DNA of 41,581 nt from Candidatus Zixiibacteriota bacterium (GTDB taxonomy: Bacteria; Zixibacteria; MSB-5A5; RBG-16-43-9), in the NCBI GenBank assembly GCA_022865345.1, contig JALHSU010000160.1, forward strand, positions 1-41,581, read 5' to 3'. The notes under the pieces are model-generated. The model saw only the letters and a list, made by a program, of their open reading frames with translations, was not told the DNA's origin and made no database searches. A program made the position numbers and the translations under genes. Position 1 is the stretch's first letter. Every line of letters begins with the position of its first letter. Shown here in pieces: positions 1-41,581 of the stretch.

Positions 1-308
1 CGGTTATAACGGGTGAACTCCTGAATGTCTATCTCTGCCGCTTTGATCTTCTGCTCCAGATAAGAGGAAAACTCAGACTTGAAAGACTCGTCAGACAACT
101 GCTCAGTCAAAACCGGAGTAATTCCCAGGGTCAATTTAGGAGAATATCCCTCGGCAATCAGCTCGTTTAAAATATTCAGGATAGGGATATAACATTCAGC
201 CGCAGCTTCGTTTAGCCAGTCCATACCGTGAGGCCATTTCCCGTGAGCGATAACGTAAGGTAAATGAAAGTGCAGAACGAAAGTAAAACTTCCTATTTTA
301 TTTGACAC
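1..308 (-). CDS. GH57-family glucan branching enzyme-like protein, N-terminal fragment
   Basis: Partial gene running off the left edge; only the first 102 codons are present. The start is GTG at 308 with an AAGGAA ribosome site just upstream. The translation begins VSNKIGSFTFVLHFHLPYV, and the HFHLPYV stretch (residues 13-19), followed by HGKWPHGMDWL and then LTLGITPVLTEQL, is the signature of the N-terminal barrel of glycoside hydrolase family 57 proteins of the DUF1957 / 1,4-alpha-glucan branching enzyme type. These act on cytoplasmic alpha-glucan (glycogen) metabolism. The catalytic residues lie beyond the window. The gene follows the DUF3467 gene on the same strand and probably shares its promoter. 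Family membership is clear; branching versus amylolytic specificity cannot be decided from this fragment. Confidence 0.85.
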   Translation of the reverse strand, partial: MSNKIGSFTFVLHFHLPYVIAHGKWPHGMDWLNEAAAECYIPILNILNELIAEGYSPKLTLGITPVLTEQLSDESFKSEFSSYLEQKIKAAEIDIQEFTRYN

Positions 309-499
309 TTGAGTTCCTTTCCTAATTTGAATTTGACGACATAACAAAACAACCCTGAAAAGAGATTAAGAAATTTGGCGGGCAAGGGTGCCCGCCCTAC
401 GAGAAATCAATACCTGGCGCTCTCGTAAGCATCCCGCCTCTGGCGGGACAGCCCTGCTTAGAGTGTTTTCGCTGGTTCTCTGGAAAAGAATACCGACAA
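309..499. repeat. Intergenic paired hairpins (REP/BIME-like)
   Basis: The spacer between the two minus-strand genes carries two GC-rich hairpins. GGCGGGCA at 377-384 pairs with TGCCCGCC at 389-396 and is followed by CTAC. TCCCGCC at 432-438 pairs with GGCGGGA at 442-448. The arrangement matches the other paired-palindrome elements in the window. No gene is seen here. Confidence 0.6.
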
Positions 500-829
500 T
501 TAATCCTCTTTCTTGGGAGGTTCTGAGATATCGGCCAATCCCCGTGAAAAGCCGATCTCCTTTCCTTCTTTTCCGAAAAGCTTGATCGCCCCGAACTGGG
601 ATTCAAATTTCTTGATATTGTCTTCCAGGGCATTCAAGAACAGCTTGGCATGGGCCGGAGTCATGATGATACGGGCATAGACCCGTGCTTTCGGGACTCC
701 GGGCATCACTCTGGCGAAATCGATGATAATCTCTGAGGGCGAGTGGGAAATCAATGCCAGATTAGAATAGATTCCTTCTGATTCTTTCTCTCCCAGCTCC
801 ACGTTAAGGGGTTGAGGTTTTATCTCCAT
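500..829 (-). CDS. DUF3467 domain protein
   Basis: 109 residues, starting at ATG 829 behind a strong GAGGAGA ribosome site. The sequence matches the small DUF3467 family: a YSNLALISHSPSEIIIDFAR segment followed by ARIIMTPAHAKLFLNALEDN. Members are about 90-110 residues long, lack a signal peptide and have no established biochemical function; they are presumed cytoplasmic. There are no cysteines or catalytic-looking clusters. It lies upstream of, and co-oriented with, the GH57 gene, with 191 nt containing hairpins between them, so co-transcription is possible but not certain. A consensus promoter for this strand is visible at 869-898. Confidence 0.8.
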   Translation of the reverse strand: MEIKPQPLNVELGEKESEGIYSNLALISHSPSEIIIDFARVMPGVPKARVYARIIMTPAHAKLFLNALEDNIKKFESQFGAIKLFGKEGKEIGFSRGLADISEPPKKED

Positions 830-853
830 ACATTCTCCTCTCTAAATATCTGC

Positions 854-883
854 TTGCATTTGAATCCTATTCTAATATATATT
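854..883 (+). promoter_or_regulatory. Putative promoter for the PAP2 gene (leaderless?)
   Basis: TTGCAT (854-859), an 18-nt spacer, then TATATT (878-883). Transcription would begin around 890, essentially at the ATG at 892. No Shine-Dalgarno is visible there, so the mRNA would be leaderless. This promoter overlaps the minus-strand promoter at 869-898. Confidence 0.4.
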
Positions 884-898
884 ATGCCTCGATGTCAA
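869..898 (-). promoter_or_regulatory. Putative sigma70-type promoter for the DUF3467/GH57 genes
   Basis: On the minus strand TTGACA (898-893), an 18-nt spacer, then TAGAAT (874-869), about 40 nt upstream of the DUF3467 start. The -35 box coincides with codons 1-2 of the divergent PAP2 gene. Confidence 0.5.
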
Positions 899-1719
899 GG
901 GTAAAGATAGTTATTCTCTCGGTCTTTTTGCTCGTTTGCTTGATTTTTGTCTCAGGAAGCGTTCTTGCCGCAGGGTCTAATAATGACAATATCTTAGACC
1001 GGGCTGTCAAGCAATTCTATTATGACGGCAAGAATCTTTTTCTTACCCCCTTTCACTGGGATAAGAAAGAGAGGTTAGAATTTCTGGCGATTGCCTCAAT
1101 TACAGCCGGGTTGTTCCTTGCAGATGAGGAACTGCAGAAGGTTGCTCGGAGAAACCGCAGTAATTTCTCTGATGATCTGGCAAGGCTGGTTACTCCTTCT
1201 GAACATATCTATCCCCAAGTCGTGATTGGTAGTTTTTATCTGGGCGGGCTTATTTTCAACCGGAAAAAAGAAAAAGACACTGCCTGGTATCTTTTAGAGG
1301 CAGTGATGTTCACTCAAGGGATTACGCAGGTGATTAAGTATAGTGTGGGAAGGGCCAGGCCTTTTGCGGATAAGGGAGCTTATCATTTTGAGGGTTTTAG
1401 AGCTCATCCTTCATCTTACTCTTTATCTTTTCCCTCCGGGCATGCCTCCACGGCATTTTCTTTAGCTTCAGTAATCGCAGAACAGTATGATAACAAACTC
1501 ATCGACTGGGCTTCATACAGCCTGGCTTTTTTTGCTGCCTGGGCTCGGGTGAACGATAACGTCCATTTCACCTCGGACGTATTCTTCGGAGGAGTTCTGG
1601 GAACCTGGGTAGGGAAGACCATAGTTCGTTTAAATAAAAACAAAAAAGAGAAATCAAAAGAACTATCAGTTCATCCGAAAATAGGACTAAATTCGATCGG
1701 GGTATCGTTAAACTTTTAG
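892..1719 (+). CDS. PAP2-superfamily phosphatase, exported
   Basis: 275 residues with an N-terminal hydrophobic signal (residues 4-26). All three phosphatidic acid phosphatase type 2 motifs are present: K149-SVGRARP (motif 1), PSGH at 181-184 (motif 2) and R219...H225...D229 (motif 3, RVNDNVHFTSD). The family hydrolyses phosphate or pyrophosphate from lipid substrates (phosphatidate, undecaprenyl pyrophosphate, lipid A) at the periplasmic face. The central half holds several hydrophobic helices. Five nucleotides separate its stop from the heptose kinase gene, so it is translationally close to LPS-core precursor genes; a role in lipid A or undecaprenyl phosphate handling is an inference from that neighbourhood. 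Substrate is unknown. Confidence 0.85.
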   Translation: MSRVKIVILSVFLLVCLIFVSGSVLAAGSNNDNILDRAVKQFYYDGKNLFLTPFHWDKKERLEFLAIASITAGLFLADEELQKVARRNRSNFSDDLARLVTPSEHIYPQVVIGSFYLGGLIFNRKKEKDTAWYLLEAVMFTQGITQVIKYSVGRARPFADKGAYHFEGFRAHPSSYSLSFPSGHASTAFSLASVIAEQYDNKLIDWASYSLAFFAAWARVNDNVHFTSDVFFGGVLGTWVGKTIVRLNKNKKEKSKELSVHPKIGLNSIGVSLNF

Positions 1720-1724
1720 GAAAG

Positions 1725-2726
1725 ATGAAAAAAATACCTGCACAGCGGTTAGAGCAAATCTTCTCCCGGTTGGGAGGTCACAAGATTTTGATCTTAGGAG
1801 ATGTGATGCTGGACGAATATATCTGGGGAAATGTCAGCCGGATCTCACCTGAAGCACCAGTCCCGGTAGTAGAAGTTATGGATGAATCAGTGAAATTAGG
1901 CGGAGCGGCTAATGTGGCTCTGAATGTCAAGACCCTGGGTGATATTCCTCTTCTGGTCAGCATAGCAGGAAAGGACAAAAATGGAGACAGGCTAAAAGAA
2001 CTTCTATCAGGTGCCGAGATATCAAGTCAGGGGATTTTTGTTGACGAAACTCGCAGGACCACAGCCAAGACCAGGATCATCGCTCATAGCCAGCAGGTGG
2101 TGAGAGCTGACCGGGAAAACACTGAGGAGCTTTCAGCTGCTATGACTTTCCAATTGGTCGAGTTTATAAAGAAAAAAATTAAAGCAGAAAAAATCTCAGC
2201 GCTCTTAATCTCGGATTATGGAAAGGGAGTTATCAGCCTGCAGCTCTTGAGTGAGGTCATCGGCATTGCCAAAGAGAATGATATCTTTGTTGCAGTGGAC
2301 CCCAAAGAGACACATTTTATGAATTACAAAAAGGTATCAATTATTACTCCGAACCATTCTGAGGCAGGTTTTGCCTATGGCAAGAGGATAAAAGATGAGA
2401 AGAGCTTAGAGGAGGTTGGCTGGGGACTATTGGAAAAACTAGAAGCAGAGGCTCTATTGGTCACCCGCGGGGAGAAAGGGATGTCTCTTTTTGAAAAGGA
2501 CAAGATGCTTACCAATTTCCCTACAGTGGCAAAAGAGGTGTATGATGTTACCGGCGCCGGAGACACGGTAATCTCAGCTTTGACCAGCGCATACTCAGCC
2601 GGAGCCAGTTTAAAGGAAGCGGCTTTGATCTCCAACCATGCTGCCGGGATAGTAGTGGGCGAAATAGGCACTGCCCAGGTTACTAAAGATGAATTATATC
2701 AGGATTTGAAAAAGTATACCGAGTAA
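1725..2726 (+). CDS. rfaE1: D-glycero-beta-D-manno-heptose-7-phosphate kinase
   Basis: 333 residues of the PfkB carbohydrate kinase family, corresponding to the N-terminal (kinase) domain of HldE/RfaE. It phosphorylates heptose 7-phosphate at C1 in ADP-heptose synthesis for LPS inner core, in the cytoplasm. Visible signatures are ILGDVMLDEYIWG near the N-terminus, LGGAANVALNV, and the anion-hole/catalytic motif GAGDT at 277-281 with D280 as the base. Length equals the kinase domain alone; the adenylyltransferase is a separate downstream gene, as in bacteria with split HldA/HldC. Start ATG 1725 follows GGAAAG in the PAP2 stop region. The start and end of the family are both intact. Confidence 0.93.
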   Translation: MKKIPAQRLEQIFSRLGGHKILILGDVMLDEYIWGNVSRISPEAPVPVVEVMDESVKLGGAANVALNVKTLGDIPLLVSIAGKDKNGDRLKELLSGAEISSQGIFVDETRRTTAKTRIIAHSQQVVRADRENTEELSAAMTFQLVEFIKKKIKAEKISALLISDYGKGVISLQLLSEVIGIAKENDIFVAVDPKETHFMNYKKVSIITPNHSEAGFAYGKRIKDEKSLEEVGWGLLEKLEAEALLVTRGEKGMSLFEKDKMLTNFPTVAKEVYDVTGAGDTVISALTSAYSAGASLKEAALISNHAAGIVVGEIGTAQVTKDELYQDLKKYTE

Positions 2727-2747
2727 GATATATTTTTAACTCCCGGT

Positions 2748-2775
2748 TGGTGCGGGAATTGGATTTCCCGCACCA
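2748..2775. repeat. Intergenic hairpin between rfaE1 and rfaE2
   Basis: Perfect 11-bp stem TGGTGCGGGAA (2748-2758) / TTCCCGCACCA (2765-2775) with a 6-nt loop. No T-run follows, so it is not an obvious terminator; it may be a processing/stability hairpin or a lone member of the window's palindromic repeats. Confidence 0.6.
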
Positions 2776-2811
2776 GCATGAACTCTTATCAAGAATCAGG
2801 AAATTTCTTCA

Positions 2812-3291
2812 ATGGGAAAGATTGTCAAATTACAGGGATTAATTCGGATTAGAAGGAAAGCCAGGAAAGTAAACAAAAAAGTGGTTTTCACTAACGGATG
2901 CTTTGACCTTTTACACCGGGGGCACATCGAATATCTAAAAAAGGCAAAAAAATTGGGGGATATTCTAATAGTCGGGTTAAATAGCGATTCCTCCGTTAGG
3001 AAAATCAAAGGGCAGGGAAGACCAATACAAAAACAAGCAGATCGGGCCGCTATTTTAGCTTCTTTTTATTTTGTCGATTATGTATGTATTTTTAGTGAGC
3101 TGACCCCCTTAAAATTAATCTCTGCGTTGATCCCGGATATTTTAGTCAAAGGAGGAGATTGGAAAGTAAAAGATATAGTGGGTAAAGGTATAGTAGAATC
3201 GCACGGCGGAAAAGTTCTGAGCATAAAAATGGTCAAAGGAAAATCGACCAGAAATATCATCCAAACCATTCTAGATAGATTTCGTAGTTAA
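2812..3291 (+). CDS. rfaE2: D-glycero-beta-D-manno-heptose 1-phosphate adenylyltransferase
   Basis: 159 residues, nucleotidyltransferase superfamily, equal in length to the C-terminal domain of HldE. It transfers AMP from ATP to heptose 1-phosphate to give ADP-heptose. The signature VFTNGCFDLLHRGH contains the catalytic HxGH motif at H35-R-G-H38, followed by GLNSDSSVRKIKGQGRP and the C-terminal KGKSTRNII, which matches the ISSS/T-like loop of the family. The ribosome site is CAGGA, 11 nt before the ATG. It sits 85 nt after rfaE1 with a hairpin between them, so the two are probably co-transcribed with unequal expression. Together they imply a heptose-containing LPS core. Confidence 0.93.
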   Translation: MGKIVKLQGLIRIRRKARKVNKKVVFTNGCFDLLHRGHIEYLKKAKKLGDILIVGLNSDSSVRKIKGQGRPIQKQADRAAILASFYFVDYVCIFSELTPLKLISALIPDILVKGGDWKVKDIVGKGIVESHGGKVLSIKMVKGKSTRNIIQTILDRFRS

Positions 3292-3333
3292 TGTAACCCT
3301 ACCAGAAAGGGAGAATTTCTTTTCTCTTTTTTC

Positions 3334-3362
3334 TTGACAGCCTCACTCCCAGGTATTATTCT
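3334..3362 (+). promoter_or_regulatory. Putative sigma70-type promoter upstream of the peptidase
   Basis: TTGACA (3334-3339), a 17-nt spacer and TATTCT (3357-3362). Transcription would start near 3369, covering the interrupted small ORF and the peptidase-accB genes. Confidence 0.55.
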
Positions 3363-3407
3363 AAAAAGACCAGAGGAACAATATTCCAGCTAATATTTTT
3401 TATCAAG

Positions 3408-3602
3408 ATGGAAAGGGATGATAAAAGTCTGGAGGAGAAGAAGTATATAGAGACCGCTACTATGGCGGAGATCTATATCCAGGCAAAGAAATACTAGGAG
3501 GGGCTGGAGATTTACAAAAGGATTCTGGCAAAAGATCCTGCCAACTCAGAAATTGCTAAAAAGGTTGAGGAATTAGAGAGAAAGTTATCGAGAATTGAAT
3601 AA
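3408..3602 (+). pseudogene. TPR-like small ORF interrupted by an in-frame TAG
   Basis: Reading from ATG 3408 gives about 29 residues (ending AEIYIQAKKY), then TAG at 3495-3497, then 34 more codons in the same frame (starting EGLEIYKRILAKDP) to TAA at 3600. The two halves join into one clean tetratricopeptide-like helix pair: alanine/tyrosine spacing AEIYIQAKKY-x-EGLEIYKRILAKDP is typical of TPR sequences. The frame upstream stays open back to about 3330 but without a convincing start. Codon use after the TAG still looks coding. The most economical reading is a recently broken gene or the remnant of a longer TPR protein; readthrough or a sequencing error cannot be excluded. The TAA is 9 nt before the peptidase ATG, so it could once have been coupled to it. 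Confidence 0.55.
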
Positions 3603-3611
3603 GGAGTCTGG

Positions 3612-4685
3612 ATGAAAGAAAGGATTAAAAAATTAAGGGAAAAACTGAATCAGGAAAACCTGGACCTCCTGCTGGTAACCTCTCTTCCCAATATAAGGTA
3701 TCTTTGCGGATTCACCGGCTCTAACGGGATTCTTCTGATATCCAAGGACAAAGCTATTTTCCTGACTGATTTCAGATACAAGGAGCAGGTAAAAAAGGAA
3801 GTCAAAGGAGCTGAAATAAAAATTCCCCAGAAAGAGCTATTCTCCTTCCTTCCTGAAGTCGACCTGCTTAAAGGAAAAAGGATTAAGGCAGGATTTGAAG
3901 AGAAATATCTTACCTTTCAATTATACCAAAGGCTCAAAACACTTTTGCCCCAGGTCCTCTGGGTGCCGACTGAGAATCTGGTCGAATCCATACTGGTAAC
4001 GAAGGATGAGGAAGAGATAAAAAAGATTAAAAAGGCGGCAGACATAAGCGCGAAAGCCTATCAGGAGATATTGCCATTCTTTAGACCGGGGACAAAAGAG
4101 CTGGACATCGCAGCCGAGCTTGAATACAGGATCAGGAGAAATGGCGGGTCTGGCTCTGCTTTTGAGCCGATTGTGGCTTCCGGCTTAAGATCAGCCATGC
4201 CACATGCCAGGGCTTCTGCCAAGACATTAAAAAAAGGGGAATTCGTCACCCTGGATTTTGGTGCCTCTTATGATGGTTATGTCTGCGACATAACCCGGAC
4301 AGTGGTTTTGGGCAATGCTACTCCCAGGCAAAAAAAGATTTATAACCTGGTACTAAAAGCTCAAACCAGAGCAATCGAAAGTGCTCGTTCTGGAATGAAA
4401 GGATTTGAGTTAGACAAGGTAAGCCGGGATATTATAAAAAAAGCCGGATACCAGAAATATTTCGGCCATGGATTAGGGCACGGAATAGGGTTGTTAGTCC
4501 ATGATTCCCCGGGCATAAATACCAAAAGCCAGGAGGTACTCAAGCCCGGTATGGTCATAACCATCGAGCCTGGTGTGTATATTCCAGGATGGGGAGGGGT
4601 GAGGATTGAGGATGACGTGCTCATAACCAGAAATGGCTGTAAGGTTTTAACACATATAGACAGAGAGCTATTGGAGCTATCTTAA
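3612..4685 (+). CDS. Xaa-Pro peptidase (M24B family)
   Basis: 357 residues, the usual size of short bacterial Xaa-Pro aminopeptidase/dipeptidase (PepP/PepQ/YqhT group). It has a creatinase-like N-terminal domain (residues 1-130) and a pita-bread catalytic domain. The five metal ligands are visible: D215 and D226 (LDFGASYDGYVCDITRT), H290 (GHGLGHGIG), E319 (TIEPGVY) and E333 (VRIEDDV). A cytoplasmic dinuclear metallopeptidase cleaving the bond before proline is expected. GGAGTCTGG gives the ribosome site for ATG 3612. The order peptidase-accB follows the common bacterial peptidase-efp-accB-accC arrangement, but efp is absent here and accC lies 8 kb away. Confidence 0.9.
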   Translation: MKERIKKLREKLNQENLDLLLVTSLPNIRYLCGFTGSNGILLISKDKAIFLTDFRYKEQVKKEVKGAEIKIPQKELFSFLPEVDLLKGKRIKAGFEEKYLTFQLYQRLKTLLPQVLWVPTENLVESILVTKDEEEIKKIKKAADISAKAYQEILPFFRPGTKELDIAAELEYRIRRNGGSGSAFEPIVASGLRSAMPHARASAKTLKKGEFVTLDFGASYDGYVCDITRTVVLGNATPRQKKIYNLVLKAQTRAIESARSGMKGFELDKVSRDIIKKAGYQKYFGHGLGHGIGLLVHDSPGINTKSQEVLKPGMVITIEPGVYIPGWGGVRIEDDVLITRNGCKVLTHIDRELLELS

Positions 4686-4785
4686 GATATGTCTAATTTT
4701 TGAAGGCGGGAAATCCGAAAAGTTATAAATAGTCAAAAATTAAGCTAGAAAAATTTTTATAACCCTTTTTGAGAAAGGGGTAAAG

Positions 4786-5274
4786 ATGTTAGAATCGAAG
4801 ATTAGAAAATTAATCAGGATAGTAGAGGAAAGCAACATTGACGAGCTGGAGGTTACCACCTGGGGCAGGAAGATCAGGATTACCCGAAGGGTAAACCATC
4901 AGAATCCTCACAGCTCGTCGCACTTAATTGCGAACCAGCCGTCTCCATCGGAAAGGGTAGCCGCAACACCGGTCAACGATGAGCCAGCAGCAGTTTCAGT
5001 GGAAGTCTCCAAGCCGGAGGAGGCGGAAGGCAACTTGACCCCGATCAAGTCCCCGATGGTGGGAACCTTCTACCGGGCGCCAGCACCCGGGGCTAAGCCC
5101 TATGTGGAAGCAGGGCAGATAATAAGCGCCGGACAGGTAGTCTGCGTCGTTGAAGCGATGAAACTGATGAATGAGATAGAATCAGAAGTAGCTGGCAGGG
5201 TAGTCAAGATTCTGGTAGAAAATGGAAAGCCAATCGAATTCGGACAGACCCTTTTCCTGATCGAGCCTTTGTAA
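4786..5274 (+). CDS. accB: Biotin carboxyl carrier protein of acetyl-CoA carboxylase
   Basis: 162 residues, typical of AccB. The N-terminal 30 residues (IRKLIRIVEESNIDELEV) are the family's helical interaction region, followed by a proline/alanine/serine-rich linker (about 40-85) and the C-terminal biotinyl domain starting PIKSPMVGTFYRAPAP. The biotin-accepting lysine is K126 in VVEAMKLMNE. It carries CO2 from biotin carboxylase (AccC) to the carboxyltransferase in the first step of fatty acid synthesis. The gene is 100 nt downstream of the peptidase and ends at a strong terminator (5340-5378), so it is cut off transcriptionally from accC, which lies at 13627. Confidence 0.95.
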   Translation: MLESKIRKLIRIVEESNIDELEVTTWGRKIRITRRVNHQNPHSSSHLIANQPSPSERVAATPVNDEPAAVSVEVSKPEEAEGNLTPIKSPMVGTFYRAPAPGAKPYVEAGQIISAGQVVCVVEAMKLMNEIESEVAGRVVKILVENGKPIEFGQTLFLIEPL

Positions 5275-5289
5275 GAATTACCAGAATTT

Positions 5290-5477
5290 GGAGTGTAAAG
5301 TCTCAAGATCCTGGTGACTTTAGCTTTACCTTTTTCTCTGTGGTGTCAGGAGTTATCTCCTGACACCACTTTATTTTTGACAAAAATATGCTTAGCGTAA
5401 AACTTTAGTCTTACCTTTTTATTGAAGCTGAATTAGAATGACACGGATTTCTCGGTAAACCTAAAGGTTTACACTCC
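5290..5477. repeat. GGAG...CTCC bracketed palindromic element
   Basis: Fills most of the accB-pilT spacer. It opens with GGAG (5290-5293) plus GTAAAG, pairing with CTTTAC at 5324-5329. It closes with GTAAACCT (5355 numbering: 5455-5462) pairing with AGGTTTAC (5465-5472) and then A-CTCC (5474-5477). A terminator hairpin and a further weak GTAA/TTAC hairpin at 5397-5414 lie inside. The ends are the same as those of the element at 20475-20550. Confidence 0.6.
5340..5378 (+). terminator. Rho-independent terminator after accB
   Basis: Perfect 13-bp stem GTGGTGTCAGGAG (5340-5352) / CTCCTGACACCAC (5357-5369) with a TTAT loop, followed by TTTATTTTT. Confidence 0.85.
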
Positions 5478-5586
5478 AACTCCTCAGATTATTTTCCCAC
5501 AAAAGAATCAATCTAGAAGACATTAAGCTGTAGTCTAATTCAGCCGAAAATATAGAATGAAGTAGCATCAGATTGAGGAGGTCAAA

Positions 5587-6711
5587 ATGGCGATGAATTT
5601 AAAACAGATGCTGGCAGAGGTTCTCTCCAAGAAAGCATCTGATTTGCATCTCAGGGTGGGCGTGAAGCCCACTATCAGGGTGGATGGGGCGCTTATGTCG
5701 TTAGAGGCTGAGGTCTTGACTCAGGCGGATATGGACGAGGTAATGAAGCAGATATTAACTGAAGAGCAGAAAGAAAGATTCTTGAAAAGAAACGAACTGG
5801 ATTTAGCTCTGAGCATTTCCAAAATGGGAAGATTCAGGATTAACTTCTATCGCCAGAGGGGAACTGTGGGTATTGCTCTGCGAACCGTGCACACCCTGGT
5901 TCCGACGTTTGAGGAATTGAACCTTCCCAAGGTTTGTAAGGGGTTAGCCAATAACCGTAGAGGGATGATAATCCTTACCGGAACAACCGGAAGTGGCAAA
6001 TCAACTACCCTGGCATCCATGATTGAGCATATCAATACTAACCGTTCGGAGAATATTCTCATCATTGAAGACCCGATGGAGTATATCCATAAAGATCGCA
6101 AGAGCATAATCTTTCAGAGAGAAGTAGGTGGAGACACGGAGAGTTTTGTAACTGCCTTAAGGCATGCTCTGAGGCAGGATCCGGACGTGATCTTGGTAGG
6201 TGAGATCAGAGATTTCGAAACTATGTCGATTGCCCTGACCGCAGCAGATACGGGTCATCTGGTTTTAACTACCCTGCATACTTTAAATGCCATTGAAACC
6301 ATAAACCGGATAATTTCATTTTTCCCTCCTCATCAGCATCAGCAGATCAGACTGCTCTTAGCAGCCACCCTGAAAGCCATCGTTTGTCAAAGACTGCTTC
6401 CGCGTTCAGACGGGCCGGGCAGAGTCCCTGCAGTCGAGGTTCTGGTCTCAACCGCTCTTATCAGAGAATATATAATTGACCCGATGAAAACCCCTCTGAT
6501 AATCGAGCTGATAGAAAGCGGGAATATTCAGTACGGGATGCAATCATTTGACCAGTCTACAATGCACCTCTATAAAGACGGGTTCATCTCCTATGAGGAG
6601 GCTATGCAACAGTGCTCCAACCCGGATGATTTCGAGTTAAGGGTCAAAGGCATAACCGGAGCCGCAGACCGAGGCTGGAACGAGTTCGAACAGGCAAGAA
6701 AGAAAAAATAA
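5587..6711 (+). CDS. pilT: Type IV pilus retraction ATPase
   Basis: 374 residues, secretion/pilus ATPase superfamily with the PilT length and order of motifs. The N-terminal PAS-like domain (1-100; KASDLHLRVGVKPTIRVDG) is followed by the Walker A box GTTGSGKST (132-140, K138), the Asp box, Walker B DPDVILVGEIRD (glutamate about 206) and the His box HLVLTTLHT. The AIRxLIRxx-like C-terminal region is present. PilT depolymerises pilin at the inner-membrane base and powers twitching motility. Start ATG 5587 has an excellent GAGGAGG ribosome site; ATG 5593 is a less likely alternative. No pilB, pilC or pilin genes are in the window, so it is a lone pil gene here. It lies between accB and the convergent secreted-protein array. 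Confidence 0.95.
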   Translation: MAMNLKQMLAEVLSKKASDLHLRVGVKPTIRVDGALMSLEAEVLTQADMDEVMKQILTEEQKERFLKRNELDLALSISKMGRFRINFYRQRGTVGIALRTVHTLVPTFEELNLPKVCKGLANNRRGMIILTGTTGSGKSTTLASMIEHINTNRSENILIIEDPMEYIHKDRKSIIFQREVGGDTESFVTALRHALRQDPDVILVGEIRDFETMSIALTAADTGHLVLTTLHTLNAIETINRIISFFPPHQHQQIRLLLAATLKAIVCQRLLPRSDGPGRVPAVEVLVSTALIREYIIDPMKTPLIIELIESGNIQYGMQSFDQSTMHLYKDGFISYEEAMQQCSNPDDFELRVKGITGAADRGWNEFEQARKKK

Positions 6712-6740
6712 AGGAAAAAAATATTTGATTCTGGAATTGA

Positions 6741-6771
6741 AGGGGCGTTCAAATGAACGCCCCTGCTTTTT
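6741..6771 (+). terminator. Terminator hairpin after pilT
   Basis: AGGGGCGTTCA (6741-6751) pairs with TGAACGCCCCT (6754-6764), followed by GCTTTTT. A second, weaker candidate follows at 6880-6904: CGAAT/ATTCG with a 6-nt loop and an eight-T run. The region to 6965 holds no gene and separates pilT from the convergent FG-GAP gene. Confidence 0.7.
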
Positions 6772-6965
6772 GGGGGGAGATTCCTCACAGCTGATTAGCA
6801 AGATTAAGATGATAATCATTGTTTTTTATCTGGTTAATCCGTTCTGTCGGTTATGAATGATTTTTCGTTTTGCTTCAGGCGAATATTATCATTCGTTTTT
6901 TTTATTTGTGAGATGACAAAACCCAACAAGAGGGGAGGGCACATCAGATTGTAAAAAGTCAGTGC

Positions 6966-8633
6966 CTAAGGGGAGCATAGAGGTCCTCCATTTTGAAAAA
7001 GGTATCTGTAGAGTTGAATCAGGTCAGAGACGTTTATACGGGAGTCGCAGTTGACATCTGCCTGGTAGGGATAGCCGGGTCTCTTACCATTTTTGAAAAG
7101 ATAGGTTAACAAAAATATCACATCTGCAATATCCGGAGTGCCGTTGTTATTAAAATCCCCCTTTTTTCTTATCACGCCGAATTCGGTGTTGTTGGTGTTG
7201 TAGTTATCATGAAAAAGCTTACCCCATAAGACCTTTTCAGGATGATAGGGGGCGTTCATATTGAAAAGATAAACATACAAATCGTTGTCATCAAATCCAT
7301 AGCCGAATAGATTTAACATTGCCATATCCAGGAGGCCATCTTTATTTATATCGTTGAAATTGGGACAGGCAATTGGAGAACCAATGACGTCCTTAGGATA
7401 ACCAGAGAATAGAGTACCATCATTATGATAGATTAAGATATGATTCGTATAGTTAGGGGAAAGTATTATATCTACCGAATTATCTCCATCATAATCAGCC
7501 AGAGCCAAATCATCATAATTCGCTCCAAAATGATACACTGGCCAGCCGGGTTGTTCTGTCCCCTCAATTCTCAAAACATGGATATTAGGCAACCCTAACA
7601 CAAATTCACCGGTTACGAACACTATCTCTTTATAACCGTCATTATCTATATCTCCGGGTATGGGTGTTGATTTGGGCTCGAATTCATAATATTTTGGAAA
7701 ACCGGGCATATAAGTTCCATCATATCTCCAGACCGCTACATAGCCATTGAACTCGGGATACTCATGAAAAGCACAGGCTAAAACCTCTAAATAGCCATCA
7801 TTGTCTAAGTCACTTAAAACCACGTGGTGGATCCAGCCAAAATAGAATCCATTTTCCGCCTTCGCTGGCCAGCCCCGTAAGGGTGTTCCATCTACGTGCC
7901 AGGCATAGATGCACTGGGAGCCAGTTGCGACTATCTCCGGTTTCCCATCTCCATCTAAATCTCCAACTGCTGGCTGTTGCGCAATATACTCATAAGGTAG
8001 ATTAGCTACCCGCTGGGGCCAGCCTGGTAGAATTTCTCCTTTGTAATTGTAAATATATACTAAGGTATCGAGATCGTAGTGAACCTGACCAGAGGCTATG
8101 ATTTCCAATTTCCCATCCCCATCCAAATCATACAGGGCAGGGGCAGTCGCGGACCCACCCGTGAATTCAACAGGAAATCCTTGTATCAAAGAACCGTCCT
8201 TATGAAACACGTATAATAAGCTGAAATATTGCCCTCTTTGCCATTTAGTAACTGCGATATCAAGTTCTCCATCCCCATCCACATCCCCCACTGCCGGGAT
8301 TGTTTGCCAGTAAGCAGATTCAGGTTCTGCAACAACGGGCCAGTTATTCAGGTTAGTGCCATTACCTCTCCAGATATACAGGCTATCATAAGGAAAACCG
8401 CCAACTATCTCTAAGTCCGACAGGGTGTCTAAATCGGACAAAACAACAGACATGGTGGGCGTGCTCAGTCCTTTATAGTGAAACACCTTTGGCCAACCAG
8501 TGTGTAGGATGGGTTGGTTCAGCGTATCAGATGAAGGGTAAGCCTCTGAAATTCCGGATAGATTTAAAGTCAGAAAAATAAGGAAGAAAGAAAATTTAAC
8601 AAATTGATATTTTCTTGAAGGTTTAGAATTCAT
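6966..8633 (-). CDS. Secreted FG-GAP beta-propeller protein with C-terminal dockerin (copy 1)
   Basis: 555 residues. A signal peptide spans about 1-31 (KFSFFLIFLTLNLSGISEA). The body is an integrin-alpha-like FG-GAP/VCBS propeller: seven calcium-loop motifs of DxDxDG type (GDVDGDGELD, YDLDGDGKLE, GDLDGDGKPE, SDLDNDGYLE, GDIDNDGYKE, ADYDGDNSVD, NDINKDGLLD), each preceded by a GWP/GFP/GYP strand. The last 70 residues are a type I dockerin-like pair of calcium loops, DFNNNGTPDIADV and DVNCDSRINVSDL, each followed by a helix. Such proteins are exported and usually surface or extracellular. It is the last gene of a three-gene operon, 84 nt after copy 2, and has no small partner gene of its own. 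Central residues are almost identical to copies 2 and 3. No cohesin is encoded in the window. Function beyond calcium-dependent binding is unknown. Confidence 0.85.
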   Translation of the reverse strand: MNSKPSRKYQFVKFSFFLIFLTLNLSGISEAYPSSDTLNQPILHTGWPKVFHYKGLSTPTMSVVLSDLDTLSDLEIVGGFPYDSLYIWRGNGTNLNNWPVVAEPESAYWQTIPAVGDVDGDGELDIAVTKWQRGQYFSLLYVFHKDGSLIQGFPVEFTGGSATAPALYDLDGDGKLEIIASGQVHYDLDTLVYIYNYKGEILPGWPQRVANLPYEYIAQQPAVGDLDGDGKPEIVATGSQCIYAWHVDGTPLRGWPAKAENGFYFGWIHHVVLSDLDNDGYLEVLACAFHEYPEFNGYVAVWRYDGTYMPGFPKYYEFEPKSTPIPGDIDNDGYKEIVFVTGEFVLGLPNIHVLRIEGTEQPGWPVYHFGANYDDLALADYDGDNSVDIILSPNYTNHILIYHNDGTLFSGYPKDVIGSPIACPNFNDINKDGLLDMAMLNLFGYGFDDNDLYVYLFNMNAPYHPEKVLWGKLFHDNYNTNNTEFGVIRKKGDFNNNGTPDIADVIFLLTYLFKNGKRPGYPYQADVNCDSRINVSDLIQLYRYLFQNGGPLCSP

Positions 8634-8717
8634 TTTTTCTGCTCAGGGCGGATGTTATCATTTGCCCATTCTCTTGTTGAATGATGACTGCGAGGAAGAG
8701 CACAGAGCCTTCAAGGA

Positions 8718-10391
8718 TTAAGATGAACACAGGGATTTTCCGCTTTTGAACAGATAGTTATACAGTTGAATCAGGTCAGAGACGTTTATACGTGAGTCGC
8801 AGTTGACATCTGCCTGATAAGGATAGCCGGGCTTTTTGCCGTTTTTGAAAAGATAGTTCAATAAGAATATCACATCTGTGATATCCGGTGAACCGTTGTT
8901 ATTAAAATCCCCCTTTTTTCTTATCACGCCGAACTCGGTATTGTTGGTGTTGTAGTTATCGTGAAAAAGCTTACCCCATAAGATTTTTTCAGGGTGATAG
9001 GGGACGTTCATATTGAAAAGATAGACATAATAATATTGATAATTTTCAGGAGCATAAAGGGTCAACATTGCCATATCTGTTGACCCATTTTTATTCACAT
9101 CACCAAAATTAGGGCAAAAATCGATAGTCGAACCTACAAGCTCTAAAGGGTACCCCTGAGCTAATGTTCCATCTTTATGATAGGCATAGATTATGCCCTT
9201 ATAATCGTAAGGGTCTTGTCGATCTGACCCCCTGATAATTACCTCAATTGAATTGTCCCCATCGATGTCAACCAGTGACAGGTCGTTATAACAGGCATCA
9301 GAATAATACACTGGCCAACCGGGCATTTCTGTTCCATCAATTCTCAAAGCATGGATATTAGGCAACCCTAACACAAATTCACCGGTTACGAACACTATCT
9401 CTTTATAACCATCATTATCTATATCTCCAGGTATAGGTGTCGATTTGGGTTCGAATTCATAATATTTAGGAAAACCGGGCATATAAGTTCCATCATGTCT
9501 CCAGACCGCTACATAGCCATTGAACTCAGGATATTCATGGAAAGCAGAGGCTAAAACCTCTAAATAACCGTCATTGTCTAAGTCACTTAAGACCACATGG
9601 TGGATCCAGCCAAAATAGAATCCATTTTCCGCCTTCACTGGCCAGCCCCGTAGGGGGGTTCCATCTACGTGCCAGGCATAGATGCACTGGGAGCCGGTTG
9701 CGACTATCTCCGGTTCCCCATCTCCATCTAAATCACCGATTGCAGGTTGCTGCGCAATATACTCATAAGGTAGATTAGCCACCCTTTGAGGCCAACCTGG
9801 TAGAATTTCTCCTTTGTAGTTGTAAACATATATCAGGGTATCTGTCCAGTAGTGTTGGGCACCAGAGACAATAATCTCTAATTTCCCATCTCCATTTAAG
9901 TCATAGAGAGATGGATCAATGATACGAGTCCCCAAGAATTCAACCGGGAATCCAGACATTAAAGAGCCATCCTTATGAAAGACATAAAGAAAACCGCTGT
10001 ACTTCCCTTCCTGCCACTTTGTAGCTGCAAGATCTAATTCTCCATCACCATCTACATCCCCGACTACGGGTACTCTTCTCCATCGGGCAGCTTCCGGCTC
10101 TGCTACAATAGGCCAGTTAGTTAGATTTGTCCCATCATATCTCCAGACGTAAAGGCTGTCGTAGAAACCTCCCACTATTTCTAAATCCGAAAGTGTATCT
10201 AAGTTGGCTAAAACAACTGACCAGGTTTTGCCTCTGGGGAGAAACTTGGGCCAGCCAGGGAATGGGATAGGTTGATTCAGGGTGTCAGATGAAGGGTAAG
10301 CCTCTGAAATTCCGGATAGATCTAAAGTCAGAAAAATGAGGAAGAAAGAAAATTTAACAAATTGATACATTCTTGAAGGGTTAGAATTCAT
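8718..10391 (-). CDS. Secreted FG-GAP beta-propeller protein with C-terminal dockerin (copy 2)
   Basis: 557 residues, same architecture as copy 1: signal peptide (about 1-31), FG-GAP propeller with repeated DxDxDG loops, and a dockerin-like tail (DFNNNGSPDITDV, DVNCDSRINVSDL). The block from GWPQRVANLPYEY through GLPNIH (about 155 residues) differs from copy 1 at only a handful of positions. The blade after it (about residues 360-440) is strongly diverged and slightly longer. The C-terminal 80 residues are again nearly identical. AAGGTG precedes ATG 10391. The upstream neighbour is the 132-residue exported protein (67 nt away, separated by a hairpin), and copy 1 follows. Most likely a paralogue made by tandem duplication and partially homogenised afterwards. 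Confidence 0.85.
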   Translation of the reverse strand: MNSNPSRMYQFVKFSFFLIFLTLDLSGISEAYPSSDTLNQPIPFPGWPKFLPRGKTWSVVLANLDTLSDLEIVGGFYDSLYVWRYDGTNLTNWPIVAEPEAARWRRVPVVGDVDGDGELDLAATKWQEGKYSGFLYVFHKDGSLMSGFPVEFLGTRIIDPSLYDLNGDGKLEIIVSGAQHYWTDTLIYVYNYKGEILPGWPQRVANLPYEYIAQQPAIGDLDGDGEPEIVATGSQCIYAWHVDGTPLRGWPVKAENGFYFGWIHHVVLSDLDNDGYLEVLASAFHEYPEFNGYVAVWRHDGTYMPGFPKYYEFEPKSTPIPGDIDNDGYKEIVFVTGEFVLGLPNIHALRIDGTEMPGWPVYYSDACYNDLSLVDIDGDNSIEVIIRGSDRQDPYDYKGIIYAYHKDGTLAQGYPLELVGSTIDFCPNFGDVNKNGSTDMAMLTLYAPENYQYYYVYLFNMNVPYHPEKILWGKLFHDNYNTNNTEFGVIRKKGDFNNNGSPDITDVIFLLNYLFKNGKKPGYPYQADVNCDSRINVSDLIQLYNYLFKSGKSLCSS

Positions 10392-10413
10392 TTTTTACAC
10401 CTTCTTTTTGCTT

Positions 10414-10444
10414 AAGAGGGCGGTGAAATTATCACCGCCCTCTT
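10414..10444 (-). promoter_or_regulatory. Intercistronic hairpin between small exported gene and FG-GAP copy 2
   Basis: Perfect 13-bp stem AAGAGGGCGGTGA (10414-10426) / TCACCGCCCTCTT (10432-10444). In the minus transcript no U-run follows it. It ends about 10 nt before the FG-GAP ribosome site, so it more likely affects mRNA stability or relative expression than termination. A sequence-divergent hairpin sits at the same place in the other operon (12860-12888). Confidence 0.6.
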
Positions 10445-10458
10445 CGAAACTCGTTTGC

Positions 10459-10857
10459 CTATTTCTGTTGCGATACGGGTTTGTCCATAACCACATTCTG
10501 GGTAACAAGTGCAGTTGTATCTGGCCAGTAAACATAATACATATCTGATTCGGCATTTTCTCCTTCACCATGTACATAATAGTGTCCGGGATGGGGCGGG
10601 ACGAGTTCGTTATACCAGAACTTATTGCCGCCTCCTATAATAGGCACATAAATATCAAGACGATAGGCAGTGGAGTCATAAAGCCAAACATAATCGGAAT
10701 CACCCGGTAGGTAGCGAGGGTCAGGATAAGAGACTGAGCCAGAGATTTGTCCTCCTGGTGACCCTTCACCTGCTATTAGCAAAATAGCAACTGTAGTGAC
10801 AGAGACGAAAATGGTTATGGCCAATAAACATAAGATTACTCTATTCTTTTTTGACAT
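10459..10857 (-). CDS. Small exported protein of unknown family (copy B)
   Basis: 132 residues; I do not recognise the family. The N-terminus is basic then hydrophobic (about 7-28, a signal peptide or signal anchor). The rest is a short, aromatic-rich beta domain without cysteines. It is a clear homologue of the 133-residue protein at 12896: shared landmarks are GSVSYPDPRYLPG, then a GGGNKFWYN strand, PGHYYVHGEGEN, YYVYW and a final VVMDKP. The pattern (Gly-Xaa-Val-Xaa-Tyr, beta strands, PGxYYV) looks like a small carboxypeptidase-regulatory or transthyretin-like sandwich, but that is an impression, not a match. GGGGGAG precedes the ATG. It is the first gene of an operon with FG-GAP copies 2 and 1, which suggests co-export or a physical partnership. 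Confidence 0.75.
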   Translation of the reverse strand: MSKKNRVILCLLAITIFVSVTTVAILLIAGEGSPGGQISGSVSYPDPRYLPGDSDYVWLYDSTAYRLDIYVPIIGGGNKFWYNELVPPHPGHYYVHGEGENAESDMYYVYWPDTTALVTQNVVMDKPVSQQK

Positions 10858-10911
10858 AACTCCCCCAAAAAAAGCTATAAAAGGTTAAAGGTTTTTGATC
10901 TTTTAAAGCAA

Positions 10912-10943
10912 TAGCCCACCCATCCATATGGATGAGTGGGCTA
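10912..10943 (-). repeat. Leader hairpin, operon B (CTAC-flanked palindrome)
   Basis: TAGCCCACCCATCCA (10912-10926) pairs, with one mismatch, with TGGATGAGTGGGCTA (10929-10943); C follows, so the minus strand reads GTAG at the hairpin base. It lies in the 5' untranslated leader and is duplicated in the other operon (13352-13383). Confidence 0.65.
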
Positions 10944-10971
10944 CAACCTTAAAGCTAAACCAATAGTTTTC

Positions 10972-10988
10972 GAGAGAGAGAGAGAGAG
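10972..10988. repeat. (GA)8 dinucleotide tract in the leader of operon B
   Basis: Eight GA units plus G on the plus strand, that is (CT)n in the transcript. The paralogous leader has five units at 13412-13422, so the tract has changed length since the duplication. Confidence 0.8.
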
Positions 10989-11049
10989 TATTTTCTATAG
11001 TCCATAACTCACCCTGAGAAGATAGATTTTTTTCTTTAATTCTAATTAC

Positions 11050-11077
11050 ATTATATAATAGTTTATTGTTTTGTCAA
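11050..11077 (-). promoter_or_regulatory. Perfect consensus sigma70 promoter, operon B
   Basis: On the minus strand TTGACA (11077-11072), a 16-nt spacer, TATAAT (11055-11050). Both hexamers are exact consensus. It would drive the small exported gene and FG-GAP copies 2 and 1 through a leader of about 185 nt. Nothing gene-like is seen between it and the stop of FG-GAP copy 3 at 11166. Confidence 0.8.
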
Positions 11078-11165
11078 GCATTTTTTGTTGACAAAACCTT
11101 CATTTTATTAGAAGCATATTTAAAGCAAGTTTTTTTTATAGTGTGAAACCGAGAATTTTTTGGGA

Positions 11166-12836
11166 TCAAGAAGGGCATAATGGTCCTCCATTTTGAAAAA
11201 GGTACCTGTAGAGTTGAATCAGGTCAGAGACGTTTATACGGGAGTTGCAGTTGACATCTGCCTGATAGGGGTAACCGGGCTTTTTGCCGTTTTTGAAAAG
11301 ATAGTTCAATAAGAATATCACATCTGTGATATCCGGTGAACCGTTGTTATTAAAATCCCCCTTTTTTCTTATCACGCCGAATTCGGTGTTGTTGGTGTTG
11401 CAGTTATCATGAAAAAGCTTACCCCATAAGATTTTTTCAGGATGGTAGGGGACATTCATATTGAAAAGATAAACGTAGTAGTTGCCGTATTGAGTAAGCA
11501 TTGCCATGTCCAATAAGCCATCCTTATTCACATCGCTGAAATTGGGGCAAAAATCATTGGTCCATCCAAAAAAATCTAAAGGATAACCGCGAACCAAGGT
11601 TCCATCCTTATGGTATGCAAAGATCCTACCGTATTTATGTAATGGTTTCTTATTTTGTCCCCTGACTATTATCTCCACTGAGTTGTCTCCATCAATATCA
11701 ACCAGTGCCAGATCATTATAAGTCAATTCTTCAAGATAAATTGGCCAGCCGGGTTGTTCTGTTCCATCTATTCTTAAAACGTGTATATTAGGCAGACCTA
11801 AGATAAATTCACCAGTTAAAAATACTATCTCTTTATAACCATCATTATCTATATCTCCGGGTATGGGTGTGGATTTGGGTTCATATTCATAATATTTGGG
11901 AAAGCCCGGCATATAGGTTCCATCGTATCTCCAGACTGCTACATAGCCGGTGAAAATGGGGTAGTCGTGAAAGGCACTGGCTAAAACTTCTAAATAACCA
12001 TCGTTGTCTAAATCACTTAAGACCACATGGTGGATCCAGCCAAAGAAGTGGTCTTTTTCTGCTTTAACCGGCCAGCCCCGTAGGGGAGTTCCATCTATAT
12101 GCCAGGCATAGATTGCCTGGGAGCCGGTTGCTACTATCTCCGGTTCCCCATCTCCATCTAAATCTCCAACTGCTGGCTGTTGGGCAATATACTCATAAGG
12201 TAGATTAGCCACCCTTTGAGGCCAACCTGGAAGAACTTCTCCTTTGGAGTCATAGACATATACTAAAGTATCGATGTAAAAGTGAACCTGACCAGAGACT
12301 ATGATTTCCAATTTCCCATCCCCATCCAAATCATAAAGAGCCGGAGCAGTTGCAGATGCGCCTAGGATTTCTACTGGAAACCCTTGCATTACAGAACCAT
12401 CCTTATTAAAGACATATAATGAACTGACAAATTCCCCTCTCTTCCATTTGGTTACTGCAATATCGGGTTCTCCATCTCCATCCACATCCCCTACTGCCGG
12501 GACTAATTCCCAGTAAGCAGATTCCGGCTCTGCCATAGCAGGCCAGTTAGGTAGATTGGTGCCATCATATCTCCAGACATAAAGACTGTCAAAGGGGAAT
12601 CCTCCGATTATCTCTAAATCCGGCAGGGTGTCTAAATCGGCTAAAACCACTGACTGGGTGGGAGCGCTTGGTTCATCATAGGGGAAGATCTTGGGCCAGC
12701 CGGGGAATAGGATGGGTTGATTCAGGGTGTCAGATGAGGAATGAACCTCTGAAGATTTAAACAGACTTAAGATCAAAAAGGCAAGGAGGGGAAAAATTTT
12801 AACAAATCCATATTTTTTTGAAGATTTAGAATTCAT
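11166..12836 (-). CDS. Secreted FG-GAP beta-propeller protein with C-terminal dockerin (copy 3)
   Basis: 556 residues with the same order of parts: signal peptide (about 1-32), propeller with DxDxDG calcium loops, and a dockerin-like end (DFNNNGSPDITDV, DVNCNSRINVSDL). It resembles copy 1 in the N-terminal blades (SATAPALYDLDGDGKLEII is shared with copy 1 and not with copy 2). It resembles copy 2 in the variable late blade (LVDIDGDNSVEIIVRG). So the three copies are mosaics of one another. The start at 12836 follows AGAAGG. It is preceded by the 133-residue exported gene (59 nt upstream, hairpin between). Secretion and calcium binding are well supported; the ligand is unknown. Confidence 0.85.
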   Translation of the reverse strand: MNSKSSKKYGFVKIFPLLAFLILSLFKSSEVHSSSDTLNQPILFPGWPKIFPYDEPSAPTQSVVLADLDTLPDLEIIGGFPFDSLYVWRYDGTNLPNWPAMAEPESAYWELVPAVGDVDGDGEPDIAVTKWKRGEFVSSLYVFNKDGSVMQGFPVEILGASATAPALYDLDGDGKLEIIVSGQVHFYIDTLVYVYDSKGEVLPGWPQRVANLPYEYIAQQPAVGDLDGDGEPEIVATGSQAIYAWHIDGTPLRGWPVKAEKDHFFGWIHHVVLSDLDNDGYLEVLASAFHDYPIFTGYVAVWRYDGTYMPGFPKYYEYEPKSTPIPGDIDNDGYKEIVFLTGEFILGLPNIHVLRIDGTEQPGWPIYLEELTYNDLALVDIDGDNSVEIIVRGQNKKPLHKYGRIFAYHKDGTLVRGYPLDFFGWTNDFCPNFSDVNKDGLLDMAMLTQYGNYYVYLFNMNVPYHPEKILWGKLFHDNCNTNNTEFGVIRKKGDFNNNGSPDITDVIFLLNYLFKNGKKPGYPYQADVNCNSRINVSDLIQLYRYLFQNGGPLCPS

Positions 12837-12859
12837 ATTGTGAACCTTCTTTTTACTTT

Positions 12860-12888
12860 AGACGGTGGTGAAACTATCACCACCGTCT
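12860..12888 (-). promoter_or_regulatory. Intercistronic hairpin between small exported gene and FG-GAP copy 3
   Basis: 12-bp stem AGACGGTGGTGA (12860-12871) / TCACCACCGTCT (12877-12888). It holds the same position as the hairpin at 10414-10444, but several base pairs differ while pairing is kept. Confidence 0.6.
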
Positions 12889-12895
12889 TTAAAAA

Positions 12896-13297
12896 TCATC
12901 TGCCTGGGCTCTGTTGCATATTAGGCAGGTCCATAACCACCTCCTGTTCAAGTCTATCTCCTATTTCCCAGTAAACCAGATAATAGTTAGAACTGCAATT
13001 TTCCCCTTTTCCCCAAACATAGTAGTAGCCGGATGCATCTGGAATAAGCGCGTTATACCAGTGCTTACCACCACCACCTTGAATGGTTACAAATTTAATC
13101 TCATCATGACTGGGATACTCGCAAAGATAAACTTTATCAGTCACACCAGGAAGTAACCTAGGATCCGGATAAGAGACAGTTCCAAAAATTTCTGCTGGTG
13201 GATTCTCTCCGGCCTGGAGTAGAATCGTGATCGCGAGAATAGAGCAAAAAAAGGCTATGGCCAACAAATACAAGAGTACTTTGTTCTTTTTTAACAT
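12896..13297 (-). CDS. Small exported protein of unknown family (copy A)
   Basis: 133 residues, homologous to the protein at 10459-10857. A basic N-terminus (MLKKNK) is followed by a hydrophobic export signal or anchor (about 7-28) and a compact beta-rich domain with GTVSYPDPRLLPG, GGGGKHWYNALIP, YYYVWGKGEN and EVVMDLP landmarks. The two copies are much less alike than the FG-GAP proteins beside them, so they have diverged or escaped homogenisation. One cysteine pair (in LCEYPS and ENCSSN) occurs only in this copy and could form a disulfide. ATGGGGGA precedes the ATG at 13297. First gene of a two-gene operon with FG-GAP copy 3. Function unknown. Confidence 0.75.
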   Translation of the reverse strand: MLKKNKVLLYLLAIAFFCSILAITILLQAGENPPAEIFGTVSYPDPRLLPGVTDKVYLCEYPSHDEIKFVTIQGGGGKHWYNALIPDASGYYYVWGKGENCSSNYYLVYWEIGDRLEQEVVMDLPNMQQSPGR

Positions 13298-13351
13298 AAA
13301 TCCCCCATAAAAAGGCTAAAAGTTAAGGGTTAGATTTTTTAATTAAAGCAA

Positions 13352-13383
13352 TAGCCCACCCATCCAGATGGATGGGTGGGCTA
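13352..13383 (-). repeat. Leader hairpin, operon A
   Basis: TAGCCCACCCATCCA (13352-13366) pairs perfectly with TGGATGGGTGGGCTA, followed by C, in the 5' leader of operon A. A (GA)5 tract follows at 13412-13422. It is a duplicate of 10912-10943. Confidence 0.65.
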
Positions 13384-13482
13384 CAATGTTAAAGTTAAGC
13401 CAATACCTTTCGAGAGAGAGAGTATTCTCTATATTCCATAACTCACCCTGAGAAGATAATTTTTTTCTTTAATTCTAATTAC

Positions 13483-13510
13483 ATTATATAATAGTTTATT
13501 GTTTTGTCAA
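13483..13510 (-). promoter_or_regulatory. Perfect consensus sigma70 promoter, operon A
   Basis: On the minus strand TTGACA (13510-13505), 16-nt spacer, TATAAT (13488-13483), identical in sequence to the operon B promoter. The leader to ATG 13297 is about 180 nt. The region is divergent from accC. Confidence 0.8.
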
Positions 13511-13562
13511 GCATTTTTTTGCGACTCGATTCACAACAAAACATAAATTTTCACTTGCTATT

Positions 13563-13594
13563 TTGACTAAAAAAAGATAAATTCAACCTATAAT
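13563..13594 (+). promoter_or_regulatory. Weak candidate promoter for accC
   Basis: An exact TATAAT at 13589-13594, about 33 nt upstream of the accC start. The nearest -35-like box, TTGACT (13563-13568), is 20 nt away, longer than usual, so only the -10 is convincing. Confidence 0.35.
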
Positions 13595-13626
13595 TTTAGC
13601 GTATGAATGTTTAACCAGGATGAAAT

Positions 13627-14994
13627 TTGTTTAAGAAAATATTGATAGCTAACCGAGGGGAGATCGCCCTAAGGATTATCCGGGCATGTAAAGAGTTAGG
13701 AATTGCTGCCGTGGCCGTGCATTCGGATGCGGATGTGAACTCTTTGCACGTCAGGTTTGCAGACGAGGCAGTCTGCATCGGTCCGGCCAAAGCTACTGAG
13801 AGTTATCTGGATCCAAAGAGAATAATCAGCGCGGCTGAGGTGACCAATGCTGAAGCGATTCATCCGGGATATGGCTTTTTAGCCGAGAATGCCGATTTCG
13901 CCGAGATCTGCGAATCCTGCAAGATAAAGTTCATCGGACCCACCTCACAGATGATCAGGCAGATGGGTGACAAAGCTGTTGCCAAGCAGATGATGAAGGA
14001 AGCAGGGGTTCCGGTTATTCCGGGAAGTGAGGGAGTAGTCAAAAGCATAGAAGAAGCTCAGCAGATGGCTTCCGAAATCGGATACCCGCTTTTGATCAAG
14101 GCCGCAGGGGGTGGAGGTGGCAAGGGGATGAGGGTAGCGACGAATGACGAGGAGCTAAAAAAAGGCTATGAAATGGCAAAGATGGAAGCGGAGGCGGCTT
14201 TCGGAAATCCCGAAGTCTATATAGAAAAGTATATTTTAAATCCCAGGCACGTCGAGTTTCAGATTATGGGTGATAGTCACGGTAATTTAATACACTTAGG
14301 TGAAAGGGATTGTACCATTCAAAGAAGACACCAGAAGCTGATCGAGGAGTCCCCTTCGCCGGCTCTGACTACTTCTTTAAGAGTCGAAATGGGAAGGGCA
14401 GCGGTGGTGGGTGCTTCCCGCATAGGTTACGAGAGCGTCGGCACCATCGAGTTTCTTTTAGATAAAAGCGGCAATTTTTATTTTATGGAGATGAATACCC
14501 GGATTCAGGTGGAGCATCCAGTAACTGAAGAGGTAACCGGGATCGACCTATTAAAAGAGCAGATCAAAATAGCGGCTGGCGAAAAGCTTTCCCGGACCCA
14601 GGAGGAGATAATCCTTAAAGGACATGCCATCGAGTGCCGGATCAATGCGGAAGACCCGGAAAAAGATTTCATGCCCAGCCCCGGTTTGATCAAAAGTTTT
14701 CACGTACCAGGCGGGCATGGTATCAGAGTGGATACGCATGCTTATGCCGGATATGAGATACCGCCATATTACGATTCCCTGGTGGCTAAGCTGATCTCAG
14801 TAGCTGATACCCGGGAAGAGTCTATCCTCAAGATGAGGAGAGCATTAGACGAGTTCATCCTTGAGGGAATTAAAACGACCATTCCATTTTATAAAAAAGT
14901 CTTCTCCAATCCAAATTTTATAAGCGGAGAGTATGACACATCTTTTGTGGAAAGCCTGTTTAAGGAAAATTTAAAAGAGAAGGTATCCATTTAA
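13627..14994 (+). CDS. accC: Biotin carboxylase subunit of acetyl-CoA carboxylase
   Basis: 455 residues, full length for AccC. It carboxylates biotin on AccB using ATP and bicarbonate. The start is TTG 13627 (reading [20 protein letters not shown]); this N-terminus is the family's first beta-alpha unit, so the TTG is right although AGGA is the only ribosome site. The glycine-rich ATP loop is [11 protein letters not shown] (159-169, K166). [15 protein letters not shown] and [14 protein letters not shown] carry the metal/bicarbonate and catalytic residues. The C-terminal domain ends with the usual [12 protein letters not shown]. It is 21 nt upstream of gcvH and transcribed with it rather than with accB, an unusual pairing of the biotin and lipoyl carriers' partners. 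Confidence 0.95.
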
Positions 14995-15015
14995 TTTTTT
15001 AATCAGGAGGGAAAG

Positions 15016-15399
15016 TTGATTATAAAAGACGACCTGAGGTATACCAAAGAGCATGAATGGGTAAAATTGGAAAAAGATATGGCGACTATGGGGATTACAG
15101 ATTATGCTCAGGGTGAGTTAGGAGATATAGTCTTCGTGGAGCTGCCCAAGGTGGGAACAAAAGTCGAACAGATGAAATCTTTCGGCGTTATCGAGGCAGT
15201 CAAAGCCGTATCAGAGCTTTTCTCGCCGGTAACAGGCGAAGTGATAGAAGTGAATTCAAAGCTTGAATCAGAAGCCGGGTTGATCAATAAGGACCCTTAC
15301 GGCGAAGGCTGGATTATCAAGGTGACGGTTAAGGATCAGTCAGAGGTCAATAAGCTCCTTTCAGCAGAGGATTATAAGAAACTACTGGAACAGAAATAG
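15016..15399 (+). CDS. gcvH: Glycine cleavage system H protein
   Basis: 127 residues, standard length. It carries the lipoyl arm that accepts the aminomethyl group from P protein and hands it to T protein. It starts with TTG 15016 behind AGGAGGG and reads MIIKDDLRYTKEHEWV, the family N-terminus. The lipoylated lysine is K63 in GVIEAVKAVSE. The C-terminal DPYGEGWIIKV is also diagnostic. It is followed immediately by gcvPA. No gcvT is present between or around them in the window. Confidence 0.95.
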   Translation: MIIKDDLRYTKEHEWVKLEKDMATMGITDYAQGELGDIVFVELPKVGTKVEQMKSFGVIEAVKAVSELFSPVTGEVIEVNSKLESEAGLINKDPYGEGWIIKVTVKDQSEVNKLLSAEDYKKLLEQK

Positions 15400-15464
15400 A
15401 CATTTAGGTCTAATTTTTTTTATTAGTGAGTCGAGATAATAACTTCCAACTTGAGAGAAAACCT

Positions 15465-16808
15465 ATGGGTTATATTCCTAATACCGAAGATGATCAAAAG
15501 CTTATGCTGGAGAAAATGGGGGTCAGGGCATTTCAGGATTTACTGAGGACTGTCCCGGAGTCTATAAAACTAAAGGATGAGCTTAAACTGCCCAAAGGAA
15601 TCTCCGAGCTGGAGCTTGTTCAACTACTTCAAAACATATCCGGGAAGAACAAAGGCACAGACAAGCTGATCAGTTTTTTAGGCGGGGGTGCGTATGACCA
15701 TTTTATCCCCAGCGTGGTGAATCACATACTTTTAAGATCGGAGTTTTATACTGCCTACACCCCTTACCAGCCAGAGGTGAGCCAGGGAACATTGCAGAGC
15801 ATTTACGAATACCAGACTCTTATCTGCCAGCTTACTGAAATGGAGGTTGCCAATGCTTCGATGTATGACGGCGCATCAGCCGTGGCTGAGGCGGCTCTCA
15901 TGTCTCTGGCTGAAACCGGCAGAAACGAGATTCTGGTGTCCAGTTCGCTGAATCCAAATTATTACAGGGTCTTATGCACCTATTGCGAGAGGGGCGGTAT
16001 AAAAGTCAGAAAGATCGAGCTAAAGGATGGAATCACGGATACCACATCTCTAGAGTCAAAGATCTCCTCTAAGACCGCTAGTTTCATCCTGCAGTCTCCT
16101 AATTTCTATGGATTGATAGAAAATGCAGAGGAGATCGAGAAAAAAGTCCATTCTGCAGGGGCTTTATTGATTATGGTTTGTGACCCTATCTCCTTAGCTA
16201 TTCTAAAAACTCCGGGAGAGTACGGAGCAGACATTGCGGTGGGAGAAGGTCAGCCATTAGGAAACAGTCTTAATTTCGGAGGACCGTTTCTAGGTTTCTT
16301 TGCCTGCAAGCAAAGTCTCATCCGAAAAATGCCGGGCAGGCTTGTGGGGGAAACAGTCGATTCCAAAGGAAGAAGGGGTTTTGTCTTAGTTTTGCAGACC
16401 AGAGAGCAGCATATCCGCAGGGAGAAGGCTACCTCAAATATCTGCACGAATGAAGCTTTATGTGCCTTAGCCGCGACGGTATACTTATCCCTTTTGGGCA
16501 AAAACGGTTTAAGAAAAGTAGCCGAGCTGTGTCTGCAGAAAAGCCATTATGCGGCAGAGCAGATTTCCAGGATCGGCGGTTTCAAACTCCAGTTCCCAGG
16601 ACAGTTTTTCAAGGAGTTTGTGGTGGAAACTCCATTTCCTGCTTCCAGGGTCATAAAGCTTCTTCTGAAGAAAAATATCCTGGCAGGAATTGACCTTTCC
16701 CGGTTCGACAGAAAACTCAAAAACAGTCTTCTGATCTCAGTTACTGAAAAGAGAACCAAACAGGAGATAGATTATCTGGTAGAAAGTCTTAGAGGAATAG
16801 TCAAATGA
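15465..16808 (+). CDS. gcvPA: Glycine dehydrogenase (decarboxylating) subunit 1
   Basis: 447 residues from ATG 15465. The open frame extends to GTG 15426, but that GTG lacks a ribosome site. The family begins with MxYIPNT, which matches MGYIPNTEDDQKLML at the ATG. It is the alpha subunit of the split P protein, homologous to the N-terminal half of single-chain GcvP; it forms the tetramer with GcvPB and decarboxylates glycine onto lipoyl-GcvH. Diagnostic blocks are FLGGGAYDHFIPSVV, TAYTPYQPEVSQGTLQ, YEYQTLICQLT, NASMYDGASA and TREQHIRREKATSNICTN. It does not carry the PLP lysine, which is in gcvPB. Its TGA lies 8 nt before the first zinc-ribbon gene. Confidence 0.93.
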   Translation: MGYIPNTEDDQKLMLEKMGVRAFQDLLRTVPESIKLKDELKLPKGISELELVQLLQNISGKNKGTDKLISFLGGGAYDHFIPSVVNHILLRSEFYTAYTPYQPEVSQGTLQSIYEYQTLICQLTEMEVANASMYDGASAVAEAALMSLAETGRNEILVSSSLNPNYYRVLCTYCERGGIKVRKIELKDGITDTTSLESKISSKTASFILQSPNFYGLIENAEEIEKKVHSAGALLIMVCDPISLAILKTPGEYGADIAVGEGQPLGNSLNFGGPFLGFFACKQSLIRKMPGRLVGETVDSKGRRGFVLVLQTREQHIRREKATSNICTNEALCALAATVYLSLLGKNGLRKVAELCLQKSHYAAEQISRIGGFKLQFPGQFFKEFVVETPFPASRVIKLLLKKNILAGIDLSRFDRKLKNSLLISVTEKRTKQEIDYLVESLRGIVK

Positions 16809-16815
16809 GGCACTG

Positions 16816-17187
16816 ATGCCGTATTGTCCTAAATGCAGGTATGAGTATAAACCGATAGTAGAGATATGTCCGGATTGCGGGAAGAGATTAGTAGCAAAGC
16901 CAAGCGAAACTAAAAGAACAGAGATGAAATCAGTAAGAACTAAAACACACGGGAGCAGAATTGAGCCCAGGATGAAACTGCTTTACGTTACTAACAAAGC
17001 GGCTTACGTTAGATTTTTAAAAGAGACATTAGAGAACAATGGGATTACGTGTATAATTAAACGCGGGCCATCAGGATTAGTGCAGCCTTCGCTGCCCCGG
17101 TCCTTTTATGATATAAGTGTTTATGTGAGAGAAGAAGATTTTGAAAAGAGTTGCGAGATCAAGGAGCAAATTGTAGATAATTTGTAA
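16816..17187 (+). CDS. Zinc-ribbon / DUF2007-like small protein (1 of 3)
   Basis: 123 residues. The N-terminus is a zinc ribbon, CPKC at 4-7 and CPDC about 14 residues later. A basic linker follows, then a C-terminal domain (about 55-123) beginning LLYVTNKAAYVRFLKETLEN. This resembles the DUF2007 (putative signal-transducing, ferredoxin-like) fold found in short bacterial proteins. The ATG follows GAGG in the tail of gcvPA. It is cytoplasmic by composition. Two paralogues follow directly. Its place inside the glycine-decarboxylase operon suggests a link to that complex or to co-regulated metabolism, but no function is known to me. Confidence 0.75.
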   Translation: MPYCPKCRYEYKPIVEICPDCGKRLVAKPSETKRTEMKSVRTKTHGSRIEPRMKLLYVTNKAAYVRFLKETLENNGITCIIKRGPSGLVQPSLPRSFYDISVYVREEDFEKSCEIKEQIVDNL

Positions 17188-17224
17188 ATAGAAAGGTAAC
17201 AAGTTAAAAAGAAATCTAAAATCT

Positions 17225-17602
17225 ATGCCGTACTGTCCAAAATGCAGGTATAAGTATAAATCGACAGTAGGGATATGTCCGGATTGCGGCAGAAAACTGG
17301 TAGTGAAATTAAAAGAGAAGAAACGAAAAAGGACTGCGAATCAGGACATATCTGAAGAAGAAACTTTAATCGAGCCCAAGCTGAAACTGCTATACGTAAG
17401 CAGAAACTTAATTTATGCTAACTTTTTGAAAGAAACATTAGAGAAAAATGGGATACCATGCCTAATTCAGAGGGAATCGGGAATTAATTTGAGAGGTCCA
17501 GCCTTAATTCGGCACCCACTCACTGATGCAAAAATATATGTGGCGGAGAAGGACTTCAAGAAAAGCTTAAAGATCAAAGAGCAATTAGTAGATAATCTCT
17601 AA
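17225..17602 (+). CDS. Zinc-ribbon / DUF2007-like small protein (2 of 3)
   Basis: 125 residues, the closest paralogue of the preceding gene (MPYCPKCRYKYKSTVGICPD against MPYCPKCRYEYKPIVEICPD), with both CxxC knuckles kept. The highly basic linker (KLKEKKRKRT) is followed by the same C-terminal domain, starting LLYVSRNLIYANFLKETLEK and ending LKIKEQLVDNL. The ribosome site is weak. The 37-nt gap to its neighbours suggests a recent tandem duplication within the operon. The domain assignment is by pattern only. Confidence 0.75.
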   Translation: MPYCPKCRYKYKSTVGICPDCGRKLVVKLKEKKRKRTANQDISEEETLIEPKLKLLYVSRNLIYANFLKETLEKNGIPCLIQRESGINLRGPALIRHPLTDAKIYVAEKDFKKSLKIKEQLVDNL

Positions 17603-17636
17603 GTTGAAGGTCACAAGTTAAAAAAAGTCGAGAATC

Positions 17637-17975
17637 ATGCCGTTTTGTCCATTGTGCAATACCGAATATCCTCCCGGCACTAAAAGATGTTCCGAATGTG
17701 AGGCAGACTTAGTTGACGAGCTGCCTGAGGAGCAGGAAGAGGCGGAGAAAAATTTAGTTCTGCTTTACACCACTCCGAACCGGGTGCTGGCGGAGTTCTT
17801 AAAAGAGACTTTGGAGGACAGCAATATCCCCTGTTTCTTGAGCTACACCGGGAGTTTTTTAGAGGGGGGCTTGGGCTACGTGGTCAAAGACCAGCCCGGG
17901 TATAGATTATATGTGCCGGAGGATAAGTACGAGGAAAGCTTAGCCATTAAAGAGCAAACTGTTGGAAACCTGTAA
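17637..17975 (+). CDS. Zinc-ribbon / DUF2007-like small protein (3 of 3)
   Basis: 112 residues, the most divergent of the three. The zinc ribbon is CPLC...CSEC, the linker is short and acidic (ELPEEQEEAEKN) rather than basic, and the C-terminal domain keeps LLYTTPNRVLAEFLKETLED and ends LAIKEQTVGNL. A longer glycine-rich loop (GSFLEGGLGY) replaces the variable middle. The opposite charge of the linker compared with copies 1 and 2 hints that the paralogues may pair with each other or with different partners; this is inference. Confidence 0.75.
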   Translation: MPFCPLCNTEYPPGTKRCSECEADLVDELPEEQEEAEKNLVLLYTTPNRVLAEFLKETLEDSNIPCFLSYTGSFLEGGLGYVVKDQPGYRLYVPEDKYEESLAIKEQTVGNL

Positions 17976-18001
17976 CCCTAATTTTTGAAGAGGAGGTTTG
18001 T

Positions 18002-18886
18002 ATGTTGAGTAAAAAGGGCGCTCTCTGGTTTTACCTGTTTTTTGTTATGCTTATCTCTTTTTATTTTTTCACCTGCGGAAAGGTTGTGCCCAAATCGATT
18101 AACTGGGCGGCTAATTTTGATGAGGCATCCAAAATGGCCAAGTCCCAGAACAAAAATATGATCGTGGACTTCTATACCGATTGGTGCAAATGGTGCAAGA
18201 GGATGGCGGACTCGACTTTCACCGATACCAGCGTCATAAGGTTCTCCATGGACTATGTCTTCTTCAAAGCCAATGCAGAAAAGGATACCGCTCTGGCAGA
18301 GAAGTATAAGGTCAACGGTTATCCTACAGTAATCCTGGCAAATTCTTCAGGAACGGAAATTGATCGGGTGGGATATGCACCGGCTTCAGAGTTCATGCGA
18401 GATATTAAAGGATATCTCAAAGGACAGGGCACTCTGTCTGATTATGAGAACAAGGTTAAACAAAATCCCGAGGACGTGAAGCTCTGGTTCAAGTTAGGCG
18501 AAAAATATCAGGAGCGCAGGTCATTTGACCAGGCTGTAACCTGTTTTAACAAGGTTGTCTCCCTGGACCCCACTGACAAAACCGAAAAAGCTTCAGAAGC
18601 TTTGTATAACATCGGGCTTCTGTATATGGGTAGAAATGTAAAGCAGTTCGACAAGGCGATCGAAGCTTACCAGAGGGTCGTGAAGGAGTTTCCAAAAAGC
18701 AAAGTGGCTTTAGATGCAGAAGAATATATCCCTTATTCTTATGAAAAGATGGCAGATACAACCAAGGCTCTCTCACTGTACAAACAGTTTCTGAAAGACC
18801 ATCCGACTTTAGATCCGGGTGAAAAAGACTGGGTTCAGAAAAGGATTGATGGTTTAGAAGGGACTGAGGAAAAACAAGTTAAGTAA
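18002..18886 (+). CDS. Thioredoxin-fold protein with TPR repeats, exported (possible lipoprotein)
   Basis: 294 residues. A signal sequence (about 5-25) ends at FFTCG, where C25-26 may be a lipoprotein cysteine, although the lipobox is poor. A thioredoxin domain of the Thioredoxin_7/DUF255 type follows (about 35-140) with an intact redox pair W61-CKWC (C62, C65) and the cis-proline segment NGYPTVILA. The last 140 residues are TPR repeats (LWFKLGEKYQERRSFDQAV, ALYNIGLLYMGRN, AYQRVVKEFPKS). This would be a periplasmic disulfide or thiol-handling protein with a protein-binding scaffold. GAGGAGG precedes the ATG. It lies between the zinc-ribbon genes and gcvPB, which is odd for an envelope protein. 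Confidence 0.85.
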   Translation: MLSKKGALWFYLFFVMLISFYFFTCGKVVPKSINWAANFDEASKMAKSQNKNMIVDFYTDWCKWCKRMADSTFTDTSVIRFSMDYVFFKANAEKDTALAEKYKVNGYPTVILANSSGTEIDRVGYAPASEFMRDIKGYLKGQGTLSDYENKVKQNPEDVKLWFKLGEKYQERRSFDQAVTCFNKVVSLDPTDKTEKASEALYNIGLLYMGRNVKQFDKAIEAYQRVVKEFPKSKVALDAEEYIPYSYEKMADTTKALSLYKQFLKDHPTLDPGEKDWVQKRIDGLEGTEEKQVK

Positions 18887-18916
18887 GGAAGTATCAAAAA
18901 TCGTTAAGGAGTATGG

Positions 18917-20377
18917 ATGAGTCAGAAACTGATTTTTGAACTCAGCTCAAAGGGCAGAACCGGCTGTGACTTGCCGGAAACAGATTTACCTACGAAAAAG
19001 ATAGACCAGCTTATTCCGGAAAAAAGTCTGAGACGGAGTGATTTAAGACTCCCGGAGGTAAGTCAGGTGGATGTGGTGCGTCATTTCATCTCACTTTCGA
19101 TTTTGAATCATCACGTTGACAAAAGCTTCTATCCTTTAGGCTCCTGCACTATGAAATATAATCCCAAGGTGAATGAGGACCTGGCGCGTCTTCCAGGTTT
19201 TTCTTCCATCCATCCTTACCAGCCAGAGGAAACGGTTCAAGGTGCTCTGCAGTTGATGTATAAGTTAGGTGAGTATCTGAAAGAGATCGGCGGGATGGAC
19301 GGGATTACCCTGCAGCCGGCTGCCGGTGCCCAGGGAGAACTGACCGGGCTTTTGATAACCCGTGCCTACCACACCAAGAATGGAAATCCCCGCTCGAAAA
19401 TCATAATCCCGGATTCTGCTCATGGCACCAACCCGGCTTCAGTGACAATAACCGGATACCAGGTTGTTCAGGTGAAATCAAATGATCGGGGTCTGGTGGA
19501 TTTAGAGGAATTGAAAAAGGTTTTAGACGAAGAGGTGGCGTGTTTTATGCTGACCGCCCCTAACACCCTGGGTCTTTTTGAATCTCAGATAGAGGAAATC
19601 TCCAAGGCGGTTCATAATGTAGGGGCAATCCTTTATATGGATGGAGCAAATCTGAATGCGCTTTTGGGAATAGTTCGTCCAGGGGACATAGGTTTCGATA
19701 TCGTCCATTTCAATCTTCACAAAACCTTTTCAACCCCGCACGGTGGAGGAGGTCCTGGAGCAGGACCTTTGGGTGTCAAAAAATCTCTGGAGCCTTTTCT
19801 TCCAGTTCCGGTCATAGATAAAAATGTAAACGAAAAAGGTGAAGAAAGCTATTCTTTAAACCATAAAAGACCTGACTCGATCGGAAAATTGCAGGGGTTC
19901 TACGGTAACTTCGGGATAATGGTGAGGGCATATGCCTTTATACGAGCTTGCGGGGCAGAGGGGCTCAAGCAGATCTCGGAGAGCGCAGTTATCAATGCAA
20001 ACTATATAATGGAGTCTCTGAAGGAGCTTTATAACCTCCCTTATCCCGGTCCCTGTATGCATGAATTCGTGCTCTCAGGGAGTAAACAGAAAGGCAGAGG
20101 AGTGAGAACCGCAGATATAGCAAAAAGGATTTTGGATTTCGGATTACACGCGCCAACTGTTTACTTCCCTCTGATCGTGTCTGAAGCTTTGATGATAGAA
20201 CCGACTGAGTCCGAAAGCAGGGAAAGCTGCGACCAGTTCATAGAGGTAATGAAAAAAATCGCCCAGGAGGTGGAGGAAAATCCGGAGCTGGTCAAAGGGG
20301 CACCCTATAATACTCCGGTCTCCCGTTTAGATGAGGTTAAAGCTACGAAAGATTTGAACGTTAGATGGAAAGCTTAA
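18917..20377 (+). CDS. gcvPB: Glycine dehydrogenase (decarboxylating) subunit 2
   Basis: 486 residues, the beta subunit of split P protein. The PLP-binding lysine is K269 in FNLHKTFSTPHGGGGPG. Other family blocks are FYPLGSCTMKYNPK, TLQPAAGAQGE, IIPDSAHGTNPAS and NANYIMESL. With GcvPA it decarboxylates glycine and loads the remaining aminomethyl group onto GcvH. Start ATG 18917 has AAGGAG upstream; the preceding gene ends 30 nt before. It closes the operon, with a terminator at 20439-20464. The last gene of the pathway, gcvT, must lie elsewhere. Confidence 0.95.
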   Translation: MSQKLIFELSSKGRTGCDLPETDLPTKKIDQLIPEKSLRRSDLRLPEVSQVDVVRHFISLSILNHHVDKSFYPLGSCTMKYNPKVNEDLARLPGFSSIHPYQPEETVQGALQLMYKLGEYLKEIGGMDGITLQPAAGAQGELTGLLITRAYHTKNGNPRSKIIIPDSAHGTNPASVTITGYQVVQVKSNDRGLVDLEELKKVLDEEVACFMLTAPNTLGLFESQIEEISKAVHNVGAILYMDGANLNALLGIVRPGDIGFDIVHFNLHKTFSTPHGGGGPGAGPLGVKKSLEPFLPVPVIDKNVNEKGEESYSLNHKRPDSIGKLQGFYGNFGIMVRAYAFIRACGAEGLKQISESAVINANYIMESLKELYNLPYPGPCMHEFVLSGSKQKGRGVRTADIAKRILDFGLHAPTVYFPLIVSEALMIEPTESESRESCDQFIEVMKKIAQEVEENPELVKGAPYNTPVSRLDEVKATKDLNVRWKA

Positions 20378-20438
20378 AGTAAAGGTTCAATCCGCCAGAG
20401 GTGGATCGAAGGTTCAAAAGTTCAAAGTTTAAATCCTG

Positions 20439-20464
20439 CCCCGCTCTTAGGCGGGGTTTTGTTT
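20439..20464 (+). terminator. Rho-independent terminator after gcvPB
   Basis: CCCCGC (20439-20444), loop TCTTAG, GCGGGG (20451-20456), then TTTTGTTT. Confidence 0.75.
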
Positions 20465-20474
20465 GAAAATAGCT

Positions 20475-20550
20475 GGAGCGTAAAGCTCAGCTTTACTTAT
20501 TTCTTTAAAACGAATAGACTCACAAAGGTAAACCTGAAGGTTTACACTCC
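20475..20550. repeat. GGAG...CTCC bracketed paired-hairpin element
   Basis: Reads GGAG-C-GTAAAGC / GCTTTAC (20480-20486 with 20490-20496), a spacer of about 31 nt, then GTAAACC / GGTTTAC (20528-20534 with 20539-20545)-A-CTCC (20547-20550). This is the cleanest example of the GGAG-type element; its ends match the 5290-5477 copy. Confidence 0.65.
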
Positions 20551-20588
20551 ACTTTCCCGAGGGATTCATTTCATCCTTATCTGGAAAT

Positions 20589-22352
20589 ATGATTAAGTTA
20601 GAGAAAGTAACCTATGATTACTCAATATCCGAAGGGAAGGTAATCTCTGCTTTACAGGGGATAGACCTTGAATTCAAAGAAGGGGAATACGTTGCCATAA
20701 TCGGTCCCAACGGCTCAGGCAAAACTACATTAGCTCGGCTTCTGAATGGTCTCTTGGTTCCCACTTCTGGTGAAGTATTAGTCGATGGTTTAAATCCTAA
20801 GATTAAGGAGGACCTGAAACTAATTAGACAGAAGGTTGGAATGGTGTTTCAGAATCCAGAAAATCAGATCATAACTACTTCTGTAGAAAGGGAGATCGCT
20901 TTCGGACTGGAGAACTTGAACCTTCCATCTGAAGAAATCAGGGAAAGAGTGGAGTGGGCACTTTCCGCCTTTCATCTGTGGGACTATAAAAATTCCGCAC
21001 CTCACTCACTTTCAGGCGGGGAAAAACAGAGACTGGCAATCGCATCTGTCTTAGCCATGAGGCCAAAATACCTGATCCTGGACGAGCCGACCTCACTTTT
21101 GGATCCTGAAGGAAGGCAGATGTTCAATCTCCTTGTCAAAAAGCTGGTAGTTGAGGGTAAGGTCACCATAATCAATATTACTCAGTTTCCAGAAGAGGCA
21201 CTCTTAGCTGAACGCCTTCTGGTTTTAGACAAGGGGAAAATATTCATGGATGATTCACCAGAAAGAGTATTTGAAGAAGAAACTAAGTTGAAGGAAATAG
21301 GATTATCTATCACTAAGAGTTTAGAGATATCCAACGGCCTTAAAAGAAGAGGTTTAAATTTCAAGAGAAAAATCAGAGGGATTGAAGATTTGATTCAAGA
21401 ACTTCTGTCCTTACCAGGGGTAAACTATTATCTGCCTATAATTCAAAAGAAAACTGGGCAAGTTGAGCAGTTCAAGCCAAAACCTTTAGTGGGCCTGCAA
21501 GTAGAGCTGGAAAAAGTGAGCTTTACTTACAATCACGCCGGTAGAAATTCCAAAATGGCTTTAGAGAAGATTGACCTGAAAATCACACGAGGAGAATTCG
21601 TAGGGTTGATAGGTCCTACCGGCTCAGGAAAAACCACTTTAGCCCAGCTTCTGGATGGCCTGCTTTTCGCAACCTCAGGCTTAATCCAGGTTGAGGGTCT
21701 GGAGATAAGAGAGAAGGCATCCTATCTGAAGAAAATCCGCCAGAAAGTCGGGCTGGTCTTTCAATTCCCAGAAAAACAGCTTTTCGAGGAAACGGTATAT
21801 GGAGATATCGCTTTTGGTCCAAAAAATCTGGGTCTGGAAAAAGAGAAAATCGATACCAGAGTGAGAAAATCGCTTGAAGTCATAGGTCTGGATTTCGATG
21901 CCTTTGCCCAGCGTTCACCTTTTTCCTTAAGTAGCGGAGAGCAGAGGAGAGTCGCTATAGCCGGCATCTTAGCCTTTGAGCCCAATATTCTGATCTTAGA
22001 TGAGCCTACAGCCGGCTTGGATTTTGATGGTGTTTGCAGAATTAAAAAAATCCTGCTGGAGCTTAATGAAAAGGGAGTTACTATTGCCTTGATCTCTCAT
22101 AATTTAGAACTGGTAGTAGAGGTATGTAAACGAATAATCTATCTTAAGGAGGGTAAAATCCTTTTTGACGGATCAAAATCTGAGTTTTTCAGTCAAACTG
22201 AGGAACTCCAGGAGCAAGGGACAGAAGTACCGGAGACTGTAAAACTTCTGCAGGGCTTGAGAAAAGCCGGATTTAAACTTAGAGACGACCTTTATGAAAC
22301 TGAGGGGATAATTGAGGAGCTTTATTCTATTTTCGGGAAAAAGGAAAAATGA
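20589..22352 (+). CDS. Energy-coupling factor (ECF) transporter ATPase, two ABC domains fused
   Basis: 587 residues carrying two complete CbiO/EcfA-type nucleotide-binding domains in tandem. Domain 1 has Walker A GPNGSGKTT (39-47, K45), the ECF-typical VFQNPENQ Q-loop, signature LSGGEKQR and Walker B YLILDEPTS. Domain 2 has Walker A GPTGSGKTT (342-350, K348), VFQFPEKQLF, a signature LSSGEQRR and Walker B ILILDEPTA. The pair corresponds to EcfA1-EcfA2, which power vitamin or metal uptake with an EcfT scaffold and a substrate-specific S component. No EcfT or S gene is adjacent; the next 450 nt are non-coding. The fusion could serve shared S components encoded elsewhere. The substrate cannot be predicted. 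Confidence 0.9.
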   Translation: MIKLEKVTYDYSISEGKVISALQGIDLEFKEGEYVAIIGPNGSGKTTLARLLNGLLVPTSGEVLVDGLNPKIKEDLKLIRQKVGMVFQNPENQIITTSVEREIAFGLENLNLPSEEIRERVEWALSAFHLWDYKNSAPHSLSGGEKQRLAIASVLAMRPKYLILDEPTSLLDPEGRQMFNLLVKKLVVEGKVTIINITQFPEEALLAERLLVLDKGKIFMDDSPERVFEEETKLKEIGLSITKSLEISNGLKRRGLNFKRKIRGIEDLIQELLSLPGVNYYLPIIQKKTGQVEQFKPKPLVGLQVELEKVSFTYNHAGRNSKMALEKIDLKITRGEFVGLIGPTGSGKTTLAQLLDGLLFATSGLIQVEGLEIREKASYLKKIRQKVGLVFQFPEKQLFEETVYGDIAFGPKNLGLEKEKIDTRVRKSLEVIGLDFDAFAQRSPFSLSSGEQRRVAIAGILAFEPNILILDEPTAGLDFDGVCRIKKILLELNEKGVTIALISHNLELVVEVCKRIIYLKEGKILFDGSKSEFFSQTEELQEQGTEVPETVKLLQGLRKAGFKLRDDLYETEGIIEELYSIFGKKEK

Positions 22353-22817
22353 AGAAGCCGCCGTATAGTTTTGAGGTTTACTTCTTTTCAAAAGAATTAG
22401 CAGTTTTTTAAAAAATATCTTGACATTTCTTTCCAAATTTTTTAATAACATCCAGATATAATCTAAAATTAAAATAAGGGGAGGGAGCGGCTAAAAAGGG
22501 ATTTTCTATATTGTCGGGAAATCCAAAAGGGTCTTTGGATTAAATAACACTATATTTTTTTGTAAAAAATATCAAAAAAGACTTGACAAAAAAGGTTTGT
22601 TTTATACATTTAGTCTTGTTTATTGGGCTTAAGTTAGCCCGAGGAGGAGAATAGAACTTATATTAAGTTTGTTAAGTCATTAATACTTAGCTACTTAACC
22701 AAAAAGTAACAATAAAATTCTTTGCTTGAATTTTCAAGAAGGAGGTGATTTCCTAAGAGAAAATAATGCAGATTAGTTAGTGAATTTTTTCACATTCATT
22801 TTTTGGGAGGAAGAAGA
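22353..22817 (+). promoter_or_regulatory. Long leader region before the multiheme cytochrome gene
   Basis: This 465-nt gene-free stretch holds two promoter-like sites. P1 is TTGACA 22420-22425, 17-nt spacer, TAATAA 22443-22448. P2 is TTGACA 22583-22588, 16-nt spacer, TACATT 22605-22610. A hairpin AATCCAAA/TTTGGATT lies at 22520-22541, and its 5' arm could instead pair with GGATTT at 22499-22504. At 22739 there is AAGGAGGTGATT, a near-perfect complement of the 16S rRNA 3' end. It lies too far (about 70 nt) from the cytochrome ATG to be its ribosome site, which is GGGAGG at 22805. Confidence 0.45.
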
Positions 22818-25469
22818 ATGAACAAGAGATTAATTTTGATGGTTACTGGCATATTACTGCTACTGAGTTTCCAGTTTTCCTTGGCAGCAGTTCCAGTGGC
22901 TAAGATAAGGTTAATAGGGTATTCGCCCAGAGACCTTACCCAAGATACCACTCTGCACAGGACCTCTACCGCGTTACCTAACGTGGGAGTAGGCAGCAAA
23001 GTCTATTTCACAGTTAATGTAGCATTCGATACCAATACCTATACCTATTCTTGGGTTCTTACCCGGCCAATCGGGTCGTCTACAGTTTTAAGTAATACTT
23101 CGATCAAGAATCCCACTATGGTTCCGGATATTGAAGGAACTTACATAGCTACCGTGGTTATAACTGGAGCAGGCGGGACCAGTAACCCGGACACAATGTA
23201 TATCAGCGCGGGAACCTGGGTAGGGACCGGAGTCGAAGGGGGAATGACACCACACTGGCCCCAGTGCGGATTTTTCTGTCATAACGCCAAAGTTGCAGAA
23301 TGGCAGGGGACAGGACATGCCAAACTGTTCACAGAGGGTATAGATGGGATAGCCAGTGACCACTATGGTCCTAACTGTATAAGCTGTCATACAGTCGGCT
23401 ATGACACTGATCCTGCAGCCAATAATTACGGTTTCGATGATGTAGCTGCTTTATTAAGCTGGACTTTTCCTGATACGACCCAGCCAGGCAACTGGGACTC
23501 GATGGTAGTTCATTATCCGGACTTAGCCAACTTAGGCAATATCCAGTGCGAGAACTGCCATGGACCGGGAAGCAGGCACGGAGGCGAGAATAGATACAAC
23601 CGAATCGGAGTCAGCCTCAGCACTGGCGTTTGTGCAGTTTGTCATGATAGAGGTACGAATCATAGAAAGCCATATCAATGGAAATACTCCAGACATGCGA
23701 TTGCATACGGGGAAGATTCTGATCCTGAGCATATGAACCGCACTTCCTGCGCCAGATGTCACACGGCTCAAGGGTATCTCGCCGAGACGATTGGCGGACA
23801 AACTTCAGCAGCCCCCTATAAATTCGTAGAGGGAATCACCTGTGCAGCCTGTCATGACCCGCATAGCGCAGAGAATCCCAGCCAGGTCAGAAGAGCGGAA
23901 GTGTACGGTGTGTGCTATGACTGTCACACAGTCAGGCTCAGCAGCCGCGGGTTCCATCACTCGCACCAGTCTGAAATGCTTGAAGGGATAAGCGGGTATG
24001 AGTACCCTAACGAGTTATATCCTGATGGAGCCCATACCTATGCCACCGAAAAGTGCGTTACCTGCCATATGGCTACATCGCCTGCGGATAAGATCACCAA
24101 GGTAGGAGAACATACTTTTGCGGTCTTTTCCGATAATGGCACTCCGGATGATTCTACTGACGATATCCTGAACGATGCCGGCTGTCAAACCTGTCATGGA
24201 AGTGTAAGCTTAGTATTCGTGAGAACGGCTCAGGCGCAAATAGAGGCGGTTCTGGATTCCCTGGGAGCACTTCTGCCCAAGAACCAGGGAGTAGTTAGAA
24301 ACCATCTGGATCCGCTTTTGACTATCACAGAGAAGGGTGGAGCATACAACTACTACTTTGTGCTGAACGATGGTAGTATGGGCATGCACAATCCCGCTTA
24401 TGCGCAGAAGCTTTTGTGGGATTCTATTAAGAGAGTTGCAGCCCAGGCACATGCGGGAAGTATCGTGGAGATATCGGATATACCTAATGATCAGGGGAAA
24501 CAGGTGAGCATTTTGTGGAATATGTTCGCCGGTGAGGATGACATAAACCATCCAGTCATAAATTATGGTATCTGGAGAAGAGACGATACTTCTGCTCCTA
24601 AGGTTCTGGCTGGAACGGTAAATTCATTCAAGGATATGCTGTCATTATATCCGAATCTAAAACCTGGAGCAAAGGTTTCGGTTGCAGGAACGGTCTGGAC
24701 TTTCATAAACTCAGTACCTGTCCAGCATCATGATCGTTACGGGTATGTGGCACCGACTCTGTTTGATTCTACTGTCGTCTCCGGGATGCGCTGGTCGGTT
24801 TTCTATGTCTCCGGGCACACTTCAGATCCGGGGATTTTCTATGAATCCTTACCGGACAGCGGATATTCTCTGGATAATTTAGTTCCTGCAGTACCTACCG
24901 GTCTTGCAGCTCTGATTCAGGGACATAACGTGCAGTTGAGATGGGATCAGTCTCCTGATCCGGACGTGAACTATTTCTCCATTTACCGCAGCACCAGCTC
25001 AGGCTTCACGCCATCTCCTTCTAACCGAATCGGAAATTCTTCTGGGACTGAATTTGTTGACACTAATCTGGTGAACGGATCCTATTACTATAAACTGACT
25101 GCCATTGACTTCTCCGGGAACGCGGGTGGTCCTTCGGTTGAGCTTCCGATTAATGTAACCTCAGTACATGATCAGGATGGTTCTGTGCCTAAGGTATTTG
25201 CCCTGTCCCAGAACTATCCTAACCCGTTCAACCCAGTTACCCAGATCAGATTCTCCGTACCCAAGAGAACGAAAGTGGAGATCTCGGTCTATAATATCCT
25301 TGGCCAGAAGGTCAAGACCCTGTTGAACGAGGAGATAGAGGCTGGCAATTATACCTCTACCTGGAACGGTAAAGATGACAAAGGTTATGATGTATCCAGT
25401 GGGATCTACTTCTACAAATTGAGTGCTAAAGAATTCAGTGCTACCAAAAAGATGCTGCTGGTGAGGTAG
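22818..25469 (+). CDS. Secreted multiheme cytochrome c with PKD-like, FN3 and type A (T9SS) sorting domains
   Basis: 883 residues from ATG 22818 (GGGAGG 8 nt upstream; the frame opens earlier but without merit). A signal peptide (1-24) is followed by a PKD/Ig-like domain (about 25-130). The heme region (150-460) has eight CXXCH motifs plus a first site C150-GFF-CH of CX3CH type; CHNAKVAEWQGTGHAKLF resembles cytochrome c554-like domains. A segment of unrecognised fold comes next, then a fibronectin III domain (about 693-790). The C-terminal sorting domain (about 798-883) has the hallmarks NYPNPFNPVTQIRFSVP, VYNILGQKVKTL, SGIYFYKL and a final MLLVR. Export across the outer membrane by type IX secretion and surface attachment follow from that domain. 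A role in surface electron transfer is inferred. It ends at a strong terminator. Confidence 0.88.
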   Translation: MNKRLILMVTGILLLLSFQFSLAAVPVAKIRLIGYSPRDLTQDTTLHRTSTALPNVGVGSKVYFTVNVAFDTNTYTYSWVLTRPIGSSTVLSNTSIKNPTMVPDIEGTYIATVVITGAGGTSNPDTMYISAGTWVGTGVEGGMTPHWPQCGFFCHNAKVAEWQGTGHAKLFTEGIDGIASDHYGPNCISCHTVGYDTDPAANNYGFDDVAALLSWTFPDTTQPGNWDSMVVHYPDLANLGNIQCENCHGPGSRHGGENRYNRIGVSLSTGVCAVCHDRGTNHRKPYQWKYSRHAIAYGEDSDPEHMNRTSCARCHTAQGYLAETIGGQTSAAPYKFVEGITCAACHDPHSAENPSQVRRAEVYGVCYDCHTVRLSSRGFHHSHQSEMLEGISGYEYPNELYPDGAHTYATEKCVTCHMATSPADKITKVGEHTFAVFSDNGTPDDSTDDILNDAGCQTCHGSVSLVFVRTAQAQIEAVLDSLGALLPKNQGVVRNHLDPLLTITEKGGAYNYYFVLNDGSMGMHNPAYAQKLLWDSIKRVAAQAHAGSIVEISDIPNDQGKQVSILWNMFAGEDDINHPVINYGIWRRDDTSAPKVLAGTVNSFKDMLSLYPNLKPGAKVSVAGTVWTFINSVPVQHHDRYGYVAPTLFDSTVVSGMRWSVFYVSGHTSDPGIFYESLPDSGYSLDNLVPAVPTGLAALIQGHNVQLRWDQSPDPDVNYFSIYRSTSSGFTPSPSNRIGNSSGTEFVDTNLVNGSYYYKLTAIDFSGNAGGPSVELPINVTSVHDQDGSVPKVFALSQNYPNPFNPVTQIRFSVPKRTKVEISVYNILGQKVKTLLNEEIEAGNYTSTWNGKDDKGYDVSSGIYFYKLSAKEFSATKKMLLVR

Positions 25470-25488
25470 AGGGGACTTAGTTAGGTTA

Positions 25489-25519
25489 AAAAAAGACCGT
25501 CCTACGGACGGTCTTTTTT
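25489..25519. terminator. Bidirectional Rho-independent terminator
   Basis: AAAAAAGACCGTCC (25489-25502), loop TAC, GGACGGTCTTTTTT (25506-25519). The A-run and T-run make it functional on both strands. Confidence 0.9.
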
Positions 25520-25534
25520 ATTTACATATAACTT

Positions 25535-25615
25535 GGTAGCCCACCTTGCCTTCAAGGTGGGCTTGCGATTAGACCCAGGTTGAGGGCAACCCTGCGGGCA
25601 GGCTCTGGGTCTACC
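25535..25615. repeat. GGTAG...CTACC bracketed paired-hairpin element
   Basis: GGTAG (25535-25539) and CTACC (25611-25615) bracket hairpin 1, AGCCCACCTTG / CAAGGTGGGCT (25538-25548 with 25553-25563), and hairpin 2, AGACCCAG / CTGGGTCT (25571-25578 with 25605-25612). Confidence 0.7.
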
Positions 25616-25631
25616 GTTTTGTCAGGTCAAG

Positions 25632-25759
25632 GTCCCGACGGGCACATCAGGATTGTAATCACCCTCAAACGAGTTTGAGGGTGCCACCCGTCGCAAGGAT
25701 GCTCCAGATGTAACCAGACAAAAAATAAATTGTCAACCAACCTTTCAGGTATGGTTGAC
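25632..25759. repeat. Nested palindromes in the gene-free stretch before dxr
   Basis: CGACGGG (25636-25642) pairs with CCCGTCG (25687-25693), enclosing CACCCTCAAAC / GTTTGAGGGTG (25660-25670 with 25673-25683). Further on, GTCAACCA (25732-25739) pairs with TGGTTGAC (25752-25759). The rest of 25470-25970 has no gene; the dxr promoter is at its end. Confidence 0.6.
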
Positions 25760-25911
25760 CTACCTACTACTACGTCGCTCCGTTACCAGAACAAACCCTT
25801 GCGGGGCAGGAATTTCAAGCTGAATTCTCTAAAGCTGGATTTTGTCGAGGGAATTTCCAGATGGATCCAAATGGACATGAATTGCCACTACATTTATCTT
25901 TAATAAATCCC

Positions 25912-25940
25912 TTGATTTAAAAACAGAGTAAATATATATT
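25912..25940 (+). promoter_or_regulatory. Putative sigma70-type promoter for dxr-rseP
   Basis: TTGATT (25912-25917), 17-nt spacer, TATATT (25935-25940), giving a leader of about 24 nt to the dxr ATG. Confidence 0.55.
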
Positions 25941-25970
25941 CTAACTCAGACAAAATCCTTTAAGGGTGAT

Positions 25971-27152
25971 ATGGGAAAAAGCAAAGAAAAGAAAAGAGTT
26001 GTTATTCTTGGTTCCACCGGGTCGATCGGCAGAAGCGCTCTTCAGGTTCTGAAGAGCTTCGAGGATAGGTTCGAGATATTCGGGCTTTCCGCACACAGGA
26101 ATTTTGAACTGTTTAAGTGCCAGATTAGAGAATACAAGCCTAAAATGGCTGTATTGACTCAAACAGAAAGCTTCGAGAAAGTCAAGCGTGGGTTCAGAGA
26201 TAATAAAATTAAAATAGAATACGGGGCTGATAGTATCAACCAGATGGTATTTTCACCTGAGGTTGATATCGTCATCAATGCCATAGTCGGCTCTGCCGGT
26301 CTTTTACCCAGTTTTGCTACCCTTCAAGCAGGGAAGACTTTGGCTTTAGCCAATAAGGAATCCTTAGTTATGGCAGGGGAGCTTCTGACTGACCTGGCTA
26401 AGAAAAAAGGCTCAGAGATTCTCCCGGTTGACAGCGAACATTCTGCCATTAAACAATGCCTGCTGGCCGGGGAAAAAAACGAGGTTAAGAGATTGATATT
26501 GACAGCTTCAGGAGGGCCTTTCTATCTAAATAAAAAGAAGGATCTATCCCGGGTAACCATCAGCCAGGCCCTCTCCCATCCTACCTGGCAAATGGGGAAG
26601 AAGATCACCATAGATTCAGCTACCTTGATGAATAAAGGGTTAGAGGTGATCGAAGCTCACTGGCTTTTCGGGATACCAGCCTCACAGATAAAGGTGATAA
26701 TTCACCCCCAGTCAGTGGTTCATTCTATGGTAGAGTTCGTAGATGGCACCCTGATAGCACAGATGAGCAGACCGGATATGAAGATGCCTTTGCAATATGC
26801 TCTGCTTTATCCCGAAAGAATCGAGACCAATGATAACTTTCTAAATCTCACCCGGATAAAAAATCTCATTTTTTTAGAGCCGGACCTGGGAAGATTTCCG
26901 GCACTAAAGTTCTGTTATTTCGCTTTGGAGCTTGGCGGCACTGCCCCCAGCGTACTGAATGCGGCAAATGAAGTGGCGGTTGAATCCTTTTTACTCAGAA
27001 AGCTTTCCTTTGATAAGATACCTATGCTGGTAAGAAAGGTTTTATCCGCACATAAAGTAAAAAATAATCCGACCCTGGAGAAGATCTTAGAAGCAGACAG
27101 ATGGGCAAGAGAAGAGAGCAGGAAGTTTATTCAGCGAGAGAATAACCGATAA
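25971..27152 (+). CDS. dxr: 1-deoxy-D-xylulose 5-phosphate reductoisomerase
   Basis: 393 residues, standard length. It converts DXP to 2-C-methyl-D-erythritol 4-phosphate with NADPH, the committed step of the MEP isoprenoid pathway, in the cytoplasm. The NADPH-binding motif GSTGSIG is at 14-20. ALANKESLVMAGELL, PVDSEHSAIKQCL (metal/substrate ligands) and ILTASGGPF, TIDSATLMNKGLEVIEAHWLF are family blocks. The AAGGG ribosome site is close to the ATG. It overlaps nothing and is followed after 20 nt by rseP, a common bacterial pairing in the dxr-rseP region. Confidence 0.96.
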   Translation: MGKSKEKKRVVILGSTGSIGRSALQVLKSFEDRFEIFGLSAHRNFELFKCQIREYKPKMAVLTQTESFEKVKRGFRDNKIKIEYGADSINQMVFSPEVDIVINAIVGSAGLLPSFATLQAGKTLALANKESLVMAGELLTDLAKKKGSEILPVDSEHSAIKQCLLAGEKNEVKRLILTASGGPFYLNKKKDLSRVTISQALSHPTWQMGKKITIDSATLMNKGLEVIEAHWLFGIPASQIKVIIHPQSVVHSMVEFVDGTLIAQMSRPDMKMPLQYALLYPERIETNDNFLNLTRIKNLIFLEPDLGRFPALKFCYFALELGGTAPSVLNAANEVAVESFLLRKLSFDKIPMLVRKVLSAHKVKNNPTLEKILEADRWAREESRKFIQRENNR

Positions 27153-27172
27153 AACTTAAGGTGGACTCAAAC

Positions 27173-28228
27173 ATGATAGATGTCATATCCTTCATAGCAG
27201 CTCTGGGGATTTTGGTTTTCGTGCATGAATTTGGCCATTTCCTGGTAGCAAAAAAGGCCGGGGTAAAGGTAGAAAGGTTTTCGTTAGGTTTTCCTCCTAA
27301 GATGATAGGCAAGAAGATCGGGGATACTGAATACTGTATTTCCTGGATTCCTCTGGGCGGATACGTGAAGATGGCTGGAGAAAATCCGGATGAAGAAAAA
27401 GAGAAGTGGGAGCCTTTTGAATTTTTAGGCAAGCCAGTTTGGCAGAGAGGGTTAATAATCGTTGCGGGACCTGTGATGAATTTTCTCTTGGCTATCCTTA
27501 TCTCCTGGGGAATATTCTTCTTTAACGGCATAGATCGTTATGAGAAAACAACTGTTGGTCGGGTGGGCAAAGATACCCCGGCAGAAAAAGCCGGACTCAA
27601 AAGTGGAGACCAGATCATTTTGGTGAATGGGACCGAAGTTAGAAGTTTTGATGAAATGGCTCAGATTATTTATAAAGTGGTAAGAAAGCCCGTTACTATA
27701 AAATGGAGGAGGGGGAACGAAATTTTTGAGGCTAAGATCACAACCGTAAAGGAGCAAGTGCAAAATGAAGAAGGAAAGACTATAGAGATTGGAATGATCG
27801 GGATCGGTCCTGAACGCACCCCTCCAAAAAAGCTTTTTCAATCATTTTTTGCGGGGGTAGGGTGGACCGTTTTCCTCGTCGTGAAAACTGTAGAATTTCT
27901 GGTAGGGCTTTTCACCGGAGCGGCTTCTCTAAAGATGGTCGGAGGACCGATCTTCATTGCCCGCACAGCCGGGGAGACTGCGAAATTAGGTTTGGCAAAC
28001 TTTTTCTCCTTTATAGCTTTACTTTCAGTCAACCTCTCGATCATAAACATACTCCCGATACCTGTGCTGGACGGTGGTCATATCCTCTTCTTAGGTCTGG
28101 AAAAGTTAAGGGGGAAACCTCTTTCGCTTAAGCAAAGAGCGATCATCCAGCAGATCGGACTGGCTTTTCTCCTGATTTTGATTATCTATGTGAGCTATAA
28201 TGATATTTTGAGGTGGAAAAAAGGATAA
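27173..28228 (+). CDS. rseP: RIP metalloprotease, site-2 protease family (M50)
   Basis: 351 residues from ATG 27173, chosen because AAGGTGG sits 8 nt upstream and because the family begins a few residues before the first helix; an in-frame GTG at 27161 is also possible. The zinc motif H18-EFG-H22 is in TM1 (LGILVFVHEFGHFLVAKKAG). A PDZ domain (about 125-200; GKDTPAEKAGLKSGDQIILV) follows. The third zinc ligand lies in NILPIPVLDGGH near the C-terminus, in TM3. This inner-membrane protease cleaves anti-sigma factors or signal peptides within the membrane. Four hydrophobic segments are visible. There is one PDZ domain rather than the two of E. coli RseP. Confidence 0.93.
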   Translation: MIDVISFIAALGILVFVHEFGHFLVAKKAGVKVERFSLGFPPKMIGKKIGDTEYCISWIPLGGYVKMAGENPDEEKEKWEPFEFLGKPVWQRGLIIVAGPVMNFLLAILISWGIFFFNGIDRYEKTTVGRVGKDTPAEKAGLKSGDQIILVNGTEVRSFDEMAQIIYKVVRKPVTIKWRRGNEIFEAKITTVKEQVQNEEGKTIEIGMIGIGPERTPPKKLFQSFFAGVGWTVFLVVKTVEFLVGLFTGAASLKMVGGPIFIARTAGETAKLGLANFFSFIALLSVNLSIINILPIPVLDGGHILFLGLEKLRGKPLSLKQRAIIQQIGLAFLLILIIYVSYNDILRWKKG

Positions 28229-28347
28229 CATGAATAAAAGTGCCACTTTAGTGGCGTAAGTGATTTGGCAGACGAAGGGGAAAGCTTTATGCTCAGGTTC
28301 TATAATGACGGAACTTGCTTAAGTTATAAAATGCTTGACAAAATATC

Positions 28348-28376
28348 TTGACAAATAAGGTAAGAATAAATATCTT
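28348..28376 (+). promoter_or_regulatory. Putative sigma70-type promoter for the cytochrome cluster
   Basis: TTGACA (28348-28353), 17-nt spacer, TATCTT (28371-28376). A second TTGACA lies 14 nt upstream (28334). A GCCAC/GTGGC mini-hairpin is at about 28244-28256 in the same spacer. Confidence 0.5.
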
Positions 28377-28418
28377 TGAAAATATAGATAGTGAAATTAT
28401 TCACATAGGTGATACCTG

Positions 28419-30362
28419 GTGAAGGAAAGCTGTTTAACAAAATATAAGGTCGTTTTTCTCTGGGGCTTAATCTCGCTGTTTTTACCTCTCTGTTCACAGG
28501 CAAAAGAGATAAGGTGCCTTTCCTGTCACGGGGCTAAAGATTTACTGATGACAGATGAATATGGCAGAAAAGTCTCCTTATATATTGACCCTTCCATAAT
28601 CAAAAGCTTAATCCATAAAGATTTAACCTGCATCGACTGCCATACTGAGGTCAAAGATGAAGTCCATATGGTCAAACCGGGTATAGTTCAGTGCGGCAGA
28701 TGTCATAAGGCTACGCTTTTAGAATACCGCGAAAGTTTTCACGGGAGAAAATATATTCAGGGGATAAAGGATGCGCCCTGGTGTCAGGACTGCCACGGCT
28801 CGCACGATATCAGGAGCAAGGACGACCCCAAGTCTCTTACTTACCGCCTGAATATTCCCAAGATGTGCGATAATTGCCACAAAAGCCCTGGAATGGCAAA
28901 AAAATACAATTTGCAGGTTTCAGAGCCTTACAAGCTTTATCGCGAGAGCATACATGGAAAGGCGATCGAGGAAAAAGGGTTGATCAATGCAGCGATCTGC
29001 ACTGATTGTCACGAAAGTCATGCGCTTAAAGAGCCAACTGATACTTCTTCTCTGATTTATCGCCATAATGTCCCTTCAACCTGCGGAGAATGTCATTATG
29101 GAGATTATCAGGTCTTTAAAGAATCAGTACACGGTAAAGCCGCGCTGGCGGGCAATTCTAAAGCTCCGGTCTGCACCGATTGCCATAGCGAACATTCTAT
29201 CCAGCCACCCTGGGTTAATACCTCTACGGTCTATCCAGCCAATATCTCCAGGACCACCTGTCCCTGGTGTCATTCAGCAGAAAAGATTACTGATAGATAC
29301 GGATTCGTCACTCAAAGAATGACTAAATATTTAGACAGCTACCATGGAGTGGATAGTCGTGCGGGTTGGAAAGGGGTGGCTAATTGTGCCAGTTGTCATG
29401 GCTATCATGATGTCAGGCCCTCAACCGACCCTAAATCCTCTATTAACATCGCTAACCTTCCCAGGACCTGCGGGAATTGTCATCCTAATGCCGGAGAAAA
29501 TTTCGCCAAAGGTAAAATCCATTCAGCCATTACTACGAAAAAGGAGGTCGGGGTCTATATAGTCAGAAGGATTTATATCGTTTTGATAGTCGTGGTCATC
29601 GGGGGGATGCTTTTGCACAATTCTTTGATAATATGGAAAAGGGTCAGGGAAAAATATAAAGAGGCGAAAGAGGCAACCGTAATCCGCTTCAATCAAAGCG
29701 AGATAATCCAGCACCTTTTGCTTTTTTTAACCTTCACTACTTTAGCCATAAGCGGATTCGCTTTGAAGTTTCCGAATGCCTGGTGGGCTAAATGGATGGT
29801 AAAAACTGAAGCGGGTGCACATCTGAGGAGTGATATCCACAGAATAGCTGCGGTGATCTTCATTCTGGTGTGTGTGTATAACCTCTACTATATCATTTTC
29901 ACCCCAAGGGGCAGAGCACAGCTCCGGGCAATATTTTTTGGCCCCAAAGACATACTCCTTGTAATTCAGAATATAAATTACTATTTAGGCCTGACCAAGG
30001 ATATTCCTAAGTTTGACCGATATGCTTATATGGAGAAAGCTGAGTACTGGGCATTGATCTGGGGTGCTATTGTGATGACTGTAACCGGGTTCCCGATGTG
30101 GTTTGAGAACTTCTTCTTGAAGTTTATGCCCCTGTGGCTTTTGAATGTTTTCAGAGCTATTCATCTCTATGAGGCGATCTTAGCCTCTGTAGCGATTATA
30201 GTCTGGCATATGTTCTTTATGATCTTTGAGCCGGAAAGCTATCCGGTGAACCTGGGCATGATGACCGGCAGGATCTCGGAAAAGGAGTTAGAGGAAAAAC
30301 ACGGGGCTGAGTACGAAAGGCTGAAAAACAAGGATAAATTTCGTTTGGGCAGGGACACTTGA
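28419..30362 (+). CDS. Fused 11-heme cytochrome c / diheme cytochrome b membrane protein
   Basis: 647 residues. The start is GTG 28419. A signal peptide (about 8-29) precedes a periplasmic region with eleven CXXCH motifs (about 33-355): CLSCH, CIDCH, CGRCH, CQDCH, CDNCH, CTDCH, CGECH, CTDCH, CPWCH, CASCH, CGNCH. Recurrent SxHG segments (ESFHG, ESIHG, ESVHG, DSYHG) probably supply distal ligands. A TM helix at about 377-400 is followed by a four-helix cytochrome b561/FdnI-like domain (430-600) with histidines at H431, in DIHRIAA, and in IHLYEAILASVAIIVWH. This is the layout of CbcL-type quinol oxidoreductases. Electrons would pass from menaquinol through b hemes to periplasmic c hemes. It heads a five-gene cluster and ends overlapping the next ATG by 1 nt. 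Confidence 0.88.
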   Translation: MKESCLTKYKVVFLWGLISLFLPLCSQAKEIRCLSCHGAKDLLMTDEYGRKVSLYIDPSIIKSLIHKDLTCIDCHTEVKDEVHMVKPGIVQCGRCHKATLLEYRESFHGRKYIQGIKDAPWCQDCHGSHDIRSKDDPKSLTYRLNIPKMCDNCHKSPGMAKKYNLQVSEPYKLYRESIHGKAIEEKGLINAAICTDCHESHALKEPTDTSSLIYRHNVPSTCGECHYGDYQVFKESVHGKAALAGNSKAPVCTDCHSEHSIQPPWVNTSTVYPANISRTTCPWCHSAEKITDRYGFVTQRMTKYLDSYHGVDSRAGWKGVANCASCHGYHDVRPSTDPKSSINIANLPRTCGNCHPNAGENFAKGKIHSAITTKKEVGVYIVRRIYIVLIVVVIGGMLLHNSLIIWKRVREKYKEAKEATVIRFNQSEIIQHLLLFLTFTTLAISGFALKFPNAWWAKWMVKTEAGAHLRSDIHRIAAVIFILVCVYNLYYIIFTPRGRAQLRAIFFGPKDILLVIQNINYYLGLTKDIPKFDRYAYMEKAEYWALIWGAIVMTVTGFPMWFENFFLKFMPLWLLNVFRAIHLYEAILASVAIIVWHMFFMIFEPESYPVNLGMMTGRISEKELEEKHGAEYERLKNKDKFRLGRDT

Positions 30363-32080
30363 TGTCAAAAATCAAAAAAGCTCTTAACTTGTCTTTATTG
30401 ACCACGGTCTTGTTCTTACTGGGATCGGCAAGAAGCTGGGGGCAATTCTCCAACGCCGACTGCCTGAACTGTCACGGGGATAAAACACTGAGCAAAACCG
30501 AAAAAGGGAGGACTATTTCCCTTTATGTGGATGAGTCTTCATTCAAAAATTCAATTCACGGTGAATTAGAGTGTACGAACTGCCATCAAGGCATTACGGA
30601 CTTACCCCACGCTGAGAAATTAGCTGCGCCGGATTGCGGAAGCTGTCACTCGGATACAAAAGAGATAGTCTCCAAAGGAATGCACAATCTTATTAAGGAC
30701 GGGTGCTGGTCCTGTCACGGTGGACATGACATTAAATCAACCCAGGACCCTAATTCCGTCACAAACAAGAATAACCGGGCTGAATTATGTCTTAAATGCC
30801 ATAAGGACAGGGAAAACGTTTACTTTTCCACCTACCAGCATAGCTCAGTTGAGTTCCCTGGTGGGGCTAAAGGGAAGGTTCTTTGCTATCAATGCCATGA
30901 TTCACATCGGGCTACCCTGCCGGAGCCGGTAAAAGTCTGCGGCACCTGTCATAATAAAATCTTTACCGAATTAAATAAAAGCATTCATGCTAAGGCTAAA
31001 TTAAGAGAGCTGCCCAATTGTAGAAACTGTCATTCTGAACACAAAATAAAAGCAGGAGAACAGGAGGATAAATTCGCTCGCCTGACCCAGGAGATCTCCG
31101 GCTGTCGGGAGTGTCATTCCAAGGAAACTGAGGATTTTTTTCAAGGGATGCATGGGAAAGAATTCCAGAAGAAAAACCCAGATGTGCCCTCCTGTGTGAG
31201 CTGTCATGGTGCTCATGGGATTTTAGCTGGAAAGAATCCTGAATCTCCAATCTTTCATAACAATATAATTAAGGGCTGCGTCAAGTGTCACGAGGATGAG
31301 AAGATTATGGCAAAATACGAACAACTACCTCAGCCGGTTGTTTTTAAAGCCTTTGAGAAAAGCGTTCACGGAATGGCAGTTGGAGCACGTGGTCTTTTAG
31401 TTGCACCAGCCTGTACCGAATGTCATGGAGCTCACGAGATGAGACCGGCAGACGACCCCAAATCGCCAGTGAACAAAGTCAATATAGCTCATACCTGCGC
31501 TAAATGCCATCCGGGAATAGATGAGGTATATCAAAGGAGTATACACGGTGTAACTTTAGCTAAAGGAATCTTAGATTCGCCAACCTGCACTGATTGTCAC
31601 GGCGAGCATGGTATAACCGCGGTCAGAGATCCCTCTGGTAGAGTCAGTCCTAAAAATATCCCCAAGACCTGCAGCGCCTGTCATTCCGAGGAAAGAATCG
31701 TTAAAAAATATGGGCTCTTGCCAGTTGCCTATGATACCTACATGAATAGCTTTCACGGGATTGCTCACAAGTATGGAGAGATGGTGGTTGCAGATTGCGC
31801 CAGTTGCCATGGATATCACGATATATTGCCCTCCTCTGACCCCAGGTCATCAATAAATCCTAAAAACATACCCCAGACTTGCGGAAAATGTCACAAAGGG
31901 GCTTCAGAGAATTTTGCCAGGGGGAAGGTTCATGTCGAAGCTACTAAGGAATCATCCTTAGGGGTTTATATCGTGAGAACGTTTTATACCTGGTTCATAG
32001 GAATTTTAGGAGTTCTTTTTGCCATATATATCATTCTGGACGTTTTAGGAAGGAGAAGGCGAAGAATAAAGGGGTTTTAA
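30362..32080 (+). CDS. 17-heme periplasmic cytochrome c with C-terminal membrane anchor
   Basis: 572 residues from ATG 30362, which shares one base with the previous stop, so translation is coupled. A signal peptide (about 6-27) is followed by seventeen CXXCH motifs, from CLNCH to CGKCH, over about 500 residues. SxHG segments recur (KSIHA, KSVHG, RSIHG, NSFHG), and a single hydrophobic helix near 535-560 precedes a basic tail (RRRRRIKGF). The last 150 residues closely parallel the heme domain of the fused protein upstream: CASCHGYHD, then NIPQTCGKCH, then SENFARGKVH. It lacks the b domain; that is supplied by the next gene, so the two together equal the fused architecture. Likely role: electron conduit from quinol through the periplasm. 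The acceptor is unknown. Confidence 0.88.
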   Translation: MSKIKKALNLSLLTTVLFLLGSARSWGQFSNADCLNCHGDKTLSKTEKGRTISLYVDESSFKNSIHGELECTNCHQGITDLPHAEKLAAPDCGSCHSDTKEIVSKGMHNLIKDGCWSCHGGHDIKSTQDPNSVTNKNNRAELCLKCHKDRENVYFSTYQHSSVEFPGGAKGKVLCYQCHDSHRATLPEPVKVCGTCHNKIFTELNKSIHAKAKLRELPNCRNCHSEHKIKAGEQEDKFARLTQEISGCRECHSKETEDFFQGMHGKEFQKKNPDVPSCVSCHGAHGILAGKNPESPIFHNNIIKGCVKCHEDEKIMAKYEQLPQPVVFKAFEKSVHGMAVGARGLLVAPACTECHGAHEMRPADDPKSPVNKVNIAHTCAKCHPGIDEVYQRSIHGVTLAKGILDSPTCTDCHGEHGITAVRDPSGRVSPKNIPKTCSACHSEERIVKKYGLLPVAYDTYMNSFHGIAHKYGEMVVADCASCHGYHDILPSSDPRSSINPKNIPQTCGKCHKGASENFARGKVHVEATKESSLGVYIVRTFYTWFIGILGVLFAIYIILDVLGRRRRRIKGF

Positions 32081-32135
32081 ATTGAATCATTTTGACAATG
32101 CGACCCTGAAAGGATATGTTAAAAAGGCCTTCTGA

Positions 32136-32233
32136 TGTCATTGCGAGGAGTCCAATGGACGACGAAGCAATCGTTAGACCTTTGATATATGTGAAGTGGA
32201 TTGCTTCGTCCCCTACGGGGACTCGCAATGACA
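32136..32233. repeat. 98-bp dispersed palindromic repeat with TGTCATTGCGAG ends
   Basis: The left arm TGTCATTGCGAG (32136-32147) matches the inverted right end CTCGCAATGACA (32222-32233). Inner arms GACGAAGCAATC (32161-32172) and GATTGCTTCGTC (32199-32210) also pair. Sequences of this form are a common interspersed repeat in many bacterial genomes. Here it sits between a c-type and a b-type cytochrome gene. Confidence 0.75.
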
Positions 32234-32299
32234 GGATTACGAATTTTTTCAACAGAACGTAAAAAGGGTCGCCCGAAGAACAGTAAAAAGAGAAAGAAT

Positions 32300-32992
32300 A
32301 TGGAAGAGAAAATGATGGTCCAAAGGTTTACCCGTAGCCAGAGGGTTCAGCACTTTCTTCTGCTGATCAGCTTCATAATCCTCATTATCACGGGCCTGGC
32401 TTTGAAATTTCATGATTCCTGGCTCGGCAAGCTGGTGATCAATTTGGAAGGAGGGGTGATCGCCAGGGGTATCTTTCATCGTTTTGCCGCAGTCCTTTTA
32501 ATCTTTGTAGCAATTTATCACTTTTTCTATATCATCTTTACCCGTTATGCGCATGAAGAATTTTTACTAATGCTTCCAAAGTTTAAGGATTTTAAAGATG
32601 CTTTTCAAAACGTCGCATTTACTTTAGGCCTTTCCTCTGAACATCCCAAGATCGATAAATATGCTCCGCAGGATAAATTTCAGTACTGGGCAGTAGTAGC
32701 TGGCTCCTTTCTGATGATAATAACCGGGCTGGTGCTCTGGTATCAGACCCAGGCGATGCTGGTGCTTCCCAAATGGGCGATAGACATAACCAGAGTAATG
32801 CATAGCTATCAAGGGGTGATAATCGCAGTGGTCATATTACTCTGGCACCTGTATATCGTTCATTTGAATCCCAAGAGATTTCCGATGTCCCGTATATGGA
32901 TTGATGGCAAAGTTTCTTTAGAGGAGCTTAAAGTCGAGCACCCCTTGGAATATGAGCGTAAATATCAAGGCGTAGCTGATGAAAAAAATTAG
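32300..32992 (+). CDS. Cytochrome b561/FdnI-like diheme membrane protein (partner of the 17-heme protein)
   Basis: 230 residues from ATG 32300. A longer in-frame start (CTG/TTG near 32201) would translate the dispersed repeat and is rejected; ATG 32312 is a close alternative. There are four TM helices, with heme-b candidate histidines in RVQHFLLL (TM1), IFHRFAA and AIYHFFY (TM2), and VMHSYQG and LLWHLYIVH (TM4). The same histidines occur in the C-terminal domain of the fused protein at 28419 and in the protein at 34060. The family takes electrons from membrane quinol. The tail PLEYERKYQG mirrors the AEYERL tail of the fused protein. The last 14 nt overlap the next cytochrome gene. Confidence 0.85.
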   Translation: MEEKMMVQRFTRSQRVQHFLLLISFIILIITGLALKFHDSWLGKLVINLEGGVIARGIFHRFAAVLLIFVAIYHFFYIIFTRYAHEEFLLMLPKFKDFKDAFQNVAFTLGLSSEHPKIDKYAPQDKFQYWAVVAGSFLMIITGLVLWYQTQAMLVLPKWAIDITRVMHSYQGVIIAVVILLWHLYIVHLNPKRFPMSRIWIDGKVSLEELKVEHPLEYERKYQGVADEKN

Positions 32993-34040
32993 AATTATAA
33001 TATACCTTTGTTTTTTTTTAATCTCTTTATCGGTTCACGGGCTGACTCAAGAGCTTCCCTCTAACCAGGAATGCAGGCATTGCCATTCTAATCCCAATTT
33101 AAAGAAAGTTCTAACAGATGGAAGGGTTATCTCAGAATATGTCGATTTTGACCTTTTTTATACATCAGTGCATAAGAAACAAGCCTGTGTTTATTGCCAT
33201 ATAGATGCTACCAATTTCCCCTGTAAAAATCTACGGAAAGTTAATTGCCAGAGATGTCATTATAAAGGGAACTTAGCCGGGGCCCCTGATTTAATTAAAT
33301 ATAAAGAATATGGTGAAAGCGTGCATGGAAGAGCCACCGCCTTAGGGGATGTCAAAGCTCCTATGTGCCAGGACTGTCACGGCTCTCATTATATCTTCGA
33401 CAAAGCTGATACCTTGTCTCGAACCAATAAGGAGCATATTCCTCAGACCTGTGGGGCCTGTCATGTTAATATTTATAGTGTATATAAAATAAGCGTGCAT
33501 GGTGAGGCGCTCAGGAGTAAACATATTCTGGCAGCCCCATCCTGCGCTGATTGTCATGGGGAGCATAATATAAAGGAACATATTGATCCTAAATCCAAGG
33601 TGTTTTTAACTCAGGTCTCTGTCACCTGCGCCAGATGTCATGCTAATATGGAATTGATCAAAAAATATGACATCCCGGTTGAGCCGGTGGAGACCTACAG
33701 GGAAAGCTTTCATGGAGTGGCGATTAAATTCGGAGCCAAAACAGTCGCCAATTGCTCCAGCTGCCATGAGGTGCATGCCATCTTCAAATCGGATGATCCC
33801 CGTTCCTCCATCTATGTCGATAATATCCCCAAAACCTGCGGCAAATGCCATCCGGGAGCAAGTGAAAATTTCGCCAAAGGGAAGATTCATATAAATCCCG
33901 CTAAAAAAGAGGCTGGGATAATCTATTATGTAAGCCAGTTCTTTAAATACCTGACCCTATCAGTGATGTTGGCTTTAATAATTTACATTATTCTGGATTT
34001 AAGGAAGAAGTTAATAGTTAAAAGAAAAGGTGAAGAGTAA
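32979..34040 (+). CDS. 9-heme periplasmic cytochrome c with C-terminal membrane anchor
   Basis: 353 residues. The signal peptide is about 4-22 (IIIYLCFFLISLSVHG). Nine CXXCH motifs follow: CRHCH, CVYCH, CQRCH, CQDCH, CGACH, CADCH, CARCH, CSSCH and CGKCH. Repeated SxHG (TSVHK, ESVHG, ISVHG, ESFHG) alternate with them, and there is one C-terminal TM helix (about 315-340) with a basic end. It shares the CGKCHPGASENFAKGKIH block with its two relatives upstream. The start codon lies inside the end of the b gene (14-nt overlap), so it is translationally coupled. It is the smallest c unit of the three and pairs with the b gene at 34060. Confidence 0.88.
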   Translation: MKKIRIIIYLCFFLISLSVHGLTQELPSNQECRHCHSNPNLKKVLTDGRVISEYVDFDLFYTSVHKKQACVYCHIDATNFPCKNLRKVNCQRCHYKGNLAGAPDLIKYKEYGESVHGRATALGDVKAPMCQDCHGSHYIFDKADTLSRTNKEHIPQTCGACHVNIYSVYKISVHGEALRSKHILAAPSCADCHGEHNIKEHIDPKSKVFLTQVSVTCARCHANMELIKKYDIPVEPVETYRESFHGVAIKFGAKTVANCSSCHEVHAIFKSDDPRSSIYVDNIPKTCGKCHPGASENFAKGKIHINPAKKEAGIIYYVSQFFKYLTLSVMLALIIYIILDLRKKLIVKRKGEE

Positions 34041-34059
34041 TAAAAGAGGTTAGACTAAG

Positions 34060-35037
34060 TTGGAAATGTTTTTCAGCAAGAAGAAAAAAGAACTTGAACC
34101 AAAAGTAAGCCTGGATAAACTTCAGGGAGAGATAGAGCAGGAGATCTGGGACGATCTGACCAAAGACCTTTCTCTTACTCCACATCTTAAGGAGGAGATA
34201 AAAAAGTTAGTTAAGGAAAGAGCCAGAGAAGAACTTCAAAAGGAGCTTAAGGATAGATATGCGGAGCTGAGAGAAGAAAAAGTCGAGATTCCACCTCTTG
34301 AAGAGAAGAAGAAAGAAGAAGTGATGTATCCTCGGCTGAGCCTGGATATTAGAATTCAGCATATCATCCTGATGGTTTCTACTTTGATTCTGATCATCAC
34401 CGGTTTACCGATTAAGTTCCACGAATTAGCCTGGGCTAAGTTTTTCTTCTCCGCAATTGGCGGGCTGCAGGTGAGCAGGATTTTACATCGGGTCGGAGCA
34501 GCTGGTCTTATCGGGATTGCCTTATACCATCTTCTGTTCCTGGCTTTCAGCCGGGAGGGAAGGGAAATCTTCAGGGAACTCCTTCCCAGGCCCAAGGATG
34601 TTAAAGACCTCTGGATCACGCTCAATTATTTACTGGGCAGGAAAAGGGAAAAGGCCAAGTTCGGGAAATTTACCTACATTGAGAAGTTCGATTACTGGGC
34701 AGTTTACTGGGGTATGGTGGTTATGGTGCTATCCGGGCTAATCCTCTGGTTTTTAGGTACTGCTCTTAGGATTTTTCCAAAATTCGTAGCCGATATCGCC
34801 AAAGAAGCCCATTCGGACGAAGCCCTGTTAGCCACTTCAGCCATCATCATCTGGCATTTCTACAATGCCCATCTGAACCCGGAAAAATTTCCGATGAACC
34901 GCAGTTGGCTTACTGGCAGAATCTCCGAGAAAGAGATGGAAAGAGAGCATTTCCTGGAATGGGTCGAAATTCAGAAACAAGAAGAGATAGTGGCAGAAAA
35001 GGCGGATGAGGGAAAAGTCGAGGAGCAGAAGGGGTAA
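34060..35037 (+). CDS. Cytochrome b561/FdnI-like membrane protein with N-terminal cytoplasmic coiled-coil domain
   Basis: 325 residues from TTG 34060 (AGAGG 10 nt upstream); ATG 34066 is two codons on and also possible. Residues 1-95 are highly charged (KKKKELEPK, EEIKKLVKERAREELQKEL) and look like a helical/coiled-coil extension absent from the other two b proteins. The membrane part starts near 95, with H101 in RIQHIILM (TM1), LHRVGAAGL and LYHLLFLAF (TM2), and AHSDEAL and IIWHFYNAH (TM4) as the heme-b ligands. It would form the third c/b module with the 9-heme protein. The cytoplasmic extension could dock a soluble partner or a quinone-side regulator; this is inference. The acidic C-terminus (EEIVAEKADEGKVEEQ) is also unusual. 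Confidence 0.83.
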   Translation: MEMFFSKKKKELEPKVSLDKLQGEIEQEIWDDLTKDLSLTPHLKEEIKKLVKERAREELQKELKDRYAELREEKVEIPPLEEKKKEEVMYPRLSLDIRIQHIILMVSTLILIITGLPIKFHELAWAKFFFSAIGGLQVSRILHRVGAAGLIGIALYHLLFLAFSREGREIFRELLPRPKDVKDLWITLNYLLGRKREKAKFGKFTYIEKFDYWAVYWGMVVMVLSGLILWFLGTALRIFPKFVADIAKEAHSDEALLATSAIIIWHFYNAHLNPEKFPMNRSWLTGRISEKEMEREHFLEWVEIQKQEEIVAEKADEGKVEEQKG

Positions 35038-35106
35038 GGATATATTTTTAAACTTATCCTCTGGAAATGCGTATAATTAAAAAAGATACTGATTACAGGA
35101 GGAAAA

Positions 35107-35829
35107 ATGAAACTCTTTTCTAAGAAAGAAAAACCGAAAAAGAAAAAATCTATCCTGAGGGAATATGTCGAATCATTTGCCATAGCCCTTATTTTAGCCC
35201 TGATGATCAAGACTTCTGTGGTGGAGGCTTACAAGATACCCTCTGGCTCAATGGAGGATACTCTGTTGATCGGGGATTTTCTCCTGGCTAATAAATTCAT
35301 TTACGGTTCAAAACTTCCCATACCTTTTACCAATATTCATCTTCCAGCCCTGCGGGAGCCTAAAGCCGGGGATATAGTCATCTTCAAATATCCACAAGAC
35401 CAGAAGGTGAATTACATTAAAAGATGTGTAGCTGTGGCTGGAGACACGATTTTGATCAAGGACAAGGTACTTTATGTTAACAGCAGGATATTTCCCAATC
35501 CTCCGGAGTCTAAATTCACTGATAAGACTGTCTTACCTCAGGGGATGGGTAACCGGGATAATTTTGGCCCTTATGTTGTCCCCCAGGGGAATATCTTTAT
35601 GATGGGAGATAACCGGGATAATAGTTACGACAGCAGATTCTGGGGCCCACTGGATCGCAGGCTGGTATTAGGCCAAGCGATGATCATCCACTACTCCTGG
35701 GAACCGGATCTGAACGCTCCTGAGGTAAGGAGGGATGATTTACTCTCTATTCCGAAAAATATCGCCTACAATGTTATCCATTTCCCGCAAAGGGTCAGAT
35801 GGAATAGGATAGGACATATAATTAAATAA
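35107..35829 (+). CDS. lepB: Signal peptidase I
   Basis: 240 residues. It removes signal peptides from exported proteins at the periplasmic face of the inner membrane. A basic cytoplasmic start (KKEKPKKKKS) is followed by one TM helix (about 22-40). The catalytic serine is S48 in IPSGSMEDTL and the general-base lysine is K105 in YIKRCVAVAGD. The box GDNRDNSYDSR (family box E) is intact. The ribosome site is ACAGGAGG. A TATAAT at 35072-35077 may be its own -10, but no good -35 is seen. It stands at the end of the cytochrome cluster, 69 nt downstream. Confidence 0.94.
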   Translation: MKLFSKKEKPKKKKSILREYVESFAIALILALMIKTSVVEAYKIPSGSMEDTLLIGDFLLANKFIYGSKLPIPFTNIHLPALREPKAGDIVIFKYPQDQKVNYIKRCVAVAGDTILIKDKVLYVNSRIFPNPPESKFTDKTVLPQGMGNRDNFGPYVVPQGNIFMMGDNRDNSYDSRFWGPLDRRLVLGQAMIIHYSWEPDLNAPEVRRDDLLSIPKNIAYNVIHFPQRVRWNRIGHIIK

Positions 35830-35886
35830 AAATCCTTAAAAGTACAGCTAATGGATGCACCTGCTGAACTCTTAAAGCTTTAATTC

Positions 35887-35974
35887 TGTAGCGTCCTCAC
35901 TCCAGTGAGGACGTTCTTTTTTGCTCTAAGGTTTGTAGTTTTCCATCCGTTGCCACTGGAGTGGCAACGCTACA
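35887..35974. repeat. TGTAGCG...CGCTACA bracketed paired-hairpin element, with terminator-like half
   Basis: TGTAGCG (35887-35893) and CGCTACA (35968-35974) are terminal inverted repeats. Hairpin 1 is CGTCCTCACT / AGTGAGGACG (35892-35901 with 35904-35913), followed by TTCTTTTTT, so it may end lepB transcription. Hairpin 2 is CGTTGCCACT / AGTGGCAACG (35948-35957 with 35960-35969). A separate hairpin GTCGGGC / GCCCGAC (35985-35991 with 36003-36009) follows. The remainder of 35830-36303 shows no gene. Confidence 0.7.
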
Positions 35975-36303
35975 GTAGTCGTAGGTCGGGCTGTCATAGA
36001 CTGCCCGACAAAATTCTGAAGAGAGGTAAATTTTTGTCTGCAATAAAGTGGTTCATAGGCATTTTTAATTTGTTCAATTGACTACCACCCAGACCCAGAA
36101 TGGGAATCTAACCATTCAATCATTACAAGTTTCAAGACATTCTCCTATTAAAGGAAATTAAGACGCCACCGTTTTTTCTTGCCTATTCTTTTTTAACCGT
36201 ATATACTACTAAAAGTGACCCATGGACTTCTTTGATTGAGTTGTACATCGAAGGTTCTTGATAAATTATGACTTTTACTGAGCCGTCGTAAGGTTGCATC
36301 AGT

Positions 36304-37074
36304 ATGACCAAGAGAAAAAACTGGAAGAAGCTGATCACCATCTCAGCAATAGTGCTCATAGTGGTGGGTTTGGGGGTAGCGGCATTTTCCGTCTTTTTCG
36401 ACCAGGCAGTCATTGTAAGGAAAGGCACGATCTACAAGGTTGAAGTCCTGGAAAAAGTAGTAGCATTGACCTTCGATGACGGGCCCTCTCCAGTCTGGAC
36501 TCCCCAGATTCTGGATGCGCTGAAAAAAGCCGATGTGAAAGCAACCTTCTTCATGATTGGCGAATATGTGGAAAAATATCCTCAGATAGCTAAGAGGGTG
36601 GCTGAAGAAGGTCATGAGATCGGGAATCATTCCTACGACCATCATGTTCTCATCTATTATAGAATGGAAGCCCTGGAAAAAGAGATAAAGGATGCTGAGA
36701 GGGTGATTAGAGAGGTTACCGGGCAAACCACCCGCTACTTCAGACCTCCAAAAGCCTGGATTACCAATAAGGAAAAGGATAAAATCAAGGAAATGGGTTA
36801 TGAGGTTGTCCTGTGGACTTTAAATTCCAAGGACTGGGTAACTTTTGATGATAAATATATCGTAAAGTTTTTGGTTCATCATGTCAGGCCCGGGGATATT
36901 ATCCTATTTCACGATGGAGGAGGGGTCTTCTCAACTGAAGGAGGAAACAGGCGCGAGACAGTCAAGACTATTCCGCAACTGGTGGAGAAATTAAGGGCGA
37001 AAGGGTATAGATTTGTAACCATTACCGAGCTTTTGAGGATGCAAAATAATGGAGCACAAGATAAACCATCTTAA
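36304..37074 (+). CDS. Polysaccharide deacetylase (NodB homology, CE4)
   Basis: 256 residues with an N-terminal membrane anchor or signal (about 10-32). The NodB motifs are complete: TFDDGPSP with D58 (base) and D59 (metal), H109-SYD-H113 (metal pair), RPPKAW (motif 3, with K in place of the more common G/Y), and the late LFHDGGG motif. The family removes N-acetyl groups from polysaccharides such as peptidoglycan, poly-GlcNAc or lipid-linked sugars in the envelope. Its end overlaps the glycosyltransferase by 26 nt, so the two are coupled. A lipid-linked sugar deformylase/deacetylase role next to an ArnT-like transferase is attractive but unproven. Confidence 0.9.
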   Translation: MTKRKNWKKLITISAIVLIVVGLGVAAFSVFFDQAVIVRKGTIYKVEVLEKVVALTFDDGPSPVWTPQILDALKKADVKATFFMIGEYVEKYPQIAKRVAEEGHEIGNHSYDHHVLIYYRMEALEKEIKDAERVIREVTGQTTRYFRPPKAWITNKEKDKIKEMGYEVVLWTLNSKDWVTFDDKYIVKFLVHHVRPGDIILFHDGGGVFSTEGGNRRETVKTIPQLVEKLRAKGYRFVTITELLRMQNNGAQDKPS

Positions 37075-38731
37075 GTTAGTATTGATTTTACTCGTCCTGG
37101 GTTGTTTTTTCTTGGTCCTGGGCAACGGGATTTTGAGCCTTACCAATCCGGATGAGGTTTTCTATGTGCAGTCAGCCAAAGAAATGGCTCAGCAGCATAC
37201 CTGGATGACCCCCTACCTTTTTGGCCAGCCGCAGTTTGAGAAGCCGGTACTGACGTACTGGTTCTTGCGTTTGAGCTTTTTGATCTTCGGGATTTCGAAT
37301 TTCGGGGTCAGATTTTTCCCGGCGGTTTTTGGAATCTTAGGAGTGCTATCAGTTTACTTTTTGGGCTGGTATGGGTTTAAGGACGAAAAAAAGGCTTTTC
37401 TGTCAGCACTGGTCCTGATGACAGGCGTGGTTTACATCGGGTTGGCAAGGACAGTGTATACTGATATGATTTTCTCGATTTTCATCCTGCTGTCGCTGGT
37501 GTCTTTTTACTGGGGTTATACTTCCGACAATAAGAAGACTCCCGGGATACTTTTATTTTTCGCATTTTCCGGCCTGGCCGTTCTGACCAAGGGACCCTTG
37601 GGACTGTTGATGCCGTTCTTGACTGTAGCCGCATTCTTATTAATCGAAAAAAACCTGAAGTTTATCTTCTGCCGGTCTTCTTTCTGGGGGATTTTGATTT
37701 TCAGTGTGATAGCCATACCCTGGTATGCCTTTATGATCGCCAAATACGGTCACAGCTTCACTCATGAATTTTTCTATAATGATCATATCCGGAGGATACT
37801 CGAGGCAGAACATTCGAGGAATGACACCTGGTATTTTTATCCTCTGACTATAGTCCTCTGCACTTTCCCCTGGAGCCTGTTTACATTTGCTTCCCTGGTT
37901 TTTCTTCCACAGAGGCTTTTAAAGAAGGACAGGTCCTTCCACATATTCTTAGCTTGCTGGATAGTTGCGGTTTTCCTTATTTTTCAGTATGCTCACTCGA
38001 AATTAGTTTCCTACATTTTCCCGATGTTTCCTGCGCTGGCGCTTCTGGCAGGGGATTTCGTGTATGAGGCAATGTCCAGGAACAGTCGAAATAGGGCACT
38101 TCTGATAGCCTTGCTCGCAAGTTCTCTTGTCCTTCTGGCAATCCCAGTGGGTTTGATTATTGCCTGGGATCAATATTCGACTTATATCTCCTCCAAAATT
38201 CCGGTCTATGCTACTATTGCAGCTTTTGCGCTTTTGGGTGGAATGATCTTATATTTCATTTTTAAGAATAAACTATTGAAGAGCACTTATCTTTTAGCCT
38301 TAGTGCCTGCTGTGCTCCTGGTTATAGCCGTATCAATAAGCAGTGATCTTGAACCATACCTTTCTTCGCAGCGTGCCAGCCGGTATCTTTCTGATATTCA
38401 GAATTTGAATGGAACTGTTCTCTGTTCTAAATTTTTTGCCAGAGGGGTGAAGTATTACACCGGGAAAGAAGTTGCTGCAGTGGATATAAACGGGGCTCCC
38501 TTTTTCAGCCCTCACCCGATTCCTTTTTTAGATTCAGAGCAGAAGGTGAGAGGTTTCTTAAGATCGCAGCCGGTTACCTATTGCGTGGTGAGAAAATCGG
38601 CTGCTAACGATATCGAACGCCTGTCAGGCAATGAATTTAAGTCCACTGTTCTGAAGATAGCCGGGGATGAGTATATTCTCAAAATAGAGCCCGCCTCTTT
38701 TTATTCTGGTAATTCAAAAACCGGAAGATGA
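37049..38731 (+). CDS. ArnT/PMT-family membrane glycosyltransferase
   Basis: 560 residues with about a dozen hydrophobic helices. The first periplasmic loop holds the GT-C catalytic acidic pair in LTNPDEVFYVQSAKEM (about 32-47), followed by FEKPVLTYWFLRLSF, as in 4-amino-4-deoxy-L-arabinose lipid A transferases and related undecaprenyl-phosphate-sugar-dependent enzymes. It transfers a sugar from a polyprenyl-phosphate donor to an envelope acceptor on the periplasmic side. Length is close to ArnT. The start lies within the deacetylase gene. With the PAP2 and heptose genes it points to LPS modification, but the donor and acceptor are not determinable here. Confidence 0.85.
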   Translation: MEHKINHLKLVLILLVLGCFFLVLGNGILSLTNPDEVFYVQSAKEMAQQHTWMTPYLFGQPQFEKPVLTYWFLRLSFLIFGISNFGVRFFPAVFGILGVLSVYFLGWYGFKDEKKAFLSALVLMTGVVYIGLARTVYTDMIFSIFILLSLVSFYWGYTSDNKKTPGILLFFAFSGLAVLTKGPLGLLMPFLTVAAFLLIEKNLKFIFCRSSFWGILIFSVIAIPWYAFMIAKYGHSFTHEFFYNDHIRRILEAEHSRNDTWYFYPLTIVLCTFPWSLFTFASLVFLPQRLLKKDRSFHIFLACWIVAVFLIFQYAHSKLVSYIFPMFPALALLAGDFVYEAMSRNSRNRALLIALLASSLVLLAIPVGLIIAWDQYSTYISSKIPVYATIAAFALLGGMILYFIFKNKLLKSTYLLALVPAVLLVIAVSISSDLEPYLSSQRASRYLSDIQNLNGTVLCSKFFARGVKYYTGKEVAAVDINGAPFFSPHPIPFLDSEQKVRGFLRSQPVTYCVVRKSAANDIERLSGNEFKSTVLKIAGDEYILKIEPASFYSGNSKTGR

Positions 38732-39088
38732 TTTGCTTCCCTCTCCTTTTAAGGAAAGGAGATTGTAGGGTCAGACCTGTGGAGACTGTTGCCGAAGTCT
38801 TTTTTGGGAGAAATTTTATGTAAGGACAGGGCTTGTCCCTGTCCTAACTCTAATGCGGACAGCCACAAGGGCTGTCCCTACGTCAACGACTCCTGACTCA
38901 CTATTACCTTTCAATGAGTTGAGCAACAGACTCTATATGTCTGCCCTGTAATTGAAATTCTGCTGAATTCAGAGACAACCATTTTCTCTGTTGGTCTGGA
39001 GACCTACAGAGAGCGAGTTTGTAGGGGTTCAAAATTTTGAACCCTCACTTTTCTTGAGCATTTGAGCCTTTGAACTTTTGAGCATTTT
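38732..39088. repeat. Gene-free stretch with paired palindromes
   Basis: GTAAGGACAG...CTGTCCCTAC (38820-38881) is another bracketed element. Hairpin 1 is AGGACAGGG / CCCTGTCCT (38823-38831 with 38837-38845); hairpin 2 is GGACAGCC / GGCTGTCC (38857-38864 with 38870-38877). A perfect 20-nt palindrome GGGTTCAAAATTTTGAACCC lies at 39025-39044 after GTAG. No gene is seen; the flanking genes converge. Confidence 0.65.
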
Positions 39089-39661
39089 TCAGGGAATGAC
39101 CCTTCTTCCACCTAAAAACCTTCTGGCATAATATTTCTCGTCTAAAGAAGAGATGGTCACCCCTTGGGAAGAGGATGAGTGGACGAATTGATTGTTTCCG
39201 GTGTAGATTCCCACGTGAAAAGGGGATAAGCCATCCTCAGTGAAAAAAACCAGATCGCCGAAAGCAAGCTCTTCTTTTTCCACCTTCTTGACCAGAAGAA
39301 AAAGCTTTTTAGTCTCGGGAGGAAGGTTGATTCCGGAATATCTAAGATATATCTGATGCACTAAGGCTGAGCAGTCTAATTTAGAATGGGATTCTCCTAA
39401 ATAAGATTCCATTATCCGGGTCATTTTTAACTTGTCGATTTTACTCTCTGATATAGAACTGGGTTGGGAAACTGGATGAGTAGTATATCTGGGATAGGCT
39501 GCACAGCTTATTAAAAAAAAGAAGGATAATATCAAAAAGAACTTTCCACCCTTAACAGAGGCAACTCCAAGAAGCCCCTGTAGGGGCGACCCGCCAATTG
39601 TGGGCTCGCCCTTAAAGCGTGACAGGGTAACCCTGAGCCTCTGTGCTCTTTTCTCACCCAA
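39089..39661 (-). CDS. NlpC/P60-family cell wall hydrolase, lipoprotein
   Basis: Up to 190 residues if started at ATG 39661. The catalytic Cys is C97 (KLDCSALVHQIYLRYSG), with His H139 (PFHVGIYTGNNQFVH) and a third polar residue near H151, the NlpC/P60 triad. Such enzymes cleave peptidoglycan peptide stems, usually gamma-D-Glu bonds, in the periplasm. A lipobox LISC puts the lipidated cysteine at C53. The 35-40 residues before that signal translate a GC-rich palindrome (39584-39611), so the true start is probably internal, perhaps the TTG near 39533 with GGTGG upstream. It lies 25 nt after the MFS gene on the same strand. Confidence 0.8.
   Translation of the reverse strand: MGEKRAQRLRVTLSRFKGEPTIGGSPLQGLLGVASVKGGKFFLILSFFFLISCAAYPRYTTHPVSQPSSISESKIDKLKMTRIMESYLGESHSKLDCSALVHQIYLRYSGINLPPETKKLFLLVKKVEKEELAFGDLVFFTEDGLSPFHVGIYTGNNQFVHSSSSQGVTISSLDEKYYARRFLGGRRVIP
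39575..39635. repeat. Palindromes at the 5' end of the NlpC/P60 gene
   Basis: CCCCT/AGGGG (39575-39586), GGGCGA-CCC / GGG-(C)-TCGCCC (39584-39592 with 39602-39611) and CAGGGT/ACCCTG (about 39623-39635). They resemble the intergenic elements rather than coding sequence. Confidence 0.5.
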
Positions 39662-39686
39662 GATCTGTTCTCCACTAAATATCTTC

Positions 39687-40898
39687 TCATTTATCTTTTT
39701 CGGAAAATCCGATATAAAAGATTACTCCGGCCAGGAGAGCCAGAACCGCACCAAAGGAGAAAGCCACATGTGCTCCAAAAGTCTGCCAGAGATAACCCAG
39801 AATTAAGCTCGCTGGCAAGGCGCAGAAGCCTACTGCTCCGTGATAAAATCCGTAAGCTGTTCCTCTTTTATCCTCCTCTTTAACCAGATCTGCCACAGAA
39901 GCACGAAGCGCCCCATCTGTGAAGCCATAATAGGCTCCATAAACTGCGAAAAGTATCCAGACGTGCAGGGATTTTGTAGCAAAGGCAAAACCTAAGTAAG
40001 ACAGCCCATAGACAAGAAATCCGAAGAGTATGATTTTCCTCCTGCCGATCTTGTCTGATAAAATCCCAGCCGGCGTGGAGGAAAGAGTATAGACCAGGTT
40101 AAAAAGTCCCCAGAGCAAAGGAATAAAGACCAGGTTCACTCCCAGACTTTTAGCCCTCAGGAATAGAAAAGCATCACTCGAATTTCCCAGGGTGAAGAGA
40201 GCCACCACCAGGACAAAAAGTTTGAATTTCGCGTCAAACTTGAAGCTTGCTTTTTTTTCAGCCAAAGGAACTTTTTCCTTCCTGGTCTTGGCTTCCTTTA
40301 CCCAGACAAATAGGACCAGGATTGAGAAAAAAGCCGGGATAGAAGCTAACAAAAAGAGATGCCGGTAATTTTTATTCAAAAGAGGTAAAAGTACAAAGGC
40401 TAAAAGAGGACCCAGAATCGCACCTGCAGAGTCCATTGCCCTATGAATGCCGAAGGAAGCTCCCCTTCTTTGTCCGTCAGAGGTTTCCGCGATCAAGGCA
40501 TCTCTGGGAGATGTTCGTATCCCTTTGCCGGTGCGGTCTGCGAACCTTATGAAAAGAACCTGCCAGGCAGAAGTGACCAAAGCCAAAAGCGGTTTGCTTA
40601 TCGAGGAAAGCGAATATCCTAAAATCACTACCGGCTTTCTTTTCCCGATCTTATCAGAGAACCAGCCAGAGAAAATTTTAAGCAAGCTGGCAGTGCTCTC
40701 CGCTATCCCCTCGATCAGCCCCACAAATACCTTGCTCGAACCGAGAACGTCAGTCAGAAAAACCGGCAGCAGAGGATAAACCATATCAGAAGAAATATCT
40801 GTCAGGAAACTTACCAATCCCAGGAAGAAAATATTCTTTTTTATTCCGAAGAAAAGCGTGTCGTTTTTTCTTTCGATTTTACTGATTTCCTGATTCAT
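39687..40898 (-). CDS. MFS transporter
   Basis: 403 residues with twelve predicted hydrophobic helices. The major facilitator loop motif between TM2 and TM3 is GWFSDKIGKRKPVVILGY, and its half-repeat later is GILSDKIGRRKIILFGF. The first helix region reads LTDISSDMVYPLLPVFLTDV. RTGKGIRTSPRDALIAE is a signature of a widespread uncharacterised MFS subgroup. Substrate unknown. A consensus-like promoter is at 40947-40975. The NlpC/P60 gene follows in the same direction and may be co-transcribed. Confidence 0.9.
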   Translation of the reverse strand: MNQEISKIERKNDTLFFGIKKNIFFLGLVSFLTDISSDMVYPLLPVFLTDVLGSSKVFVGLIEGIAESTASLLKIFSGWFSDKIGKRKPVVILGYSLSSISKPLLALVTSAWQVLFIRFADRTGKGIRTSPRDALIAETSDGQRRGASFGIHRAMDSAGAILGPLLAFVLLPLLNKNYRHLFLLASIPAFFSILVLFVWVKEAKTRKEKVPLAEKKASFKFDAKFKLFVLVVALFTLGNSSDAFLFLRAKSLGVNLVFIPLLWGLFNLVYTLSSTPAGILSDKIGRRKIILFGFLVYGLSYLGFAFATKSLHVWILFAVYGAYYGFTDGALRASVADLVKEEDKRGTAYGFYHGAVGFCALPASLILGYLWQTFGAHVAFSFGAVLALLAGVIFYIGFSEKDK

Positions 40899-40946
40899 AG
40901 GAGAATTTATCCCTGATTAAAAAATAGACTTATATGCTCGTATCCA

Positions 40947-40975
40947 AGTATATATTCACACACTTTTCCGGTCAA
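40947..40975 (-). promoter_or_regulatory. Putative sigma70-type promoter for the MFS gene
   Basis: On the minus strand TTGACC (40975-40970), 17-nt spacer, TATACT (40952-40947), about 50 nt upstream of ATG 40898. Confidence 0.6.
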
Positions 40976-41020
40976 GGATTTTGTTGTTTTCCGGAGTGCA
41001 AAAACTTGTTTCTGCTTCTC

Positions 41021-41093
41021 GTAGATAGCAGAGGTCTAAAACCTCTGCTACGCGTTCTAATAAGCGTAGGGGTCAAAATTTTGAACCCCTGCG
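41021..41093. repeat. GTAG-led paired-hairpin element upstream of rplM
   Basis: GTAG (41021-41024), hairpin TAGCAGAGGT / ACCTCTGCTA (41026-41035 with 41041-41050), a spacer, then GTAG at 41067 with AGGGGT / ACCCCT around CAAAATTTTG (41068-41090). The second half is the same sequence as the 39021-39044 palindrome minus one T. Confidence 0.65.
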
Positions 41094-41131
41094 GTTTCAT
41101 CGGTTTAGCTATCCCAGGACATCTTTTGTGC

Positions 41132-41159
41132 TTGACAAACCAATATCTTTTTTTATATT
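41132..41159 (+). promoter_or_regulatory. Putative sigma70-type promoter for rplM
   Basis: TTGACA (41132-41137), 16-nt spacer, TATATT (41154-41159), with a leader of about 62 nt to the ATG. Confidence 0.6.
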
Positions 41160-41227
41160 CAAAAGTTACGACTTGAAGCAACGTATTCAAGAAACAGTTC
41201 GAAAGACGGGATTAGAAAGGAGATTAG

Positions 41228-41581
41228 ATGAAGACTTATACGCCCAAACTGAATGAAATTGAGAAGAAATGGTATCTGGTGGATGCCCAGGGAAAGGTTT
41301 TGGGAAGGCTGGCTTCTAAGGTGGCTCAAATTCTTCTGGGAAAAGGCAAACCTAAATTTACACCGCATCTGGATAGCGGCGATTACGTGGTGGTGATAAA
41401 CTGTGATAAGGTTATGCTGACTGGAAAGAAAAGCAGGCTAAAAACCTATTATCATTACACCGGCTACCCAGGAGGTTTGAAAAAAGAGGAGTTCTCAAAG
41501 TTAATGACAAAAGCACCAGATAAAGTATTCATACATTCGGTAAAAGGGATGTTGCCTCATAATAGATTAGGCGACAAGATA
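41228..41581 (+). CDS. rplM: 50S ribosomal protein L13, N-terminal part
   Basis: 118 codons are present before the right edge. It starts at ATG 41228 behind AAAGGAGA. The sequence matches L13 throughout: KWYLVDAQGKVLGRLASKVA, LLGKGKPKFTPHLDSGDYVV, KKSRLKTYYHYTGYPGGLK and VKGMLPHNRLG. L13 is an early-assembling large-subunit protein. The family is about 142-150 residues, so some 25-30 residues are missing beyond the window, where rpsI usually follows. Confidence 0.96.
   Translation, partial: MKTYTPKLNEIEKKWYLVDAQGKVLGRLASKVAQILLGKGKPKFTPHLDSGDYVVVINCDKVMLTGKKSRLKTYYHYTGYPGGLKKEEFSKLMTKAPDKVFIHSVKGMLPHNRLGDKI

Follow-up and report, generated by a model that had tools for sequence, protein, structure and literature searches.

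Gene content and borders of the cluster

The window analyzed here, a 41,581-nucleotide stretch of a Zixibacteria genome, carries five co-directional plus-strand genes (A-B-C-D-E; 28419-35037) between rseP and lepB, as delimited from the list of open reading frames and from hydropathy. Gene A (28419-30362, +) encodes a CbcL-like fusion of 647 aa with a signal-like helix, 11 CXXCH motifs, an anchor helix, and four b helices. Its 11-heme c region, taken from the first to the last CXXCH, spans 28515-29483 (+) based on the motifs and an orthologue alignment. The anchor helix (residues 377-408, including His400; 29547-29642, +) was placed with the orthologue alignment and an AF2 model, and the b domain (residues 420-636, with ligands His432, His474, His582, and His597; 29676-30326, +) with the alignment. 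B (30362-32080, +; 17 CXXCH) and D (32979-34040, +; 9 CXXCH) each end in a C-terminal transmembrane anchor, and each is followed by a four-helix diheme b protein lacking CXXCH that is its partner by position: C (32300-32992, +; 230 aa) for B and E (34060-35037, +), which has an N-terminal extension, for D. Hydropathy places the anchor and b helices of A C-terminal of its heme region, a C-terminal anchor on both B and D, and four helices in each of C and E, the weaker ones being judged by eye.

The genes are tightly spaced. A and B overlap in TGATG, with B starting at ATG 30362; C and D overlap by 14 nt; and D and E are separated by 19 nt, so translation is probably coupled across the cluster except at the B-C gap. 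This gap holds a palindromic, MITE-like repeat at 32136-32233 (no strand assigned; TGTCATTGCGAGGAG...CTCGCAATGACA), which lies outside the system and has about 43 matches in the same genome. In neither congener does this gap contain the repeat, which is a recent MITE-like insertion confined to the window species. The true start of C is almost certainly ATG 32300, giving 230 aa, rather than that of a longer TTG frame from 32201, because the 230-aa proteins of both congeners align from residue 1 and the TTG lies inside the repeat.

Two further genomes of the genus have the same five genes in the same order at 77-95% protein identity, and the arrangement is therefore not due to chance. Identity of both congeners to the window proteins is highest for C, D, and E (91-95%), followed by B (82-85%) and A (78-82%). 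On the left, the cluster is flanked by dxr and rseP (25971-28228, +), conserved in gene order across genomes, and on the right by the conserved lepB gene for signal peptidase I (35107-35829, +). A scan of genome contigs returned Zixibacteria matches only, the nearest named genomes being Candidatus Zixiibacteriota C20_concoct.bin.73 and candidate division Zixibacteria RBG_16_43_9.

Other parts of the window hold features of separate interest. A large c protein with 8 hemes and a type IX secretion sorting tail (PF18962, TIGR04183) is encoded 3 kb upstream of the cluster (22803-25469, +), from which it is separated by dxr and rseP, and its sequence suggests a probable cell-surface cytochrome; we found no paper on type IX secreted multiheme cytochromes in extracellular electron transfer. 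Three secreted proteins of 555-557 aa that closely resemble one another stand in tandem at 6966-12836 (-), two of them with a companion of 132-133 aa, and three small proteins with an N-terminal zinc-ribbon-like CPxC...C motif stand in a row at 16816-17975 (+).

Heme ligands and folds of the b and c domains

The b domains of A, C, and E belong to PF01292, scoring above the Pfam cutoff. Against the formate dehydrogenase gamma profile TIGR01583, they reach 57-75 bits, below the cutoff of 115.85, and the cluster contains no formate dehydrogenase catalytic subunit genes. We aligned 98 b domains of the class with Escherichia coli FdnI and HyaC. Of the FdnI heme ligands, His18, His57, and His155 are matched by His in all 98 domains and His169 in 97, with one unknown residue at this position; FdnI Lys114 is likewise kept in 98 of 98. 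The three b domains resemble FdnI and HyaC/HydC in their four-helix fold and in four ligands at matching positions, whereas the partner is a multiheme c protein here and a formate dehydrogenase or hydrogenase in E. coli. The first-pass annotation had described three multiheme-c/diheme-b modules of the HydC/FdnI type with 11, 17, and 9 c hemes, a description borne out by the CXXCH counts, the PF01292 assignments, and the retention of all four FdnI ligand positions across the b homologues of the class alignment. The genome encodes three FdnI/HydC-type b domains, all of them in the cluster; a fourth PF01292 match belongs to a Rieske/cytochrome b complex.

The profile of A had its best b-domain match in the PDB to FdnI (1kqf_C; E 2e-14). 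Single-chain structure prediction agreed with this for A: in Foldseek, the AF2 model (mean pLDDT 78) gave FdnI 1kqf_C as its sole significant PDB match, with a TM score of 0.76 normalized by FdnI. It was not informative for B, the model of which (mean pLDDT 61) left the N-terminal extension unmodeled and had no significant fold match.

Two further histidines lie outside the set of heme ligands. A helix II position 14 residues past the first ligand is His in 89 of the 98 domains and is Asn488 in A of the window genus. His400 of the A anchor helix is kept in all 43 orthologues, and an anchor His is also present in almost all of the 17- and 19-heme fused proteins of the phylum described below; the anchors of B, D, and their relatives in f10, another family of the class, carry Asp or Glu and no His. 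Both histidines would face the cytoplasmic side of the membrane. The menaquinone site of FdnI lies on this side, so a part for both in quinone chemistry is a reasonable guess. The anchor-helix His may serve in quinone binding or may ligate a third b heme.

Across the 43 orthologues, the c region of A has 11 CXXCH motifs, 10 in a few of them, and exactly 11 invariant non-motif His, the last one just past 28515-29483. This is as expected for 11 bis-His hemes, an assignment that fits the sequence and that has been made by measurement for the hemes of Geobacter CbcL (PMC9129911). A matches B twice and in different registers, A residues 6-374 pairing with B residues 2-402 and A residues 51-414 with B residues 200-571, and B therefore contains a repeated A-like heme region. 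Residues 249-570 of B share 49% identity with an 11-heme anchored protein from family f10, and the first six hemes of B form an N-terminal extension found only in the window genus. D is 43% identical over its length to an 8-heme anchored protein of the same family, with which it groups at 98/94 support.

The c domains have weak similarity to the NrfB, NapC, HmcA, and decaheme DmsE profiles, all far under the curated cutoffs. This likeness would suit modules that feed a periplasmic reductase for nitrite or tetrathionate, or another multiheme enzyme, in place of extracellular acceptors. We judge such a role quite improbable: no protein of the cluster exceeds an NCBIfam cutoff for nitrite, tetrathionate, or Hmc systems (HmcA, 37.8 of 400; NrfB, 32 of 166.6), no NrfA-type PF02335 match exceeds the cutoff anywhere in the genome, and no reductase gene is present in the cluster. 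A known operon of this kind, the contrary case raised in the first-pass annotation, was accordingly not recovered.

Distribution and history in the phylum

At least one homologous b domain was found in 105 of the 133 genomes of the phylum that were searched. The common core is A, a class-wide 11-heme fused protein, around which three arrangements were seen. In the first, A is accompanied, usually next to it, by a second fused protein of about 860-1000 aa with 17 or 19 hemes and a b domain (28 genomes, loci read). In the second, 20 genomes of family f10 carry an E-type b protein, and the complete array consists of an 11-heme anchored protein, an 8-heme anchored protein, the b protein, and a 13-heme c protein, often followed by A. 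The third is that of the window genus: A, a 17-heme anchored protein, b, a 9-heme anchored protein, and b. The 13-heme protein of the f10 arrays (e.g., L125 7144-8715) lacks a C-terminal anchor, directly follows the b gene, and is missing in the window genus.

The 23 genomes with an E-type b domain have exactly A and E or, in the window genus, A, C, and E. None of these 23 has the 17/19-heme fused protein, and family f10 also includes genomes of the fused type. The split array and the 17/19-heme fused protein thus behave as alternatives; the genomes are related, and no p-value is attached to the pattern.

Within the order of the window genus, the genes run dxr-rseP-A-lepB in G003, which is of the same family, and in G006 and G009, and A-lepB in G007. 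These four genomes have no cytochrome gene between A and lepB, which directly follows A, and no other b domain or B/D homologue. The five-gene order, for which the first-pass annotation had suggested a search in FCB and candidate-phylum genomes, was recovered within the phylum in the two congeners but not in these relatives, and B-C-D-E occupies exactly the A-lepB interval only in the window genus. E groups with the E-type proteins of f10 at 98/94 support, the same support as for D and its 8-heme relative. B is closest to the f10 11-heme protein by identity, its tree placement being without resolution. The f10 relatives of B, D, and E stand in the same order as in the window.

The simplest account is a single block gain of B to E from an f10-like source, because E and D are related to f10 in the trees and B by identity, the order is the same, and the A-lepB interval holds no cytochrome gene in the four relatives of the order. 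The gain is an old event, as its branches are long. The same branch lengths can be read another way, with the split array ancestral and lost in the other members of the order, since the E versions of the window genus (g1) and of f10 are sister clades on branches of 0.62-0.68. We consider this loss scenario rather unlikely, because one gain needs fewer events and because the four relatives have neither a cytochrome gene in the A-lepB interval nor any other b or B/D homologue. A is an ancient class-wide fused lineage, and B to E are most simply later arrivals beside it.

The b-domain tree, another check put forward in the first-pass annotation, resolved the domains of A, C, and E as separate deep lineages but did not give the order of fusion and splitting: rooted with FdnI and HyaC, it has outgroup branches of 3-10 substitutions per site, and the root is therefore unusable for this purpose. 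The first-pass annotation had also read A as a direct join of a split pair. A simple join is too simple a history, because the fused anchors carry a His that the split anchors lack; the ancient standing of A and the deep separation of the three b domains likewise speak against it.

C has no close relative outside the genus, and its best tree position is with A (99/95). Neither a grouping of C with E (AU p 0.106) nor one with the 17/19-heme type (AU p 0.114) is rejected; the first of these, C as a duplicate of E, is not the best tree. A shared frame and the MITE in the gap suggested that B and C might be a broken 17/19-heme fused protein. We rejected this reading because the two genes are already separate in the congeners, which lack the MITE, and because the nearest match of B is the f10 11-heme anchored protein; the b domain of C also stands apart from those of the fused 17/19-heme proteins, with the AU value not formally excluding their union.

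Taken further, the second quinol-cytochrome module of Zixibacteria might be an exchangeable cassette, present as a 17-19-heme fusion or as a split c-c-b set, never both, and moved between lineages as a block. It would here have settled beside the ancestral fused module to give three modules at different potentials, a tuning that the first-pass annotation had also entertained, the anchor His separating fused from split function. We offer this proposal tentatively and hold it to be possible but doubtful.

Proposed function and relation to known systems

A falls within the architectural definition of the CbcL/MtrH/MtoC family. As in Geobacter sulfurreducens CbcL and the homologues MtrH and MtoC, an N-terminal multiheme c domain and a C-terminal diheme b domain share a single chain, and A resembles CbcL in its six predicted transmembrane helices, conserved His ligands, and bis-His hemes. 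The likeness is one of architecture; the same layout recurs in the 43 orthologues, and CbcL has 9 c hemes where A has 11. A may oxidize menaquinol for low-potential extracellular acceptors in a CbcL-like role.

The B/C and D/E pairs differ from the CbcL family in that each of the three species of the genus encodes their c and b parts in different genes. In layout, they resemble CbcBA of G. sulfurreducens (GSU0593/GSU0594), in which a PF01292 b protein stands beside a membrane-bound heptaheme c protein (PMC7726332). CbcBA has 7 hemes, compared with 17 in B and 9 in D, and unlike CbcBA, two such pairs are found here in tandem beside a fused module. The Mco proteins of ANME are similar in reusing a hydrogenase-type (VhtC-type) b protein with a separate 7-11-heme c protein but are archaeal, are tied to methanophenazine, and represent an independent case. 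The 17- and 19-heme proteins of other Zixibacteria have the same domains, mostly stand beside A, and presumably serve as the second module there; they are fused, whereas B/C and D/E are split.

Published CbcL homologues have 3-23 hemes and 416-1034 aa and come from 15 phyla (PMC6295460), and they and CbcBA are quinol oxidases or homologues of them (PMC6295460, PMC7726332). Heme counts of 3-23 and both the fused and the split layout are on record for this kind of module, which makes the present set a variant rather than a new system. No Zixibacteria are named in the published table of CbcL homologues, and we found no paper on these clusters, in keeping with the first-pass annotation's view that such clusters are poorly described in the lineage.

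We consider it probable that A, B/C, and D/E are each an inner-membrane menaquinol:cytochrome c oxidoreductase module. Heme motifs, ligand conservation, hydropathy topology, fold similarity to FdnI, and conserved gene order are the observed basis; a quinone substrate, the pairing of B with C and of D with E, an outward direction, and extracellular electron transfer as the purpose are what we infer from it. In each module, the b part would resemble FdnI/HydC in having a bis-His heme close to either face of the membrane. Quinol oxidation, or quinone reduction if the module ran backward, would take place near the heme on the cytoplasmic side. Electrons would then move on to the heme on the periplasmic side and enter the multiheme c chain, whether this is attached or a separate partner. 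From there, they would cross the periplasm to further cytochromes and probably to an outer-membrane conduit. A would be the ancestral fused module and B/C and D/E extra split modules.

In a redox loop, a quinone site at the cytoplasmic face means that outward electron flow conserves no energy or consumes pmf, and that inward flow conserves energy. The low potentials at which CbcL and CbcBA are used (PMC6148476, PMC12307469) fit an outward route of low yield. The direction cannot be fixed from sequence (PMC6295460). In the inward case, menaquinone would be reduced with electrons of periplasmic or extracellular origin, supplied by Fe(II), by periplasmic dehydrogenases, or by a syntrophic partner, and a quinone site placed on the cytoplasmic side as in FdnI would let this conserve energy. 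Fe(II) oxidizers use MtoC homologues belonging to the same family (PMC6295460), and CbcBA has been proposed to run in reverse in Seep-SRB2 (PMC10553843). All four FdnI ligands are kept in the present proteins, and FdnI itself is a menaquinone reducer. We nevertheless regard inward flow as unlikely; sequence features do not tell the two directions apart, as PMC6295460 also states, and no MtrB-type porin exceeds the cutoff in the genome.

For the outward route that we favor, a possible partner is encoded at L163 5498-9331 (G000:C136), where genes for an 8-heme lipoprotein, a 409-aa beta-barrel-like protein, and a 14-heme protein stand side by side. The 409-aa protein has 30 alternating windows, compared with 8.0 +/- 6.0 in shuffled sequences (maximum, 38 of 500), a modest signal. 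The trio may be a candidate outer-membrane porin-cytochrome conduit outside the known families. Two other multiheme loci were seen. One (L095 1006-6197, G000:C244) encodes a Rieske protein and cytochrome b followed by a 9-heme and a 17-heme c protein, the latter with a NapC/NrfH-like start, and constitutes a bc-type complex with multiheme partners. The other (L164 8976-16435, G000:C263) encodes pentaheme, molybdopterin-type, and FeS proteins and an integral membrane protein and resembles alternative complex III.

Inner-membrane quinol oxidoreductases, CbcL, CbcBA, and ImcH among them, are regarded as some of the best markers by which extracellular electron transfer can be recognized in genomes (PMC12977616). 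In the uncultured Zixibacteria, a phylum known from metagenomes alone, such proteins occur in most genomes, in both fused and split form, and offer a natural comparison for the effects of fusion, heme number, and module stacking. The interest of the cluster lies in the stacking, the block gain, and the alternation of fused and split forms rather than in a new principle, and it defines testable proteins for an iron-cycling subsurface lineage.
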